Below the pieces are notes generated by a model. That model worked only from the letters and a program-made list of their open reading frames with translations, did no database searches and was not told the DNA's origin. Of a stretch of DNA of 64,000 nucleotides, positions 1-64,000 are shown piece after piece. Source of the stretch: Emcibacter sp. SYSU 3D8 (GTDB lineage: Bacteria; Pseudomonadota; Alphaproteobacteria; SMXS01). The number at the start of each line of letters is the position of its first letter. Position 1 is the first letter of the stretch. Where the stretch lies: assembly GCF_039655875.1 (NCBI RefSeq), contig NZ_JBBYXK010000001.1:1095001-1159000 (forward strand), read 5' to 3'. Position numbers and translations under genes: made by a program.

Positions 1-702
1 CCTTTTGCCTACCGGATCGGCCTGCTCGGCGAGTTGCTCTCGATCGCCCTGTTCATCGTCGGCGCGACACTGGCTTTTTGCGCCCTTGCCGCCGGACTGG
101 TAGGCATCGTCCGGGCCCTGATGCCGTCGGCCCGGGTCAGGGGCGGCCTGAACTCGGCCGTGGCCGTCCTGATCGGCGGCGCCTCCCTGGCCGCCATTCT
201 GCACTGGATGGTGCTGCCCGGCTGGGACGCGCCCCGCATCCACGACGTCACCACATCGCCGAAGGACCCGCCTGAATTCGACGTGGCGCGCGTCGCCCAT
301 TATGCCGGCCGCGATTACCTCACCTACCGTGCCTACGACGCGCAGATGCAAGGTAAGGTATCCACAGCCTATCCGGAGATCCGCACCCTGGTGTTCGACA
401 AGTCGCTGCGCCAGGTGTTCGTGGCCGCCGAGGCGGCCGCGAAGGATCTGCAATGGACCGTGTTCGCCGCCGATCCCACCAAAGGGCGCATCGAGGCCGG
501 CGACTGGTCGACGATTTTTGGCTTCGTCGACGATATCGTCATCAGGATACGCCTCAATGCCGCCGGCTATACCGTCCTCGACATCAGGTCGGCATCGCGC
601 ACCGGGGCCGTCGATATGGGCCGCAATGCCCGGCGCATCCAGGCGTTCACCGAGGCGCTCGATCGGCATCTGCCGCAATATTCCACCACCAGAACCCCCT
701 AG
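1..702 (+). CDS. DUF1499 family membrane protein, 5' end cut by window edge
   Basis: The frame is open to base 1, so the true start probably lies to the left. The first in-window start would be TTG at 34. The N-terminal part has hydrophobic helices (LSIALFIVGATLAF and AVAVLIGGASLAAILHW) and is probably membrane-embedded. The C-terminal 130 residues match the DUF1499 pattern, with FGFVDDIVIRIRL followed by DIRSASRTGAVDMG and NARRIQAF. The family has no established biochemical role. It ends 12 bases before the formaldehyde dehydrogenase gene, so the two may be co-transcribed. The family call is fairly sure; function is unknown. Confidence 0.8.
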   Translation, partial: PFAYRIGLLGELLSIALFIVGATLAFCALAAGLVGIVRALMPSARVRGGLNSAVAVLIGGASLAAILHWMVLPGWDAPRIHDVTTSPKDPPEFDVARVAHYAGRDYLTYRAYDAQMQGKVSTAYPEIRTLVFDKSLRQVFVAAEAAAKDLQWTVFAADPTKGRIEAGDWSTIFGFVDDIVIRIRLNAAGYTVLDIRSASRTGAVDMGRNARRIQAFTEALDRHLPQYSTTRTP

Positions 703-714
703 AACGAGGTACCG

Positions 715-1830
<1,116 letters not shown>

Positions 1831-1840
1831 GGAGACTGAC

Positions 1841-2767
1841 ATGAAGATCGCCATTATGGGTTCGGGCGGCGTCGGCGGCTATTTCGGCGCCAAGATGGCG
1901 CTGGCCGGCCACGACGTTACCTTCATCGCCCGCGGCGCCCATCTGGACGCCATCAGGAAGAACGGGCTGCTGGTAAAGACCGACACCGCCGAGATGCGGG
2001 TCGACCCCGCCCGGGCGACCGACGATCCGGCCACCATCGGACCGGTCGATGTGGTCCTGTTCACCACCAAGCTCTACGACACCTCCGAGGCTGCCGCGCA
2101 GCTCAAGCCTGTGATGGGGCCGGACACCTATATCGTCACCATCCAGAACGGGGTCAGCGGCGCCGACCTGATCGGCGAGGTGCTGGGACACGGCAAGGTG
2201 CTGCCCGGTTCCACCTACATCATCTCGCATCTGGAGGCGCCCGGCGTGATCCGCCACATGGGCCAGTTCCAGCGCATCGTGTTCGGCGAGGTGGACGGCA
2301 GCATGAGTGCGCGCGGCAGGGCGTTCGAGCAGCTGTGCCGGGAATCGGACATCGACGTGGAATTCAGCGACAAGGTGCTGACCACCATGTGGGAGAAATT
2401 CATCCCGCTGACGGTCATGAGCGGCATGACGTCGCTGTTGCGGCTGCCGATCGGACCGATCCTGGCCGACCCCGAGCTGTCGGCCATGGTCGACGCGGCC
2501 GTCGAGGAAGCGGTCAGCGTGGGCCGCGCCAAGGGCGTTGAATTGCACGAGAAGGCCGCCTCGCGGGTGCAGAAATCGGTCCGGATGGCGCCCTACGACA
2601 CCAAGGCATCCATGCTGATCGATCTGGAACGCGGCAAGAAGATGGAACTGCCCTGGCTGAGCGCCAGTGTTGCCCGATGGGGTGAGGAACTGGGTGTGCC
2701 GACGCCCACCCACAAGTTCATCGCCGCCGCGCTCAAGCCCTACGCTGCGGGCGCGCCCAAGGCGTGA
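1841..2767 (+). CDS. 2-dehydropantoate 2-reductase family protein
   Basis: A 308-residue ketopantoate reductase (PanE/ApbA) family member. The N-terminal NADP-binding motif is GSGGVGGYFGAKMA, followed by ARGAHLDAI. A central TKLYDTSEAA segment and the helical C-terminal domain (EKFIPLTVMSGMTSLLR) carry the substrate-binding surface of the family. True PanE makes pantoate for coenzyme A. However, many paralogues in catabolic gene runs act on other 2-oxo acids, and the neighbours here (formaldehyde dehydrogenase, VOC protein, enoyl-CoA hydratase) favour such a role. A strong GAGGAGA ribosome site precedes the ATG. Confidence 0.85.
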   Translation: MKIAIMGSGGVGGYFGAKMALAGHDVTFIARGAHLDAIRKNGLLVKTDTAEMRVDPARATDDPATIGPVDVVLFTTKLYDTSEAAAQLKPVMGPDTYIVTIQNGVSGADLIGEVLGHGKVLPGSTYIISHLEAPGVIRHMGQFQRIVFGEVDGSMSARGRAFEQLCRESDIDVEFSDKVLTTMWEKFIPLTVMSGMTSLLRLPIGPILADPELSAMVDAAVEEAVSVGRAKGVELHEKAASRVQKSVRMAPYDTKASMLIDLERGKKMELPWLSASVARWGEELGVPTPTHKFIAAALKPYAAGAPKA

Positions 2768-2769
2768 CG

Positions 2770-3528
2770 ATGACCAACGGCTACAAGCTGCGGCAACTGG
2801 CGCTGGTGGCGCGCGACCTGGCATCTGTCGAGGCGGACCTGTCGGCCATTTTCGGCCTGGAGGTCGCCTATCGCGATCCGGCCGTGGCCAAATGGGGCCT
2901 CGAGAACATCGTGGTGCCGGTCGGCAACCAGTTCCTCGAGGTGGTCGCCCCGACCCGTCCCGGCACCACCGCCGGGCGCTATCTCGACCGGCGCGGCGGC
3001 GATGGCGGCTACATGGTGATCCTGCAGACGGAGGATCCGCGCGGCCGCGACGCCCGCGTAGCGGGACTCGGGATCCGTACGGTGCACCAGATCCTGCATA
3101 GCGACTATGATGGCCTGCAATTGCACCCGCGCGATACCGGCGGCTCGTTTCTGGAAATCGACTGGGCGCCCGGCTTCGCGCAGCCGGACGGCTCGTGGCA
3201 CCCGGCCGGAGAAAACTGGCGCACGGCCCGGCGCACCGAAGTGGCAACGGGCCTGCTTGCTGCCGAGATTCAGACGCCCGACCCCGGCGCGCTGGCGGCG
3301 CGCTGGTCGGCGATCCTCGGGCGGCCCACCGACGGCCAGTCGATTCCCCTGGATCTGGGGACGCTTCGCTTCGCCGGCGACCAGGATGGCCGCGGTGAAG
3401 GCCTGGGCGGCATCGACATCGCCGTCGCGGACAAGGCGCACGTGCTGCGCGAGGGCGAACGGCGTGGCCGGCTCGCCGGCAAGGACATGCTGCTGATCGG
3501 CGGCACCCGCTTCAATCTGATCGCATAG
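2770..3528 (+). CDS. VOC family (glyoxalase-like) protein
   Basis: About 252 residues starting at the ATG, which has AAGG about nine bases upstream. A GTG at 2764 would overlap the PanE-like gene by four bases. The protein opens with a betaalphabeta module (KLRQLALVARDLASVEADLS) typical of vicinal-oxygen-chelate enzymes. It is long enough for two such modules, the second starting near residue 155 (EIQTPDPGALAARWSAILG). It resembles the glyoxalase-like branch rather than a defined dioxygenase. Substrate unknown. Tight packing between the reductase and the enoyl-CoA hydratase suggests a shared operon. Confidence 0.75.
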   Translation: MTNGYKLRQLALVARDLASVEADLSAIFGLEVAYRDPAVAKWGLENIVVPVGNQFLEVVAPTRPGTTAGRYLDRRGGDGGYMVILQTEDPRGRDARVAGLGIRTVHQILHSDYDGLQLHPRDTGGSFLEIDWAPGFAQPDGSWHPAGENWRTARRTEVATGLLAAEIQTPDPGALAARWSAILGRPTDGQSIPLDLGTLRFAGDQDGRGEGLGGIDIAVADKAHVLREGERRGRLAGKDMLLIGGTRFNLIA

Positions 3529-3543
3529 AAAAGGACACGACGG

Positions 3544-4383
3544 ATGTATCAGGAAATTCTGTATTCGGTGACCGGCCCGGTCGCCGAGATTCGCTTCAAC
3601 CGTCCCGACCGGCTGAATGCGCTGACCCGCCGCATGCTGACCGAGATGAAGCATGCCGTCGCCGCCGCCGAGCAGGACGAAGCGGTGATCGGCATCGTCA
3701 TCACCGGTGAAGGACGCGGCTTCTGCGCGGGCATGGACATGCAGGCGCTGTCGGCACTGGGCGCCTCGGGCGGCACCGGCAACCGGGTCGACGAGGACTA
3801 TGGCCTCGCGGCCCAGCCAGGCGATCCGGCGATGGGCGAGGAGTTTCTCAAGGGTCATTCCTACCTGATGGCGGTCCGCAAGCCGATCATTGCCGCCGTC
3901 AACGGCCCCTGCGCCGGCCTGGGCTTCGTTCTCGCCATGCTGTGCGACCTGCGCTTCATGGGCGAGGAAGCGGTGGTGACGGCCTCGTTCTCCCAGCGGG
4001 GCCTGGTGGCGGAATACGGCGTGAGCTGGATTCTGCCGCGGCTGATCGGCGTGTCGAAGACGCTGGACCTGCTGTGGACGTCGCGCAAGATCAAGGCCGC
4101 CGAAGCCATGGAAATGGGTCTTGTGGACAAGGTATTCCCGGCGGCCGACGTGGCGGCACAGGCGCATGCGTACATCAACGAGCTGTCCGCGAACGCAGCA
4201 CCCTACTCGCTGATGATGATGAAGCGGCAGGTCTACCGCCATCTGGCCATGCCGCTGGGCGAGGCTGTCGCCGAGACCACCCAGTGGATCGCCGAGAGCA
4301 CCGCGCGCGACGACTTCAAGGAAGGCGTCAACGCCTATATGGAGCGGCGCCCGCCGCAATTCAGCCGCATCAAGGCAGGATGA
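3544..4383 (+). CDS. enoyl-CoA hydratase/isomerase family protein
   Basis: A 279-residue crotonase-fold protein. Family hallmarks are FNRPDRLNALTRRM near the N-terminus and the first oxyanion-hole segment GEGRGFCAGMDMQ. The second segment, AAVNGPCAGLGFVLAMLCDLRF, is followed by a glutamate-containing helix (RGLVAEYGVSWILPRLIG). The C-terminal trimerisation helices are complete. Such enzymes hydrate or isomerise acyl-CoA thioesters in fatty acid and related catabolism. The exact substrate cannot be read from sequence. AAGGA lies eight bases before the ATG, and it is the last gene of the run starting with frmA. Confidence 0.88.
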   Translation: MYQEILYSVTGPVAEIRFNRPDRLNALTRRMLTEMKHAVAAAEQDEAVIGIVITGEGRGFCAGMDMQALSALGASGGTGNRVDEDYGLAAQPGDPAMGEEFLKGHSYLMAVRKPIIAAVNGPCAGLGFVLAMLCDLRFMGEEAVVTASFSQRGLVAEYGVSWILPRLIGVSKTLDLLWTSRKIKAAEAMEMGLVDKVFPAADVAAQAHAYINELSANAAPYSLMMMKRQVYRHLAMPLGEAVAETTQWIAESTARDDFKEGVNAYMERRPPQFSRIKAG

Positions 4384-4403
4384 CGCCGCAATTTTGACAG
4401 CAT

Positions 4404-4443
4404 GCCGCCCGGATCCGCCGCTCACGGCCACGGTCCGGGCGGC
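4404..4443 (+). terminator. inverted repeat after the enoyl-CoA hydratase gene, possible terminator
   Basis: GCCGCCCGGA and TCCGGGCGGC form a perfect 10-bp stem around a 20-base loop, 20 bases after the stop codon. No T-tract follows, so an intrinsic terminator is not proven. It may instead protect the 3' end or work with Rho. The rest of the 235-base gap before the ATP-grasp start holds nothing I recognise. Confidence 0.4.
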
Positions 4444-4618
4444 AAGCCCTGGCACCGCCGCCTAATGCTTGATCTTTGTGTCCAATCATGCGCCACAATG
4501 GACCCTGCAAAATGCCCCTGAATGCCCGATTTGCTCAGCTTGTGCCGTGGCACGGAGTTTGCTTCGAGCGATAGAGGCCTGCACCGCAGCGCCGACCAGA
4601 GATGACCAACGGAATCGC

Positions 4619-6037
4619 ATGACCAAGCCGCCCGCTTTCGATGAAATGACCCTGCCCGACGGGTCGGTACGATCCGTCTACCAGAATATCGACAAATGGC
4701 TGCGCGAGGCCGCCGTCGACCGGCTCGATCTGAAGCGGCGAGAGGCCGACACCATATTCCGCCGGCTGGGCATTACCTTCTCGGTCTATACCGAAGGCGG
4801 CGATCCCGAACGCCTCATTCCCTTCGACATCATCCCGCGGATATTCGGCGCCGAGGAATGGGCGCGGTTGTCGCTGGGCGCGGTGCAGCGCGTAAAGGGC
4901 ATCAACGCGTTCATTCGCGACATCTATCACGATCAGGAAATCCTGCGCGCCGGCGTGGTGCCCGCCGAGCAGGTACTGAAGAACAACCAGTTCCGTCCCG
5001 AGATGCGCGGCATCGACGTGCCGCGCGACATCTATGCCCATATCGTCGGCATCGACATGGTGCGCACCGGCGAAAACGAATTCTATGTGCTCGAGGACAA
5101 CGCCCGCACCCCGTCGGGCGTGGCCTACATGCTTGAAAACCGCGAAGTGATGATGCGGCTGTTTCCGGAACTGTTCGCCAACCAGCGGATCGCGCCGGTG
5201 GACACCTACGCTACCGAATTACTGCGCACGCTGGCCAGCGTGGCGCCGGGCCTGACATCCGACCCCACCATCGCGGTGCTCACGCCCGGCATCTACAACA
5301 GCGCCTATTTCGAGCACGCCTTCCTGGCGGAAGGCATGGGCGTGGAGCTTGTCGAAGGGCAGGACCTGTTCGTCGAGGACAAGAAGGTGTTCATGCGCAC
5401 ACCGGCCGGCCCCAAGCGGGTCGACGTGCTGTACCGGCGCCTCGACGACGACTTCCTCGACCCGCTGGCGTTCCGGCCCGATTCCGCACTGGGCGTACCC
5501 GGCCTGATGAGCGCCTACCGTGCCGGCAACGTCAACATCGCCAACGCGGTGGGATCCGGCATTTCGGACGACAAGTCGATCTACACCTACATGCCCGACA
5601 TCATCCGGTTCTATCTGGGCGAGGAGCCGATTCTCAACAACGTACCAACCTATTCCTGCCGCAACGATGAAGACCGCAAATATGTGCTCGCCCATCTGGA
5701 CGAGCTGGTGGTCAAGGAAGTCCACGGTTCGGGCGGCTACGGGATGCTGATCGGTCCGACCGCCACGAAGGAGGAACGCGAGGAATTCGCCAAGCGGATC
5801 ACGGCGACGCCCCAGGCCTATATCGCCCAGCCGACCCTGGCGTTGAGCACCTGCCCCACCTTCGTCGACAGCGGTGTGGCGCCGCGCCACGTCGACCTGC
5901 GCCCCTTCGTGCTGTCCGGCGACCAGGTCCGCATGGTGCCCGGCGGGCTGACCCGCGTGGCCTTGCCCGAGGGCTCGCTGGTGGTGAATTCCAGCCAGGG
6001 CGGCGGGACCAAGGACACGTGGGTGCTGGAGAATTGA
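4619..6037 (+). CDS. circularly permuted type 2 ATP-grasp protein
   Basis: About 472 residues from the ATG at 4619. A longer in-frame start at 4469 adds 50 residues that do not look like the family, and GGA lies five bases before the chosen ATG. The sequence has typical segments: ERLIPFDIIPRI, VLEDNARTPSGVAYMLENR, VDVLYRRLDDDFLDP and the nucleotide-loop region VVKEVHGSGGYGML. These COG2308-type enzymes are predicted to ligate amino groups to peptides or small molecules using ATP. The alpha-E gene follows within two bases and Anbu after that, matching a known conserved gene neighbourhood. No experimental substrate is known to me. Confidence 0.88.
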   Translation: MTKPPAFDEMTLPDGSVRSVYQNIDKWLREAAVDRLDLKRREADTIFRRLGITFSVYTEGGDPERLIPFDIIPRIFGAEEWARLSLGAVQRVKGINAFIRDIYHDQEILRAGVVPAEQVLKNNQFRPEMRGIDVPRDIYAHIVGIDMVRTGENEFYVLEDNARTPSGVAYMLENREVMMRLFPELFANQRIAPVDTYATELLRTLASVAPGLTSDPTIAVLTPGIYNSAYFEHAFLAEGMGVELVEGQDLFVEDKKVFMRTPAGPKRVDVLYRRLDDDFLDPLAFRPDSALGVPGLMSAYRAGNVNIANAVGSGISDDKSIYTYMPDIIRFYLGEEPILNNVPTYSCRNDEDRKYVLAHLDELVVKEVHGSGGYGMLIGPTATKEEREEFAKRITATPQAYIAQPTLALSTCPTFVDSGVAPRHVDLRPFVLSGDQVRMVPGGLTRVALPEGSLVVNSSQGGGTKDTWVLEN

Positions 6038-6039
6038 CC

Positions 6040-7077
6040 ATGCTGAGCCGCACCGCCGACAATTTGTACTGGATGGGCCGCTACATCGAGCGATCCGAGA
6101 ACAATGCGCGCATCCTGGATGTCGCCCACCGCATGTCGCTGCTGCCGTCGCTGACCGGAGAGCACCGGACCGAATGGCAGTCCGCGATCACCATATCGGG
6201 CGGCGAGGAGCATTTCGCCGAGCATTACGGCACGCCGAACGAAACCAATGCGGTCTATTACATGACTCTCGACCGCGACAACGCGTCGTCGATCTATTCC
6301 TGCCTGCGCGCCGCGCGCGAGAACTGCCGCGCCATCCGTCACGCCGTGCCGACCGAAGTCTGGGAAGCGATCAACACAACCTGGTTCGAAATTCGCGACA
6401 TGACCCAGAACCGTCTGCTCAGCCGCGGCGCCCGGCAGTTCTACGACTGGGTCAAGGAACGGTCGAGCCTGTTTCGCGGTGTCACCGTGGGCACCATGCT
6501 GCAGGACGATTCCTTCCACTTCGCCCGCCTGGGCACGTTTCTGGAGCGGGCCGACAATACCGCCCGTATCCTCGACGTGAAATTCCACGTCCTGCTGCCC
6601 CAGGGCGAGCAGGTCGGCGGTGCGCTCGACTACTTCCAGTGGACCGCCCTGCTCCGCTCGGTGTCGGCGCTACGGAACTATCGCCGGGTGTTCGGCTCCG
6701 AGGTCGTCCCCTCGCGGGTGGCCGAGCTGATGATCCTGATGGAGGCCATGCCCCGGTCGCTGCATCACTGCCAGGCCGAGATCGTCACCCACCTGGACGC
6801 GCTCGGCGCGGCCTACGGCAAGCGGCAGGAGTGTCACCGCATGGCCGGCGAAGCCCACGCCAAGCTGCGATTCGGCAAGATCGAGCACATCTTCGATGTG
6901 GGCCTGCACGAATATCTGACCGATTACGTCGAACGAAACGCCAAACTGGGCATGCAGATCGCCAAGGATTTCCTGCTGACCCGCGAGCCGGTAACCGTCG
7001 AGTCCACGGTGCAGGAGCAGACGCCCGGCACGCAGACCCAGGCCATGGGCAGCATGACCCAGACCCGGTCCGGATAG
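6040..7077 (+). CDS. alpha-E domain protein (DUF403/COG2307)
   Basis: A 345-residue protein beginning MLSRTADNLYWMGRYIERSE, the characteristic opening of the all-helical alpha-E family. The ATG at 6040 lies two bases after the ATP-grasp stop. An upstream in-frame start at 6019 would overlap that gene. A repeat of the same theme is seen in the middle (FARLGTFLERADNTARILDV). The C-terminal 30 residues are rich in Gln, Thr and Met and look disordered. The family is a genetic partner of the circularly permuted ATP-grasp proteins. Its role, perhaps as a scaffold or second catalytic unit, is not established. Confidence 0.88.
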   Translation: MLSRTADNLYWMGRYIERSENNARILDVAHRMSLLPSLTGEHRTEWQSAITISGGEEHFAEHYGTPNETNAVYYMTLDRDNASSIYSCLRAARENCRAIRHAVPTEVWEAINTTWFEIRDMTQNRLLSRGARQFYDWVKERSSLFRGVTVGTMLQDDSFHFARLGTFLERADNTARILDVKFHVLLPQGEQVGGALDYFQWTALLRSVSALRNYRRVFGSEVVPSRVAELMILMEAMPRSLHHCQAEIVTHLDALGAAYGKRQECHRMAGEAHAKLRFGKIEHIFDVGLHEYLTDYVERNAKLGMQIAKDFLLTREPVTVESTVQEQTPGTQTQAMGSMTQTRSG

Positions 7078-7140
7078 GCTCGCGCCGCTACGTTGCGCGC
7101 TGCGGCGGCGCGGCATAGTCTGTCGTCACGTTTCGTGCGC

Positions 7141-7153
7141 AGGAGTACCCCTA
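7141..7153 (+). promoter_or_regulatory. ribosome site fixing the TTG start of Anbu
   Basis: AGGAG at 7141-7145 is followed by eight bases and then TTG at 7154. The TTG is directly followed by ACC (Thr), the nucleophile position of the peptidase, which supports this unusual start. Confidence 0.6.
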
Positions 7154-7906
7154 TTGACCTATTGCGTCGGCATGCTGCTCTCATCGGGCATGGTGATGGT
7201 GTCGGATTCCCGCACCAACGCCGGCATGGATCACATTTCGACCTTCAGGAAGATGCATGTCTGGGAGACGCCGGGCGAGCGGGTCATCGTGCTGATGACC
7301 GCCGGCAACCTTTCGGTCAGCCAGACCGTCGTGAACCTGCTGAAGGAGGGCATTGCGGATTCGGACGGCACCAGCGAGACCCTGCTGACGGTGCCGTCCA
7401 TGTTCCGGGCCGCTCAGCTGGTCGGCGCGGCGGTGCGCCAGGTCCATGCCCTCTATGGCGAGGCGCTGGAGGCCGAATCGCGCACCTTCAACGTCTCCTT
7501 CATCCTCGGCGGGCAGATTGCGGGCCGTGGATTGCGCCTGTTCCAGATCTATTCGGCCGGCAATTTCATTGAGGCGACTGTGGAGACGCCGTTTTTCCAG
7601 GTCGGCGAGACCAAATACGGCAAGCCGATCCTGGACCGGGTGCTGCAATACGACACCCCGCTGACCGGCGGCATGAAGATCGGGCTGATTTCCATGGATT
7701 CCACCCTGCGGTCGAACACCTCCGTCGGCTTGCCGCTCAACCTGGTCGTCTACGAGCGGGACAAGATGGCGTTGACCATCAACCGGACAATCCGGGAGGA
7801 CGACCCCTATTTCAACACCATCCGGCACATGTGGTCCGACGCGCTCCACAATGCCTATGTGGACCTGCCCGAACCGGATTGGCGCCAGACCGCGCTTCAG
7901 GTATAG
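7154..7906 (+). CDS. Anbu-type proteasome-related peptidase
   Basis: A 250-residue Ntn-hydrolase of the COG3484 (Anbu, ancestral beta subunit) family. Reading from TTG gives Met-Thr-Tyr-Cys-Val. After Met removal Thr1 would be the nucleophile, with Asp17 (VSDSRTNAG) and Lys32 (STFRKM) in the places expected of the catalytic dyad partners. The rest (VIVLMTAGNLSVSQTV, SFILGGQIAG, KIGLISMDSTLRSN) follows the family. Unlike HslV there is no ATPase partner gene nearby. The usual partners, ATP-grasp and alpha-E, lie immediately upstream. The transglutaminase-like protease often found in this cluster is absent. Confidence 0.87.
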   Translation: MTYCVGMLLSSGMVMVSDSRTNAGMDHISTFRKMHVWETPGERVIVLMTAGNLSVSQTVVNLLKEGIADSDGTSETLLTVPSMFRAAQLVGAAVRQVHALYGEALEAESRTFNVSFILGGQIAGRGLRLFQIYSAGNFIEATVETPFFQVGETKYGKPILDRVLQYDTPLTGGMKIGLISMDSTLRSNTSVGLPLNLVVYERDKMALTINRTIREDDPYFNTIRHMWSDALHNAYVDLPEPDWRQTALQV

Positions 7907-7950
7907 GGCGGCCTTTCCGGTTCATCCCGGAGCGGCGCGGCGAACCAAAG

Positions 7951-7981
7951 AAAAAGGGCCGGAACCCTAGGGTTCCGGCCC
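7951..7981 (-). terminator. Rho-independent terminator of the first giant gene
   Basis: Bases 7956-7981 are a perfect 26-base palindrome (GGGCCGGAACCC and its complement). Read on the minus strand it is followed by a T-tract (TTTTTCTTT), so it ends transcription of the 13135-8006 gene. It lies between two convergent genes. Confidence 0.8.
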
Positions 7982-8005
7982 CGACTCTTTACTCGCAAAA
8001 AGCGA

Positions 8006-11000
8006 TCAGTCGCCGGCGCGCAGCACGTTGATCGACGAGTTGCCAATCGCGGTGGCACCGATGCTGTTGCCCCGGACCGTGAACGAGCTGTTATTGCTGT
8101 TGGCATTCAGGGTCAGATTTTCGCCGATCCCGATCACCGTGTTCGTGACGGAGGCGGTCACGGTTGTGCCGTCGTTGGACTGGCTATTGCCGATTACCGA
8201 GCTTGGGTGCTGGAACGTGCCGGTATTCAGCACCAGTTGGTTGACCGCCTCGTTGCCGGTGGCGATGGCCCGAACCTCGTTGCCCTGGACATTGAGCGCG
8301 CTGAAGTCGACACCGGTGGTCTCGTTCAGTCCATCGATGCCGATGTCCACGTCTCTGATCGTCGAGGACACGGTCACGTTGTCAGTCCGCTGATCGTTGA
8401 CCAAAGCATAGTCCGCACCGGTAACCGCGACACGCGACGCCGCGCCCGGATCGATCGTCACGCCCGCACCTGAACTCTCCTGCAGGGTCGCCCCGGCGGA
8501 AGTGATCAGCAGGTTGCTCGACCGGTTAGCCCCGGAGACGGCTTCGACGATGTTGTTATCGACCGTCAGCGAACTATCCGTCGCACCCTCGTCGAGGTTA
8601 CCCGTGAAGATGCCCACATTGTCGATGCTCGCCGACACCGTGCTGCTGGCGAGTTCCTGGACATTGGCGAGGGCCGCCATGGCGTTGCTAGACGAACCGG
8701 CATCCAGCGAAAGCACGTTGATGGACGTGAAACCACGTGCCTCGGCCTGGACCAGGTTGTCCTCCACCGTTACGGCGTCGTTGTTGTAGTCCTCCGCCGC
8801 CGCCGCGCTGATGTAGGAGTTGTTCACAGTGGCGATCATCGTCGCGCCATCGCCGAACTGCATGTTCAGTACGTTGAACGCGGCGTCGAGCTGGATCGTC
8901 GGGTCGGTACCACCGGTGATGGGCGACGAGCCGCCCGCGCCCGCGTTGATCGATGCCCCCGCGACTGCAGTCAGCGAATTGACGACGGAACCGCCGATCG
9001 CCTGTCCGCGGATTTCGTTACTGTTGGCACTGGCGGTGAAGCTGCCGGCGCCGCGCGGGTCATCGGCCACTGCCACGATGCCCGTTCCGTCGACCAGGGC
9101 GGTGGTGTCGCTGCCGTCGCCGATGGTCTGCAGCGACAGTACCGACGCGCCTGGGGTGTTGTCGGCGATACCCGCAGCGGTGATGTTCGCCGAGGCCGTG
9201 ATGTTGAGCGAGTTGGACGCGCTGTGCTGGATTGACGACGCCAGGACGAGGTTGTTGTCGGCGGCAATCGAACCGCTGTCGAAGATGCCATTGGAAATCA
9301 CGCCGATCAGCGTATTGGTGACGCTGGAGTCCACATCCACCTCGGAGAAGACATCGCCAGGATCGCCCTGCACGTTGACGACCGCCAGTGAACTCCGCAC
9401 GTCGACGTCTGCGTCGTCACCGTTCGGCGCGTTGAGCGTATTGGTCGGGTCGTAGTTCAACACGTTGTTGCTGTTGCGGAACACCACATTTGTGCCGTCG
9501 CTGTTCAGATCGTTGGTGGCGCGGTTGCCTGACGACAGAGCGGCCACGGCGTTTCCATTCGCCGAGAACGAGCTGTCGTTGATCGAGCCGTCCACGTTCG
9601 CAAGCACGACGATCTCGGTAGCGTCGACGGAAGAGTCATAGACCACATCCTCGTCAGAGTACTGCAGGTTCGACAGGAACGCCTGGGCCTCGTTCACAAT
9701 ATAATCGAGTGAGAGCGTGTTGAACCCGTCGCTGCCCCGGCTCTCGGCCACCACCAGATTGGAATCCGCGCTAATGCTGGAGTCGTTGATGTCGCCGACC
9801 AGATCGCCATTGCCGATGTAGAAGGGCGGCAGGGACGCGCCGCCGGCCAGCACTTCCAGCTGCGTATTGTTGATGGTGGTCGACACGCCGACCGAACTGA
9901 CCTGGCGCGAGGCCAGAGACATTGACGTGTCCTGCTGCACGATGACGCCATCCTCGGTGATCGCCAGGATCGGGTTTTCCGCCTCCGAATTCTCCAGGCT
10001 GGTGCCGCTGGCATCGAGCGTGTTCACCACGTTGTTGATGCGCGCCAGCGCACGGACCGTATTGCCATCGACACTCAGGTCGCTGCTGTCGATGCTGCTG
10101 GTCGCGTTATCATTGGCATCGAGGGTGAAGTTGACGTCGGCGATGTCGACGGAGAAGCCGCCCGTCGTATCGCCGCCCTGGCCCCACTGGTTCGACACCA
10201 GCGTGGCGATCGGGCCATTGGCTGAATCGGGACCATCGAGGTCGGCGTTGTCGAGGTCAAAGGTCGCGACGTCCACGATCAGGGTATTGGTCGCGTCGTT
10301 GCCGGCGGCAAGGCCCGACAGGCTGTTGCCGTCGATTTCGGCGAGTGTGCTCTCGATGGCGTTACCGTCTACCGACAGGTCGATTGTGATATCGCTGCCG
10401 TCGATATTGACGTCAACTCCGTCGATGCCGAGGGCGAAGAACGCCTGATCATTCACCAGCGTGTTCTCGCCGACGACCGTGGAGTTCGGGCCGACTTCGG
10501 CGCTGATGGTGGTCACGGTGCTGTCGATCGTGCCGCTGAGCACCTGGGTCTGGGACGACACGTCGAGCGTGTTGGTGGCCAGGTTGATACGGGCCGACGA
10601 GCTGTTGCTGTTGTCGTTCGCCTGAACCGTGAGGTTGAGCAGCGGGTTGTCGGCCGCGATGACGTCGATGTCGATATCCAGATCGTCCTGGTCGACCAGC
10701 ATCTGGGCCGAGCCGTCCACGCCGTCCTCGTCGGCCAGCGTCTGGACGTTGACCAGCGACGACGACGCGTCGAGCGTCACGGCGTCGACCGAGACCTTAG
10801 ACGTCGCCTGGTTCAGGGTCGCGGCGATGATGGTGGTGTTTTCGTTGGCGGTGATCTCGGAATTCTGGACCAGCGAATTGCCGCCGGCGTCGTCGCCGAC
10901 ATCGATGTCGATCAGATCCCCGTCCGCTTGGGCGGTCACCGTGTTGCCGTTCAGATCTTCGACCGACTGGTCGTTCAAGAGCGCGATGCCGGCATTGATC

Positions 11001-13135
11001 GCGGTGTAGGACACTGGATCGGAAAGACGATCGATGAAAACCTCGGGCAGGGTTTCGCCCGCATCACCGACGGTGACGCCGGTGATGATGATGGAATTGG
11101 TCGTCGAATCGGCGAGGTTGCCCCAGACCCGGCTGGAGAAGAGGTTGTCGTCGACGTTGATCGACGCCTGGTCGACCGTCACGTCATCCACGCCATTGCC
11201 TTGCCCAACGCCGACCTCGATGAAAGTGTCATCCGCATCGATATCCGACGAGAGGGTGGCGCCGTCCTCGACGGTCTGGGAATTCGCCACGCCTACCGTG
11301 GCGTCGATGGTGACCGCGTCGATCAGGATGCTGGCCTCGGACGACAGGTTGCCGGTGGCGAGACTGCTGAACTCGTTGCCCGAAACGCTCAGGCTGGAGG
11401 TGGTGAAGGTGATGTCCGCGACCTCGACATCGATTTCCACGCCATCGAGTTCGGCCGAGGCGCCCCCGCCGTCGAGCACCTGGGCATTGAGAATGCTGAA
11501 ATCGGCCGACACGAAGCCGGTGGTGTTGTCACGGTCCGCTTCGATGGCATCGCCGGTCTGGCCGCCGACACCGGTGATGGTCACGCCGGTAATGTCGAGG
11601 GTGCTGGCATGGGCGTTGCCGATCGCCGCGGCCGAGATTTCGTTGCCGTCGGCGGTGACGCTGGAGTCGGTGACGTCGCCGTCATCGTTCGGCGCGTCCG
11701 ACGCGATGTCGAGTTCGATGTCCGCACTATCGACTTCCGCGCTCTGCAGCCCGGTGGTGTACTGGATGCTGCTGATGGCCACCAGCGAATCGAGCGACGT
11801 GGCATTGCCGACTTCGATCGTGTTGGTAACCCGCGACCCGGCGGCGTCGGCGGCGATCACGTTGCCATCGACGCTGATCTGCGAAGCGTCCACATCCTCG
11901 GTCTGGGCGCGCACGTCGCCGTCATCCACCGTGGAATTGACGCCGACCGAGCTGAACTGGGCGTTCGACACGAACAGGTCGCCGCTGACGCTGGCCGAAT
12001 CGAGCGCGCCGAAGTCGACGGTGTTCTCCTGGTCGCCGGCAACGGCCGGGCCGTCCTGGCTGATGGTGTCGTCGAGCGCCACGCTGTTGGTCGAGGCGTT
12101 GCTGGTCGCCGACGAGACGATGCTGTTGTTGTCGAGGGCCAGCGAACTGCCGTCCAGATCGGCGATGAACTCGTCATCGACATAGTTCTCCGAGTCGCCG
12201 GCTTCGATGGTGGCGTTGTCGACCAGCGCGTCGATGTTGAAGTCGCCGGCGTTGATCTGCAGGTTGGCCGCGCCCGCGCTACCAACCAGGCTGACCGCGC
12301 CACCCGCCTCGAGCGAAACCTCGTTCGCCGAGTCGTTGCCGGTGAAGGTCGCGCCGATCACGTTGCCGATGATTTCCAGCGGCACGCCGACGATGGCGGT
12401 GGTGTCGACGCCGTCGACCCGCGCCAGCAATCCGATCCGGGTATCGGTGACGGTCGCATCCATGGCGGGCGCGCCGCTGTTGACCTGGACGCTGCTCGAC
12501 AGCGCCGTCGCGCCGGTGCTGAGACCGAGCGGCGTGACGTCCGCCTGGCCGGCCTCGCTGCTCAGCTGGAGGAAGTTGATGGTACCGGCGACCGAGACGC
12601 CGGAAAGATTGCCCGTGCCGCTGGCGGTGACGCTGTTGTCGTTGGTATCCGCAGAACTGCCCGCGCCAAGGTCGATCACGTCGACCTGGATGTCGGTGGT
12701 CGTGATCGTCGCGGTGATGTCGTTGTTGTCGTTCCACTGCAGCAGGCCCGCGGTGGCGGCACCATCGTCGCCCAGAACACCGCCGTTGTCGGCCGTGAAG
12801 AAATCGATATCCACCGTGCCTTCGTTGCCCTTGGCGACGGCGAACACGTTCGTGTCGCTCACCGTGATGTCGACGATGCCGCCGCCGACGTCATGAGACG
12901 TGGCGATCGCCGCGGGGAATCCAACCAGCGTGTTCACGACGCTCGCCGGTATGCCGCCGCTCTCGTTGAACTGGTCATTGGCGATGGCGGAGGCCGACGA
13001 GCCGGCCGCGACCGAGATGCTGCCGGGTGGCGCGGTCAGGTCGACGATCAGGTTGTTTGCCTTCGCGCCCGACATGCCGAAAGCGGTGGCAAGCGCCACA
13101 GCGCTCACGCCGGTGAGTACACGCAACTTAAGCAT
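8006..13135 (-). CDS. giant secreted beta-strand repeat protein, copy 1
   Basis: 1,709 residues with a Sec-type signal peptide (MLKLRVLTGVSAVALATAFG, cut probably after AKA). The mature chain is acidic, rich in Asp, Asn, Ser, Thr, Val, Ala and Gly, poor in Lys, and I find no cysteine. It is built of about 19 imperfect repeats of roughly 70-100 residues. Each has a block like S.L.VDGN.V.A.A.GN.A.N.L.L..GT, then a hydrophobic stretch ending in N-x-Q, then alternating V/I strands. The pattern suggests a beta-solenoid, fibre or amyloid-like fold at the cell surface. There is no autotransporter barrel, LPXTG or RTX nonapeptide. The ATG has a GAGGGGG ribosome site. It is a full-length paralogue of the 26527-21374 gene. 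Function is unrecognised; adhesin or matrix protein is inference. Confidence 0.85.
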   Translation of the reverse strand: MLKLRVLTGVSAVALATAFGMSGAKANNLIVDLTAPPGSISVAAGSSASAIANDQFNESGGIPASVVNTLVGFPAAIATSHDVGGGIVDITVSDTNVFAVAKGNEGTVDIDFFTADNGGVLGDDGAATAGLLQWNDNNDITATITTTDIQVDVIDLGAGSSADTNDNSVTASGTGNLSGVSVAGTINFLQLSSEAGQADVTPLGLSTGATALSSSVQVNSGAPAMDATVTDTRIGLLARVDGVDTTAIVGVPLEIIGNVIGATFTGNDSANEVSLEAGGAVSLVGSAGAANLQINAGDFNIDALVDNATIEAGDSENYVDDEFIADLDGSSLALDNNSIVSSATSNASTNSVALDDTISQDGPAVAGDQENTVDFGALDSASVSGDLFVSNAQFSSVGVNSTVDDGDVRAQTEDVDASQISVDGNVIAADAAGSRVTNTIEVGNATSLDSLVAISSIQYTTGLQSAEVDSADIELDIASDAPNDDGDVTDSSVTADGNEISAAAIGNAHASTLDITGVTITGVGGQTGDAIEADRDNTTGFVSADFSILNAQVLDGGGASAELDGVEIDVEVADITFTTSSLSVSGNEFSSLATGNLSSEASILIDAVTIDATVGVANSQTVEDGATLSSDIDADDTFIEVGVGQGNGVDDVTVDQASINVDDNLFSSRVWGNLADSTTNSIIITGVTVGDAGETLPEVFIDRLSDPVSYTAINAGIALLNDQSVEDLNGNTVTAQADGDLIDIDVGDDAGGNSLVQNSEITANENTTIIAATLNQATSKVSVDAVTLDASSSLVNVQTLADEDGVDGSAQMLVDQDDLDIDIDVIAADNPLLNLTVQANDNSNSSSARINLATNTLDVSSQTQVLSGTIDSTVTTISAEVGPNSTVVGENTLVNDQAFFALGIDGVDVNIDGSDITIDLSVDGNAIESTLAEIDGNSLSGLAAGNDATNTLIVDVATFDLDNADLDGPDSANGPIATLVSNQWGQGGDTTGGFSVDIADVNFTLDANDNATSSIDSSDLSVDGNTVRALARINNVVNTLDASGTSLENSEAENPILAITEDGVIVQQDTSMSLASRQVSSVGVSTTINNTQLEVLAGGASLPPFYIGNGDLVGDINDSSISADSNLVVAESRGSDGFNTLSLDYIVNEAQAFLSNLQYSDEDVVYDSSVDATEIVVLANVDGSINDSSFSANGNAVAALSSGNRATNDLNSDGTNVVFRNSNNVLNYDPTNTLNAPNGDDADVDVRSSLAVVNVQGDPGDVFSEVDVDSSVTNTLIGVISNGIFDSGSIAADNNLVLASSIQHSASNSLNITASANITAAGIADNTPGASVLSLQTIGDGSDTTALVDGTGIVAVADDPRGAGSFTASANSNEIRGQAIGGSVVNSLTAVAGASINAGAGGSSPITGGTDPTIQLDAAFNVLNMQFGDGATMIATVNNSYISAAAAEDYNNDAVTVEDNLVQAEARGFTSINVLSLDAGSSSNAMAALANVQELASSTVSASIDNVGIFTGNLDEGATDSSLTVDNNIVEAVSGANRSSNLLITSAGATLQESSGAGVTIDPGAASRVAVTGADYALVNDQRTDNVTVSSTIRDVDIGIDGLNETTGVDFSALNVQGNEVRAIATGNEAVNQLVLNTGTFQHPSSVIGNSQSNDGTTVTASVTNTVIGIGENLTLNANSNNSSFTVRGNSIGATAIGNSSINVLRAGD

Positions 13136-13164
13136 CAGGTAGTCCCCCTCTATGCGTAATGCTC

Positions 13165-13180
13165 GCCGAAGCCCTTCGGC
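13165..13180 (-). repeat. short hairpin in the probable 5' leader of giant gene 1
   Basis: GCCGAAG-CC-CTTCGGC is a 7-bp stem with a two-base centre, about 30 bases upstream of the start codon. It could fold in the mRNA near the ribosome site. A regulatory role is only a possibility. Confidence 0.35.
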
Positions 13181-13328
13181 TAGCCCCCTTCTACGCGCCT
13201 TCTGGCGCTGCCCATATCGGCGTCACCTCTAGTGGTTCCGGCCAATCTGGGCATTACGATGGCAAAAACGTACTCCAACGGGCGAGCCCCGTCCAGACGT
13301 AAGTGCCACTAAAGCCTCGGAAAAACAT

Positions 13329-13342
13329 GTCACATATGTGAC
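13329..13342. promoter_or_regulatory. perfect 14-bp palindrome, candidate operator
   Basis: GTCACATATGTGAC is its own reverse complement and lies about 195 bases upstream of the giant gene start. An AT-centred, 14-bp perfect palindrome in a GC-rich intergenic region is typical of a dimeric regulator site. TCACA/TGTGA half-sites recall Crp/Fnr-family sites, but the spacing differs from the classical TGTGA-N6-TCACA, so the regulator is not identified. Confidence 0.4.
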
Positions 13343-13389
13343 TCGGGACAGTGGCGGACCCGCACCGCCCGCCCCGGCCGGTTGGTTCG

Positions 13390-13404
13390 CTACCGTTACG
13401 GTAG
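13390..13404. repeat. inverted repeat near the ATPase 3' end
   Basis: CTACCG-TTA-CGGTAG, 6-bp arms with a three-base centre, 45 bases after the ATPase stop. There is no T-tract, so it is not a clear terminator. It could be a second operator half-site pair. Confidence 0.25.
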
Positions 13405-13448
13405 GCCGCTCCGGCGTCCGCGTCGCCTCGCCCGTGAAGGCGCGCAGA

Positions 13449-14909
13449 TCAGGCGACGGCGGCGAGTCGGCGCGCATCATCCGCGTTCGAGGACAGGTTC
13501 CGCAACGCGTAGAGCACGAACTCCCTTTTCAACTCGGGCGTCACTCCCATGTAGCGGCAGATGTCCTGCACCCGTTCGCAGATGAACTTGGGATGGTGCG
13601 CCGCCAGCGGCTTGCCGTTGCGGCTGTAATAGACATCGAAAATGTAGGGTATCAGGTCGTCCGGCAAGTCCAGCTTGTAGGCGCGGCACACCAGCGCGAA
13701 AATGGCGTCGTACATCTCCCTGGACGGGTGATCGATCTCGATCTTGTAGGGAATCCGGCGCAGGAACGCATCGTCCATCAGGTTCTCGGGCACCAGATTG
13801 GTGGAAAACACCAGCAGTTCGTCAAACGGAACCTGGAATGTCTTGCCTGTCTGCAGGGACAGATAATCGATCCGCTTCTCAAGCGGCACGATCCATCGGT
13901 TGAGCAGATCCTTGGGCTCGACCCGCTGACGGCCGAAATCATCGATGAGCATGACGCCATTGGTGGCCTTCATGTGCAGCGGCGCTTCGTAGAACTTGGC
14001 GTTCGCGTTGTATTGCATGTCGAGCATCTCGAGAGACAACTCGCCGCCGACCACGATCACCGGCCGCTTGCAGGCGACCCACCGCGAATCGAGGGTTTCG
14101 GTACGGCGCTTGATCAGGCTGCGCACCGCGCTTGGCGCGGGTTCCTCGCCCGTCGCCTTGTGCATGGTCGCGTCGTACATCTTGATGATCTGGCCGTCGA
14201 TCTCGATGGCGTGAGGAATGAACACCACGCTGGCAAAGGCCGTGCCGATGGCCTCGGCCATGGTTGTCTTGCCGTTGCCGGGCGGGCCGTAGATCAGGAT
14301 CGATCGGCCCGAATTCACCGCCGGGCCGATTTCGTCGATGAATCCATCGGGCAGGATCATGTGGGTCAGATTGGCGGCGAGTACGTCCCGGTTAATGGAC
14401 TCAGCCAGAATTGACTGCTTTCGAACCTGGGTGATCCAGTCATCGAGCGTCACCGGAATCGGCCCGACATAAGAGCAGTTCTCGATCGCCTCGAGCGCCA
14501 GTTCGCGTCCCCGCGTCGTCAGGGTGCTGCGAATGTCGGGATCGTCGCCGCCCGAGCCCAGCACCTGCACCAGGCCGCGCTCGCGCATGATGTCGAGAAG
14601 CTGACCGCACAATACCGCCGGCAGCTTGAGCCGTTCCGTCAGGTCGCCGACGGTCTCGAGGCCCAGCGAATGAAAAACCCTGATGGTGTGATTGAGGATG
14701 AAGGTGCTGCCAAGCCCGGTGTCTTCCAGCGTGCGCGGTGGTTGCGGAAAGTAGTTGAGTGCCTCGAACAGCTGGTCGGCGGTGATCGCCCCCATGGCGA
14801 TCAGCTTTTCGCCGATCTGTCCGCCCTGTTCGCGCTGGAGGGCCAGCGCCTGCATCACCTGGTCCTCGGTGACGATGCGGCGGGCGACGAGAAATTCTCC
14901 GAGCTTCAT
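13449..14909 (-). CDS. AAA ATPase with N-terminal MshEN (GspE-N) domain
   Basis: 486 residues from the ATG at 14909, which has GGGAG upstream; an in-frame start at 14990 adds 27 atypical residues. Residues 1-51 read as an MshEN-type module (KLGEFLVARRIVTEDQVMQA, then IGEKLIAMGAITADQLFEAL). That domain class can bind cyclic di-GMP. Here the usual Arg-Leu-Gly start is Lys-Leu-Gly and a conserved Gly is Arg, so binding is uncertain. The AAA domain has Walker A GPPGNGKT (208-215) and Walker B GVMLIDDF (318-325). It is not a secretion ATPase of the GspE fold. Its stop is 313 bases upstream of the first giant gene on the same strand. Confidence 0.75.
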   Translation of the reverse strand: MKLGEFLVARRIVTEDQVMQALALQREQGGQIGEKLIAMGAITADQLFEALNYFPQPPRTLEDTGLGSTFILNHTIRVFHSLGLETVGDLTERLKLPAVLCGQLLDIMRERGLVQVLGSGGDDPDIRSTLTTRGRELALEAIENCSYVGPIPVTLDDWITQVRKQSILAESINRDVLAANLTHMILPDGFIDEIGPAVNSGRSILIYGPPGNGKTTMAEAIGTAFASVVFIPHAIEIDGQIIKMYDATMHKATGEEPAPSAVRSLIKRRTETLDSRWVACKRPVIVVGGELSLEMLDMQYNANAKFYEAPLHMKATNGVMLIDDFGRQRVEPKDLLNRWIVPLEKRIDYLSLQTGKTFQVPFDELLVFSTNLVPENLMDDAFLRRIPYKIEIDHPSREMYDAIFALVCRAYKLDLPDDLIPYIFDVYYSRNGKPLAAHHPKFICERVQDICRYMGVTPELKREFVLYALRNLSSNADDARRLAAVA

Positions 14910-15139
14910 GCGGGGCTCCCATCCGGCGGATAGACGCCGCGACCCAAACGCCGGCTTCCACCAGTCCAGTCTCCCAATCGGGAGCGACAAGCGATTCCGG
15001 CACCCGGACGAGCGCCAGTCGAAACATCAAATTTGAAGCGAATTTTAGCCGGTTGGGCACCGGTGTCTTCTGGCAACAAGGCGCGGTGTTCTTGAATAAC
15101 GCTGTCGTCGGACACGTCGTGGATTTCGCTGCCAGCCAT
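14906..15139 (-). CDS. possible 77-residue ORF coupled to the AAA ATPase
   Basis: An ORF starting MAGSEIHDVSDDS with GGGG six bases before the ATG. Its TGA overlaps the ATPase ATG as ATGA, the usual sign of translational coupling. Against it: the C-terminal half is rich in Arg and Gly, resembling non-coding GC-rich sequence, and I recognise no family. It may simply be the ATPase leader. Confidence 0.25.
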   Translation of the reverse strand: MAGSEIHDVSDDSVIQEHRALLPEDTGAQPAKIRFKFDVSTGARPGAGIACRSRLGDWTGGSRRLGRGVYPPDGSPA

Positions 15140-15356
15140 CTATAGCCCCAATATTCTGATATGGGGGAACCGAATTGGACGCACGTTAAGAAGTGTAAAT
15201 GGAACCAGCCGGGCTTCCAAGCGGCCATGGCTGATCTCAGGCCGCGCCATCGGCGCAATCCGGAGATTTAGGCTTTGCGCGGACGGCGGATTGGGTGGAC
15301 GCTGGAGACCGGGGAGACTTGAGGACCGGGCCGCTTCGCCCGGGAGGGAGACAATC
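14910..15356. other. 447-base divergent intergenic region
   Basis: Lies between the minus-strand AAA ATPase and the plus-strand wax-ester synthase, so it should hold both promoters. Apart from the weak 77-residue ORF and a small hairpin (CTCCC-AATC-GGGAG, 14971-14984) I see nothing specific. It is more AT-rich around 15020-15200 than the flanking genes. Confidence 0.5.
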
Positions 15357-16895
15357 ATGGACCAGCTCAGCGCGACCGACGCCTCGTTCCTGTATTCGGA
15401 GAACGAGCGGACCGCCAACCATGTCGGCGGCATGTACATCTACGACCAGTCCACCGCGCCGGGCGGCCTGGTGACGTTCAAGGGCATCCTGAGCCATCTG
15501 GCCGCGCGCCTGCATCTCGTGCCGCGTTACCGCCAGAAACTGATGCATGTGCCGGGAAACCTGGATCACCCCTACTGGATCGACGATCCGAAATTCGACA
15601 TCGAGTATCACGTGCGCCACATGGCGCTGCCCAAGCCCGGCGACTGGCGCCAGCTGCTGATCCAGACCTCGCGGCTCTACGACCGGCCGCTCGACATGGC
15701 GCGGCCGCTGTGGGTCCTCTACGTCATCGAAGGTCTGGACAATGTCGAAGGCCTGCCGCCCGGCAGCTTCGCGGTGGTGACCAAGACCCACCATGCACTG
15801 ATCGACGGCGTCTCCGGCACCGCGATGGCGACGGCGATCCACGAGACGACGCCGGATGCGCCCGATCCCGATCCCGTGGCCTGGACGCCCGAAAAAGCGC
15901 CGACCGAATTCGAGCTGCTGACCCGCTCCTATCTGAACAATCTCGGCCAGCCCATGAAGTTCATGCAGCTGATGGGCGAAGTGTCGCCGGCGGCCCAGCG
16001 CCTGCTCGACGGGCTGTCCAGTTCCCGGTTCAAGGTGCCCGAGGCGATCGGCCAGGTGCCGCGCACCCGCTTCAACGGCAATGTCTCGGGCCACCGGGTG
16101 CTCGCGGCCACGTCGTTTCCGATCAAGGACCTGCGCGAGATCAAGAATACGGTCGCCGGCGCGACCATCAACGACGTGATCCTGACGATTGGCGGCGGCG
16201 CGCTGCGCCGCTACCTGCTCGACAAGAACGAGCTGCCGGACAAACCGCTGATCACCCTGTCGCCCATTGCGGTGCGCGCCTCGAAGGATCCCACGTCCTC
16301 GGCGATGGCTTCGGCGCCGGGCAACGAGGTAACCGGCATGCTGGTGTCGCTGGCCACGGACCTGAAGGATCCGCTGGCGCGGCTCCAGTCGGTGCATGAT
16401 TCGGCGGCCAATTCGAAAGAGCTGACCAGCGCCATCGGCGCCAAGCTGATGACCGACTTCACCCAGTTCGTGCCGTCGGTCACGGCGGGCCTCGCCTCGC
16501 GCCTGGCATCCACCCTGGGGCTTGCCACGCGCGTGGCGCCGATCGTCAACACGGTGCTGACCAATGTGCCGGGGCCACAGATGCCGCTCTATTTCTGCGG
16601 CGCCGAAATGGTGAACCAGTACAGCCTGGGCATCGTCCAGGACGGCATGACCCTGTTCCACGGCATCCTCAGCTACAACGGCAAGCTGTCGATCACCGCC
16701 ATGTCGGACCGGGAGGTGATGCCCGATCCCGCCTTCTACCAGGAGTGCCTCGAAGAAGCGTTCCGGGAACTGAAGACGGCGGCTTTGGGCGCGGCCGCCG
16801 GTGCGCCGGGACGCGAGCCGCTGGCGGCAAAACCGCCGGCGGCGGACAAGCGGCCGGCTCGCAAGGGAAAAGCCGTCAAATCGCCCGGCAAGTAA
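15357..16895 (+). CDS. wax ester synthase / diacylglycerol acyltransferase family protein
   Basis: 512 residues from the ATG, with GGGAGGG just upstream; an in-frame start 22 codons earlier lacks family character. It carries the catalytic HHxxxDG motif as HHALIDG (145-151). It also has the opening MDQLSATDASFLYSE, the PLDMARPLW segment, and the C-terminal domain with NDVILTIGGGALRRYL and NVPGPQMPLYFCGAE. These enzymes join acyl-CoA to fatty alcohol or diacylglycerol to make storage lipid. The last 35 residues are Ala/Pro/Lys-rich and basic, probably a disordered tail contacting membrane or lipid droplet. It is transcribed away from the AAA ATPase. Confidence 0.9.
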   Translation: MDQLSATDASFLYSENERTANHVGGMYIYDQSTAPGGLVTFKGILSHLAARLHLVPRYRQKLMHVPGNLDHPYWIDDPKFDIEYHVRHMALPKPGDWRQLLIQTSRLYDRPLDMARPLWVLYVIEGLDNVEGLPPGSFAVVTKTHHALIDGVSGTAMATAIHETTPDAPDPDPVAWTPEKAPTEFELLTRSYLNNLGQPMKFMQLMGEVSPAAQRLLDGLSSSRFKVPEAIGQVPRTRFNGNVSGHRVLAATSFPIKDLREIKNTVAGATINDVILTIGGGALRRYLLDKNELPDKPLITLSPIAVRASKDPTSSAMASAPGNEVTGMLVSLATDLKDPLARLQSVHDSAANSKELTSAIGAKLMTDFTQFVPSVTAGLASRLASTLGLATRVAPIVNTVLTNVPGPQMPLYFCGAEMVNQYSLGIVQDGMTLFHGILSYNGKLSITAMSDREVMPDPAFYQECLEEAFRELKTAALGAAAGAPGREPLAAKPPAADKRPARKGKAVKSPGK

Positions 16896-16952
16896 TCAAT
16901 ATATCGCACTGGACGAGGACGGCCGCGGCGACTGACAGGCCGCCGCCCGGGG

Positions 16953-18737
16953 TCAAGCCGGCGCCAGCGGCCAGATCAGCGGCACCGTGATGACGGTCGT
17001 GATGCCGATGAGGATATTCATCGGCACGCCGAACCTCAGGAAATCCCCGAAGCGATAACCGCCGGGACCATAGACCAGCGTGTTCGTCTGATAGCCGATG
17101 GGTGTCGCGAAGCTGGCGCTGGCAGCGAACATCACCGCGATCACGAAGGGACGCGGATCGAATCCCAGCTGATGGGCAAGGCCGATGGCGACGGGCGTCA
17201 TCACCACCGCCACAGCATTGTTGGTGACCAGTTCGGTCAACAGCGAGGTCAATGCATAGGTCATGGCCAGCACGGCCCAGGGCGGCACATCCTGGAGCAG
17301 CGGAGTCGCGGCGGTGACCACCATCACGATGGCCCCGGAATCTTCCAGCGCCTTGCCGACCGCCAGCATGGCCATGATCAGCACCAGCAGCCGGCCATCC
17401 ATGGCGCCGAACGCCTCCTTGGCGCTCAGGCACTTGGTCAGCAGCACGACCGCCACGCCGATCACGGCAAGCCCGGCGATGGGCATGATGTCGAAAGTGG
17501 CCAGCACGATCACGGCGACCACGGTCAGCAGAGCGATCGGGCTGTGGCTGCGCCGCAGCGGCGTCTCGGCCGGCTCCGACAGGTTGAGCAGGTCCATATC
17601 CTCGGCAAGGCGGGCAAGATCCTCGGGCGCGCCTTCCAGCAGCAGCGTGTCGCCGGCCTCGAACGGAATGGTGCCGGTCATGCCCTTCAGGTTCTCGCCA
17701 TGCCGGTGCACTGCGAGCACGTAGCTGCCGTATCGGCGGCGCAGTCGCAGATCGGTGGTGGACATGCCGATCATCGGGCTGGTGGGCGCGACCAGCGCCT
17801 CGACGACGATGGCGGGACGACCGCCGGCGGCGGTCAGATCGCCGGCCGGCCCAAGGTCCAGATGCCGCTCGCCGCGCAGGCTCAGCACTTCGACGGCGTT
17901 CGATTCGAACACCACGCGGTCGCCCTGCCTGATGACCAGTTCGTGCATGCGGTCGCGGGTCGAGCGGTCGTCGCGGACGATGTCGATGATCCGCAGGCCC
18001 CGGTTGCGGAACATGTCGATCTCGCCGAGCAACTTGCCGATCAGCGCCGAGCCTTCGGGCACCACGCCGTCGGCGATATAGCGCTGCTTGCGCTGGTTGC
18101 CGAGCACCGACGCCACGGTTGTCCGGTCGGGCAACAGCCAGCGTCCGGCAATCGCCATGAACAGGCCGCCGACAATGGCAACGACGATGCCAACCAGCGA
18201 AAACTCGAACATGGTGAACGCCGGCAGGCCCTGCGCCTGCGCCACGCCATCGACCAGCAGGTTGGTGGAGGTGCCGATCAGCGTGCATGTGCCGCCCAGG
18301 ATGGCCGCGTAGGACAGCGGGATCATCATCTTCGACGGCGACTTGCCCTGCCGCTGGGCGAGCGCCAGCACCGCCGGAATCATGACCATCACCACGGGCG
18401 TGTTGTTGACGAAGGCCGACGCGGCGATGGTCAGGACCAGCAGCAGCGGCAGCACCAGCGACGGCACCCTGCCCGCCAGCGCGCGGATGATTCTGTTTAC
18501 CTTGTCGAGCACGCCGGTGACGACGAGCGCCCCGCTGAGAATGAACATGGCGCCGATGGTCAAGGGCGCGCTGTTGGACAGCACGGACAGCAGGCCGTTG
18601 GTGTCGAGCAGACCCAGCGCCAGGCAAACGGCCGCGCCGCCGATACCCACCACCTCGGGCGGATAGCGTTCGGTCACGAACAGAACAAGCATCGCGGCCA
18701 GCACGGCCAATGCCAGGAATGGCGCCAATGTCTCCAT
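16953..18737 (-). CDS. SLC13-type anion/sodium symporter with two TrkA-C domains
   Basis: 594 residues from METLAPFLALAVLAAM; an in-frame ATG 16 codons upstream (18785) is possible but neither has a clear ribosome site. The N-terminal half has several membrane helices and the signature NNTPVVMVMIPAVLALA with GGTCTLIGTSTNLLVDG. The middle holds two cytoplasmic TrkA-C (RCK-C) regions (ELVIRQGDRVVFES; IPFEAGDTLLLEGAPEDL). The C-terminal half repeats the transport fold (LTELVTNNAVAVVMTPVAIG, SFATPIGYQTNTLVYGPGGY). Proteins of this build move sulfate, dicarboxylates or other anions. The substrate is not readable. It is convergent with the wax-ester synthase gene. Confidence 0.88.
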   Translation of the reverse strand: METLAPFLALAVLAAMLVLFVTERYPPEVVGIGGAAVCLALGLLDTNGLLSVLSNSAPLTIGAMFILSGALVVTGVLDKVNRIIRALAGRVPSLVLPLLLVLTIAASAFVNNTPVVMVMIPAVLALAQRQGKSPSKMMIPLSYAAILGGTCTLIGTSTNLLVDGVAQAQGLPAFTMFEFSLVGIVVAIVGGLFMAIAGRWLLPDRTTVASVLGNQRKQRYIADGVVPEGSALIGKLLGEIDMFRNRGLRIIDIVRDDRSTRDRMHELVIRQGDRVVFESNAVEVLSLRGERHLDLGPAGDLTAAGGRPAIVVEALVAPTSPMIGMSTTDLRLRRRYGSYVLAVHRHGENLKGMTGTIPFEAGDTLLLEGAPEDLARLAEDMDLLNLSEPAETPLRRSHSPIALLTVVAVIVLATFDIMPIAGLAVIGVAVVLLTKCLSAKEAFGAMDGRLLVLIMAMLAVGKALEDSGAIVMVVTAATPLLQDVPPWAVLAMTYALTSLLTELVTNNAVAVVMTPVAIGLAHQLGFDPRPFVIAVMFAASASFATPIGYQTNTLVYGPGGYRFGDFLRFGVPMNILIGITTVITVPLIWPLAPA

Positions 18738-18907
18738 GAGTGCCGTACGCGCTCCTTGGCTCGCCGTCCGCGGGATGGCTTGCATCTGACCCGAAAGGAA
18801 AGGATGTCTTTCCGGCCACCAGGTATCGACGCTGGCGAGGCCCGCGTCAATGCCGGCTTGGCGCCGCCGTTCTGCTACCGCGGAGCCCGCGGAAGAGACA
18901 CTGGCCG

Positions 18908-20293
18908 TCAGGCGTTCAGGAACGTGTCCAGCGTCTTCTGGATACGGCGGATGCGGATCTCCTGGTAGTTCCCCAGGGTCTCGCCGCGCTTGCCCAGACC
19001 GTAGCTGGCGCCCTGGAAGCCGCGCTGCTGCATCTCCAGATTGCCGGTGTCCTGATCGTAGACGGCGGCGAGTCCCGGATCGAGGCCGGGCGTGGTGGTG
19101 TAGCTCTCGTCCGGCTTCAGGAAATGCGTCTCGGCCGCCTCGGGCGCCTCGCCATGTTCCGGAATCGGACGCAGCACCAGGATGTCGAAGATGGTGCTGC
19201 CCACATCCATGCCATTGGGCCGGAACCGGTAGATCAGCGGCAGCACCACACCCGAATGCAGGTAGGTGTTGGGAAACAGATGGTACTGGATGGAATCCAT
19301 CAGCTCGGACGGGCTGACCTGGGCCAGATCGATGCCATAGGCCTCGCTCAGCGCCTCGCGCAGATGGTCGGCGACAACCGAACGGGCGGTGCCGCCTTCC
19401 GGAATTTCCATATCCCCCTGCCCGCCGCGCATGCGCTTGAGGATTTCCTCCTCGCTGACCGGTCCTTCCAGGTGCGGGCTGGGAATGCCCACTGTATGGA
19501 TGAAGCGGCTGGTGCGTTCGCCGAACACATCGTACTGGGCGTTGGCGTCGCTCGCCGTATAGAGCGCCTGGGAATGGGTCTCGAGCACGTGATAAGCCTC
19601 GGCGAAGGCTTCCTGCGTCGCTTTCCAGTTGGCCGGCAGCACCTTCTGCACATGCACCGCCGTGTAACGGTTCTCCAGCGGCCAGTTGGCGAAGTGCCTT
19701 GGGAGCACCTCGAGCCAGTCTTCCAGCGGGCCGGCATTCTCGTCCATGTTGATCCACACGAATCCGCCCCAACGGCCCACCTTCACCTCGGGCAGCCTGA
19801 ACGCTTCGTCGGTGACCTTGGGGAAATCCCAGCGGCAGGGGATTTCCTTCAGCGAGCCGTCCAGGTTCCAGGTCCAGCCATGGAACGGGCAGCGGAAATG
19901 CTGGACACTGCCGGTCGAATCCGACGGCCGCAGCTGGGTGCCGCGGTGCAGGCACGAATTGACGAAGGCCTTGATCTCGTCGGGGGCGACGCGGGTCACC
20001 AGGATCGAATACGGGCCGATGTCGTAGACATGATAATCGCCGACCTGGGGAATGACCTCCTCGCGGCATGCCCATTGCCAGGCTTTCGGCCACAGCTTCT
20101 GCATTTCGAGATCGAAGAATGCCTGTGAGGTATAGCGCTCGTAGGGAATGTCCTCGTCGCCCAGGAATTCATAAGATTCGGCGACCAGTTCTTCCGGCAC
20201 CGCCCATCCGTCCCGCAGGATCAGGTCGCGGGTGCTTGGACCGGGGCAGCGAGCCTCGCCGGGCTTCAGGTTTTGTGGATTCTGGACGTTCAT
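18908..20293 (-). CDS. Rieske-type ring-hydroxylating oxygenase, large subunit
   Basis: 461 residues from the ATG at 20293, which has GGGGAGG five bases upstream; a GTG at 20311 is less likely. The Rieske 2Fe-2S ligands are Cys114, His116, Cys135 and His138 in the C-x-H-x18-C-x2-H pattern. The catalytic domain shows EAYHVLETH, fitting the two-histidine mononuclear iron site. Such enzymes add oxygen to aromatic rings or demethylate/hydroxylate other substrates and need an electron-transfer partner. No small subunit or reductase gene is adjacent. The closest ferredoxin gene is 7 kb away. An LLM flavin oxidoreductase gene is divergent from it. Confidence 0.9.
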   Translation of the reverse strand: MNVQNPQNLKPGEARCPGPSTRDLILRDGWAVPEELVAESYEFLGDEDIPYERYTSQAFFDLEMQKLWPKAWQWACREEVIPQVGDYHVYDIGPYSILVTRVAPDEIKAFVNSCLHRGTQLRPSDSTGSVQHFRCPFHGWTWNLDGSLKEIPCRWDFPKVTDEAFRLPEVKVGRWGGFVWINMDENAGPLEDWLEVLPRHFANWPLENRYTAVHVQKVLPANWKATQEAFAEAYHVLETHSQALYTASDANAQYDVFGERTSRFIHTVGIPSPHLEGPVSEEEILKRMRGGQGDMEIPEGGTARSVVADHLREALSEAYGIDLAQVSPSELMDSIQYHLFPNTYLHSGVVLPLIYRFRPNGMDVGSTIFDILVLRPIPEHGEAPEAAETHFLKPDESYTTTPGLDPGLAAVYDQDTGNLEMQQRGFQGASYGLGKRGETLGNYQEIRIRRIQKTLDTFLNA

Positions 20294-20405
20294 GACGGCC
20301 TCCCCATTCACATGCGCTTAATTTGCAGAATGGCAGTATTGGCGCCGCTTTGCCAGACGGCACGGCAGATTCCGGCTATCCTGCGGAAAATCCTGGGGAG
20401 GATGC

Positions 20406-21299
20406 ATGAAACTCGGCGCTGTTTTCCCGTTCACCGACGTCAACGACGATCCCTATGCGATCCGCGACTTCGTACAGGCTGTCGACGAGATGGGCTACGA
20501 TCACATCGTGGTTTACGACCATGTGCTGGGCTCCAATCCTGCCAGCCGCCCCGGCTTTTCCATGCCCTTCACCCACCTCTCGCCATTCTACGATCCGCTG
20601 GTGCTGTTCGGCCACATGTCGGCCATCAGCCGGCGGCTGGAATTCCTGTCAGCCGTGCTGATCCTGCCGCAGCGGCAGGCCGCGCTGGTCGCCAAGCAGG
20701 CCGCCATCGCCGACGTGTTGGCGGGTGGTCGCATCCGGCTGGGTGTGGGCAGCGGCTGGAACGAGGCTGAATACGAAGCGCTGGGCGCCGACTTCGCCAA
20801 TCGCGGCGCGGTGATGGACGAGCAGATCGACCTGATGCGCGCCCTGTGGAAGGCCAATGCCATCAGCTTCAAGGGCCGCTTCCACACGGTGACGGATTCG
20901 GGCATCTGCCCGCTACCGCCACGCAAGGGCATGCCGATCTGGATCGGCGGCACGACGGCGCCTGCCATGCGCCGCGCCGCGCGCACTGGCGACGGATGGC
21001 TGCCCTATGCGCCTGCCCGCGAAGCCGCGCCCTTGATGGAACGCTTTCGCACCATCATGGCCGAGGCGGGCCGCGAGCTGGATGGCTTCGGCGTCGAAGC
21101 GATCATGTTCGCCCATGGCGACGACCGGCCAGACTTCGGCAACCCGGCACGCACGCTCGACGACGCCTTTGCGGATGCGGAGGTGTGGCGCCGCGAGGGC
21201 GTGACCCATCTGTCGGTGCATTCCATGGCCACGAACGCCGGCGACGTGCCGTCGCATGTCGCCTTTCTCGAGCAATTCATACGCGGGCTGGCTCGGTGA
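20406..21299 (+). CDS. LLM-class flavin-dependent oxidoreductase
   Basis: 297 residues of the luciferase-like monooxygenase class, close to the TIGR03619 subgroup usually named F420-dependent. Visible landmarks are MKLGAVFPFTDVNDD, EMGYDHIVVYDHVLG, FLSAVLILPQRQAALVAKQA and RIRLGVGSGWNEAEYEALG. IWIGGTTAPAMRRAARTGDG follows. Whether the cofactor is F420 or FMN cannot be decided here. GGGGAGG lies four bases before the ATG. It diverges from the Rieske oxygenase gene with a 112-base gap that probably carries both promoters, so a joint catabolic role is plausible but unproven. Confidence 0.85.
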   Translation: MKLGAVFPFTDVNDDPYAIRDFVQAVDEMGYDHIVVYDHVLGSNPASRPGFSMPFTHLSPFYDPLVLFGHMSAISRRLEFLSAVLILPQRQAALVAKQAAIADVLAGGRIRLGVGSGWNEAEYEALGADFANRGAVMDEQIDLMRALWKANAISFKGRFHTVTDSGICPLPPRKGMPIWIGGTTAPAMRRAARTGDGWLPYAPAREAAPLMERFRTIMAEAGRELDGFGVEAIMFAHGDDRPDFGNPARTLDDAFADAEVWRREGVTHLSVHSMATNAGDVPSHVAFLEQFIRGLAR

Positions 21300-21315
21300 C
21301 CTGCCAAGCCGAATG

Positions 21316-21345
21316 AAAAAGAGGCCGGAGCGCTGCTCCGGCCTC
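21316..21345 (-). terminator. Rho-independent terminator of the second giant gene
   Basis: GAGGCCGGAGC and GCTCCGGCCTC form an 11-bp stem with a three-base loop (21321-21345). On the minus strand it is followed by TTTTTC. It ends the 26527-21374 transcript and may also serve the convergent LLM gene. It shares the GGCCGGA/TCCGGCC core with the terminator of the first giant gene. Confidence 0.78.
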
Positions 21346-21373
21346 TTCTCCTCATGCCTGCAGAATGCCGGGG

Positions 21374-24300
21374 CTAATTCGCGCCCAGGATGCTGCTCGA
21401 GCGGTTACCGATGGCGGTCGCGCCTACGGTATTGCCGCGCACAGTAAGCGTGCTGTTGTTGCTGGCGCCGCTGATGGTGCCGCCGCCCAGCCCGATGCCG
21501 ATGCTGACATCGGCGACGTCGGCGGATATCTCCGTATCGAGCGTCGTCTGCAGGGTGGCGATCGCCGCGGACGGATGCTGGAACGTGCCCGTGCTCAGCA
21601 TCAGCGAATTGATGGCGACGTTGCCGTTAGCCGATGCCAGCACCGAGTTGCCGTCCACGTTGACAGCGCTGTCATTGACGCCGGTCGCGCCCGACAGGTC
21701 GTCGACGCCGATCGTGACACCATCGACGCCGCCGTTGATGTAGCCATCTTCCTCGCCGACGAACTGACGATTGAGAACCGAGTAATCGGCGCCGCCGACC
21801 ACGATGGCAACCGTGTCGGAAGGATCGATGGTCACCCCGGCGCCGCTGCTCTCCTGCAGGGTGGCGCCGGCCGTCGTCGAAAGTACGTTGATCGCTGTAT
21901 TGCCGATGCCGCTACCCTCGACCAGATTGTTGGAAACCGACAGGCTACTGGTTTCCATGCCGCCATCGATGATCGTCGCGGTAATGACGATATCGGAGGC
22001 ATCGCCTTCCACCGACGTGCTGTAGGTATCGTAGGCATTGCCCTGGTAATTGGCGAGCTGGGCGGTGGTGTCGCTGGCCGCACCCGCATTCAGGATCAGC
22101 TGGTTGGTCGCGGCAAACCCGGTTGCCTGGGCCGATACGGCGTTGCCGTCCAGGATGACGGTATCGTTCAGCATGTCGGAGCCGATCGTGATCAGGATGT
22201 CGTTGTTGTCGACTTCGCTGTCGATATCGGAATCAATGCCGCCGTCAGACCCGGATAGCTGGACGTTGAGCACGGTGAAATCCGCGTTCAACGTCACCGC
22301 ATCGTTGAAGACATCGCCCATGGACGCGGTCGGAGTACCGCCGCCCCCCAGGATGCCGGCACCGGCGGTCACGCGTAGCGTGTTGGTGACGGTCCCGCCT
22401 ATCGCCTGGCCAATGAGCCGGTTGCCCTGGACGGACACGGCCGCACTGCCGGCATCGGACAGGTCCTGAACGCCGAGATAGGTGTCGTCGTAAAGCACGC
22501 CGATCTGCGAATTTTCCAGAAACACCTCGACGTAATTGCCATCCGAGATGAGCTGCTGCGACACGATGGTGGCGCCGGGCGTGTCACCGGCGAGGCCCAC
22601 ATTGGCCGACGCATCGATGGTCAGGATATTGACCGCGCTGTCATCAATACCCTGCGCCAGCATCAGGTTGTTGTCGACGCTAACAGCCCCGGTCAGCAGC
22701 GTATCCACATCCGCATAGATGTAGACGCCAGTGTCGCCTCCGAACTCAACAAGAACACCGTTGTCCTCGTCGGCGGCCACTTCCCAGGCGCCTTGCAGAT
22801 TAACGATGCCGAAATCGGCCGTGACATTCACCTCAGGCCCGCCGCTCTGATCGACTGAAATGGATGGCGCGGCGCCAGACCCGCTTACCACATTGGTGCC
22901 GGTGGCGGTCAACGTGTTGGACGCACGGTTGGCGCTGGCCAGGCCAGCGAGGGCATTGCCCGAGACACTGACGCTGGTGTCCGACATTTCCTCACCAATA
23001 TCGTTATTGGCGTCGACCGAGACATAGATGTCGTCGACATAGGCATTCATCAGGGGATCATTCTCGGTGGAGAACTGGACATTGACGACGAAGGTCTGGG
23101 CGCCGTTGGTGGTGAAGTCCAGAGCGGCCCTGTTATCGGAATCATTGCCGCGCGCCTCGGCGACCAGCGTGTTGTTGTCCACCTTCAGGGCGGAATCCGA
23201 GATCGAGTTGTTGTCGTAGGCGTAGATGCTGATATCGATGTCAGCAATCACCGCATCCACATTGAAGTCGTTGATCTGGCGGGAGGCGACAACGAAGCTG
23301 GTCTCGTCCAGTTGAATGCTGTCGCCATCGGCTGTCACCGTCGGTGTCGACGAGACGCCGCCATTGTCGAAAACCGTCCCGGACGCGACAAGCGAATTGA
23401 CCACGTTGTTGGTGCGCCCCAGCGCCCGGTAATCGTTGCCGCTGACCGATAGTTCGGAACCCGAGATATCTCCCCCGACCCCTGTGAGATCGATATAGGC
23501 GTCGGATTCATCACGGACATATGCGTTGATTTCTTCACTCGCATCTATGCCGCTCTGGTTTGACGCCAGAGTCGCCACCGGGCCGTTCAGCGCACCGCCA
23601 TCGGCATTGGCCGCGCTAAGGTCGAACGACCCAACGTCCAGCGTAATCCGGTTCGTGGCGTCATTGCCGGCCGACAGGGCAAACCAGGCATTGCCGTTCA
23701 CTTCCCATGCGCTGTCGGTAAGCGAGCCGCCATCCAGGGTTTCGGCATTGATGTAAGTATCCGTATCCGAGATATCGGATTCCAGATTGGTGAGAGAATC
23801 GATGAACTGGTCGTTCAGCAGCAGGATTTCGCCTCTGGCGAAGCTGTCATCGCCCAGGTCGACACTGGTCTGGTCGGCACCGGAAACGGCGCCCGCGACC
23901 GTCATGGTCTGGGCCGTGACCGATATGGCGTTGCTGGCCAGATTGGCCCGGCTAGTCGCATTGAACCGGTTGTCGTCGATCTGCAGCGACGTTCGCGTTA
24001 TGCCCGGTTCGCCGACATAGGCCTCTAGCTGAACGTCGTTGTCGATCGTTTCGGCAAGAACCCCAGCAGAAGCACCGTCGTCATCCTCGTCGGCCACTGT
24101 CTGGGTATTGATCAGCACCGTGGATCCGTTGAGGGAGGTGGCCGTGATCGTCACCGCAGAGGTGGCCTGGTTCAGGATGGCGCTGGACAGCCCCGAGTTG
24201 CCGTTGGCCGTGGCCGTGAAATCCGCGATCGAGGAATCCGCGCTATTGCCGCCGAACTCGACATACACGAAATCATCGGGATCGCTGGATGAGAACACCT

Positions 24301-26527
24301 GCTGGTCGTTCAGATCCTCGACGGACTGGTCGTTCACCAGCGTAATGCCGGCGGCGGCCTCGGTGGTGCTGACGAAATCACCATCACGCACCACGCTGCC
24401 AAACGGCAAGTTCGCCGATCCTGCGTCGCCGTCGCCTACCGTTACGCCCTTGATGCTGATGGCATTGGTGGTGGCGTCGGCCAAGTTGCCCCAGATGCGG
24501 GTGGTCAGCGTATTGCCGTCCACATGCAGGGAGGCATCCGCGATGGTCTCGGGTGTCATGAACACCTCAACGACCCCGCCCGCAATGTCGTCGACGAAGG
24601 CGTTCAGGAGCGCTTCGTTCTGAACCGTCTGGTCATTGATTACGCCGATGGTGCCGCTGAACGTGGTCGCGTCAATGCCGATTCTGGCCTCGCTGGACAG
24701 GTTGCCGATTGCCAGCGCATCGAACCCGTTGTTCGAAACGCTCAGGCTGCTATCCGTAAATTCGCTGTCCACGTCGCCGCCCTGGTCCGTCACCTGCACC
24801 AGGAGCGTGGAGACCGTGCCCGCGACCGCGCCGGCCGTGCCGGCTGCATTCTCGCCGTCCATGAGCTGGATATTCATCAGGCTGAAGTCGGCAGCGATGG
24901 TGTCGAGCCCTGCGGTCCGGTCAACAATGATACCGTCGGAGGAGCCCCCGCCCAGACCGGAGACGTCGGTGCCGGTCAGGTCGAAGCTGCTGGACTGCGC
25001 GTTGCCGATGGATGTCGAGAACGTGCTGTTGCCATCTGCGGTAATGCCGGTGCCAGTCACCACGCCATCGCTGTTGAAGGTCGCCACATCGACGATCATG
25101 CCCGTGAACGTGAAGGCAAACTGCTGGGCATCATCCAGCTGAATGGTGTTGATCCCGACCAGACCGCTGAACTGCGCGGTGTCGCCGACCGCGATAGTAT
25201 TGGCAACCCGGTTGCCTGTGGCAGCGCTGCCAATACTGTTGGCATCCGCCGTGATCGTGGCGCCGCTGGCATCCTCGATCGAAACCGACAGCATCGGATC
25301 GAGATCGCCGCTGCCGACGAAAGCGCCCGATCCCACGCTGGTTGCCTGCAGGTTCTGCACGTAAAGATCGGCGCCAACCGCACCGCCCAAACCGCTGGCT
25401 GCGATGTTCAGCTGATCCGTGTCCACCGCGGAGCCGTCCAGATTCAAGCCATCGGCAAGGGACACTGCATTGACCGCGCTGCTTGCTGTGACCGATGCCA
25501 GCATATCGTTTCCGGTAAACGTCACACTGCTGCCAATGATGTCGGCAATGCCCAGATCATTCGCGTAATCGCCCACTTCGATGAGCACCACTTCAAGCGC
25601 GACGGAATCGGGATCATCGCCGACGATGGCCAGGAACGGATCGGCGTCGTTGTCCAGGTTGAGCTGGAAGTTCGCCACGCCCGCCGAACCCTGCAGCGTG
25701 ATGGAGCTGCCATTGTCGATAGCAACAATGTTCGACGATTCATTCCCGGTGAACTGCGCCTGTGCCAGATTGTCCGAAACCGACAACAGCGTATTGACGA
25801 TGGCATCGGCAGGATCATCGACGGTCGCCAGCAACCCGATACGGGAGTCCGTCAGCAATGCGGTCGGCGAATCGATGTCCTGGTTGATTTGCATGGTGGA
25901 CGCCAGCACGGTAGCACCCGATTCCATACCGCCTGGATTCACCTGCGACTGGCCGAGCTCGCTGCTGGACAGCAACGGGTTGATATTGCCCGAAATCTCG
26001 GTCGCGGCGGCATTGCCGACAGCGTCGGCGCGCAGCGTATTTGCATCGACGGTACTGCTGCTGCCCACACCCAGATCCTGCAGGTCGGCGCGAATCTGCG
26101 CGCCCGCGACCGTGGCATCGATGGTCGAGGTGCCGGTGTTGGTATTGTACTGCAACGTCGCGGCCGTTGCGGCGCTGGTCGTTCCGGAGCCCGTCGCGGT
26201 GTTCAGGTCGATGCCTGTCGTCGACGTGTTGCCGATCGCATCGGCATAGATTTCGTTATCATCCACCGTGTCGGTGATCGTGCCGAAGTCGACATCGAGT
26301 GCGCCGGCAAGCACAGGGGTACCCAGCAAGGTGATCGTATTGGTGGAAATTATGTCGGTGTTGGTGTTGGCCTGCGCCACCGGCACCACGCTCGCACTGG
26401 CTGCAGCCGCCGACAGACTTGGCGTGATCCCCGTCAGGTCGAACAAAACGTTGTCAGCACGCGCGCCCGTGATTCCCGTAGCGGTCGCCAGCGCCATAAC
26501 GCTGACGGTCGCAAGAATGCGATTCAT
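21374..26527 (-). CDS. giant secreted beta-strand repeat protein, copy 2
   Basis: About 1,717 residues from the ATG at 26527; a TTG two codons earlier (26533) is better spaced from the GAGGGGG ribosome site. The signal peptide is MNRILATVSVMALATATG, probably cut after ARA. The mature chain is acidic, Asn/Asp/Ala/Val/Thr-rich and cysteine-free as far as I can see. It has 19 N-x-Q-type landmarks in the same order as the 13135-8006 protein. Near-identical blocks are AGATLQESSGAGVTIDP, WGNLAD-TTN with GVTVGD, NDQSVEDLN, TGTFQHPS, and the closing VRGN-GATAIGN. No outer-membrane anchor or protease domain is visible. Function is unknown; an extracellular fibre, layer or adhesin is inferred from composition and repeats. 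Confidence 0.85.
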   Translation of the reverse strand: MNRILATVSVMALATATGITGARADNVLFDLTGITPSLSAAAASASVVPVAQANTNTDIISTNTITLLGTPVLAGALDVDFGTITDTVDDNEIYADAIGNTSTTGIDLNTATGSGTTSAATAATLQYNTNTGTSTIDATVAGAQIRADLQDLGVGSSSTVDANTLRADAVGNAAATEISGNINPLLSSSELGQSQVNPGGMESGATVLASTMQINQDIDSPTALLTDSRIGLLATVDDPADAIVNTLLSVSDNLAQAQFTGNESSNIVAIDNGSSITLQGSAGVANFQLNLDNDADPFLAIVGDDPDSVALEVVLIEVGDYANDLGIADIIGSSVTFTGNDMLASVTASSAVNAVSLADGLNLDGSAVDTDQLNIAASGLGGAVGADLYVQNLQATSVGSGAFVGSGDLDPMLSVSIEDASGATITADANSIGSAATGNRVANTIAVGDTAQFSGLVGINTIQLDDAQQFAFTFTGMIVDVATFNSDGVVTGTGITADGNSTFSTSIGNAQSSSFDLTGTDVSGLGGGSSDGIIVDRTAGLDTIAADFSLMNIQLMDGENAAGTAGAVAGTVSTLLVQVTDQGGDVDSEFTDSSLSVSNNGFDALAIGNLSSEARIGIDATTFSGTIGVINDQTVQNEALLNAFVDDIAGGVVEVFMTPETIADASLHVDGNTLTTRIWGNLADATTNAISIKGVTVGDGDAGSANLPFGSVVRDGDFVSTTEAAAGITLVNDQSVEDLNDQQVFSSSDPDDFVYVEFGGNSADSSIADFTATANGNSGLSSAILNQATSAVTITATSLNGSTVLINTQTVADEDDDGASAGVLAETIDNDVQLEAYVGEPGITRTSLQIDDNRFNATSRANLASNAISVTAQTMTVAGAVSGADQTSVDLGDDSFARGEILLLNDQFIDSLTNLESDISDTDTYINAETLDGGSLTDSAWEVNGNAWFALSAGNDATNRITLDVGSFDLSAANADGGALNGPVATLASNQSGIDASEEINAYVRDESDAYIDLTGVGGDISGSELSVSGNDYRALGRTNNVVNSLVASGTVFDNGGVSSTPTVTADGDSIQLDETSFVVASRQINDFNVDAVIADIDISIYAYDNNSISDSALKVDNNTLVAEARGNDSDNRAALDFTTNGAQTFVVNVQFSTENDPLMNAYVDDIYVSVDANNDIGEEMSDTSVSVSGNALAGLASANRASNTLTATGTNVVSGSGAAPSISVDQSGGPEVNVTADFGIVNLQGAWEVAADEDNGVLVEFGGDTGVYIYADVDTLLTGAVSVDNNLMLAQGIDDSAVNILTIDASANVGLAGDTPGATIVSQQLISDGNYVEVFLENSQIGVLYDDTYLGVQDLSDAGSAAVSVQGNRLIGQAIGGTVTNTLRVTAGAGILGGGGTPTASMGDVFNDAVTLNADFTVLNVQLSGSDGGIDSDIDSEVDNNDILITIGSDMLNDTVILDGNAVSAQATGFAATNQLILNAGAASDTTAQLANYQGNAYDTYSTSVEGDASDIVITATIIDGGMETSSLSVSNNLVEGSGIGNTAINVLSTTAGATLQESSGAGVTIDPSDTVAIVVGGADYSVLNRQFVGEEDGYINGGVDGVTIGVDDLSGATGVNDSAVNVDGNSVLASANGNVAINSLMLSTGTFQHPSAAIATLQTTLDTEISADVADVSIGIGLGGGTISGASNNSTLTVRGNTVGATAIGNRSSSILGAN

Positions 26528-26679
26528 CTTCAAGGTAGCCCCCTCAATTCTGTTTTACCCGGTCAGTCCCTCACAACCTGGCGGGCAGGCCAAACAATGG
26601 CCGAACGAAACTTTACGGGCAAAAAGCTGGCGGTGCCAGCATTGATGCCTCTCAAGATGGCTTTGTCGGCCGGTCCGGT

Positions 26680-27225
26680 TTATCGCGCGATGCGGGCGCC
26701 GGTAATGCCGCCAGTTCGGGCGACGTCCACCGTACCGGTATCCGGCGCGTTTTCCGGTACCTGGGGCACTGACGCAACGCCGGAACGTGCAGCATCCTGA
26801 AGCGTGTCGGCCGGTCGCATGAGCTGCCATACGCCGCTCCCCGCCCCGTCATTGTCGACGACCAGCGGCCCCGAAGTCTGCCCCGATACGGCCCGTCCGA
26901 CTGCCTCGGCGGCGGCAAGGTCCGAGAAAATCGTCGGCGGCGGCATTGGCGGCCCATCATCGGCCAGACCGAACAGGTCGTTTTCCGCGAGTGCGGCGGC
27001 AATCGAGGCATCGCCGATCATGGCGGCGTTATCCAGCGCGACCGGCGCGGCGTTGAACGCTTCCACCGTCTGCGAGGGCGGCAAGGTCGATGATCGGGTG
27101 GCGGCGACGAGACTGGCTTCGGGGACACCCGGATCGGCGGCGAAATCCCCGGCGCGGGCGCCAGTCAGACAGGTCAGCGCCAGGAGCGACGCGCAAACCC
27201 CTGCCCGTACAAGATTGTGCCCCAA
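26680..27225 (-). CDS. small secreted Ala/Pro-rich protein upstream of giant gene 2
   Basis: 181 residues if started at TTG 27225, which has GAAGGGGG just upstream. A longer frame reaches 27315 but its first 30 residues do not look like a signal. From TTG there is a clear signal peptide (GHNLVRAGVCASLLALTCL, cut after ARA at residue 25). The mature part is low-complexity, Ala-, Pro- and Asp-rich (GLADDGPPMPPPTIF). I recognise no domain. It lies on the same strand as, and 152 bases before, the second giant gene, so it may be an accessory or leader gene of that protein. Confidence 0.55.
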   Translation of the reverse strand: MGHNLVRAGVCASLLALTCLTGARAGDFAADPGVPEASLVAATRSSTLPPSQTVEAFNAAPVALDNAAMIGDASIAAALAENDLFGLADDGPPMPPPTIFSDLAAAEAVGRAVSGQTSGPLVVDNDGAGSGVWQLMRPADTLQDAARSGVASVPQVPENAPDTGTVDVARTGGITGARIAR

Positions 27226-27347
27226 GACGCCCCCTTCTCGCGGCCGCACCTGAACCGGGCCTCGGCATGAGGTGCTTGTGGTAATCCTAGCTGCAATGTC
27301 GGCGGCGCGACACACTCAACTGCAGGTTGCCCTCGGGTCGGGCGTGG

Positions 27348-27674
27348 CTATTCCGTGTGCTGCCTGACCGGCGTGCGGGCCACGAAGCCGTCCATGTCTG
27401 CCGTGACCGTGATCTGGCAGGCCAGCCGGCTGGTGGGACGGCGGTCGACGGCATATTCCAGCATCATCTCCTGCCCTTCGTCCATCGGGGCCAGCCGATC
27501 GACCCAGCTCTCGTCCACATAGATGTGACAGGTGCCGCAGGCGCAGGAGCCGCCGCAATCGCCCAGGATGCCGGGGATGCCGTTCCGCGACGCGCCTTCC
27601 ATCAGCGATGTGCCCAAGGCCACCTCCTGTTCGTGTTCGGTGCCGTCATGTTCGATATAGCGGATAAGCGGCAT
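27348..27674 (-). CDS. adrenodoxin/putidaredoxin-type 2Fe-2S ferredoxin
   Basis: 108 residues from MPLIRYIEHDG; the longer frame to 27779 is not family-like. The cluster ligands are Cys40, Cys46, Cys49 and Cys86, the C-x5-C-x2-C-x36-C arrangement of vertebrate-type ferredoxins that serve P450s and related oxygenases. DEGQEMMLEYA and SRLACQI are typical family segments. It lies downstream of the two thiolase-like genes on the same strand. It could feed the P450 at 40 kb or the Rieske enzyme at 19 kb, but no sequence evidence ties it to either, and no ferredoxin reductase gene is in the window. Confidence 0.9.
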   Translation of the reverse strand: MPLIRYIEHDGTEHEQEVALGTSLMEGASRNGIPGILGDCGGSCACGTCHIYVDESWVDRLAPMDEGQEMMLEYAVDRRPTSRLACQITVTADMDGFVARTPVRQHTE

Positions 27675-27748
27675 TGGTCGTCCCGGTCTGCTTCGGATGT
27701 CCGAACCATAGGACGCGGCGCACGGCGCCGCACCGGGTTTTTGACCGA

Positions 27749-27847
27749 TCAGGCCTTGGGCGGCAGCGTGCCCACCCAATCAAGCGAAAGGCCGATCCAG
27801 CCGGCCAGCAAGCTGTCGTCGCAGGCGTCGTCCTCGACGAACGTCAT
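27749..27847 (-). CDS. possible 32-residue small protein after the thiolase genes
   Basis: ATG lies three bases after the upstream thiolase stop, with AGG about ten bases before it. The product starts MTFVEDDACDDSLLAGWIGL and ends in PPKA. It sits in the 176-base gap between thiolase and ferredoxin genes. It is acidic with a short hydrophobic centre. No family is recognised and it may be chance. Confidence 0.3.
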   Translation of the reverse strand: MTFVEDDACDDSLLAGWIGLSLDWVGTLPPKA

Positions 27848-27850
27848 GGA

Positions 27851-28996
27851 TCAGACCTGCAGCACGGTACAGGCCGACAGGCCGGGCGCGCCGTGAACGT
27901 GGGTAAAACCGGTCTTCGGATTGCCCGGCACCTGCCGGTCGCCCGCATCGCCGCGAAGCTGCGAGATGACTTCGCAAACCTGCCTCAGCCCCGACGCACC
28001 GATCGGCTCGCCATTGGCGATGCAGCCGCCGTCGGTGTTTACCGGCATGCGGCCGCCGATCTCGGTGTCGCCGTCGCGCAGCAGCTTCTCCTGCTCGCCG
28101 TCCTGGCAAAAGCCGCATTCGGCCAGATACATGATCTCGGCGCCGGCCTCGGTGTCCTGTACCTGCACCACGTCGATGTCCCCCGGTCCCATGCCCGCCA
28201 TCTCGAAAGTGGCCCGGCTGGCGACGGTGGACGGGCTCGCGGCACGCTCCAGGCCCAGATAGGGGCTGAACACCTCGAACGAGCCGTAATACCGGGTCCG
28301 CAGCGCCGCCGCCCGCAGGAACACCGGCCGGTTCGTGAAGCGGCGGGCGACCTTCTCGCTGGCCAGGATCAGCGCCGCGCCGCCTTCGGCCGGCGAGCAG
28401 AACATGTATTTGGTCAGCGGATAGGACAGCATGTCCGAGTTCATGATCGTGTCCATGTCCACCGGATCGCGGCGCCACGCATTGGGATTCAGCGACCCGT
28501 TGCGGAACGCCTTGCCGGCCACGAGCCCAAGCGCCTCCTGCGAGATGCCATGCTCGGCCAGGTAGCGGTTGATCTTCATGCCGAAGAACTGGGTGGTCAT
28601 CATCAGACCGGTCTCGCCGTACCAGGTCTCAAGGCCCGAATTACGCGGGTCGGAATTGAATGCGCCGCGCGGATGCTTGTCGAAGCCGACGGCAACGCCC
28701 AGATCGTACTGCCCGGCCTTGATCGCCGCGTAGGCCGACAGCAGCGCCGAGCCGCCGGTGGCGCAGCCGTTGGATACGTTGACGAACTGGATGCCGGTCA
28801 GGCCCAGCTCGTTGACCAGCGAATCGGCATTGCCCGCCGCGGCCGAACCGCCGAAGGCGAACTGCATGTCTTCCCAGTCGAGGCCACAATCCTTCAGCGC
28901 CTGGCGCACGGCGAAGGCGCCCTGCGAGCGGCCGCTGACTCCGTCGGTGCGCCCGAACGGGTGCAGGCCGACGCCGATGATGCAAACCTCGGTCAT
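27851..28996 (-). CDS. thiolase-like (SCPx/lipid-transfer type) protein, copy 1
   Basis: 381 residues of the thiolase superfamily. The acyl-accepting cysteine is present as Cys78 in SNGCATGG and the second catalytic cysteine as Cys376 in SACTVLQ. The histidine of the usual GHPxGATG motif is replaced by Glu330 (GEPIGASG), within NTDGGCIANGEPIGASGLRQ. Classical degradative or synthetic thiolase activity is therefore doubtful. The thiolase-like lipid-transfer branch includes retro-aldolases and enzymes of unclear chemistry. The gene is a close tandem copy of the next one upstream, with a 54-base gap. No DUF35/OB-fold partner gene is nearby. Confidence 0.85.
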   Translation of the reverse strand: MTEVCIIGVGLHPFGRTDGVSGRSQGAFAVRQALKDCGLDWEDMQFAFGGSAAAGNADSLVNELGLTGIQFVNVSNGCATGGSALLSAYAAIKAGQYDLGVAVGFDKHPRGAFNSDPRNSGLETWYGETGLMMTTQFFGMKINRYLAEHGISQEALGLVAGKAFRNGSLNPNAWRRDPVDMDTIMNSDMLSYPLTKYMFCSPAEGGAALILASEKVARRFTNRPVFLRAAALRTRYYGSFEVFSPYLGLERAASPSTVASRATFEMAGMGPGDIDVVQVQDTEAGAEIMYLAECGFCQDGEQEKLLRDGDTEIGGRMPVNTDGGCIANGEPIGASGLRQVCEVISQLRGDAGDRQVPGNPKTGFTHVHGAPGLSACTVLQV

Positions 28997-29026
28997 GGAC
29001 GCTCTCCCTGATGATGCGAGAGCTAT

Positions 29027-29044
29027 ATTATACTACGATATAAT
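29027..29044. promoter_or_regulatory. AT-rich inverted repeat and possible internal promoter between the thiolase genes
   Basis: ATTATA-CTACGA-TATAAT is a perfect 6-bp inverted repeat in a strongly AT-rich island. Read on the minus strand it offers a TATAAT at 29032-29027, about 31 bases before the downstream thiolase ATG. It could be a -10 element, an operator, or both. No clear -35 was identified. Confidence 0.35.
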
Positions 29045-29050
29045 TCTGGC

Positions 29051-30196
29051 CTAGACCTGAAGCACGGTACAGGCCGAAACACCCGGGCCGCCATAGACAT
29101 GGGTGTAACCGGTCTTGGGGCTGTTCGGCACCTGGCGGGCGCCGCCGTCGCCGCGCAGCTGCAGCACCACCTCGTAGACCTGCCGCAGGCCCGACGCGCC
29201 GATCGGCTCGCCATTGGCGATGCAGCCGCCGTCCGTGTTGATCGGCATCTTGCCGCCGATCTCGGTGTGGCCGTCGCGGATCAACCTTTCCTGGTCGCCG
29301 TCCTTGCAGAAGCCGTTTTCGGCCATGTGCATGATCTCGGCGCCGGATTCGGTGTCCTGGATCTGGATGACATCCATGTCCTCGGGACCGACGCCAGCCA
29401 TCTCGAACGCGGCTTTCGAGGCGAACACGGTCGGGCTGGGCGCGCGGTCCAGCGCCAGATAGGGGCTGAACACCTCGAACGCGCCGTAATGGCGGGTGCG
29501 CAGGGTGCAGGCGCGCAGCTGGACCGGCCGATTGGTGTAGCGGCGCGCGGCCTCCTCGCTGGCCAGGATCAGCGCCACGCCGCCTTCGGCCGGCGAGCAG
29601 AACATGTATTTGGTCAGCGGGTAGGACAGCATGTCCGAATTGAGCACCGTGTCGAGATCGACCGGGTCGCGGCGCCAGGCGTTCGGATTGAGCGCGCCGT
29701 TGCGGAACGCCTTCTGCGCCACCATGCCCAGCGTCTCGTGCGAGATACCGTGATCGGCCATGTAGCGGTTGATCTTCATGGCGAAGAACTGGGTGGTGAG
29801 GCTGAGGCCGGTGTCGCCGTACCAGTGCTCCAGGCCGCGGCTGGCCGGGTCGGAATTGAACGCGCCGCGCGGATGCTTGTCGAAGCCCACGGCCACGCCG
29901 ACATCGTACTGGCCCGACTTGATCGCGGTGTAGGCCGAGATCAGCGCGCTGCCGCCGGTGGCGCAGCCATTCGAGACATTGACGAACTGCACGCCGGTCA
30001 GGCCCAGCTCGTTGATCAGCGAATCGGCATTGCCCGAGGCCGCCGAGCCGCCGAAGGCGAACTGCATGTCGGGCCACTCCAGGCCGGCGTCCTTCAGCGC
30101 GTCGCGCACCGCGTGCGCGCCCTGCTGGCGGCCGGATTTGCCCTCGGTGCGACCGAATTTGTGAATGCCGATACCGATGATGCAGACCTCGGTCAT
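29051..30196 (-). CDS. thiolase-like (SCPx/lipid-transfer type) protein, copy 2
   Basis: 381 residues, the same length as the downstream copy and alignable without gaps by eye. Cys78 (SNGCATGG) and Cys376 (SACTVLQ) are kept, and Glu330 again replaces the catalytic histidine of GHP. The segments YPLTKYMFCSPAEGG and FEVFSPYLALDRA are shared. Even the leader before the ATG (CATCAGGGAGA) is duplicated, so this looks like a recent tandem duplication including the ribosome site. It is the first gene of the probable thiolase-thiolase-ferredoxin unit. A GC-clamped inverted repeat with an AAATTAA centre (30220-30236) lies upstream. Confidence 0.85.
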   Translation of the reverse strand: MTEVCIIGIGIHKFGRTEGKSGRQQGAHAVRDALKDAGLEWPDMQFAFGGSAASGNADSLINELGLTGVQFVNVSNGCATGGSALISAYTAIKSGQYDVGVAVGFDKHPRGAFNSDPASRGLEHWYGDTGLSLTTQFFAMKINRYMADHGISHETLGMVAQKAFRNGALNPNAWRRDPVDLDTVLNSDMLSYPLTKYMFCSPAEGGVALILASEEAARRYTNRPVQLRACTLRTRHYGAFEVFSPYLALDRAPSPTVFASKAAFEMAGVGPEDMDVIQIQDTESGAEIMHMAENGFCKDGDQERLIRDGHTEIGGKMPINTDGGCIANGEPIGASGLRQVYEVVLQLRGDGGARQVPNSPKTGYTHVYGGPGVSACTVLQV

Positions 30197-30270
30197 GTGC
30201 CGTCTCCCTGATGATCAATCGCGCAAATTAAGCGCGCGTGCGGAAAACCCTTATGCACCATCCGGACGGC

Positions 30271-31455
30271 TCAGTCGAGTTGCAGCACCATGGCTTTCAG
30301 ATAGGCGCTTTCGGGCAGCAGCGGATGCACCGGATGGTCCGGTCCCGCGCCCGCCGAGCGCAGGATGCGGCCCGAGCGGCGCCCATCGACCAGGCCGCGC
30401 GCCACTTCCTCGGCGAACGCTTCCGGGCTGACATTGTGGCTGCAGGACGCGACCAGCAGCACGCCGCCAGGGCGCACCAGCGGCACCGCCAGCTTGACCA
30501 TCTTGCGGTAGCCCTTCAGGCCCGGCTTCAGGTCTTTCTTCGACTTCACGAAAGCGGGCGGATCGGCAACGACCACATCGAATTTCCGGCCGCCCTGCGC
30601 CATGCTTTCCATGGCGTCGAACGCCTCGGCGCGGCGAATGTCCATGATCGGCGTGACTCCATTCGCCTCGGCCGCCTGCCGCGCCAGCGCCAGCGCCGGT
30701 TCCGAGCGGTCGATGGCGACCACTTCCCTGGCGCCCGCCACCGCGCACTGCACGCCGAACGCGCCCGCGAAGGCGTAGAGGTCGAGCACCTTGCCGCCCT
30801 TTGCAAATTTCGACACGAAGGCGCGGTTGTCGCGGTGATCGTAGAACCAGCCGGTCTTCTGGCCGCCGGCCAGATCGGCGAAGAACGTCGCCCCGTTCTC
30901 TTCCAGCGCCGACGGCCCGTCGATCTTGCCGTGAACCACGCGCACCTCCTGGCTGAGCCCCTCGGTCTGGCGCGCCGGCGTGTCGAGCCGCAGCACGATG
31001 CAGTCCGGCTTTACCGTCTCCTGCAGCGCGGCGACCACCGGATCGATCAGCGCGTCCATCCCCGCCGTGTTCGCCTGCACCACAACCACGCCACCGAACC
31101 GGTCGACGATCAGGCCGGGCAGACCATCGGCTTCGGCATGGATCAGCCGGTAGAACGGCCGGTCGAACAGCCTGGCGCGCAAGGCCAGCGCCGCGCTGAA
31201 CCGGTCGCGGAAGAACGCGGCGTCGATCTTCTGGTCCGGATCGCGGGCGAGGACGCGCCCGGCGATCAGCGTGTGGGGATTGAAATAGCCGGTGCCGAGC
31301 GCCCTGCCCTCGGCCGACTGGAACCGGACAATGGAGCCGGCGGGCAGCGACCGGATATCCGCATCCATGCCGATCTCGTTGGAATAGATCCACGGATGCC
31401 CGGACAGCGCCCGTATATGCATGCGGGGATTGAGGCGGATGGCGGGTGCGGTCAT
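30271..31455 (-). CDS. RlmI-type class I rRNA (cytosine-C5) methyltransferase
   Basis: 394 residues. The N-terminal PUA-like RNA-binding part (IRLNPRMHIRALSGHPWIYS) is followed by a linker domain and a Rossmann methyltransferase. That domain has the SAM motif VLDLYAFAGAFGVQCAVAGA, the catalytic-loop VVADPPAFVKSKKDL, and a cysteine in VASCSHNV. This is the build of RlmI, which methylates cytosine 1962 of 23S rRNA. The Alphaproteobacterial homologues may use another position, so the exact target is inferred. It stands alone and diverges from the glutathione transferase gene. Confidence 0.88.
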   Translation of the reverse strand: MTAPAIRLNPRMHIRALSGHPWIYSNEIGMDADIRSLPAGSIVRFQSAEGRALGTGYFNPHTLIAGRVLARDPDQKIDAAFFRDRFSAALALRARLFDRPFYRLIHAEADGLPGLIVDRFGGVVVVQANTAGMDALIDPVVAALQETVKPDCIVLRLDTPARQTEGLSQEVRVVHGKIDGPSALEENGATFFADLAGGQKTGWFYDHRDNRAFVSKFAKGGKVLDLYAFAGAFGVQCAVAGAREVVAIDRSEPALALARQAAEANGVTPIMDIRRAEAFDAMESMAQGGRKFDVVVADPPAFVKSKKDLKPGLKGYRKMVKLAVPLVRPGGVLLVASCSHNVSPEAFAEEVARGLVDGRRSGRILRSAGAGPDHPVHPLLPESAYLKAMVLQLD

Positions 31456-31594
31456 GGAATTTTCCGGTTGGTTGCGGCAATGCTAGTGCCTAAACGCATT
31501 TGGGCTGCCCGCCAACCATTGTCGATACCGTTGATGTAGTTGATCTGCGCCTATTCGCCATCGGATAGTCCTGCTTTCTAAATCGGAGGCTCAT

Positions 31595-32272
31595 ATGGCA
31601 CTTGTCCTTCATTATCACCCGCTGTCGTCGTTCTGCCACAAGGTGCTGATCGCGCTTTATGAAAGCGGCACGGCGTTCGAGCCGGTCATGGTCAATCTGG
31701 GCGATCCAGCCGAGCGGACGGCCTATCTGGAAATCTCGCCCATGGGGAAGATCCCCGCACTCCAGGACGATGGCCGCGCCATCGTTGAGACTTCCATCCA
31801 GATCGAATATCTCGATCAGTACCATCCCGGGACCCGAAAGCTGCTGCCCGCCAACGCCGGCCGGTGCCTGGAGGCGCGGCTGTGGGACCGTCTGTTCGAT
31901 CTCTATATCGAACTACCCATGCAGAAGATCGGCGCCGACGCCATGCGCACCGAAGGCGAGCGCGACCCGCGGGGCGTGGCCGATGCCCGTGACGGGCTGA
32001 ACGCCGCCTACCCGATGATCGAGCGGCAACTGTCCGGCAAGACCTGGGCCGTCGGCGACGACTTCACAATCGCCGATTGCGCCGCGGCGCCGGGCCTCTT
32101 TTACGCGTCCATACTGGAACCGTTCGCCGCCTATCCGAACCTGAGCGCCTATTTCGAGCGGCTGCTGGCGTGGCCGTCCTACGACCGGGTTCTCCGGGAA
32201 GCCCAGCCGTTCTTCGAATATTACCCGTACTATAGGAACATGCCGGAACGTTTCCGGAACTGGGGGCTGTAA
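31595..32272 (+). CDS. glutathione S-transferase family protein
   Basis: 225 residues. The thioredoxin-fold N-terminal domain opens MALVLHYHPLSSFCHKVLIA, with Ser11/Ser12/Cys14 at the glutathione-activating site. It is followed by the cis-Pro segment MGKIPALQDDG and the gamma-glutamyl contact VETSIQIEYLDQY. The helical C-terminal domain includes WAVGDDFTIADCAAAPGLFY with the conserved N-capping box. Activity may be conjugation, dehalogenation or peroxidase; the sequence does not decide. GGAGG lies five bases before the ATG. Confidence 0.9.
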   Translation: MALVLHYHPLSSFCHKVLIALYESGTAFEPVMVNLGDPAERTAYLEISPMGKIPALQDDGRAIVETSIQIEYLDQYHPGTRKLLPANAGRCLEARLWDRLFDLYIELPMQKIGADAMRTEGERDPRGVADARDGLNAAYPMIERQLSGKTWAVGDDFTIADCAAAPGLFYASILEPFAAYPNLSAYFERLLAWPSYDRVLREAQPFFEYYPYYRNMPERFRNWGL

Positions 32273-32281
32273 CGGCGCGGG

Positions 32282-32512
32282 TCAGTTGGCCGGTGCCAGC
32301 CGCGTGCTCTTGACGCTGGCGAGGATGCGGCCGAGCGTCGCCCGCACTTCCGGGCGCAGCTTTTCGTCGTCGGTGGCGATTCGGATATCACCGCTCCACT
32401 GGTCCTGATCCAGCACGCCTTGCTTGACCAGGCTGCGCACAAGGATGGTGTGAGCCAGCAGCAGCGCCTCGAACTCGTCGTAGAAGTCGTCCATTTCCCG
32501 CTCGGTCCACAT
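32282..32512 (-). CDS. hypothetical 76-residue protein
   Basis: Starts MWTEREMDDFYDEFEALLLA, with AGGAGA four bases before the ATG; the longer frame to 32626 looks non-coding at its N-terminus. It is mostly helical and acidic and ends LASVKSTRLAPAN. I do not recognise a family. It lies between a GST gene (convergent) and a VOC gene (same strand) and is probably a real small cytosolic protein because of the strong ribosome site. Confidence 0.6.
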   Translation of the reverse strand: MWTEREMDDFYDEFEALLLAHTILVRSLVKQGVLDQDQWSGDIRIATDDEKLRPEVRATLGRILASVKSTRLAPAN

Positions 32513-32607
32513 GACGTCTCTCCTTGCTGATGCTGGCCGCGCAGTCTGACGCGTCTGCGTGACGATTCTACGTGCCCCGAAAGGGGGCGTTCCCAAGCGA
32601 TGACCGC

Positions 32608-33012
32608 CTAGGCCGGCCGGTGGCACACCGCCTCGATGTGATGGCCGTCCGGATCCAGCAGGAACGCGGCGTAATAGTCCTGGTGGTATTGCGGCCGCAG
32701 CCCCGGCGGGCCGTTGTCGGCGCCGCCGGCGGCGAGGCCCGCGGCATGAAACGCGTCAACCAGGTCGCGGCTGCGCGCCGTGAAGGCGATGTGTTGGCCG
32801 AACGATATCTGGGGCCCCGGCACGCCCTCGGCGGTCGGGCCGCCGATCCAGAATGGCGGCTCGCCGTCCGGATCGTCGCCGAAGCCGAACGCCGCGTAGC
32901 CGTCGAAAACATCCGCCCGCAGCGACAGGTAGCCCAGCGCGCCCAGCACCGCCACATAGAACGGCTTGGACCTCTGCAGGTCGCTGACAGGAAGTGAGAA
33001 GTGATCGATCAT
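32608..33012 (-). CDS. VOC family (glyoxalase/bleomycin-resistance fold) protein
   Basis: 134 residues from MIDHFSLPVSDLQRSKPFY; the much longer frame to 33315 overlaps the divergent aldo/keto reductase gene and is not family-like. Both betaalphabeta modules are visible, the second ending YAAFLLDPDGHHIEAVCHR with the metal-binding glutamate. GQHIAFTARSRDLVDAFHAAG is typical. These small VOC proteins act on varied substrates, so only the fold can be called. It diverges from the aldo/keto reductase gene. Confidence 0.85.
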   Translation of the reverse strand: MIDHFSLPVSDLQRSKPFYVAVLGALGYLSLRADVFDGYAAFGFGDDPDGEPPFWIGGPTAEGVPGPQISFGQHIAFTARSRDLVDAFHAAGLAAGGADNGPPGLRPQYHQDYYAAFLLDPDGHHIEAVCHRPA

Positions 33013-33157
33013 CGCCGTGCATCCCGGTTGTCCGCCCGGGCAAATGTAGTGGCGCGGCCATCCGGTGGCCAGTGTTTCACCGGTCGCCAAGCCACCGGTT
33101 TTGGATGAGTATGGCAGCGTACGGTGAACGCGCCGGCAAACGGGGAAAGGTTTTGAT

Positions 33158-34162
33158 ATGGAATTCACACGGTTGGGATCGACCGGCACGCAGGTGTCGC
33201 GGCTGTGCCTGGGCGCCATGAGTTTCGGCAGCATGGCCGACTGGATGATCCCGGAAGACGCCAGTTTCGCCATCGTCAAGCGGGCGATCGAGGGCGGCAT
33301 CAACTTTTTCGACACCGCCGACGTCTATTCGCGCGGCGAGAGCGAGACCATCCTGGGCAAGGCGCTGAAGGAATATGTCCGCAAGCGCGAGGAGATCGTC
33401 GTCGCGACCAAGGTCTATATTCCCATGGGCAAGGGTCCGAACCGGGGCGGCCTGTCGCGCAAGCACATCCGACACTCCATCGACGACAGCCTGAAGCGGC
33501 TGGGGATGGATTATGTGGATCTCTACCAGATCCACCGGTTCGACTATCACACGCCCATGGAAGAGACCATCGAGGCGCTGGACGAAGTGGTGAAGGCGGG
33601 CAAGGCGCTCTATGTGGGCGCCAGTTCCATGCTCGGCTACCAGTTCGGCAAATACCTGAACATGGCCGACAGCCTGGGCCGGTCGCGCTTCGTCACCATG
33701 CAAAACCAGTACAGCCTGCTCTACCGCGAGGAAGAGCGCGAAATGAACCCGCTCTGCGCCGAGGAAGGTGTCGGCCTGATTCCGTGGAGCCCGCTGGCCG
33801 GCGGCATCCTGGCCGGCAGCCGCGAGGCCGGCACCACCCGCGCCAAGTCCAATATGGGCGGCGGCACGCGCTATAACCGCCCCGCCGACCACGCGGTGCT
33901 CGATGCGGTCAGGCAGGTTGCGGCGGCGCGCGGCGAAAGCCCGGCCCAGGTGGCGATCGCCTGGCTGCTGTCCAAGCCCGGCGTCACCGCGCCGATCATC
34001 GGCGCCACCAAGCTGGGCCAACTGGAAGATCCGCTGAAGGCGGTGGACACGCGCCTGTCGGACGAGGAAATCGCGATCCTGGAAGCGCCCTATGTGACGC
34101 AGCCGGTAACCCACATCCCCGGCCCCAACGACCTGGCGCCCGGCGCGCCGCGCCCGGACTGA
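33158..34162 (+). CDS. aldo/keto reductase
   Basis: 334 residues with the TIM-barrel AKR pattern. FFDTADVYSRGESETILGKA carries the catalytic Asp and Tyr, and VVATKVYIPMG the Lys. LYQIHRFDYHTPMEETIEAL carries the His. The C-terminal NADPH-binding part includes IPWSPLAGGILAG, VAIAWLLSKPGVTAPIIGAT and the RYNRPAD region. It is closest to the YajO/potassium-channel-beta-like branch that reduces aldehydes and ketones. GGGGAAAGG stands upstream of the ATG. Substrate unknown. Confidence 0.9.
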   Translation: MEFTRLGSTGTQVSRLCLGAMSFGSMADWMIPEDASFAIVKRAIEGGINFFDTADVYSRGESETILGKALKEYVRKREEIVVATKVYIPMGKGPNRGGLSRKHIRHSIDDSLKRLGMDYVDLYQIHRFDYHTPMEETIEALDEVVKAGKALYVGASSMLGYQFGKYLNMADSLGRSRFVTMQNQYSLLYREEEREMNPLCAEEGVGLIPWSPLAGGILAGSREAGTTRAKSNMGGGTRYNRPADHAVLDAVRQVAAARGESPAQVAIAWLLSKPGVTAPIIGATKLGQLEDPLKAVDTRLSDEEIAILEAPYVTQPVTHIPGPNDLAPGAPRPD

Positions 34163-34166
34163 CGGA

Positions 34167-34790
34167 TCAGGCCCGCTCGGCGACCACGGCGTAGAGCGGG
34201 TCCGACCGGCCGGGGAACGGCGAGATGTCGATGAACTCGGCCGGCCCGAATCCGCCCGACAGACGGAAATACAGGTTCACCAGTCCGCCATGCTGATGGT
34301 CGTCCAGCGCCCGCCAGATCGCCACGGCCTTGGTCGGGAACATACGGTTCGAGAACGACAGGATGAACGGCGCGCCCGGCCTGAGGATGCGCGCCACCTC
34401 GGAGAAAATCTCCACCGGCCGGGTCATGTACTGCACCGACACGGCGACGGTGCAGCCGTCGAACGTCGCGTCGGCGAAGGGCAGCGCCGGGTTCTTGTTG
34501 AGGTCCTGGACGAAACCGCCGATGAGCTGCGGATTGGCTTTCAGCTCGGTGACGTTCATGCCGTGGCCGATCACCCGGTCGAACACCACATCCTTGGGCA
34601 GATGCGACACGCAGGACGACATCAGGTCGAGGATGCGCCCGCCCGCCGGCAACCGCTCCTTGTAGAACAGGGCAAGCGCAGCGCACGCTGGCTCGTCGAT
34701 GTGGGTGACGATCCGCGGTGGCTGGTAGAACCAGGTGTCCGGCGTTTCGTCGACGCGGGCGAAGTGATGCGGCTGCAGCGGGTTATCCAT
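34167..34790 (-). CDS. class I SAM-dependent methyltransferase family protein
   Basis: 207 residues. The SAM-binding region reads GGRILDLMSSCVSHLPKD, with a later GHGMNVTELKANP. The segment LPFADATFDGCTVAVSVQYM is followed by EVARILRPGAPFILSFSNRM, as in methyltransferase type 11 proteins. The first SAM motif lacks the usual GxGxG, which is a feature of a small subgroup with this MSSCVSH signature. Its substrate is unknown. It converges with the aldo/keto reductase gene, four bases apart. Confidence 0.78.
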   Translation of the reverse strand: MDNPLQPHHFARVDETPDTWFYQPPRIVTHIDEPACAALALFYKERLPAGGRILDLMSSCVSHLPKDVVFDRVIGHGMNVTELKANPQLIGGFVQDLNKNPALPFADATFDGCTVAVSVQYMTRPVEIFSEVARILRPGAPFILSFSNRMFPTKAVAIWRALDDHQHGGLVNLYFRLSGGFGPAEFIDISPFPGRSDPLYAVVAERA

Positions 34791-34891
34791 GCGCAGGAAG
34801 ATTAGCCACCCGATGGACCTACATCCAGCGCGGCGGCGTTAGTCGAGGTAGCATGGTCCGCACTCTCCCACCGTGGCCGGAAAGAACACCC

Positions 34892-36010
34892 GTGAAAAGC
34901 ACCGTCAGACGACTTGCGATCCTCGCCGTGGCGCTGTGCGTCGTCGCCTGCGCGTCGCGCCCCGAGGATACCGCCGACGACCTGACGCTGGCGCTGTCGG
35001 CCAAGGTGGCGACCAACACGCCCGATGGCGAGCCGTTGCCGGTGCCGCGCCACGAAGCGCCCGAGGCCGTGCCCGGCCGTCACCAGCAGATCCTGCTGCT
35101 GTCGGGCGGCGGCTCGCACGGAGCGTTCGGCGCCGGCGTGCTGGTCGGCTGGACCGAATCCGGCGCGCGGCCGGAATTCGATATCGTCACCGGCGTGTCG
35201 ACCGGCGCGCTGATGGCCACCTTCGCCTTTCTGGGGACCGAATTCGACGGCCAGCTCCGCGAATTGTTCACCACCGTCGACAACGAACAGATCTATCGGG
35301 ACCGGGGCGTGAGCGGCTTGCTGAAGGGGTCGGCGTTCGACCAGAAGCCGCTGGAGAAGGCGCTGGAGCGAACCATCAACGACAGCGTGATCGAGCGCGT
35401 CGCGCGCGAACACGCCAGGGGACGGCGCCTGTTCGTCGCCACCACCAACCTGGACACCGGCGTGCCGGTGATGTGGGACATGGGCAAGATCGCCGCGAGC
35501 AAATCGCCCGGCAAGGCGGCGTTGTATCGGAAGATCCTGCTGGCGTCAGCGGCCATTCCGGGCATCTTCAAGCCGGTCTACATCAAGAGCCGGACCGAGA
35601 CGCCGTCGCTGCATGTGGACGGCACCATCCGCTCGTCGCTGCTGTTCCATTCGTTCATGCTGGCTCGCGATGGCGGACAGGACGTGTGGACCATCGTCAA
35701 CGGCAAGATCGACTATGCCCGCCGCGACGGGCCGACGGACGCCAACATCACCAGCCTGGTGCCGCGCGCCGTCATCGAGATGATGAAGTCGAATACCAGC
35801 GACAGCGTCTACCGGGCCTATGTCCGCACCCGGCAAGCCAAGGCCAGCTTCCATCTGGCCTATCTGCCCGACGATGCGCCCGACACCAATCCGATCAAGT
35901 TCGTGCCCATGGAGATGGGCGCGCTGTTCCAGACCGGACGCGAGATGGGCCGGCTGCAGCGCTGGGCGCACGAGCCGCCGCGCCTGGAATCGCTGGAGCG
36001 GCTGCCCTAG
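34892..36010 (+). CDS. patatin-like phospholipase lipoprotein
   Basis: 372 residues if started at GTG 34892, preceded by GGAAAG. That start gives a lipoprotein signal (MKSTVRRLAILAVALCVVAC) with the lipidated Cys20 in the box VVAC. Starts at 34853 or earlier would bury the signal. The patatin oxyanion loop is SGGGSHGAFGAG (71-82), the nucleophile Ser103 is in GVSTG, and the dyad aspartate is in HVDGT. The enzyme should hydrolyse acyl esters of lipids at the periplasmic face of the outer or inner membrane. Its 3' end overlaps the convergent HAD gene by four bases. Confidence 0.87.
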   Translation: MKSTVRRLAILAVALCVVACASRPEDTADDLTLALSAKVATNTPDGEPLPVPRHEAPEAVPGRHQQILLLSGGGSHGAFGAGVLVGWTESGARPEFDIVTGVSTGALMATFAFLGTEFDGQLRELFTTVDNEQIYRDRGVSGLLKGSAFDQKPLEKALERTINDSVIERVAREHARGRRLFVATTNLDTGVPVMWDMGKIAASKSPGKAALYRKILLASAAIPGIFKPVYIKSRTETPSLHVDGTIRSSLLFHSFMLARDGGQDVWTIVNGKIDYARRDGPTDANITSLVPRAVIEMMKSNTSDSVYRAYVRTRQAKASFHLAYLPDDAPDTNPIKFVPMEMGALFQTGREMGRLQRWAHEPPRLESLERLP

Positions 36011-36648
36011 GACAGCGGAAAGCCGACGATGTCCTGCAGTTCCGCGAGGGCGACGTCGGGGTCGATGACCTTGATGGTCTGCATGCCGAGCGCCCGGGCG
36101 GGCTTCAGGTTGATGCCCAGATCGTCGAGATAGACGGCATCCGCCGGCTCGATCTCCAGCGCCTCGCAGGCCATCCGGTAGATTTCGGGGCTGGGCTTGC
36201 GCACGCCCACCTTCGAGCTTTCGATTACCACCTTGAACAGGCCCATCACCTGCAGCACCTCGGCGGCGCGCTCTTCGGTGCGGGCCATGCCGGCGCCGGA
36301 GCCGTGGCGAACGTTGTTGGTGATGCAGCCGGTGACCAGCCGCTCGTTGATCCGGCGCAGCGCCTCAACCATCCTGGGCCGCAGGTCGCCCGACAGGAGC
36401 GCCACCACGTCCTTGCCCGGCAGGTGGTAGCCGCGCTGGTGCGCTTCCAGATCGAACAGCCGGTCGAACTCGTCGAGACTCACCTCGTTGCGCTCGAACA
36501 GCGCCCAGGCGTTGGTGTCCGGATTGGTCGAATTGATGGTGCGGATCAGGTCGAGCGGCAGGCCCCGATCGGCCTCGTACCGGTTGAACGCCTCGAACGG
36601 GCTCGTCGTCAGCACGCCGCCGAAATCCCAGATTACCGCCTTGACCAT
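36007..36648 (-). CDS. HAD-superfamily (subclass IA) hydrolase
   Basis: 213 residues. Motif I is AVIWDFGGVLTTSP with the nucleophile Asp8. The usual second Asp two residues later is Gly, as in the branch related to the N-terminal domain of epoxide hydrolase 2 and ACAD10. Motif II is GCITNNV, motif III KVGVRKPSPEIY, and motif IV AVYLDDLGINLKPARALG. Phosphatase activity is likely but, without the general-acid Asp, may be weak or altered. GGAG lies eight bases before the ATG. Confidence 0.85.
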   Translation of the reverse strand: MVKAVIWDFGGVLTTSPFEAFNRYEADRGLPLDLIRTINSTNPDTNAWALFERNEVSLDEFDRLFDLEAHQRGYHLPGKDVVALLSGDLRPRMVEALRRINERLVTGCITNNVRHGSGAGMARTEERAAEVLQVMGLFKVVIESSKVGVRKPSPEIYRMACEALEIEPADAVYLDDLGINLKPARALGMQTIKVIDPDVALAELQDIVGFPLS

Positions 36649-36722
36649 GTCATCGTCTCCATTTTGACGCTGTCGGGCGTATAATGGGGAAGCGAGACAA
36701 GGTCCACCCGAAAGCTTTGTCC

Positions 36723-37745
36723 ATGAGCACGACCATGAGAGCGATGGTGCTTGGCCAGCCCGGCGACGGATGCGTCAGTCTTTGCCGGCGCGATCGCCCC
36801 GTGCCCGGGCCCGGCCAGGTTCTGGTCCGTGTGCGCAAATGCGCGGTGTGCCGCACCGACCTGCATGTGGTCGACGGCGACCTGACCAGGCCCAGGACAC
36901 ATGTGGTGCCCGGCCACGAGGTCATCGGCACCGTGGCGGCGCTGGGTCCGGACGTGGACCGCTTCGCCGTGGGCGCGCGCGTCGGCGTGCCATGGCTGGG
37001 GATGACCTGCGGCGCCTGCGACTATTGCCTGTCGGGGCGCGAGAACCTCTGCCCCGGCGCCCAGTTCACCGGGTACACGCTGGATGGCGGGTTCGCCGAT
37101 TACATGGTCGCCGACGCGCGATTCTGCTTCGCCATCCCCGACTTCTATACGGATGCCGAAGCCGCGCCGCTGATGTGCGCCGGGCTGATCGGCCACCGGG
37201 CGCTGACCATGGCCGGTGACGCCCGCCGGCTCGGCCTCTACGGCTTTGGCGCGGCCGCGCATATCATCGCCCAGGTCGCCGTCTGGCAGGGCCGCGAACT
37301 CTACGGCTTCACCCGGCCCGGCGACACCGCCGGCCAGGATTTTGCCCGGGCCATGGGCTGTGCCTGGGCCGGCGGATCGGACATGCGTGCTCCTGTCGCG
37401 CTGGACGCCGCCATCCTGTTCGCGCCCATCGGCGCGCTGGTGCCGGCGGCGCTCGACGCGGTTGCGCCGGGCGGCACCGTGGTCTGCGCCGGCATCCATA
37501 TGAGCGACATACCTTCGTTCCCCTATCGTCTGCTGTGGGACGAGCGGCGGCTGGTTTCGGTGGCCAACCTGACGCGCCGCGATGCGGAGGCGTTTCTCGC
37601 TTTGGCGCCCCAGGTGCCGGTCCGGACCACGACGCATCTCTATCCGCTCGAGCAGGCCAACGACGCCCTCGACGACTTGCGCGCAGGCCGGTTTGAAGGC
37701 GCGGCCGTACTGGATGTGGACGGTTCCGGCACACCTGCCGAATAG
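36723..37745 (+). CDS. zinc-dependent alcohol dehydrogenase family protein
   Basis: 340 residues from MSTTMRAMVLG; an in-frame start at 36684 adds 13 unlikely residues. It has the catalytic zinc segment CAVCRTDLHVVDGD and VPGHEVIGTV. The structural zinc lobe is CGACDYCLSGRENLC, and the Rossmann domain is LGLYGFGAAAHIIAQVA. The SFPYRLLWDERRLVSVANLT segment matches the TIGR02822-type subgroup. It should oxidise primary alcohols or reduce aldehydes with NAD(P); the physiological substrate is not known. It diverges from the HAD gene and leads into the MFS transporter gene 71 bases downstream. Confidence 0.88.
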   Translation: MSTTMRAMVLGQPGDGCVSLCRRDRPVPGPGQVLVRVRKCAVCRTDLHVVDGDLTRPRTHVVPGHEVIGTVAALGPDVDRFAVGARVGVPWLGMTCGACDYCLSGRENLCPGAQFTGYTLDGGFADYMVADARFCFAIPDFYTDAEAAPLMCAGLIGHRALTMAGDARRLGLYGFGAAAHIIAQVAVWQGRELYGFTRPGDTAGQDFARAMGCAWAGGSDMRAPVALDAAILFAPIGALVPAALDAVAPGGTVVCAGIHMSDIPSFPYRLLWDERRLVSVANLTRRDAEAFLALAPQVPVRTTTHLYPLEQANDALDDLRAGRFEGAAVLDVDGSGTPAE

Positions 37746-37816
37746 TGTTGACCGCGCCCGCCGGCCCGCTAGGCTTGCGCAAAACCGGCCAACGGGAACC
37801 AGGGGAGCCAGCGTCA

Positions 37817-39166
37817 GTGAGCAGTGAGGCACCGGGCGCAAGCACGCCCAAACACGGCAATGGCTATCTGGTCTGGGTGGTGTTCATCCTCACCCTCGCG
37901 TCCACCTTCTCGATCATCGACCGACAGATTCTCAACGTCATGATCGGTCCGATCAAGCGCGACCTGGACATCAGCGATTCCCAGATGGGTCTGCTGATGG
38001 GCGCGGCATTCGCCGTGCTCTACAACCTGCTTTCCTACCCGGCGGGCTGGATGGCCGACCGCTATAACCGGCGAAACCTGATGGCGGGCGGCATCGCCGC
38101 GTGGAGCCTGATGACCGTGGTCTGCGGCACCGCCCATTCCTATGTGACGCTGTTCGCCGCGCGCATGGGCGTCGGTGTCGGCGAGGCCGCGCTGGCGCCG
38201 GCGGCGTATTCGACGATGGCCGATTATTTCAAGGCAGCACGCCTGCCGCTGGCCATCGGCGTCGTGGGCGCCGCGCCGTTCCTCGGCCAGGGCCTTGCCG
38301 GCCTGGTCGGCGGCCCGCTGATCGATTATCTGGAAGCCCGGCCGCAGATGAGCGTGCCCGTGCTGGGAGAGATCTATTCCTGGCAGGCGGTGTTCTGGCT
38401 CGTCGGCCTTCCCGGTCTCGTCGTTGCACTGCTGTTTTTCACCATCCGCGAGCCGCGCCGCCACGGCAAGACCGAGGCCGACGGCAAAGGCGTGCCGTTC
38501 AGCGTGGTCTGGAGCTTCGTGAAGAGCCGGCGCGCCTTTTTCGTCCTGATCTTCACCGGCTATCTCGCGCTGTCGACCCAGGGTTGGTCGCTGATGCTGT
38601 GGATCTACGAATATTTCGTTCGCGAGCATGGCCTGACGCGCACCCAGGTCGGCGTTCCCTACGGCATCATCTCGATCGTCGCAGGCATCAGCGGCAGCGT
38701 GTTCGCAGGCGGATTCGCCGGTTACTGGATCAGCAAGGGCCGCAAGGACGGCACGCTGCGGCTGGTGTTCATCGGCACCTGCCTGCTCGGCCCCAGCGCG
38801 GTCGTGCTGACCTTGCTGCCCAGTGCCTACGCGGCGATCGCCCTGCTGATCCCGGTGACGTTCCTGATGGCCATGCCACCCGGCCTGATTTCGTCGGCGC
38901 TGCAGCAGATCGCGCCGAACGAACTGCGCGGCCAGATGATCGCGTTCTACATGATCGCGGTGAACTTCCTCTCATACCTGGTCGCACCCCAGCTGCCACC
39001 GGCGCTGGACCTGCTGATCTACGGGCGCGAGGACACGCTGGGCGTGTCTATTTCCGTGCTGGCCGCGATCAACTATTCGATCGCGGCAATATGCATCGGC
39101 TTCGGCCTGCGCTACTTCCGCAAGGCGCTGAAGGATGCCGAGGCCTGGCAGGACAAGCTGCTCTAG
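37817..39166 (+). CDS. MFS transporter, spinster-like
   Basis: 449 residues from GTG 37817, which has GGGGAG nine bases upstream; a GTG at 37745 overlapping the previous stop is less likely. Twelve hydrophobic segments are compatible with the sequence. The signature parts are STFSIIDRQILNVMIGPIKR, the loop PAGWMADRYNRRNLMAGG, and GVGEAALAPAAYSTMADYF. These resemble spinster-type or hexuronate/aromatic-acid-type MFS members. The substrate cannot be called. It converges on the TetR gene, which might control it or the P450. Confidence 0.87.
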   Translation: MSSEAPGASTPKHGNGYLVWVVFILTLASTFSIIDRQILNVMIGPIKRDLDISDSQMGLLMGAAFAVLYNLLSYPAGWMADRYNRRNLMAGGIAAWSLMTVVCGTAHSYVTLFAARMGVGVGEAALAPAAYSTMADYFKAARLPLAIGVVGAAPFLGQGLAGLVGGPLIDYLEARPQMSVPVLGEIYSWQAVFWLVGLPGLVVALLFFTIREPRRHGKTEADGKGVPFSVVWSFVKSRRAFFVLIFTGYLALSTQGWSLMLWIYEYFVREHGLTRTQVGVPYGIISIVAGISGSVFAGGFAGYWISKGRKDGTLRLVFIGTCLLGPSAVVLTLLPSAYAAIALLIPVTFLMAMPPGLISSALQQIAPNELRGQMIAFYMIAVNFLSYLVAPQLPPALDLLIYGREDTLGVSISVLAAINYSIAAICIGFGLRYFRKALKDAEAWQDKLL

Positions 39167-39175
39167 GACATGCAA

Positions 39176-39203
39176 GGGGCGGCGCCGTCGCCAGCGCCGC
39201 CCC
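39176..39203. terminator. strong GC hairpin between convergent MFS and TetR genes
   Basis: GGGGCGGCG and CGCCGCCCC form a 9-bp stem around a 10-base loop, 10 bases after the MFS stop and 23 bases before the TetR stop. No T-tract on either strand, so termination is plausible but not certain. Confidence 0.45.
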
Positions 39204-39225
39204 CTGGAGATTCCCCGCCGCCGGT

Positions 39226-39870
39226 CTAGCGGATGCGGACCTTGTCGCCGTGCTGTTCCCAGACCGCGTGCAACTCTTTCTTCAGTGCGTCGAGCTGCAC
39301 CTTGATCCGCCGTTCGCGGTCGTGAACGATGGCCGAGTTGTTCATGCCTTCGGCCAGGAACTCCAACGTGTCGCGCCAGCGCTCGAAGACATCGCGCAGG
39401 GCCAGGGCGTAATCCGGATAGGCGCGGCGGCCGGCCTCCAGACGGGCCTTTTCATATTCGGCGGCGGCCGGCTCGATGATCGCGCGCAACTCGGCATCGG
39501 TGCGCGAGGCAGCGATCAGTTCCCGCCAGGCGATCGAGATGCGGCTGTTGACGTTCTCCCACGTATTGTCCACGGCCTGGTCGATATAGTCCTTGCCGAC
39601 CGGCGTCCGGGTGGCGCCTTCGAAAAACCGTTCCAGCCACTGCTCGCGCAGATAATCGATGGACGCCTCGAGCACATGCTGCGTGGTGGGAAAATAGTGC
39701 TGTACGGCGCCGCGGGTCACGCCGGCCTTCTTGGCGATCTCGGTGGTGGTCGTTCGAAAATAGCCGATATCGACGAAGCACGAGATCGTCGCCTCGATGA
39801 TTTCCTGTCTTGTGGCCAGGCTGCGCACCCGTCTGCGGCGCGTGCCGGCAAGAGCAACTGAAGTCGCCAT
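39226..39870 (-). CDS. TetR-family transcriptional regulator
   Basis: 214 residues from MATSVALAGTRR, with AAGGT just upstream; the longer frame to 40059 is non-coding in character. The helix-turn-helix is TRQEIIEATISCFVDIGYFR, then TTTEIAKKAGVTRGAVQHYF. The ligand domain is all-helical and of usual length. Similar architecture is seen in the second TetR of this window (59483). It diverges from the cytochrome P450 gene with a 261-base gap that includes an AT-rich stretch, so it probably represses itself and the P450. The ligand is unknown. Confidence 0.88.
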   Translation of the reverse strand: MATSVALAGTRRRRVRSLATRQEIIEATISCFVDIGYFRTTTTEIAKKAGVTRGAVQHYFPTTQHVLEASIDYLREQWLERFFEGATRTPVGKDYIDQAVDNTWENVNSRISIAWRELIAASRTDAELRAIIEPAAAEYEKARLEAGRRAYPDYALALRDVFERWRDTLEFLAEGMNNSAIVHDRERRIKVQLDALKKELHAVWEQHGDKVRIR

Positions 39871-39934
39871 ATACCTTGAATCCACTCCCTGACGCCGCCG
39901 GCCTTGGAAAGTCAGCCTCGACTTTATATTAACT

Positions 39935-39948
39935 AGATTGAGGTCTAA
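39935..39948. promoter_or_regulatory. candidate TetR operator in the P450 divergent region
   Basis: TAGA-TTGAGG-TCTA gives interrupted dyad symmetry within an AT-rich island (39922-39953) just upstream of the TetR gene. Only four matched bases per arm, so weak. Confidence 0.25.
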
Positions 39949-40131
39949 TTTATCGTGCAACGAGCGTGCCGGGCAACCGGCAATCTGCCACAATTGCAAT
40001 GACCGGCGCAACGCGGCGGCTGATACAGGATACGGTATCCGCGACCGAGAGGAAGACAAGGCCGCCGCGGCCCGGGCGATGCGGCTTGCGAGCGACTCGC
40101 GTCATGGCCGCCACAAGGGGAGAGCGATCCA

Positions 40132-41382
40132 ATGAGCACCGCATTGAAGAATCTGAGCCTGTTCGATCCGGCCGTGCAGGAGGACTGGTATTCGGCCTAC
40201 GAGATCCTCCATCGGGAGGAACCGGTCTATTGGTGCGAGGAAGGCGGCTTCTTCGTGGTGACCAAATTTGCCGACATCCAGGCGATCTCGCGCGAGCCCA
40301 ACCTGTTCTCGACCTATGCGACACGCCTGAGTTCGGACCCGCTGATCAAATTTCCCGAGGCGGTGGAGATCTACGAAAACCAGGGCTGGCCCCGTTTCCA
40401 GCCCATGGTCACCGATCCGCCGGTCCACAAGCAGTACCGGCGCAATTTCGACCATTATTTCAGCCCCAGCGGCGTGAAGGTGATGGAACCCTTCATCCGC
40501 CAGTTCATCAACGGGCTGATCGACGGCTGGATCGGCAAGGGCGAATGCGAGTTCGTGCGCGACTTCGCCATGCCGCTGCCGATGAACGTCATCACCAAGA
40601 TGCTGGGCTTTCCCATGGAGGACCTGCCGCGGTTGAAGCACTGGTCCGAGGTCTGGGTGCGGCCCTTTGCACGCGGCCTGAACCTCGAACAGGAGAAATA
40701 CGTCGCCGAGATGGGTGTGGAGTTCCAGCATTACATCCACCAACAGGCCCAGGATCGCCGCCGCAACCCGCGCGACGACGTCCTGACCGCACTGGTCAAC
40801 GGCACCGTCGGCGAAGGGAACGACAAGCGCCCGCTCACCGACAACGAGATCATCGGCATCACCGACAACCTGCTGATCGGCGGCAACGAAACCACCACCT
40901 TCGCGCTCACCTCGGGCATCTGGCTGCTGTTCCGTTTCCCCGACATCTATGCGCAGCTGAAGGCCGACCGGTCGAAAGTGCGCAACTTCGTCGAGGAAGT
41001 GTTGCGCATGGAAAGCCCGACCATGGGCCTGATGCGCTGCGCCACCGAGGACACAGAGATCAGGGGCGTGAAAATTCCCAAGGGCTCGGTGCTGAACCTG
41101 CGCTTCGCCGCCGGCAACCGGGACGAGGAACAGTTTCCGGACGCCGCATGCCCCCATCTCGACCGCAAGAACGCCGCCGCGCACCTGGCGTTCGGCCAGG
41201 CCGAGCATCATTGTCCCGGCGCGGCCCTGTCGCGGCTGGAGCAACTCTGCACCTTCGAGATCCTGCTGGACCGGCTGGACAACATCCGGCCGGCACCGGG
41301 CAAGAACGATTACAGCCACCTGCCCGGATTCACCCTGCGGGGCCTGAAGGAGCTGCACATACAGTTCGACGCAAAGGGATGA
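40132..41382 (+). CDS. cytochrome P450
   Basis: 416 residues, the size of a soluble bacterial P450. The I-helix oxygen-binding motif is GGNETTTFA, the ExxR pair is in FVEEVLRMES, and the heme loop is FGQAEHHCPG. The heme loop fits FGxGxHxCxG except that the second Gly is Ala. It would hydroxylate a hydrophobic substrate and needs a ferredoxin such as the one at 27.4 kb. GGGGAGAG lies about six bases before the ATG. It diverges from a TetR gene and is followed 106 bases later by a TonB receptor, so uptake and oxidation of one substrate is possible. Confidence 0.92.
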   Translation: MSTALKNLSLFDPAVQEDWYSAYEILHREEPVYWCEEGGFFVVTKFADIQAISREPNLFSTYATRLSSDPLIKFPEAVEIYENQGWPRFQPMVTDPPVHKQYRRNFDHYFSPSGVKVMEPFIRQFINGLIDGWIGKGECEFVRDFAMPLPMNVITKMLGFPMEDLPRLKHWSEVWVRPFARGLNLEQEKYVAEMGVEFQHYIHQQAQDRRRNPRDDVLTALVNGTVGEGNDKRPLTDNEIIGITDNLLIGGNETTTFALTSGIWLLFRFPDIYAQLKADRSKVRNFVEEVLRMESPTMGLMRCATEDTEIRGVKIPKGSVLNLRFAAGNRDEEQFPDAACPHLDRKNAAAHLAFGQAEHHCPGAALSRLEQLCTFEILLDRLDNIRPAPGKNDYSHLPGFTLRGLKELHIQFDAKG

Positions 41383-41476
41383 ACCGGTCTAGCGGCCGGT
41401 TTCCGTGGCTGACAGGCAACGGGTGCGCGCCTTGACACCCATCCGCACCTCCCCTTAACTCTGCGCCGAACCGGAT

Positions 41477-41482
41477 GGGGAG
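41477..41482 (+). promoter_or_regulatory. ribosome site pointing to an ATT start of the TonB receptor
   Basis: GGGGAG at 41477-41482 stands six bases before ATT at 41489. Between the in-frame stop at 41456 and the GTG at 41603 there is no ATG, GTG or TTG in frame. Confidence 0.55.
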
Positions 41483-41488
41483 CGAAAC

Positions 41489-43567
41489 ATTAGGCGGATT
41501 TATGGATCGAGCGTAACGGCCTTCGCGGCGGCGACGCTGTGTCACGGTGCCCTGGCTGCATCTCCCGAATCGGTTCCTCTCGTCCGCCGCTCCGGCGAAC
41601 AGGTGGTGGTCACCGCCACCCGCGAGGCGACGGATCGCACCAAGGTGCCCGAGAGCACCGGCGTGATCGACGCCGCGGCGCTGGCCGAGGCCCATGTGGT
41701 GCATCCCGCCGACATCATGGGACGCATTCCCGGCGTCTACCAGGCTTGGCTGAGCGGCAACCACCATGTCACGTCGATCCGCCAGCCGATCAATTTCAAC
41801 CCGCTCTATCTCTACCTGGAGAACGGCATCCCCAAGCAGGCGCCGGGCTTCTTCGAGACCAACGCATTGTTCGACATGAACATGTCGCAGATCTCGCGGC
41901 TTGAAATCACCAAGGGCCCGGGCACGGCGCTCTACGGCTCGGACGCCGTCGCCGGCATCATCAGTGTCTTCACCCTGCCGCCGCCCGAGGACTTCTCGGG
42001 CAGCATCAAGCTCCAGGGCAGCACGCGCGGCTACAAGCAGGCGCTGATCTCGCTGGGCGGCACCACCGGCGCCCACGGCCTGCGCGCCGATATCAACCTG
42101 GTGCAGGACAGCGGCTGGCGCGACCACACCGACTCCGACAACCAGATGGGCACCTTCACCTGGAACATCGACAACGGCGGCAAGCTGACGGTGCGCAACA
42201 CGCTGATCCTGACGCGGGTGAACCAGGATTCTCCGGGCTCGAATCTGAGCCGTGCGGAATTCAAGAACACGCCCAGGATCAACCTCTCGCCCATCGACTT
42301 CCGGCTGGTGGAAGGCGTGCGGTTCTCGAGCCGGATCGACTATGACCTGGGTGACAGCCTGCTGAGTCTCAATCCCTATATGCGCTGGGGCCGGACCAAG
42401 CTGATGCCGTTCTTCCAGCTGGCGTTCGATCCGGCCTATTTCGATGAAAGCGCCACCTCGGTCGGTGCCCAGCTCAAGCTCCGCCACGACTTTTCCGACA
42501 GGCTGCGGCTCATCGTCGGCAGTGACGTGGACTACACCTCGGGCAGCCGGACCGACACCCAGATCCTGCCGGTACGCAATGGCCGGTTCTATGTCAGCTA
42601 CACCGACCTGGACACCATCTACGATTTCAAGGTCAAGGCGCTGACCCTGTCGCCCTACATCCACGGCGAATGGCAGATCACCGACCGGCTGCGCGCCACG
42701 GCAGGCGTGCGCTACGACTACACTCACTACGACTACACCAACAACCTGCCGACAATCATCGATCCCCGGGACTCGCACAACCGGCCGCCGAGCCAGAGCT
42801 TCCACTACAACAATTTCACGCCCAAGGCCGGCCTCACCTATGACGTCACCGACAGGCTGAACGCCTTCGTTTCCTATCGCCAGGCCTTCCGCGTACCGAC
42901 CACGACACAGCTGTTCCGGCCGGGCACGTCCTCGCGCTCGACCGAGTTGAAGCCGGTGAAGGCCGAGAGCATCGAAGTGGGCGTTCGCGGCGGATGGGAG
43001 CGTTTCAGCTTCGATCTGTCGCTCTACACCATGAAAATCAAGGACGACATCCTGGTGTTCACCAACAACACCACCGGTGTGCGCGACATCCAGAACGCCG
43101 GCGACACGCGCCACAAGGGCGTGGAAATCGGCATGACCGCCGAGATCACCGATACGCTCAGCGCGTCGGTGTCCTATGCGCGCACCGACAACCACTTCAT
43201 CGAGTGGTTCCCGGTAGCCAGCGCCGACCTGTCGGGCAACAAGATCAACCGGTCGCCGCGGGACGTGGGCAATGCCCGCGTCGTCTGGCGCCCGTCCTTC
43301 CTCAATGGCGGCCGCTTCGAGATCTCCTGGGAGCACGCCGGGAAGTACTTCATGGATGACAACAACACCCAAGTCTATGAAGGCCACGACCTGCTGCACC
43401 TTGCCGCCAATATGTTCGTGGTCAGGAACGTCGAGCTGTTCGTGCGCCTTCATAACGTGACCAATGCGCGCTACGCGACCAACAGCCGGTTCAGCGCCTT
43501 CAACGGTCAGGAATTGAAGCCCGGCCTGCCGCGCACATTGTTCGGCGGAGTCGGCGTCAGTTTCTAG
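41489..43567 (+). CDS. TonB-dependent outer-membrane receptor, apparent ATT start
   Basis: 692 residues if started at ATT 41489, the only well-placed initiation site. This gives a signal peptide (RRIYGSSVTAFAAATLCHGA, cut after LAA). The first standard start, GTG 41603, would remove the signal entirely. A TonB-box-like stretch EQVVVTATREAT follows. The plug domain covers roughly residues 45-165 (TGVIDAAALAEAHVVHPADI; GPGTALYGSDAVAGIISVF). The C-terminal barrel ends KPGLPRTLFGGVGVSF with a final Phe. It should import a chelate or hydrophobic compound with TonB energy. Its substrate is unknown. Placement after the P450 and before an SDR gene suggests a catabolic link. Confidence 0.82.
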   Translation: MRRIYGSSVTAFAAATLCHGALAASPESVPLVRRSGEQVVVTATREATDRTKVPESTGVIDAAALAEAHVVHPADIMGRIPGVYQAWLSGNHHVTSIRQPINFNPLYLYLENGIPKQAPGFFETNALFDMNMSQISRLEITKGPGTALYGSDAVAGIISVFTLPPPEDFSGSIKLQGSTRGYKQALISLGGTTGAHGLRADINLVQDSGWRDHTDSDNQMGTFTWNIDNGGKLTVRNTLILTRVNQDSPGSNLSRAEFKNTPRINLSPIDFRLVEGVRFSSRIDYDLGDSLLSLNPYMRWGRTKLMPFFQLAFDPAYFDESATSVGAQLKLRHDFSDRLRLIVGSDVDYTSGSRTDTQILPVRNGRFYVSYTDLDTIYDFKVKALTLSPYIHGEWQITDRLRATAGVRYDYTHYDYTNNLPTIIDPRDSHNRPPSQSFHYNNFTPKAGLTYDVTDRLNAFVSYRQAFRVPTTTQLFRPGTSSRSTELKPVKAESIEVGVRGGWERFSFDLSLYTMKIKDDILVFTNNTTGVRDIQNAGDTRHKGVEIGMTAEITDTLSASVSYARTDNHFIEWFPVASADLSGNKINRSPRDVGNARVVWRPSFLNGGRFEISWEHAGKYFMDDNNTQVYEGHDLLHLAANMFVVRNVELFVRLHNVTNARYATNSRFSAFNGQELKPGLPRTLFGGVGVSF

Positions 43568-43628
43568 GCTTCCCCTTGGCCGTTTCCCGCGCTAATTTAA
43601 ACTCTGTTCCAAATTTGGGGAGGACATG

Positions 43629-44390
43629 ATGGGGCGTTGCGACGGGAAGGTAATCTACATCACCGGCGGCTCTTCGGGCATCGGCAAGGAATCCGCCGCG
43701 TGGCTGGTACGTGAAGGCGCACGGGTCGCGCTGGCCGACATCAACGAGGCAGCAGGCAAGGAGGCCGCCGCGCCATTCGGCGACAAGGCCATCTTCCTGA
43801 AGCACGACGTGACCAAGGAAGCCGACTGGGCCGCCAACCTGGAAGCGGCCCGCAGTCACTTCGGCCGGCTCGACATCGTGGTCAATTGCGCCGGCGTGGT
43901 CGTCACCGGCAATCCGGTCGACATGCCGCTGGAGGACTGGAACCGGGTATTCCGCATCAACGTGGATGGCAGTTTCCTCGCCGGCAAGTACAGCATCCCG
44001 CTGCTCGCCGGCAATGGCGGCGGCCAGCTCATCCAGTTCTGCTCCATCGCCTCCTATTCCGCCTCGCCCGGCCTCGTGGGCTATTGCGGGTCGAAGGCAG
44101 CGGTGCGCTCGCTGATGCGTTCGCAGGCCAAATATTGCAAGGAAGAGGGCAACGGCGTCCGCGTGAACGGCATCTTCCCCGGCCCGATCCTGACACCCAT
44201 GACCAACACGGTGCTCGACGGCGCCATGGGCCAGGGCGCCCACACCCAGTTTCAGCCGGGTCAGGTCAGCCCGTTCGGCGTGCTGGGCGCCGCCGAGGAC
44301 ATCGCCGCCGGGGTGCTGTTCCTGTGTTCCGACGAATCGCGCTACGCCAACGGCACCGAGCTGATGCTGGATGGCGGCACATCGCTCTGA
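43629..44390 (+). CDS. short-chain dehydrogenase/reductase
   Basis: 253 residues from the second of two adjacent ATGs (43626 and 43629); the second is better spaced from GGGGAGG. Classical SDR motifs are the cofactor loop TGGSSGIG, the aspartate in ADINEA that favours NAD, NCAG, and the catalytic Ser in CSIASYS. Tyr and Lys lie in YCGSK. The last residues, YANGTELMLDGGTSL, are typical. The substrate is probably a hydroxy/keto compound, but not defined. It lies 61 bases after the TonB receptor gene on the same strand. Confidence 0.9.
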   Translation: MGRCDGKVIYITGGSSGIGKESAAWLVREGARVALADINEAAGKEAAAPFGDKAIFLKHDVTKEADWAANLEAARSHFGRLDIVVNCAGVVVTGNPVDMPLEDWNRVFRINVDGSFLAGKYSIPLLAGNGGGQLIQFCSIASYSASPGLVGYCGSKAAVRSLMRSQAKYCKEEGNGVRVNGIFPGPILTPMTNTVLDGAMGQGAHTQFQPGQVSPFGVLGAAEDIAAGVLFLCSDESRYANGTELMLDGGTSL

Positions 44391-44394
44391 CGCC

Positions 44395-44910
44395 CTAAAG
44401 CGCGGCGGCCATGATCACCCTCGAGGCGATGTCGAGGCCCATGGCCGCCTCGTTACGGCGCACCTGGCGCAGGGCTGGCGTCCACTCGGCCTCGGCTATC
44501 ACGGCGAAACCGAGCTTTTCGTAGAACGGCCGGTTCCACGGCAGGTGCGCGAAGGTGGACAGGGTCATGCGCCGGTAGCCCTGCGCTGCGAGGTCGCCGA
44601 TCACCGCACGCAATAACGCCGTCCCAAGGCCACGGCGGCCATGGGCGGTGCCCAGCGAGATCTCCTCGAGATGGGCGACACCTTCATGGTCGAGCACCTG
44701 TGCGAAGCCGGTGGGCATGCCGTCTCCGGCGCAAACCACCCATATCAGATCGGCATCGATGGCGCCGGCCAGCTCGGCCGCGTCCTTGGGCGGACTATCG
44801 GCCACATCGTCCATGCCGACCGTGCGGAACAGTTCGCCCGCATCGCGCTGGATGGCCTGCAGCACCGGAATGTCGTCCTGGTCGGCCTTGCGGATATGTA
44901 TCGACCTCAC
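44395..44910 (-). CDS. GNAT-family N-acetyltransferase
   Basis: 171 residues from GTG 44910, which is preceded by AAGGGGAG. A GTG six codons upstream (44928) lacks a good site. The acetyl-CoA motif is visible as ISLGTAHGRRGLGTALLRAV, with IHIRKADQDDIPVLQAIQ at the start and FYEKLGFAVIAE in motif B. The acceptor, an amine on a protein or small molecule, is unknown. It converges with the SDR gene, four bases apart. Confidence 0.85.
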   Translation of the reverse strand: MRSIHIRKADQDDIPVLQAIQRDAGELFRTVGMDDVADSPPKDAAELAGAIDADLIWVVCAGDGMPTGFAQVLDHEGVAHLEEISLGTAHGRRGLGTALLRAVIGDLAAQGYRRMTLSTFAHLPWNRPFYEKLGFAVIAEAEWTPALRQVRRNEAAMGLDIASRVIMAAAL

Positions 44911-44980
44911 CGGGCTCCCCTTCTGCACCTGACCGGCCTATCCTGCTCGCAACAAGAAGTCCGATCTGGGGAGGATGCAA

Positions 44981-45478
44981 GTGGATAGCGCGCTGTTCGA
45001 GGGTCTCTCGGCTGGACTTGAACACCTGTGTGACGTCGCCATCGACCTGGCGCCGAACACGGTGGGATTGACGACCAAGGGCCCGTTCGCCACCCGATCC
45101 GTCTTCCATATCGGCGGCGGATCCTTCGAGGGACCGCGCCTGAAAGGAAAGGTTCATTCGGGCAGCGACTACCCGATGACCGCGCGCAACGATACCACCA
45201 CCGTGGCGCTCGACGTACGTTCAGTCTGGCAGGCCGACAACGGCGACCTTATCTACGTGTATTACTTCGGCCGGCTGGTGACGCCGCCGCATCTGAAGCG
45301 CGACCTGTTCGATCCGGCGCGCAATCACGCGGTCGATCCCGGGAAGTACTACTGGCGGGTCGCGCCGGTGTTCGAAACCGCTTCCGTGGAACTCGGCTGG
45401 CTAAACAATCTGGTGACGGTTGGCGCCGGACGCTATACGAAGACCGGCCTTGCCTACCGCCTGTATGCCGTAACCTGA
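44981..45478 (+). CDS. DUF3237/UPF0311 family protein
   Basis: 165 residues from GTG 44981, six bases after GGGGAGG. The ATG at 44975 directly abuts that site and is less likely. The family pattern is seen in VFHIGGGSFEGPRLKGKV, HSGSDYPMTARNDTTTVALD and DLIYVYYFGRLV. UPF0311 proteins form small beta-barrels with no established function. No signal peptide. It is followed 11 bases later by a membrane protein gene, so the two may form an operon. Confidence 0.78.
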   Translation: MDSALFEGLSAGLEHLCDVAIDLAPNTVGLTTKGPFATRSVFHIGGGSFEGPRLKGKVHSGSDYPMTARNDTTTVALDVRSVWQADNGDLIYVYYFGRLVTPPHLKRDLFDPARNHAVDPGKYYWRVAPVFETASVELGWLNNLVTVGAGRYTKTGLAYRLYAVT

Positions 45479-45489
45479 AATCGAGGCCG

Positions 45490-46221
45490 ATGATCCAGTC
45501 GCCGAACAAAATGCTCCCCGTCCTCGCAATCCTCAGCGAAGTTTACCGGCTGCATTGGCGTCACGTGCTGATCCTGTTTGCGATCACCGCGGCCTATGCG
45601 CCGCCGCTGATATTCGGCCTTGGCCCCGCCATGCTGGAAATCTCGAAAATTCCGCCCGATCAGATGCAGCAGATCGACGGCGCGCTGCGCGACAAGTTCA
45701 TGCTCAGCGTCGCCGCCGTCATCGTGCTGAGCAGCGCCATCTTCGTGTTCTGGGTCCGGCTGACGCTGGTGGGTCCGCGTGCGGCGATCCTGGGCGAGCC
45801 GATCCGTTGGCCGATCCGCATGGTGCGCGTCGCGCTGCTGTTCGCCCTGGCCGGCCTGGGCGGCTTCATCGCGCTGCTGCCGCTTGGCGCATTCCGGCAG
45901 GTGCTGGCCACGCTGGTGATCTCGTTCCTGTTCGCGCTGCTGTCGCGCCGGCTGGTGGAGGCCTGCATGGACATTCCCAAGGGACAGAAGCACGCGCCGG
46001 CCAGCATGGAAGAAAACTTCCGCTTCGGCGCCCTGCTTGCCGCCGCGAGCTTCCTGCTGCTGCTGGTGCAGACACTGGTGTCCGGGGTGCTGGCGGTGAT
46101 CGGTGCGCCGATGACCGCCAATGTGGCGGCAGGTCTGTTCTCGGTGCTGGCAATAACGGTGATGGCGTCGATCCACGCCATCGTCTACCGCCTGCGGACG
46201 GTGCCGCCCAGGCCCGTTTAG
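45490..46221 (+). CDS. hypothetical multi-pass membrane protein
   Basis: 243 residues with about six hydrophobic segments (HVLILFAITAAYAPPLIFGL, MLSVAAVIVLSSAIFVFW, VALLFALAGLGGFIALLP, LATLVISFLFALL, LLAAASFLLLLVQTLVSGVL, GLFSVLAITVMASIHAIVY). GAGG lies three bases before the ATG. No family is recognised by name. The opening, with a cytoplasmic N-terminus and a cluster of aromatic residues, is like small transport-associated proteins without known role. Its 3' end overlaps the convergent SLATT gene by four bases. Confidence 0.7.
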   Translation: MIQSPNKMLPVLAILSEVYRLHWRHVLILFAITAAYAPPLIFGLGPAMLEISKIPPDQMQQIDGALRDKFMLSVAAVIVLSSAIFVFWVRLTLVGPRAAILGEPIRWPIRMVRVALLFALAGLGGFIALLPLGAFRQVLATLVISFLFALLSRRLVEACMDIPKGQKHAPASMEENFRFGALLAAASFLLLLVQTLVSGVLAVIGAPMTANVAAGLFSVLAITVMASIHAIVYRLRTVPPRPV

Positions 46222-46682
46222 GGACCCTGCGGCGCCGGCGCGGGAATGCCGCGCTCCGGTTCCTGGTCGCGGCTCCGTTGCTCGGATTCGCGCCGGCCCT
46301 GCATCCACGACGCATTGTCGTCCGAAACCAGCGCCTCCACATTCTCCACCAGCAGCCGGTAGGCCTTGGCGTCGGGCAGGTTGTAGCTGCCGGTGCGTCC
46401 CATATAGAGGAACTTCTCGCGCCGCAGCTGTTCGCAGGTCTGGCGGTACTGGACCCAGTAGCGGTGATGCTGGTTCATCTGCTGCAGGCCCTCGACGATG
46501 ACCACCACCACGCCCAGAGCGCCGGGAATGAAGGGCCAGTTGGTCACCGCCGCCGTCAGCGGCACCAGGGCAGCCGCCACCATGCTGATGACCTTCAGAT
46601 ACTTGTACTGCCGCTGATGCCACAGGCTCTTGCGGTCGTACCACCCGATCTGGTCCTCGAGCCGCTCATATCCGCTGTCCAT
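46218..46682 (-). CDS. SLATT/DUF4231 two-helix membrane protein, partner of TIR
   Basis: 154 residues from MDSGYERLEDQIGWYDRKS. The family pattern is clear: an amphipathic start with WYD. Two membrane helices follow at about 29-47 and 52-66 (VISMVAAALVPLTAAV; PGALGVVVVIVEGLQQ). Then comes the conserved stretch HRYWVQYRQTCEQLRREK, then MGRTGSY and YRLLVENVEALV. The C-terminal 25 residues are polar and disordered. SLATT proteins are predicted pore-forming effectors of bacterial conflict systems (Burroughs and colleagues). The gene begins two bases after the TIR stop, so it is cotranscribed with it. Pore activity here is inference. Confidence 0.82.
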   Translation of the reverse strand: MDSGYERLEDQIGWYDRKSLWHQRQYKYLKVISMVAAALVPLTAAVTNWPFIPGALGVVVVIVEGLQQMNQHHRYWVQYRQTCEQLRREKFLYMGRTGSYNLPDAKAYRLLVENVEALVSDDNASWMQGRRESEQRSRDQEPERGIPAPAPQGP

Positions 46683-46684
46683 GT

Positions 46685-47320
46685 TCACTTCGCCCTCAAT
46701 CCCATGACAAACAGGCAGACCGACAGGCCCAGCAGGAACAGCGCGCCCATCAGGGTATCCTCGTCGCCGGTGGACATCACGTCGGCGCAGCCGGCAAAGG
46801 CGCACAGCAGGCTGAATCCTGCGCCCATCAGCAGCCAGAGTCGCTTGTTGCTTTTGGCCGCGGGCGGCGGCGGTGGCGGCCGCGGCGTGGGCGTCGGCAT
46901 CGGCTGGGGCGCTGGCCGCGGCGTCTTGAGAATACCGGCCACGGCATCGACCAGCTGGTTGAACGATTCGCTCTGGACCGACGGATCCCAGCCAATCAGA
47001 TCAGCGGCCTGGATGCGCCTGAACTCGAAGGGAATGTCGGTCTGCGCGATCAGCGCCGGTACCAGGACACCCCGGTCGGCGGCAGCGCCCGCTTCGTTCA
47101 CCACCCAGCGCGAGGCCGCCGAATCCTTCGACCACAGCACGATGACGCAGCGTGCGCCGACCAACGCGTTCTCGATGACCTTGGCATAATCCTGTCCGGG
47201 CGGGATGCGCCGGTCCCACCAGGTGGTCCAGCCGAAACTCTCCAGCCGCCTGGCCAGCTTCTCGGCCTCGCCGCGATCCTCGCTGGCGTAGCTGATGAAT
47301 ATGTCTGCCGCACCCGCCAT
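46685..47320 (-). CDS. TIR-domain protein with two C-terminal membrane helices
   Basis: 211 residues from MAGAADIFISYASEDRGEA. Residues 5-125 form a bacterial TIR (TIR_2) domain: FISYASED, TWWDRRIPPGQDY, CVIVLWSKDSAASRW and the candidate NADase glutamate Glu76 (RWVVNEAGA). Residues 134-153 are a proline-rich linker with a run of six prolines. Two membrane helices follow at about 161-179 and 189-208. Membrane-anchored TIR proteins can sense or execute NAD+ depletion in antiphage defence. The SLATT gene lies immediately downstream. The longer frame to 47410 is not TIR-like. The ribosome site is weak. Defence function is inferred. Confidence 0.85.
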   Translation of the reverse strand: MAGAADIFISYASEDRGEAEKLARRLESFGWTTWWDRRIPPGQDYAKVIENALVGARCVIVLWSKDSAASRWVVNEAGAAADRGVLVPALIAQTDIPFEFRRIQAADLIGWDPSVQSESFNQLVDAVAGILKTPRPAPQPMPTPTPRPPPPPPAAKSNKRLWLLMGAGFSLLCAFAGCADVMSTGDEDTLMGALFLLGLSVCLFVMGLRAK

Positions 47321-47536
47321 GAACCGCGCCCCCCGCGCTGAGTGCCCCAAGCAGGCCGATAGTAACGCATTGGCAACAATGATTGAACTCGTAAAGCATT
47401 CCGCACGCACGCTGATTCCCGCGCCCGAAACGGCATTCCGCCGGCCAAAGGAATGCTTGGCAATCTGCCCCCTCGCGGGGCAGACTACGGGCCCAATGGC
47501 TCAGGCCACTTGAAATCTCCAGGGGAGCGATTCGAC

Positions 47537-49900
47537 ATGCAGAAATTCGGCATCGGCCAGCCAGTCCGCCGCACCGAGGACGTCCGTTTCGTCACAGGCA
47601 GCGGCGCCTACACCGACGACATCAACATTCCGGGGCAGGCCCACGGCTACGTGCTCCGTTCGCCCTATGCCCATGCGGTAATCAAGTCCATCGACACCAC
47701 GGCAGCGAAAGCCGCGCCGGGCGTCATCGGAGTATTCACCTCGGCCGACCTGGCGGCAGCGGGCGTGAACGATATTCCGTGCTTTGCCGGCGGTTTCATC
47801 AAGAACAAGGACGGCAGCAACATCTTCGCGCCGGGCCGTCCCGCGCTGGCCAAGGACCGGCTGCTCTATGTGGGCGACGGTATCGCCTTCATCGTCGCCG
47901 AGACCGTCAACCAGGCCAAGGACGCGGCCGAGTTAATCGAGATCGACGTCGAAGACCTGCCGTCGGCCGCCAACCTGAAGGACGCCGTGGCGCCGGGAGC
48001 GCCGGTGATCTGGGACGCCGCGCCGGGCAACCTGGCGTTCGACTGGGAGATGGGCGACGACGCCGCCTCGCAGGCCGCCTTCGCTGGCGCCAAGCACATC
48101 AGCAAGATCGACCTGGTGCACAACCGCATCGCCACCAACGCCATGGAGCCGCGGGCCGCCATTGGCGAATATACCCCCGGTGAAGAACACTACACGCTGA
48201 GCACCTGCACCCAGGGCGCCAACGGCATGCAGGCCGGCATCGCCGGCGCCGTATTCGGTATCGACCCCTCGAAGCTGCGCGTTTTCACACCCGATGTGGG
48301 CGGCGGCTTCGGCATGAAGACCTTCATCTATCCCGAGCACGTGCTGGTGCTGTTCGCCGCCAAGGCGCTGGGCCGGCCGGTGAAATGGAACGGCGAGCGC
48401 ATCGAGGCCTTCACCAGCGACACCGGCGGCCGCGACATGTTCACCCATGCCGAACTGGCCATCGACGAAAACAACCGCGTCACCGCATTCCGTGTCGTCA
48501 ACCAGGCCAATATGGGCGGCTACATGTCCATGAACGGTCCGTTCATTCCCACCATCGCCCATGCCCGCATCCTGGGCGGCGTCTACAACATCCCGAACGT
48601 CTATGTGAACGTGAAGGGCTACATGTCGAATTCCGTGCCGGTCGACGCCTATCGCGGCGCCGGGCGTCCGGAGGCCGCCTACATCATCGAGCGGGCCATG
48701 GACCAGGCGGCGCGCGAACTGGGGCTGGCGCCCGACGAGTTCCGCCGCCTGAATTTTGTCACGCCCGAGCAGATGCCCTACCAGCATCCCTTCGGCTTCG
48801 TGTTCGACAGCGGCGAGTTCGAGCGCAACATGGAAGACGCCAAGCGCAACGCCAAATGGTCGACGCTCGACCAGCGCAAGGCCGCCTCGCGCGCCAAGGG
48901 CAAGGCCCGCGGCATCGGCATGGCCTATTACATCGAGACCACGCTGGGCATGCCCACCGAAGCGGCCGAGATCCTGTTCCTCGAGGACGAGACGGTCGAG
49001 ATCGTCACCGGCACCATGTCGAACGGCCAGGGTCACGAGACCGCCTGGGCGCAGGTCGTGGCCGAGCAGCTGGGCGTGCCGTTCGAGAACATCAAGCTGG
49101 TGCAGGGCGACACCGACCGGGTGAAATCCGGCCAGGGCACCGGCGGCTCGCATTCCCTCTACATGGCAGCGGGCGCCTTCCAGGAAACTTCCAACGTGGT
49201 GATCAAGAAAGGCAAGATCATCGCGTCGCTGATGCTCGACGAGGACGCGCCGAACATCGAGTTCAGCGAGGGTCTGTTCCGCGTCCCCGGCACCAACAAG
49301 TCGGTCGGCATCCTGGAAGTGGCGGCCAAGGCCCGCCAGGCCAACGAGCTGGACCTGCCGGCCGAGACGAAAGAGATGTTCGTCGACGGCCTGAACAGCG
49401 CCGCCAAGTACAAGTACAACAACTCGACCTTCCCCAACGGCTGCCATATCTGCGAAGTCGAGGTGGATCCGGACACCGGCAAGGTCGACATCGTCGGCTA
49501 TACGGTGGTGGACGATTTCGGACGGCTGGTGAACCCGATGCTGGTGGCCGGCCAGGTGCATGGCGGCGTGGTGCAGGGCATTGGCCAGGCGCTGACCGAG
49601 GACGTGCTCTATGACAGCGAAAGCGGCCAGCTTATCACCGGCTCGTTCATGGATTACGGCATGCCCCGCGCCGACGACATGTGCGACATCGACTTCTCGT
49701 ATAACGAGATTCTGTGCAAGACCAATCCCTATGGCATCAAGGGCTGCGGCGAGGCCGGCACCATCGGCGCCTGTCCGTCGCTGATGAACGCCATCGTCGA
49801 CGCGCTGCTGCCCTACGGCGTCAACGCCATGGACATGCCCGCCACGCCGCTGCGGGTGTGGAATGCGGTCCACGCCGGCGCACGGCAGGCAGCGGAGTAG
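47537..49900 (+). CDS. CoxL-type molybdopterin large subunit, copy A
   Basis: 787 residues of the xanthine dehydrogenase/aldehyde oxidase/CO dehydrogenase large-subunit family. It starts MQKFGIGQPVRRTEDVRFVT; AGGGGAGCG precedes the ATG. The cofactor region reads DVGGGFGMKTFIYPEHVLV. The active-site loop is [12 protein letters not shown], the form II signature rather than the AYxCSFR of true CO dehydrogenase. Late segments include GCGEAGTIGACPSLMNA with the base-like Glu. Substrate is unknown: an aldehyde, carboxylic acid or heterocycle is as likely as CO. It is followed by XdhC and the cofactor fusion gene on the same strand. No CoxS or CoxM lies in this direction. Confidence 0.9.
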   Translation: MQKFGIGQPVRRTEDVRFVTGSGAYTDDINIPGQAHGYVLRSPYAHAVIKSIDTTAAKAAPGVIGVFTSADLAAAGVNDIPCFAGGFIKNKDGSNIFAPGRPALAKDRLLYVGDGIAFIVAETVNQAKDAAELIEIDVEDLPSAANLKDAVAPGAPVIWDAAPGNLAFDWEMGDDAASQAAFAGAKHISKIDLVHNRIATNAMEPRAAIGEYTPGEEHYTLSTCTQGANGMQAGIAGAVFGIDPSKLRVFTPDVGGGFGMKTFIYPEHVLVLFAAKALGRPVKWNGERIEAFTSDTGGRDMFTHAELAIDENNRVTAFRVVNQANMGGYMSMNGPFIPTIAHARILGGVYNIPNVYVNVKGYMSNSVPVDAYRGAGRPEAAYIIERAMDQAARELGLAPDEFRRLNFVTPEQMPYQHPFGFVFDSGEFERNMEDAKRNAKWSTLDQRKAASRAKGKARGIGMAYYIETTLGMPTEAAEILFLEDETVEIVTGTMSNGQGHETAWAQVVAEQLGVPFENIKLVQGDTDRVKSGQGTGGSHSLYMAAGAFQETSNVVIKKGKIIASLMLDEDAPNIEFSEGLFRVPGTNKSVGILEVAAKARQANELDLPAETKEMFVDGLNSAAKYKYNNSTFPNGCHICEVEVDPDTGKVDIVGYTVVDDFGRLVNPMLVAGQVHGGVVQGIGQALTEDVLYDSESGQLITGSFMDYGMPRADDMCDIDFSYNEILCKTNPYGIKGCGEAGTIGACPSLMNAIVDALLPYGVNAMDMPATPLRVWNAVHAGARQAAE

Positions 49901-49910
49901 GCAACAAGCC

Positions 49911-50873
49911 ATGTCCATCGAGGTCCTCAAGACCGCGCGGGACTGGCGCAAGGAAGGGCGGGGCGTCGCCATCGCCACGGTGTCGAGCACATGGGGATCG
50001 GCGCCTTTTCCGGTCGGCAGCCAATTGGCCGCCGACGATCGGGGCAACTTCGTCGGCTCGGTCTCGGGCGGCTGCATCGAGGGCGCGGTGATCGGCGAAG
50101 CGCGCAAGTCGATCAACGACGGCAAGATCCGCAACCTGGAATTCTCCGTCTCGGATGACCAGGCCTGGGAAGTGGGCCTGGCCTGCGGCGGCACCATCCG
50201 GGTGTTCGTCGAGCCCGCGCCCGGCGAGATCGACACGGTTCTTGCCGCCGCCGAGCGCAAGGCTTCCGTCGCCCTCACCACCGACCTGGAAACCGGCAGG
50301 CACCAGCTGTTCGACGCGTCCTCGGCGCCCGAGCCCGTCCGCAACGCCCTGCGCGACGACAGGAGCCAGCCGATTGGCGAGCACGATTTCGTCCGGGTGT
50401 TCAACACGCCGCGCCGCATCGCCATCGTCGGCGCCGTGCATATCGCCCAGGAGCTGGTGCCCATGGCGACGCGGGCCGGCTTCGACGTCACGGTCATCGA
50501 CCCGCGCGAGGCGTTTGCCAGCCCGCAGCGATTCCCCGGTGTGACGCTGTCGACCGCATGGCCCGACAAGGCCATGCGCGACCTGGAAATCGACCCGCGC
50601 ACCGCCATCGTCACCCTGACCCACGATCCCAAGCTGGATGACCCGGCGCTCGACGTGGCGCTGGCGTCCGACGCGTTCTATGTGGGCGCGCTGGGCTCGA
50701 CGCGCACTCAGGCGAAACGGGTCGCGCGGCTGAAGGAAGCCGGTTTCACCGACGACCAGATCGGCCGGATTCACGGCCCCATCGGTCTCGATATCCGCGC
50801 CCAGTCGCCGGCCGAGATCGCCGTCTCGATCCTGGCCCAGATCATCGCCGTCCTGCGCGGCGCCATGAAATGA
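49911..50873 (+). CDS. XdhC/CoxI-family molybdenum-cofactor insertion protein
   Basis: 320 residues from MSIEVLKTARDWRKEGRGVA; the frame could be extended to 49863 but that overlaps the CoxL end. The N-terminal XdhC_CoxI domain shows ATVSSTWGSAPFPVGSQLA and SVSGGCIEGAVI. The C-terminal Rossmann domain has RRIAIVGAVHIAQELVPMA, then FYVGALGSTRTQAKRVARL. XdhC-type proteins bind the matured (sulfurated) cofactor and hand it to the apo-hydroxylase. The stop overlaps the next start as ATGA, so it is coupled to the fusion gene. It may serve all three CoxL copies. Confidence 0.9.
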   Translation: MSIEVLKTARDWRKEGRGVAIATVSSTWGSAPFPVGSQLAADDRGNFVGSVSGGCIEGAVIGEARKSINDGKIRNLEFSVSDDQAWEVGLACGGTIRVFVEPAPGEIDTVLAAAERKASVALTTDLETGRHQLFDASSAPEPVRNALRDDRSQPIGEHDFVRVFNTPRRIAIVGAVHIAQELVPMATRAGFDVTVIDPREAFASPQRFPGVTLSTAWPDKAMRDLEIDPRTAIVTLTHDPKLDDPALDVALASDAFYVGALGSTRTQAKRVARLKEAGFTDDQIGRIHGPIGLDIRAQSPAEIAVSILAQIIAVLRGAMK

Positions 50874-52486
50874 TCTACGCCGACATGCCTGTCGGTCAGG
50901 CCGAGGGCGCGATCCTCGCCCATGGCCAGTTCGCGGGCGGTCGCAAGCTGCCCAAGGGCCACCGGATCACCGCCGCCGACATTGCGGCGCTGGACGCCGC
51001 GGGCATCGTCTCCGTGTCGGGGTTCAGGCTCGAGCCCGGCGACGTGGGCGAGGACGAGGCCGCGGCGCAGGTCGCGGCGATCGCCACCGGCGAGCACATT
51101 CGCCAGAGCGCCGCGTTCACCGGCCGGTGCAATCTGTTCGCCGAGACCGATGGCGTGCTGGTTTACGACCGCGAGCGGCTCGACGCGCTCAACCTGCTGG
51201 ACGAAGCCGTCACCATCGCCGCCCTGCCGCCCTACGAGCCCGTGCGCAAGGGCCAGATGCTGGCGACGGTGAAGATCATCCCGTTCGCCGTCGAGGGCGC
51301 GGTGCTCGCGCGCAGCACGGGGATGCTGGCCGATGGCGGCCTGCTGCGCGTGGCGCCTTATTCGGGCATGAAGGCGGGACTGGTCGAGACCATCATTCCG
51401 GGCGGCAAGAACAAGCCGTCGGACAAGCTGGTGAAGGTGACCGCCGAGCGGCTGCAAAATGTCGGCGCCAGCCTTGTCCTGTCGGCCCAGTGCTCGCACC
51501 ATGCGGGCGACGTCGCCGACCACATCGGGCGGCAGCTGGAGGCGGGCTGCGACATCGTCCTGGTCGCCGGCGCCAGCGCCACCACCGACCGGCGCGACGT
51601 GGTTCCCGCCGGTATCGTGGCTGCGGGCGGCGCGGTCGATCATTTCGGCATGCCGGTCGACCCCGGCAATTTGCTGCTGCTCGGCCATGTGGGCGCTGTA
51701 CCGGTGGTCGGCATGCCCGGCTGCGCGCGCTCGCCGAAGGTCAACGGCTTCGACTTCGTATTGCAGCGCCTTGCCGCCGGCCTGACGGTGACGCCGCGCG
51801 ACATCATGCGCATGGGCGCCGGCGGCCTGCTGAAGGAGATCGGCGTGCGGCCCCTGCCCCGCGCCCAGGCGACCGGCGAGCCCACCAGGGCCGGCCGCGC
51901 ACCGCGAATCGCCGCTATTGTGCTGGCGGCCGGCATGTCGAGCCGCATGGGTGGCCGGAACAAGCTGCTGCGTGAGATCGGCGGCGCGCCGATGATCCGC
52001 CGGACCGTCGACGCCGTGCTGGCCAGCGGGGCAAGCCCGATAACCGTGGTGACGGGGCGCGATGAAGCCGAAATTCGGGCGGCGCTTTCCGGCCTCGCCG
52101 TCAGCTTCATCCATAATCCGGACTTCGCGGCGGGCATGGCCGGCAGCCTGAAAGCGGGCATTGCGGCGGTCACCGCGGACGCCGATGGCGCCGTGGTAGC
52201 GCTCGGCGACATGCCCTTCGTAACCGCCCACCATATCGACCGGCTGATCGCCGCCTATGACGAGGACGAGGGCCGCACCATCTGCGTGCCGACCCATGAC
52301 GGCAAATGGGGCAATCCGGTGCTGTGGTCGCGCCGGTATTTCCCGGAAATGCTGGCGATCACCGGCGACAAGGGCGCCCGCGAACTGCTGCACACCTACG
52401 CCGACAAGCTGTGCGAGGTGCCCATGGACGATGAGGGAATCCTGCGGGACTTCGACACACCCGAGGCGTTCGGGAAGACGGACTGA
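50870..52486 (+). CDS. molybdopterin-binding domain fused to a MobA/MocA-like nucleotidyltransferase
   Basis: 538 residues with two parts. Residues about 1-335 are a molybdopterin-binding (MoaB/MogA-like) protein (FAVEGAVLARSTG, QCSHHAGDVADHIGRQL, VAGASATTDRRDVVPAG). From about residue 345 it is a MobA-like NTP-transferase with the signature AAIVLAAGMSSRMGGRNKLL and later VVALGDMPFVTAHHIDRL. MocA enzymes add CMP to molybdopterin to make the dinucleotide cofactor used by CO dehydrogenase and xanthine dehydrogenase family enzymes. The fusion is therefore a cofactor-maturation protein for the neighbouring hydroxylases. Translationally coupled to XdhC. Confidence 0.85.
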   Translation: MIYADMPVGQAEGAILAHGQFAGGRKLPKGHRITAADIAALDAAGIVSVSGFRLEPGDVGEDEAAAQVAAIATGEHIRQSAAFTGRCNLFAETDGVLVYDRERLDALNLLDEAVTIAALPPYEPVRKGQMLATVKIIPFAVEGAVLARSTGMLADGGLLRVAPYSGMKAGLVETIIPGGKNKPSDKLVKVTAERLQNVGASLVLSAQCSHHAGDVADHIGRQLEAGCDIVLVAGASATTDRRDVVPAGIVAAGGAVDHFGMPVDPGNLLLLGHVGAVPVVGMPGCARSPKVNGFDFVLQRLAAGLTVTPRDIMRMGAGGLLKEIGVRPLPRAQATGEPTRAGRAPRIAAIVLAAGMSSRMGGRNKLLREIGGAPMIRRTVDAVLASGASPITVVTGRDEAEIRAALSGLAVSFIHNPDFAAGMAGSLKAGIAAVTADADGAVVALGDMPFVTAHHIDRLIAAYDEDEGRTICVPTHDGKWGNPVLWSRRYFPEMLAITGDKGARELLHTYADKLCEVPMDDEGILRDFDTPEAFGKTD

Positions 52487-52489
52487 CCC

Positions 52490-54823
52490 CTACCCGGCGC
52501 GGCGCAACGCGTCCCATACCCTGAGCGGCGTAGCGGGCATATCGAGACCGGTCACGCCCCGCACGGACAAGGCATCGAGGACGGCGTTCATGATCGCCGG
52601 GCAGGCGCCGGTCGTCCCGGCTTCGCCGCAGCCCTTCACCCCATAGGGGCTGGTGGTGCAGGGCACCTCGTTATAGACGGTTTCGATGTCACAAAAATCG
52701 TCGGCGCGCGGCATGGCGTAGTCCATGAACGAGCCGGTGATCAGCTGGCCGGTATCGGGATCGTGCAGGCAATGTTCCATCAGCGCCTGTCCCAGTCCCT
52801 GAGCGATGCCGCCATGAACCTGTCCGTCGACCACCATGGGATTCAGGATTCTGCCGAAATCATCGACCACCAGGTATCGGGCTGTTTCGACCTTCCCGGT
52901 ATCCGGATCGACCTCGACTTCGCAGACGTGGCAGCCGTTGGGAAAGGTCGAAACGTCGTGATTGAAGGTGGCGCCAGAATCCAGTCCATCGGCCAGCACT
53001 CTCCGCAGATCTGCGTCCAGGCCATCGGCGCGGCGCGCGGCGGACGCCACTTCCATGATCGACATGGACCGGTTCGAGCTGCCCGACCGGAACAGGCCCT
53101 CGCCGAACTCGATGGCCTCGGGCGCTTCCCCGAGCAGAGCGGCGACAAGCGCCTTGCCCTTGCCGATGACCTGATCCGACGACAGCCGGAATGCGCCGGC
53201 CACCATATAGGTCGAGCGTGAGCCGGCGGTGCCGCCGCCAACCTTCACCCGGTCCGTATCACCCTGGATCAGCCGTATCGCCTCGAACGGCACGCCCAGT
53301 TGTTCGGTGACGATCTGCGCCCAGACGGTTTCATGGCCCTGCCCTGCCGACATGGTGCCGGCAATGATTTCAACCGTGCCGTCCTCAGGGAAGCGGATCT
53401 CGGCCGCTTCATAGCCGAAACCTACCGAACTCTCGATATAGCAGGCCATGCCGATGCCCCGCAGCCTGCCGCGCGCCAATGCCGCCTCGCGGCGGCCGGG
53501 GAAGCTTGCCCAACCAGCCAGACGCATCCCCTCGTCCATGTTCGCCTCGAACGCACCGCTGTCGAATACGAAACCCAGCGGATGGCTGTAGGGCAATTGA
53601 TCGGGCCCGATGAAGTTGCGCCGGCGAATCTCGTCGGGCGTCAGCCCAAGCTCGCGCGCTGCCTTGTCCATCAGGCGCTCGATCACATAGGCGGCCTCCG
53701 GCCGGCCCGCCCCCCGGTAGGCGTCGACCGGCACCGAGTTTGAATAATAGCCGGTCACCCTGACGCTGATCGACGGGATGGCATAGACGCCGCCGGTAAG
53801 CCGCGCGCCGCCCAGCGTCTGGATACCGGGCCCGAACAGCGACACATAGGCGCCCATATTGGCCCGGTTGTGGACGCGCATGGCGATTGCCCGGCCGCCT
53901 GTGTCGAAGGCGATCTCGGCATGGCTGATCATATCCCGGCCGTGCAGATCGCTTTGGAACGCGTCCGAGCGTTCGCCGGTCCACTTGACCGGCCGGCCCA
54001 GCTTCCTGGCGGCAAACAGCACGAGGACATGTTCCGGATAGATGAACTCTTTCATGCCAAAGCTGCCGCCCACATCGGCGGTGATGATCCGAAGGGCGTC
54101 CTCCGCCACGCCGAGGACGGGCGCGAGCACGCGCTGAAACAGGTTGGCGCCCTGGGTGGATGTGCGCAGCACATGGCGTCCGGACTCCCAATGGCCCAGC
54201 GCGGCGCGCGGCTCGATCGGGCTGGGTGCGAGGCGGTTGTGGACAAGATCCATGGCCGTGATATGCGCCGCCCCGGCAAACGCGGCGTCGACCGCAGCGG
54301 CATCACCGCCTTCCCAGTCAAAGCAGACATTTCCGGGCGCTGCATCGCGCAGGCGCGGCGCTGTTTCTTTCACTGCCTCGGCCAGGTTTGCGGCGGCCGG
54401 CAGTTCTTCGGCATCGACGGCGATCAGTTCCGCGGCATCCATTGCCTGCGCCAGTGTTTCTGCCACGATGAAGGCGAGGCCGTCGCCGGCATGCATGGCG
54501 CGGTCGCGGGCCAGGATCACGCGGCCCCCGACGTCGAGCGTCGACCCGTCCCGGTTCCGCAGCACGCCGCTGATGGCGCAGGGAAGCTCGCCGATACCGG
54601 CCGCCGACAGGTCCGCAGCCGTCCAGACACCGAGCACCCCATCTGCGGCGCGGGCGTCAGCGACGTTGATCGACGAGATTGCCGCATGGGCCCAGGGCGA
54701 CCTGAGAACGTAGCCGTATGCCTGTCCCGGCAGGGTCAGGTCATCGGTATAGCCGCCGCCGCCGGTGACGAAGCGCACATCTTCAACCCGGCGCACCGGC
54801 TGGCCGATCCCGAACTTCTGCAT
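52490..54823 (-). CDS. CoxL-type molybdopterin large subunit, copy B
   Basis: 777 residues, clearly the nearest relative of copy A (MQKFGIGQPVRRVEDVRFVT; most of the N-terminal 60 residues alike). The active loop is [14 protein letters not shown] (form II type). The cofactor segment is DVGGSFGMKEFIYPEHVLV, with Ser in place of the second Gly of GGGFG in copies A and C. The C-terminus has GCGEAGTTGACPAIMNAVLD. It is the last gene of the minus-strand cox operon, 39 bases after CoxM. GGGCGAGG precedes the ATG. It should share the single CoxS and CoxM with copy C. Substrate unknown. Confidence 0.88.
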   Translation of the reverse strand: MQKFGIGQPVRRVEDVRFVTGGGGYTDDLTLPGQAYGYVLRSPWAHAAISSINVADARAADGVLGVWTAADLSAAGIGELPCAISGVLRNRDGSTLDVGGRVILARDRAMHAGDGLAFIVAETLAQAMDAAELIAVDAEELPAAANLAEAVKETAPRLRDAAPGNVCFDWEGGDAAAVDAAFAGAAHITAMDLVHNRLAPSPIEPRAALGHWESGRHVLRTSTQGANLFQRVLAPVLGVAEDALRIITADVGGSFGMKEFIYPEHVLVLFAARKLGRPVKWTGERSDAFQSDLHGRDMISHAEIAFDTGGRAIAMRVHNRANMGAYVSLFGPGIQTLGGARLTGGVYAIPSISVRVTGYYSNSVPVDAYRGAGRPEAAYVIERLMDKAARELGLTPDEIRRRNFIGPDQLPYSHPLGFVFDSGAFEANMDEGMRLAGWASFPGRREAALARGRLRGIGMACYIESSVGFGYEAAEIRFPEDGTVEIIAGTMSAGQGHETVWAQIVTEQLGVPFEAIRLIQGDTDRVKVGGGTAGSRSTYMVAGAFRLSSDQVIGKGKALVAALLGEAPEAIEFGEGLFRSGSSNRSMSIMEVASAARRADGLDADLRRVLADGLDSGATFNHDVSTFPNGCHVCEVEVDPDTGKVETARYLVVDDFGRILNPMVVDGQVHGGIAQGLGQALMEHCLHDPDTGQLITGSFMDYAMPRADDFCDIETVYNEVPCTTSPYGVKGCGEAGTTGACPAIMNAVLDALSVRGVTGLDMPATPLRVWDALRRAG

Positions 54824-54862
54824 GCTGCCTCGCCCTTCAACGTCCGGAAGGCGGCGGACGGC

Positions 54863-55657
54863 CTACGCGATCTCGGCTACCGCCCGCTTCGCACCGACCA
54901 CGACCAGATTGGCGCGGTACTCGGCCGAGGCATGGATGTCCTCATTGAGGCCGTCGGCGTCCTGGCTGATTCCTGACAGCGCATCGGCGCTGAAGTTGGA
55001 CGACAGCGCGCTTTCCATGGCGGACTGGCGAAACACGCAGGGTCCGGCGCCGGTCACGGCCACGCGGACGCCGTCCGCCGTCTTCGCCACCATGACGCCG
55101 ACCACCGCATAGCGCGACGCCGGGTTCGGGAACTTGAAATAGGCGGCCTTCTGCGGCACCGGGAAGCGCACGGCAGTGACGATTTCGCCCTCGTCCAACG
55201 CAGTCTCGAACATGCCGGTGAAGAAGTCCTCGCCGGCGATCTCGCGCTTGTTGGTCACCACAGTGGCGCCAAGGCCCACGAGCGCCGCCGGATAATCGGC
55301 CGAGGGATCGTTGTTGGCGATGGAGCCGCCGATGGTGCCGCGGTTGCGCACGGCCGGGTCGCCGATCAGGTTCGCCAGTTTGGCCAGCGCCGGAATCGCC
55401 TGCTTCACCTCGGCCGAGGCCGCCACGTCGGCATGCCGTGTCATGGCGCCGATGGTGACCGTGCCGCCCGACACCGAGATGCCCTTCAGGTCCGCGATCT
55501 CGTTCAGGTCGATCAGGTCGCTGGGCTGGGCCAGACGCTGCTTCATGGTGGGCAGCAGGGTCATGCCGCCGGCCAGCAGCTTGGCGTCGCCGCTCTCCGC
55601 CAGCTTGGCGGCGGCCGCGTCGATGCTTCCGGCACGGTGATAGTTGAAATTGTACAT
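54863..55657 (-). CDS. CoxM-type FAD-binding medium subunit
   Basis: 264 residues from MYNFNYHRAGSIDAAAAKLA, with AAAGGAG upstream; the longer frame overlaps the CoxL copy C gene. FAD contacts are LLAGGMTLLPTMKQRL and the TIGGSIA with NDPSADYPA pair. RNRGT is typical of the CO dehydrogenase middle subunit. The C-terminal domain (FPNPASRYAVVGVMV; VTGAGPCVFR) completes the family. It moves electrons from the Fe-S subunit to the acceptor. It lies two bases after the stop of CoxL copy C. Confidence 0.92.
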   Translation of the reverse strand: MYNFNYHRAGSIDAAAAKLAESGDAKLLAGGMTLLPTMKQRLAQPSDLIDLNEIADLKGISVSGGTVTIGAMTRHADVAASAEVKQAIPALAKLANLIGDPAVRNRGTIGGSIANNDPSADYPAALVGLGATVVTNKREIAGEDFFTGMFETALDEGEIVTAVRFPVPQKAAYFKFPNPASRYAVVGVMVAKTADGVRVAVTGAGPCVFRQSAMESALSSNFSADALSGISQDADGLNEDIHASAEYRANLVVVGAKRAVAEIA

Positions 55658-55659
55658 CC

Positions 55660-58032
55660 TCAGCTCCTTTTGGTGGCCGCGGTCCCGGCCTGCAATGCGG
55701 TCCATACTTTAAGCGGTGTGGCGGGCATGTCGAGTGTCCGCACGCCGATGGCGTCGGTGATGGCGTTGATCACGGCGGGCGGCGAACCGATGGCGCCCGC
55801 CTCGCCGCAGCCCTTCGCACCCAGCGGATTGTGGGTGCAGTCGGTGCGCACCACGTCGAGGTCGAAATTCACCAGGTCGTCGGCGCGCGGCATGGCGTAA
55901 TCCATCATCGAGCCTGACAGCAGCTGGCCGCTTTCGGAATCATAGCGGCAGGCTTCCAGCATGGCCTGGCCGATGCCCTGGGCGATACCGCCATGAACCT
56001 GACCCTCGACGATCATGGGATTGATGACCTGGCCGAAATCGTCGACGGCGGTGAACTTGACGATCCGCGTGGCGCCGGTCTCGGGGTCGACCTCGACCTC
56101 ACAGACATAGGCGCCAGCCGGATAGGTGAAATTCTCCGGATCGTAGAACGCAGTTTCCTGCAGGCCGGGCTCCAGTTCCTCCAGCGGATAATGGTGCGGC
56201 ACGTAGGCGGCGAACGCGATCTCGCCGAAGGTCTTGGTCTTGTTCGTACCACGCACCCGGAAGACGCCGTCGTCGAAGTCGATATCCTCGGGTTCGGACT
56301 CCAGCATGTAGGCGGCGATCTTGCGGCCCTTGGTCACGATCTTGTCGCTGGCCTTCATCAGCGCCGAGCCGCCCACGGCCAGCGAGCGCGACCCATAGGT
56401 GCCCATGCCGAACTGGCCCTGCGCCGTGTCGCCGTGCACCACCTCGATCTGGTCGAGCCCGATGCCCAGCCGGCTCGACACCACCTGCGCGAAGGTGGTT
56501 TCATGGCCCTGGCCGTGGCTGTGGGTGCCGGTGAAGATGGTAACATTACCGGTGGGATTGACCCGGATCTCGGCCGATTCGTAGAGCCCGACACCCGCGC
56601 CCAATTGCCCGGCAAGGCGCGACGGCGCCAGGCCGCAGGCCTCGATATAGCAGGACAGGCCGATGCCGCGCAGCCTGCCGCGCGCCTTCGCCTCGGCCCG
56701 GCGCGCCGGGAAGCCGGCATAGTCCGCCAGCGCCAGCGCCTTGTCCAGGCAGGCCTGGTAATCGCCGGTGTCGTAGACCAGCGCAACCGGCGTCTGGTAG
56801 GGGAAAGCGTCTTTCGGGATCATGTTGAGGCGGCGCAGCTCGGCCGGATCCATGCCCAGCTGACGTGCCGCTGTCTCGACGATCCGCTCCAGCAGGAAAG
56901 TGGCCTCGGGCCTGCCTGCGCCGCGATAGGCATCGACCGGCGTGGTGTTGGTGAATACCGACTTCACCTCGACGAAGATCGCGGGCGTGGTGTACTGGCC
57001 GGCGAGCAGCGTGCCGTAGAGATAGGTCGGGATCGACGATGAGAATGTCGACATGTAGGCGCCCAGATTGGCGATGGTCGACACCTTCAGGCCCAGGAAC
57101 CGCCCGGTCGCGTCCAGCGCCAGCCGCGCCTTCGACACATGGTCGCGTCCGTGCGCGTCGTTGAGGAAGGCTTCCGATCGGTCGGCGGTCCATTTCACCG
57201 GCCGGCGCAGCCGCTTCGAGGCCCAGCCGCAGACGGTTTCCTCGGCATAGATGAAGATCTTCGAGCCGAAGCCCCCGCCCACGTCGGGCGACACCACCCG
57301 CAACTTGTGCTCGGGCGCCAGGCCCACAAAGGCCGACAGCACAAGGCGCGCCAGGTGCGGATTCTGGCTGGTGGTGAAGAGGGTGAGCACGTCGGTGCCG
57401 GGATCATAATCGCCCAGCGCCGCCCGGGTCTCGATGGCGTTGGGGATCAACCGGTTGTTGATGATGTCCAGCTCGACGACATGCGCGGCCGAGGCGAACG
57501 CCGCATCGGTGGCTGACTCGTCGCCCAGAACCCAGTCGTAGCAGAGGTTGTTGGCGATGCCGTCGTGGATCGGCGCGGCGGATTGCGCCGAAGCCGTGTC
57601 CACATTGGCCGGCAGATCCTGGAAATCGGGATCGAGCAGGTCCGCGCCCGCCTGCGCTGCGCTGCGCGTCTCGCCGATCACCACCGCATAGGGCTCGCCC
57701 ACATAACGCACAATCCCCTGCGCCAGGGCCGGATGAGGTGGCTGCTTCATGGGCGATCCATCGCGGGAATGGATCATCCAGCCGCACGGCAGAGAGCCGA
57801 TGCCGTCGGCGGCCAGGTCGGCCCCGGTCAGCACGGCCACGACGCCGGGCGAGGCCTCGGCCGCCGATATGTCCAGCGATCCGATGCGGGCGTGGGCATG
57901 GGACGAGCGCGCGAAGACTGCGTGGAGTTGTCCTGGACGGTTGATATCGTCGGTATAGCGCCCGCGTCCGGTGATGAACCGAACGTCCTCCTTGCGCCTG
58001 ACCCGCGCGCCGATTCCGGTCTCTGCCGTCAT
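55660..58032 (-). CDS. CoxL-type molybdopterin large subunit, copy C
   Basis: 790 residues, the most divergent of the three copies ([20 protein letters not shown]). Its cofactor region is [16 protein letters not shown] and the active loop [14 protein letters not shown] is form [16 protein letters not shown] stands near the end. It follows CoxS by 52 bases and precedes CoxM by two, so it is the primary large subunit of the CoxS-L-M set. GGGGAG lies six bases before the ATG. The lack of the AYxCSFR motif means CO oxidation cannot be assumed. Confidence 0.9.
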
Positions 58033-58084
58033 CGCCGACTCCCCGCTTCAGTCTTCGGCGAAAATCCGGTTCGCCGTCCGGTGA

Positions 58085-58555
<471 letters not shown>

Positions 58556-58592
58556 GCTATCCCCATAATCCCTGAGAACTCCCCGAATCCCG

Positions 58593-59204
58593 TCACTTCG
58601 CCAAGAAGTATATCACCAGAATGGCAGCGATCACGAGAACGCCGATAGTGAATGGCGAGACCCCACGCTTCTTTGGCATGACCGGTATGGCCGGCGCGAC
58701 CGAAGCGGGCGATGGCGCCGATTGGCCCTGGGACTGCGACTGGCTCCCCGATTGGTCCTGCTCCGCGCTGGCGACGATCGCCGTAAAGGTGCCAAAGAAT
58801 TCATCGGCCATCTTCTTGATGGTGCCCGCCACCAGCCGTGCGCCGACCTGGGCCAGTTTGCCGCCAACCTGGGCGTCGACCACATAGGTCAGCAGCGTGC
58901 CGTCGCCTTCATCGGTCAGCGCCACCTTGGCGGTGCCTTTGGCGAAGCCGGCGACGCCGCCCTTGCCTTCACCGCGGATGGTGTAGCCGTTGGGTGGGTC
59001 GATGTCCTCAAGGGTCACGTCACCGGTGAATTTGGCGCTGACCGGACCGACCTTGGCCTGGACCACCGCGGACATGGCTGTATCCGACGTTTTCTGGATC
59101 GACTCGCAGCCCGGGATGCAACGGCCCAGGATTTCGGCGTCGTTGAGCGCTTCCCACACACGCTGGCGCGGAGCCGGGATGTGGTATTCGCCGTTCATTT
59201 CCAT
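58593..59204 (-). CDS. CoxG-type SRPBCC protein with C-terminal membrane anchor
   Basis: 203 residues from [20 protein letters not shown]; a longer frame to 59249 adds 15 unlike residues. The CoxG core ([17 protein letters not shown], then [20 protein letters not shown] and [20 protein letters not shown]) fills residues 1-150. A Gln/Ser/Pro-rich linker follows. The end is a transmembrane helix ([19 protein letters not shown]). In CO-oxidising bacteria CoxG anchors the hydroxylase to the membrane. This is the first gene of the minus-strand cox operon. GGAGAG precedes the ATG. Confidence 0.9.
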
Positions 59205-59426
59205 GTCGGGATGCTCTCCAATGGCTCGCGCAGGGCAGCTTCGCGTCACCGCTGGGGAAAACTAGAGCCTCGATGATTGATGTCCAAGTCTTTTGTTTTA
59301 TGTCCAGCGCAAGCCTTGGTGCGCGCCACGTCGCTCAGTCGCACATGAAGGCAAAAGTTCAACGCAGTCATGCGCATGGCCCCGGTCGGTTTTTGTGGTC
59401 GAGTGCAGTGAAAAAAGCTACATTCT

Positions 59427-59458
59427 CGTCAGATTGTCTTTTTTAGACAGTCCTGACG
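59427..59458. promoter_or_regulatory. nested inverted repeat, candidate operator of the cox TetR regulator
   Basis: CGTCAG-AT-TGTCT-TTTTT-AGACA-GTC-CTGACG: two nested pairs of arms (6 and 5 bases) around a T5 centre, in the divergent region between coxG and the TetR gene. It ends 24 bases before the TetR start. Well placed for autoregulation and perhaps control of the cox operon. Confidence 0.5.
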
Positions 59459-59482
59459 GATTTGTTTGGATGGAGAACCAGA

Positions 59483-60157
59483 GTGCCAGTCCTGAGACGC
59501 GCGCGTCGGCGCGACCTGAACCTCGACAATGGCCAGACAGCGGCCATGGGCTGGCAGGCGCAGAAGAGCGCCGCAACCCAGCGCCGGGTGCTTGAAGCCG
59601 CGATCGCCTGCTTCGTGGAAGTCGGCTATGCACGGACGACGACGACATTGATCGCCGATCGGGCCGGATTGTCGCGCGGCGCCATGCTGCATCACTTCCC
59701 GTCCAAGGCCGAGGTGGTGAAGGCGGCGATCGACCATCTGCACACCAAGAGGCTGCGGGCATTCCGCAAGGCCATCGCCGCGATCCAGCCGGGCAAGGAC
59801 CGGCTTCGCTCGGCGCTTCGGGCCTATTGGGCGCACGTGACCCATCCGCTGTTCTTCGCCTTCGTCGAGCTGAAAGTGAACGGCCGGACCGATCCCGAGC
59901 TGGCCGAAATCCTCGATCCGGCGCAGGCCGCGTTCGATGAGGAATGGACCGACACGGCACGCGAGTTGTTCCCGGAATGGCGCGACGATCCGGAAGGTCT
60001 CGAGACCGCCCTGGACCTGCTGCAATATGTGCTGGACGGCATGGCCCTCAACCTGGCCGACGGTCGCCCGAACGTGCACAGCGAGCGGATGCTCGATTAT
60101 CTTGAGACGCGGCTGCGCGAGCTGCGTCCGCTGGTTGCCACCCGCGCCGCCGAGTAA
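59483..60157 (+). CDS. TetR-family transcriptional regulator next to the cox operon
   Basis: 224 residues from GTG 59483, which has GGAG seven bases upstream; TTG 59462 and ATG 59546 are alternatives. The helix-turn-helix is TQRRVLEAAIACFVEVGYAR, TTTTLIADRAGLSRGAMLHH with FPSKAEV. The N-terminal 25 residues are Arg-rich, an extension seen in some members. It diverges from coxG, with a 278-base gap that carries a strong inverted repeat, so it likely regulates the cox genes. Ligand unknown. Confidence 0.87.
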   Translation: MPVLRRARRRDLNLDNGQTAAMGWQAQKSAATQRRVLEAAIACFVEVGYARTTTTLIADRAGLSRGAMLHHFPSKAEVVKAAIDHLHTKRLRAFRKAIAAIQPGKDRLRSALRAYWAHVTHPLFFAFVELKVNGRTDPELAEILDPAQAAFDEEWTDTARELFPEWRDDPEGLETALDLLQYVLDGMALNLADGRPNVHSERMLDYLETRLRELRPLVATRAAE

Positions 60158-60198
60158 CGTCCCGCAGCCGGTCGCAAGTTCGCCGGACCGATCGCCAG

Positions 60199-60221
60199 GG
60201 CCCGCTGCAAGGCGGGCCTTT
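60199..60221 (+). terminator. hairpin after the TetR gene
   Basis: GGCCCGC-TGCAAG-GCGGGCC forms a 7-bp stem followed by TTT only. A probable weak terminator 41 bases after the TetR stop, between convergent genes. Confidence 0.5.
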
Positions 60222-60264
60222 GCATGCAGGGACCCGGCGGACTCCGGCCCGCGGCACATGCGTC

Positions 60265-61485
60265 CTACGGATCGACCAGGATCACCCGCAGATCGTTGAC
60301 GTTGGTGTGCGTCGGGCCGCTGACGATCTGCTGGCCCATGACGGCGAAAAAGCGACCCGCATCGTTGCGCCGGAGCGCGTCCGCCGGGGCCATGCCGGCC
60401 GACGCCGCGCGCGCCAGCGTGCCGCCGTCGAACCACGCACCCGCCGCATCGGCGGCGCCGTCGATGCCGTCGGTGTCGCAGGCAATGCCGGACACGCGCG
60501 GATCCCCGCCGCAAGCGACCAGCAGGGCAAGGACATATTCGTGGCTCGGGCCGCCGATGCCGTCGCCGGCGATGGTGACGGTCAGTTCGCCGCCCGAGAT
60601 CAGCGCCACCTTGTCTCCGCGCGCGAGATAATCCATCGCCAGCGCCGCATGCCGGCCCGCTACCTCCCGCGCCTCACCCTCTACCGCATCGCCCAGCAGT
60701 ACCGCCCTGTAGCCGGCTGTCTCGGCGACGGTAGCCGCCGCGGCCAGCGCATCGGCAGGCCGGGCAACCAGCACATAATCGCCCCAAGGCGCTGCGACCG
60801 GGTCCGTGCCTGCCTCGAGGTGACGGCGAACGGCCTCGGGCACGTCGAGGCGATAACGGGCGATCACCGCGCGCGCGTCGGCGAAACTGGTGGGATCAGG
60901 CACGGTCGAACCGGACGCGATCACCAGTGGGTCGTCGCCCGGCACGTCCGAGATGGCCAGGGTCAGCAGGCGCGCGGGCCGGGCTGCCTGCGCCAGCCTG
61001 CCGCCCTTGATCGCCGAGAGGTGGCGGCGGATGCAGTTGATCTCGCCGATGGGGGCGCCTGCCCTGAGCAGGGCGGCCGTTACCGCCTGCTTGTCGGCAA
61101 GCGTGAGGCCGGGCGCCGGCAGCGGCATGAGCGCCGAGCCGCCGCCGGACAGCAGACAGATAACAAGATCGTCAGCGGTCAATCCGCCGACAAGGCCCAG
61201 AATGCGCCGCGCCGCCCGTTCGCCGCTGGCGTCGGGCACCGGATGCCCCGCCTCGACGATCTCGATGCCGCTCGTTGGCGCGCCGTGGCCATGGCGGGTA
61301 ACGACCAATCCTTCGACCGGCGCGGGATAATGTGCCTCCAGCACCCGTGCCATCTCGGCACTGGCCTTGCCCGCGCCAACGACAATGGTTCGCCCGGCGG
61401 GCGGCACAGGCAGATGCAGCGGCAGGCAATGCTCCGGCTGGGCCGCTTCGACCGCCGCCGCGAACATGCGCCGGAACAGCTCCAT
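60265..61485 (-). CDS. glycerate 2-kinase (MOFRL/DUF4147 type)
   Basis: 406 residues. The N-terminal DUF4147 domain has TIVVGAGKASAEMARVLE, VVTRHGHG and LLSGGGSALMPLPAPGLTL. The C-terminal MOFRL domain has ALISGGELTVTIAGDGIGGP, then HEYVLALLVACGG and GPTHTNVNDLRVILVDP. These enzymes phosphorylate glycerate to 2-phosphoglycerate; older names such as hydroxypyruvate reductase TtuD refer to the same family. The start overlaps the previous stop by one base (TGATG), so it is coupled to the tartronate-semialdehyde reductase gene and completes its pathway. Confidence 0.9.
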   Translation of the reverse strand: MELFRRMFAAAVEAAQPEHCLPLHLPVPPAGRTIVVGAGKASAEMARVLEAHYPAPVEGLVVTRHGHGAPTSGIEIVEAGHPVPDASGERAARRILGLVGGLTADDLVICLLSGGGSALMPLPAPGLTLADKQAVTAALLRAGAPIGEINCIRRHLSAIKGGRLAQAARPARLLTLAISDVPGDDPLVIASGSTVPDPTSFADARAVIARYRLDVPEAVRRHLEAGTDPVAAPWGDYVLVARPADALAAAATVAETAGYRAVLLGDAVEGEAREVAGRHAALAMDYLARGDKVALISGGELTVTIAGDGIGGPSHEYVLALLVACGGDPRVSGIACDTDGIDGAADAAGAWFDGGTLARAASAGMAPADALRRNDAGRFFAVMGQQIVSGPTHTNVNDLRVILVDP

Positions 61486-62366
61486 CAGTCGCGCCGGGTC
61501 ATCGCTTCCAGCCGGGCGATCAGGCTGGACGTATCCCAGCGGCCGCCGCCCAGGCCCTGGACCTCGCCGTAGAACTGGTCGATCAGCGCGGTGAGCGGCA
61601 GGTGGGCGCCGTTGCGCCGGGATTCGTCGAGCGTCATGCCGAGATCCTTGCGCATCCAGTTGACGGCGAAGCCGTGCTCGAACCGGCCGTCGGTCATGGT
61701 CTCGTAGCGGTTCTCCATCTGCCAGCTCTGCGCCGCGCCATGACGGATGACATCGACGACGGCGCGCGGATCGAGTCCGGCCTGCTTGGCGAAATGGATG
61801 CCTTCAGACAGCCCCTGCACCACGCCGGCGATGCAGATCTGGTTGACCATCTTGGTGAGCTGGCCGTGGCCTGCCGGTCCCATCAGCCGCACTGCCTTGG
61901 CGAATACATTCATGGCGGCTTCCGCCCGGTCGAAGACCGCCGGGTCACCGCCCACCATCACCGTCAGCTTGCCGTTCTCGGCACCCGCCTGCCCGCCCGA
62001 GACCGGGGCGTCGAGCACGCCGATCCCGCGTTCCTTGCCCGCGGCGTCCAGCTCGCGCGCCAGCACGGCGGAGGCCGTGGTGTGGTCGATCAGGATGCTG
62101 CCCGCCGCCATCGCGGTGAATGCGCCATCCTGGCCCAGGATCACCTGGCGCACGTCGTCGTCATTACCGACACAGGAAAACACCATGGCGCAGCCCTCCG
62201 CGGCTTCGGCGGGCGTGGCCGCGGCTGCGCCGCCATGCTGCGCCACCCAGGCGTCTGCGCGCGCCTTGGTCCGGTTGAAGACCGAAACATCGTAACCCGC
62301 CGCCCTGAGATGCCCGGCCATGGGATACCCCATCACGCCCAGGCCCAGAAACGCCACCTTCTCCAT
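61485..62366 (-). CDS. 2-hydroxy-3-oxopropionate (tartronate semialdehyde) reductase family protein
   Basis: 293 residues of the beta-hydroxyacid dehydrogenase family. Visible are the NAD-binding loop FLGLGVMGYPMAGHLRAAGY, the substrate loop DAPVSGGQAGAENGKLT and the catalytic Lys segment GHGQLTKMVNQICIAG. It would reduce tartronate semialdehyde to glycerate, which the coupled downstream kinase phosphorylates. 3-hydroxyisobutyrate dehydrogenase is the alternative; the kinase neighbour favours the first. Glyoxylate carboligase is not in the window. It diverges from the chromate transporter gene. Confidence 0.87.
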   Translation of the reverse strand: MEKVAFLGLGVMGYPMAGHLRAAGYDVSVFNRTKARADAWVAQHGGAAAATPAEAAEGCAMVFSCVGNDDDVRQVILGQDGAFTAMAAGSILIDHTTASAVLARELDAAGKERGIGVLDAPVSGGQAGAENGKLTVMVGGDPAVFDRAEAAMNVFAKAVRLMGPAGHGQLTKMVNQICIAGVVQGLSEGIHFAKQAGLDPRAVVDVIRHGAAQSWQMENRYETMTDGRFEHGFAVNWMRKDLGMTLDESRRNGAHLPLTALIDQFYGEVQGLGGGRWDTSSLIARLEAMTRRD

Positions 62367-62578
62367 CGCCCTGCCTTTCGTCGTTCGGCGCCAGCATAGA
62401 AATCTTCCCCTGCAGAGGAAAGGCCGTCACCGGATCGTCACGGGACCGATGCATGTTGCACACCGGATGATGGCGGAATAGCCTTCTTGAGGGGATCGCC
62501 GTCTCCCCGCAGATGGACCATCCATCCAAGCGCGGCGCCTCCGGCATCCGTGTGGACGCCCTTGACGGAGCAATAGCG

Positions 62579-63934
62579 ATGGATGGCATGACAGCACCCG
62601 CACCCCACGTTTCGTTCGGCGAGGCGTTCCGCACCTTCGGCAAGATCGGACTGCTGAGCTTCGGTGGGCCTGCCGGACAGATCGCGCTGATGCACCGCAT
62701 CCTGGTGGATGAAAAGAAGTGGGTGGGCGAAGACCGCTTCCTGCATGCGCTCAATTTCTGCATGCTGCTGCCTGGCCCGGAGGCGCAGCAGCTTGCCACC
62801 TATATCGGCTGGATGCTGCACCGGACACGGGGCGCGATCGTCGCTGGCCTTTTGTTCATCCTGCCGGGATTCTGCGTGATCGCCGCCCTCAGCACGGCGT
62901 ACATGCTCTTCCAGCAAACCACCTGGATCGACACCGTGTTTTTCGGGTTGAAGGCCGCCGTGCTCGCCATTGTCGTCGAGGCGCTGCTGAAAGTGGCGCG
63001 GCGTGCGTTGAAGAGCCGGGCCATGGTTGCGGTCGCGGCGCTGGCCTTCCTTGCGCTGTTTCTGTTCAAGCTGCCGTTCCCGCTGGTGATCGCCGCCGCG
63101 GCCCTCGCCGGCTATCTGGCCGCGCGGATCAGGCCTAGCCTGATCGCCCTGCCTTCCGGCCACGCCGGCCCGGCCGCGCTCATGGCGGTCGATGCGCGGT
63201 CTCCGGTCCAGCCAACCGTGCGGCGGGCACTGGGCCTGACCGCCGTCTGGCTTGCCATCTGGGGCAGCCTGCCGCTGCTGCTGGTCGGCCTGTTCGGCTG
63301 GGACAGCGTCTATGCACCCATCGCGCTGTTCTTCTCCAAGATGGCGGTGGTGACCTTTGGCGGCGCCTACGCGGTGCTGAGCTACGTAGCGCAGGAAGCG
63401 GTCGGCACCTATGCCTGGCTGCGCCCTGGCGAGATGCTGGATGGACTGGCATTGGCCGAGACCACGCCCGGGCCGCTGATCATGGTGCTGACCTATGTGG
63501 GCTTCATCGCCGGCTTTCGCGACGCGGCGGGGCTCGACCCTGTCATCGGCGGCCTGATCGGGGCGCTGCTCGCCACCTGGGTGACCTTCGCACCCTGTTT
63601 CCTCTGGATCCTGCTGGGCGCGCCCTATGTCGAGCGCTTGCTGGGCAACCGCGCGCTGACCATGGCGCTGAGCACAGTCACCGCCGCCGTCGTCGGCGTG
63701 ATCCTGAATTTGGCCCTGTGGTTCGGGCTGCATATGCTGTTCGCCGACCATCGAGCGTTTTCCCTGGGACCACTCGACATGGAACTGCCGGTGCCGGCGT
63801 CGCTGGACCCGCTGGCGCTGCTGCTGGCCGCCGCCGCCATGATCGCGCTGATGCGGTTCAAATGGGGCGTGTTGCCGACCCTCGCCGGCTGCGCCGTTGC
63901 CGGCGCGGCGCTGCAGGTGTTCGTGCGCGGCTGA
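62579..63934 (+). CDS. chrA: chromate transporter, ChrA family
   Basis: 451 residues from ATG 62579, with CGGAG eight bases upstream; the frame could start at 62513 but without a site. Two CHR domains are present: the first opens FGEAFRTFGKIGLLSFGGPAG with MLLPGPEAQQLATYIGW. The second has FFSKMAVVTFGGAYAVLSYV and LAETTPGPLIMVLTYVGF. About ten membrane helices are compatible. ChrA exports chromate or, in some bacteria, moves sulfate-like anions. No chrB regulator gene is nearby. Confidence 0.92.
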   Translation: MDGMTAPAPHVSFGEAFRTFGKIGLLSFGGPAGQIALMHRILVDEKKWVGEDRFLHALNFCMLLPGPEAQQLATYIGWMLHRTRGAIVAGLLFILPGFCVIAALSTAYMLFQQTTWIDTVFFGLKAAVLAIVVEALLKVARRALKSRAMVAVAALAFLALFLFKLPFPLVIAAAALAGYLAARIRPSLIALPSGHAGPAALMAVDARSPVQPTVRRALGLTAVWLAIWGSLPLLLVGLFGWDSVYAPIALFFSKMAVVTFGGAYAVLSYVAQEAVGTYAWLRPGEMLDGLALAETTPGPLIMVLTYVGFIAGFRDAAGLDPVIGGLIGALLATWVTFAPCFLWILLGAPYVERLLGNRALTMALSTVTAAVVGVILNLALWFGLHMLFADHRAFSLGPLDMELPVPASLDPLALLLAAAAMIALMRFKWGVLPTLAGCAVAGAALQVFVRG

Positions 63935-63941
63935 AGGACAA

Positions 63942-64000
63942 TCAGCCGGCGACGGCCGCCACCGTGATCCTTGCCGCCGCGAGGCCGCTGCAAATGACGT
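63942..64000 (-). CDS. 3' end of a gene entering from the right edge
   Basis: The minus-strand frame ending TGA at 63944-63942 reads VICSGLAAARITVAAVAG up to the edge. It is convergent with chrA, seven bases apart. The stretch is too short to assign a family, and it may not be coding. Confidence 0.4.
   Translation of the reverse strand, partial: VICSGLAAARITVAAVAG

Follow-up and report, generated by a model that had tools for sequence, protein, structure and literature searches.

We conclude that a TonB-dependent receptor gene of Emcibacter sp. SYSU 3D8 is very probably translated from an AUU codon at position 41489 of the window (the whole 64,000-nucleotide stretch of DNA analyzed here), a conserved near-cognate start that is AUC in most relatives. 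By sequence comparison, the codon, a Shine-Dalgarno (SD)-like sequence and a promoter-like block are seen to be maintained together in two genera. ATT or ATC (ATY) occupies the start in all seven receptor copies from these genera with the SD-like sequence and the promoter-like block kept, which argues for conserved near-cognate initiation rather than for a lost ATG.

The reading frame of the receptor opens after a TAA at 41456-41458 and extends to 43564 on the forward strand; read from the ATT, the gene lies at 41489-43567, stop codon included, and encodes 692 aa. The protein matches the Pfam families Plug (PF07715; residues 51-157, 47.5 bits against a cut-off of 23.9) and TonB_dep_Rec_b-barrel (PF00593; residues 216-656, 156.8 bits against a cut-off of 27). 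By sequence, its closest relatives of solved structure are YncD/PqqU (6v81, 9c4o), yet the receptor falls far under the cut-off of the PqqU family (NCBIfam NF041535, 117.2 bits against 1200) and was not assigned to it. In the mature part, dN/dS was 0.08-0.34 in the 15 pairs among six members of the genus, and by this measure the receptor is therefore subject to purifying selection. A TetR-type gene lies near the receptor in several relatives: it is divergent in genomes G003 and G007, and on the same strand just downstream of the receptor in G008 and G009. In the region 39226-43567 of our window a P450 gene separates the two, and in G004 further genes do so as well.

The original prediction, made from the letters of this stretch, held that no ATG, GTG or TTG lies between the TAA at 41456 and a GTG at 41603, and inspection bore this out: the 48 codons of this run are free of NTG. 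The GTG at 41603 sits within a TonB-box-like stretch, EQVVVTA. A gene caller restricted to ATG, GTG and TTG would fall into an annotation trap here, beginning the receptor at this GTG and dropping the signal peptide; the list of open reading frames of the window, which admits these three starts, does begin the receptor there. The ATT (41489-41491) was found where it had been described, with GGGGAG (41477-41482) six bases upstream, for which the predicted SD duplex is -7.0 kcal/mol. The signal peptide that it was said to open (41489-41560) is plausible when judged by eye, reading (M)RRIYGSSVTAFAAATLCHGALAA and then SPES, and a similar stretch follows ATY in the other copies.

As such, 48 consecutive codons free of NTG are no rarity (about 15% at the G+C content of this genome, by a rough estimate). 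The position of the run, not its length, is unusual, because in all 40 of the other TonB-receptor loci in the control set the signal-peptide core is preceded by an NTG. This set was drawn from the 43 receptor barrel matches of the genome and comprised 40 of the 42 others. The count comes from inspection of the marked N-termini; a scripted choice of the core gave 39/40 and picked the wrong core at two loci (L058 and L041). Inside the window, 36 genes whose homologues were found in two or more of six relatives were screened automatically. Seven of them were flagged as having no NTG at the conserved start, and inspection left the receptor alone. The other six were rejected as non-NTG starts, since an NTG-started frame covers the recognizable protein: Pfam domains lie inside that frame at 37697-39163, 40024-41379, 46688-47500, 49788-50870 and 60268-61803, and the gene at 45034-46218, with no Pfam match, is judged from the open reading frame list alone.

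Orthologues were sought in the order, which is represented by 10 genomes of one family in three genera (g1, g2 and g3). The receptor is present in nine of them, and the genome in which none was found is only 78% complete. A class-wide search of 385 genomes drawn evenly gave no orthologue outside the family at E<=1e-150. Genus g1 holds the copy studied here (genome G000) and L009, L010, L007, L008 and L006; g2 holds L011, and g3 holds L012 and L013. The seven copies of g1 and g2 come from seven different genomes. Identity to our receptor is 70-88% for the five g1 relatives, 60-61% for L011 and 57% for the g3 copies, and all nine frames are free of internal stops.

At the aligned start, the codon is ATT in our copy and L009, and ATC in L010, L007, L008, L006 and L011. 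Near-cognate ATY is thus found in 7/7 copies of g1 and g2 (ATT in two, ATC in five) and in none of the two g3 copies, and ATG occurs at that place in none of the seven. Base 41491, which the original prediction had proposed to compare among close relatives, is T or C throughout g1 and g2; in both g3 copies the signal peptide is opened by ATG. The presence of ATT or ATC in all seven copies, across two genera, supports the proposal that the receptor would use AUU initiation as infC does. In each of these copies a stretch resembling a signal peptide follows in the frame of ATY, with a basic residue within four codons and then hydrophobic residues. Read from ATC, and judged by eye, the stretch is KKNLALALALILPVSAPAIA in L011 and KPILAASLAAITAVGLSAAAAA in L008. 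Among the copies, the 60 nt that follow ATY differ without an excess at third positions, and the substitution pattern does not place the start.

Upstream of the receptor lies a promoter-like block, with a -35 element TTGACA at 41432-41437 and a -10 element TTAACT at 41455-41460 that overlaps the TAA closing the frame upstream. The form TTGACA-N17/18-TTAA(C/A/G)T, a pattern composed after the sequences had been viewed, is found in all seven ATY copies, 25-29 nt before ATY. The -35 element is TTGACA in every one of them, the -10-like element is TTAACT in five copies, TTAAAT in L009 and TTAAGT in L011, and the spacer is 17 in six copies and 18 in one. In our genome TTGACA-N16-18-TTAACT has a single occurrence, at the receptor; the same pattern search did not find the block at either g3 locus. 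From the -10 element to ATY the distance varies by non-multiples of three; even so, all seven copies keep the ATY that follows the SD-like sequence in the receptor frame. That SD-like sequence stands at a workable spacing in each of the seven, with duplex energies from -4.3 to -10.5 kcal/mol (weakest in L011, -4.3), calculated with an assumed anti-SD sequence and not one taken from the genome's own 16S rRNA. A 16S family search for the 16S tail gave no match, and the same search also missed a Caulobacter control, so that its silence means little.

These features suggest how the start may work. Transcription from a promoter with its -10 element ending at 41460 would leave a leader of about 20 nt on the mRNA. 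GGGGAG would pair with the 16S tail and place the AUU in the P site, where the ordinary fMet-tRNA would pair with the first two bases of the codon and mismatch at the third. We infer that the AUU at 41489 is the real initiation codon. By analogy with characterized starts of this kind, receptor output would be expected to lie well under that of an AUG start and to be repressed by initiation factor 3 (IF3); translation would then be weak and would increase under a shortage of IF3. A specialized initiator tRNA for AUU/AUC was also considered: 44 tRNA genes were found in our genome, two of them with anticodon CAT, and none of the 44 looks clearly like an initiator. A general pattern for the initiator stem-loop was found in 0/9 genomes, which probably reflects missing stretches.

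Whether such a start has a function is a separate question. It could be guessed that a weak start is kept to limit how much of a costly outer-membrane protein is made, or to tie its synthesis to the supply of IF3. The fuller proposal, that selection holds the AUU/AUC start and that receptor synthesis follows the IF3:ribosome ratio as a standing IF3 control, is possible but rather doubtful. If it were true, IF3-coupled control would extend from the translation machinery to uptake at the cell surface. The AUY start may instead be used without any regulatory role, having drifted in and been tolerated as the SD sequence is good and demand is low; we give this a probability a little short of even. 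It agrees with the fact that genus g3 manages with ATG. In addition, 50 of the 125 conserved fourfold sites of the receptor gene (40%) also have no G in all seven taxa, and therefore the constant absence of ATG does not prove selection against it. Against drift, ATY has persisted through dS of up to about 0.69 within g1 and in a second genus, always one transversion from ATG. This persistence shows, as far as the aligned copies reach, long tolerance of ATY; it is no proof that ATG is disfavored. In a tree meant to show whether ATG or ATY is ancestral, the four paralogues used as outgroups proved too distant to give a root.

Initiation elsewhere is a quite improbable alternative. The ribosome would then begin at an in-frame codon upstream, at a CTG or GTG in the hydrophobic core, or at an out-of-frame ATG followed by frameshifting. 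In its favor stands L009, the one exception to the finding that 6/7 copies have no usable in-frame NTG start: 15 nt upstream of ATT it carries an in-frame ATG that has no SD sequence and would lie about 6-8 nt from the end of the predicted transcript, as well as a GTG about six codons downstream of ATT in the hydrophobic region. A comparable ATG lies 14 nt upstream of ATY in our copy and L010, out of frame. No alternative, however, is found in all copies. The upstream ATG is missing from L008, L006 and L011, and L007 has only an out-of-frame ATG that is differently placed; nor is the out-of-frame ATG at 41475 conserved, and frameshifting from it was rejected on that ground. Ahead of the TonB-box region, NTG is absent from our copy, L008 and L011. 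In L010, L007 and L006 the NTG codons downstream of ATY lie only within the hydrophobic core, and a protein begun in the core would lack a basic n-region. A further GTG in L006 is upstream of the promoter-like block. Starts further upstream would precede that conserved block, and are unlikely since the block would give a leader of only about 20 nt. The remaining explanation, that a point mutation or an assembly error turned ATG into ATT and weakened or silenced the receptor in this strain, draws on the single base that separates the two codons and on the ATG of the third genus, but it is contradicted by ATT or ATC in all seven copies from seven genomes of two genera, by the nine intact frames and by the dN/dS of 0.08-0.34, and is extremely improbable.

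Conserved near-cognate initiation at the receptor can be compared with that of infC in the same order. infC was found in nine of the ten genomes. Its conserved start place follows GGAGA and holds ATA in six copies, ATC in two and ATT in one. Since all nine copies have an ATG five codons further on, and seven of the nine frames an NTG upstream, infC is not a clean control. Both genes have a near-cognate AUH after an SD or SD-like sequence, conserved across species, and the infC of these same genomes shows it. The product of infC, however, is IF3 itself, which allows feedback, whereas any link of the receptor to IF3 would be one-way. In genome G003, infC lies about 3.7 kb upstream of the receptor on one contig (L023, about 8240-12000); in the seven other genomes with both genes they are on different contigs, and these fragmented assemblies say little about distance. 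The proximity in G003 is possibly a coincidence, yet it is suggestive for the question of IF3.

Noncanonical start codons characterized by experiment are very few, according to one report (PMC5472188). That report describes the start of Streptomyces sigR as GTC in 32 and GTT in 2 of 34 species, with a conserved SD sequence, and the GTC start as repressed by IF3 in experiments. The receptor resembles sigR in that the third base is C or T, in all seven g1 and g2 copies as in all 34 species for sigR, and the SD-like sequence is conserved; it differs in that the sigR codon begins with GT, sigR encodes a sigma factor and its repression by IF3 was shown by experiment. In Staphylococcus aureus, conserved AUU (cvfC1) and AUA (ccpN) starts are described in PMC13009471, with reporter output at about 10% of that from AUG in poor medium and, for ccpN, up to 30% in rich medium. 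These too are conserved near-cognate starts with an SD sequence in genes other than infC. Their SD sequences, however, are strong and extended, their products are different and their starts were shown by profiling, whereas the SD-like match of the receptor is shorter. For Escherichia coli, AUU starts are given only for infC and pcnB in PMC9410913. The report on pcnB (Binns and Masters 2002, cited in PMC13009471 and PMC9410913) calls its expression translationally limited in its title. Like the receptor, pcnB has an AUU start and is not an initiation factor gene, but its product is unrelated and its host belongs to another bacterial class. IF3 is stated in PMC8266586 to raise the dissociation of non-canonical complexes.

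The open-access literature searched, in which subscription papers are mostly outside coverage, gave no example of a TonB-dependent receptor with an ATT start, and an open-access search for AUU/AUC start codons in alphaproteobacteria returned no title on TonB receptors. The receptor offers a well-conserved candidate noncanonical start in a new functional class. It appears otherwise ordinary, and through it the small known kind of conserved near-cognate starts would gain an outer-membrane receptor. It also provides a specific instance in which to ask whether the cell surface is shaped by IF3 levels.

Some further observations were made in the window and the genome. On the minus strand at 46221-47410, a TIR-domain protein (Pfam TIR_2, 86.7 bits) adjoins a DUF4231/SLATT-like protein (66.9 bits). 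PADLOC gave weak TIR matches for the former and no match for the latter; together they look like a candidate defense pair. Several of the 43 TonB-receptor barrel matches in genome G000 form tandem runs, for example at C2:329-337 kb, C1:702-709 kb and C2:1002-1009 kb. A tRNA gene with anticodon CAT (C4:20392-20465) is found about 250 bases downstream of the TonB-receptor barrel match L041 (G000:C4:16907-20538).
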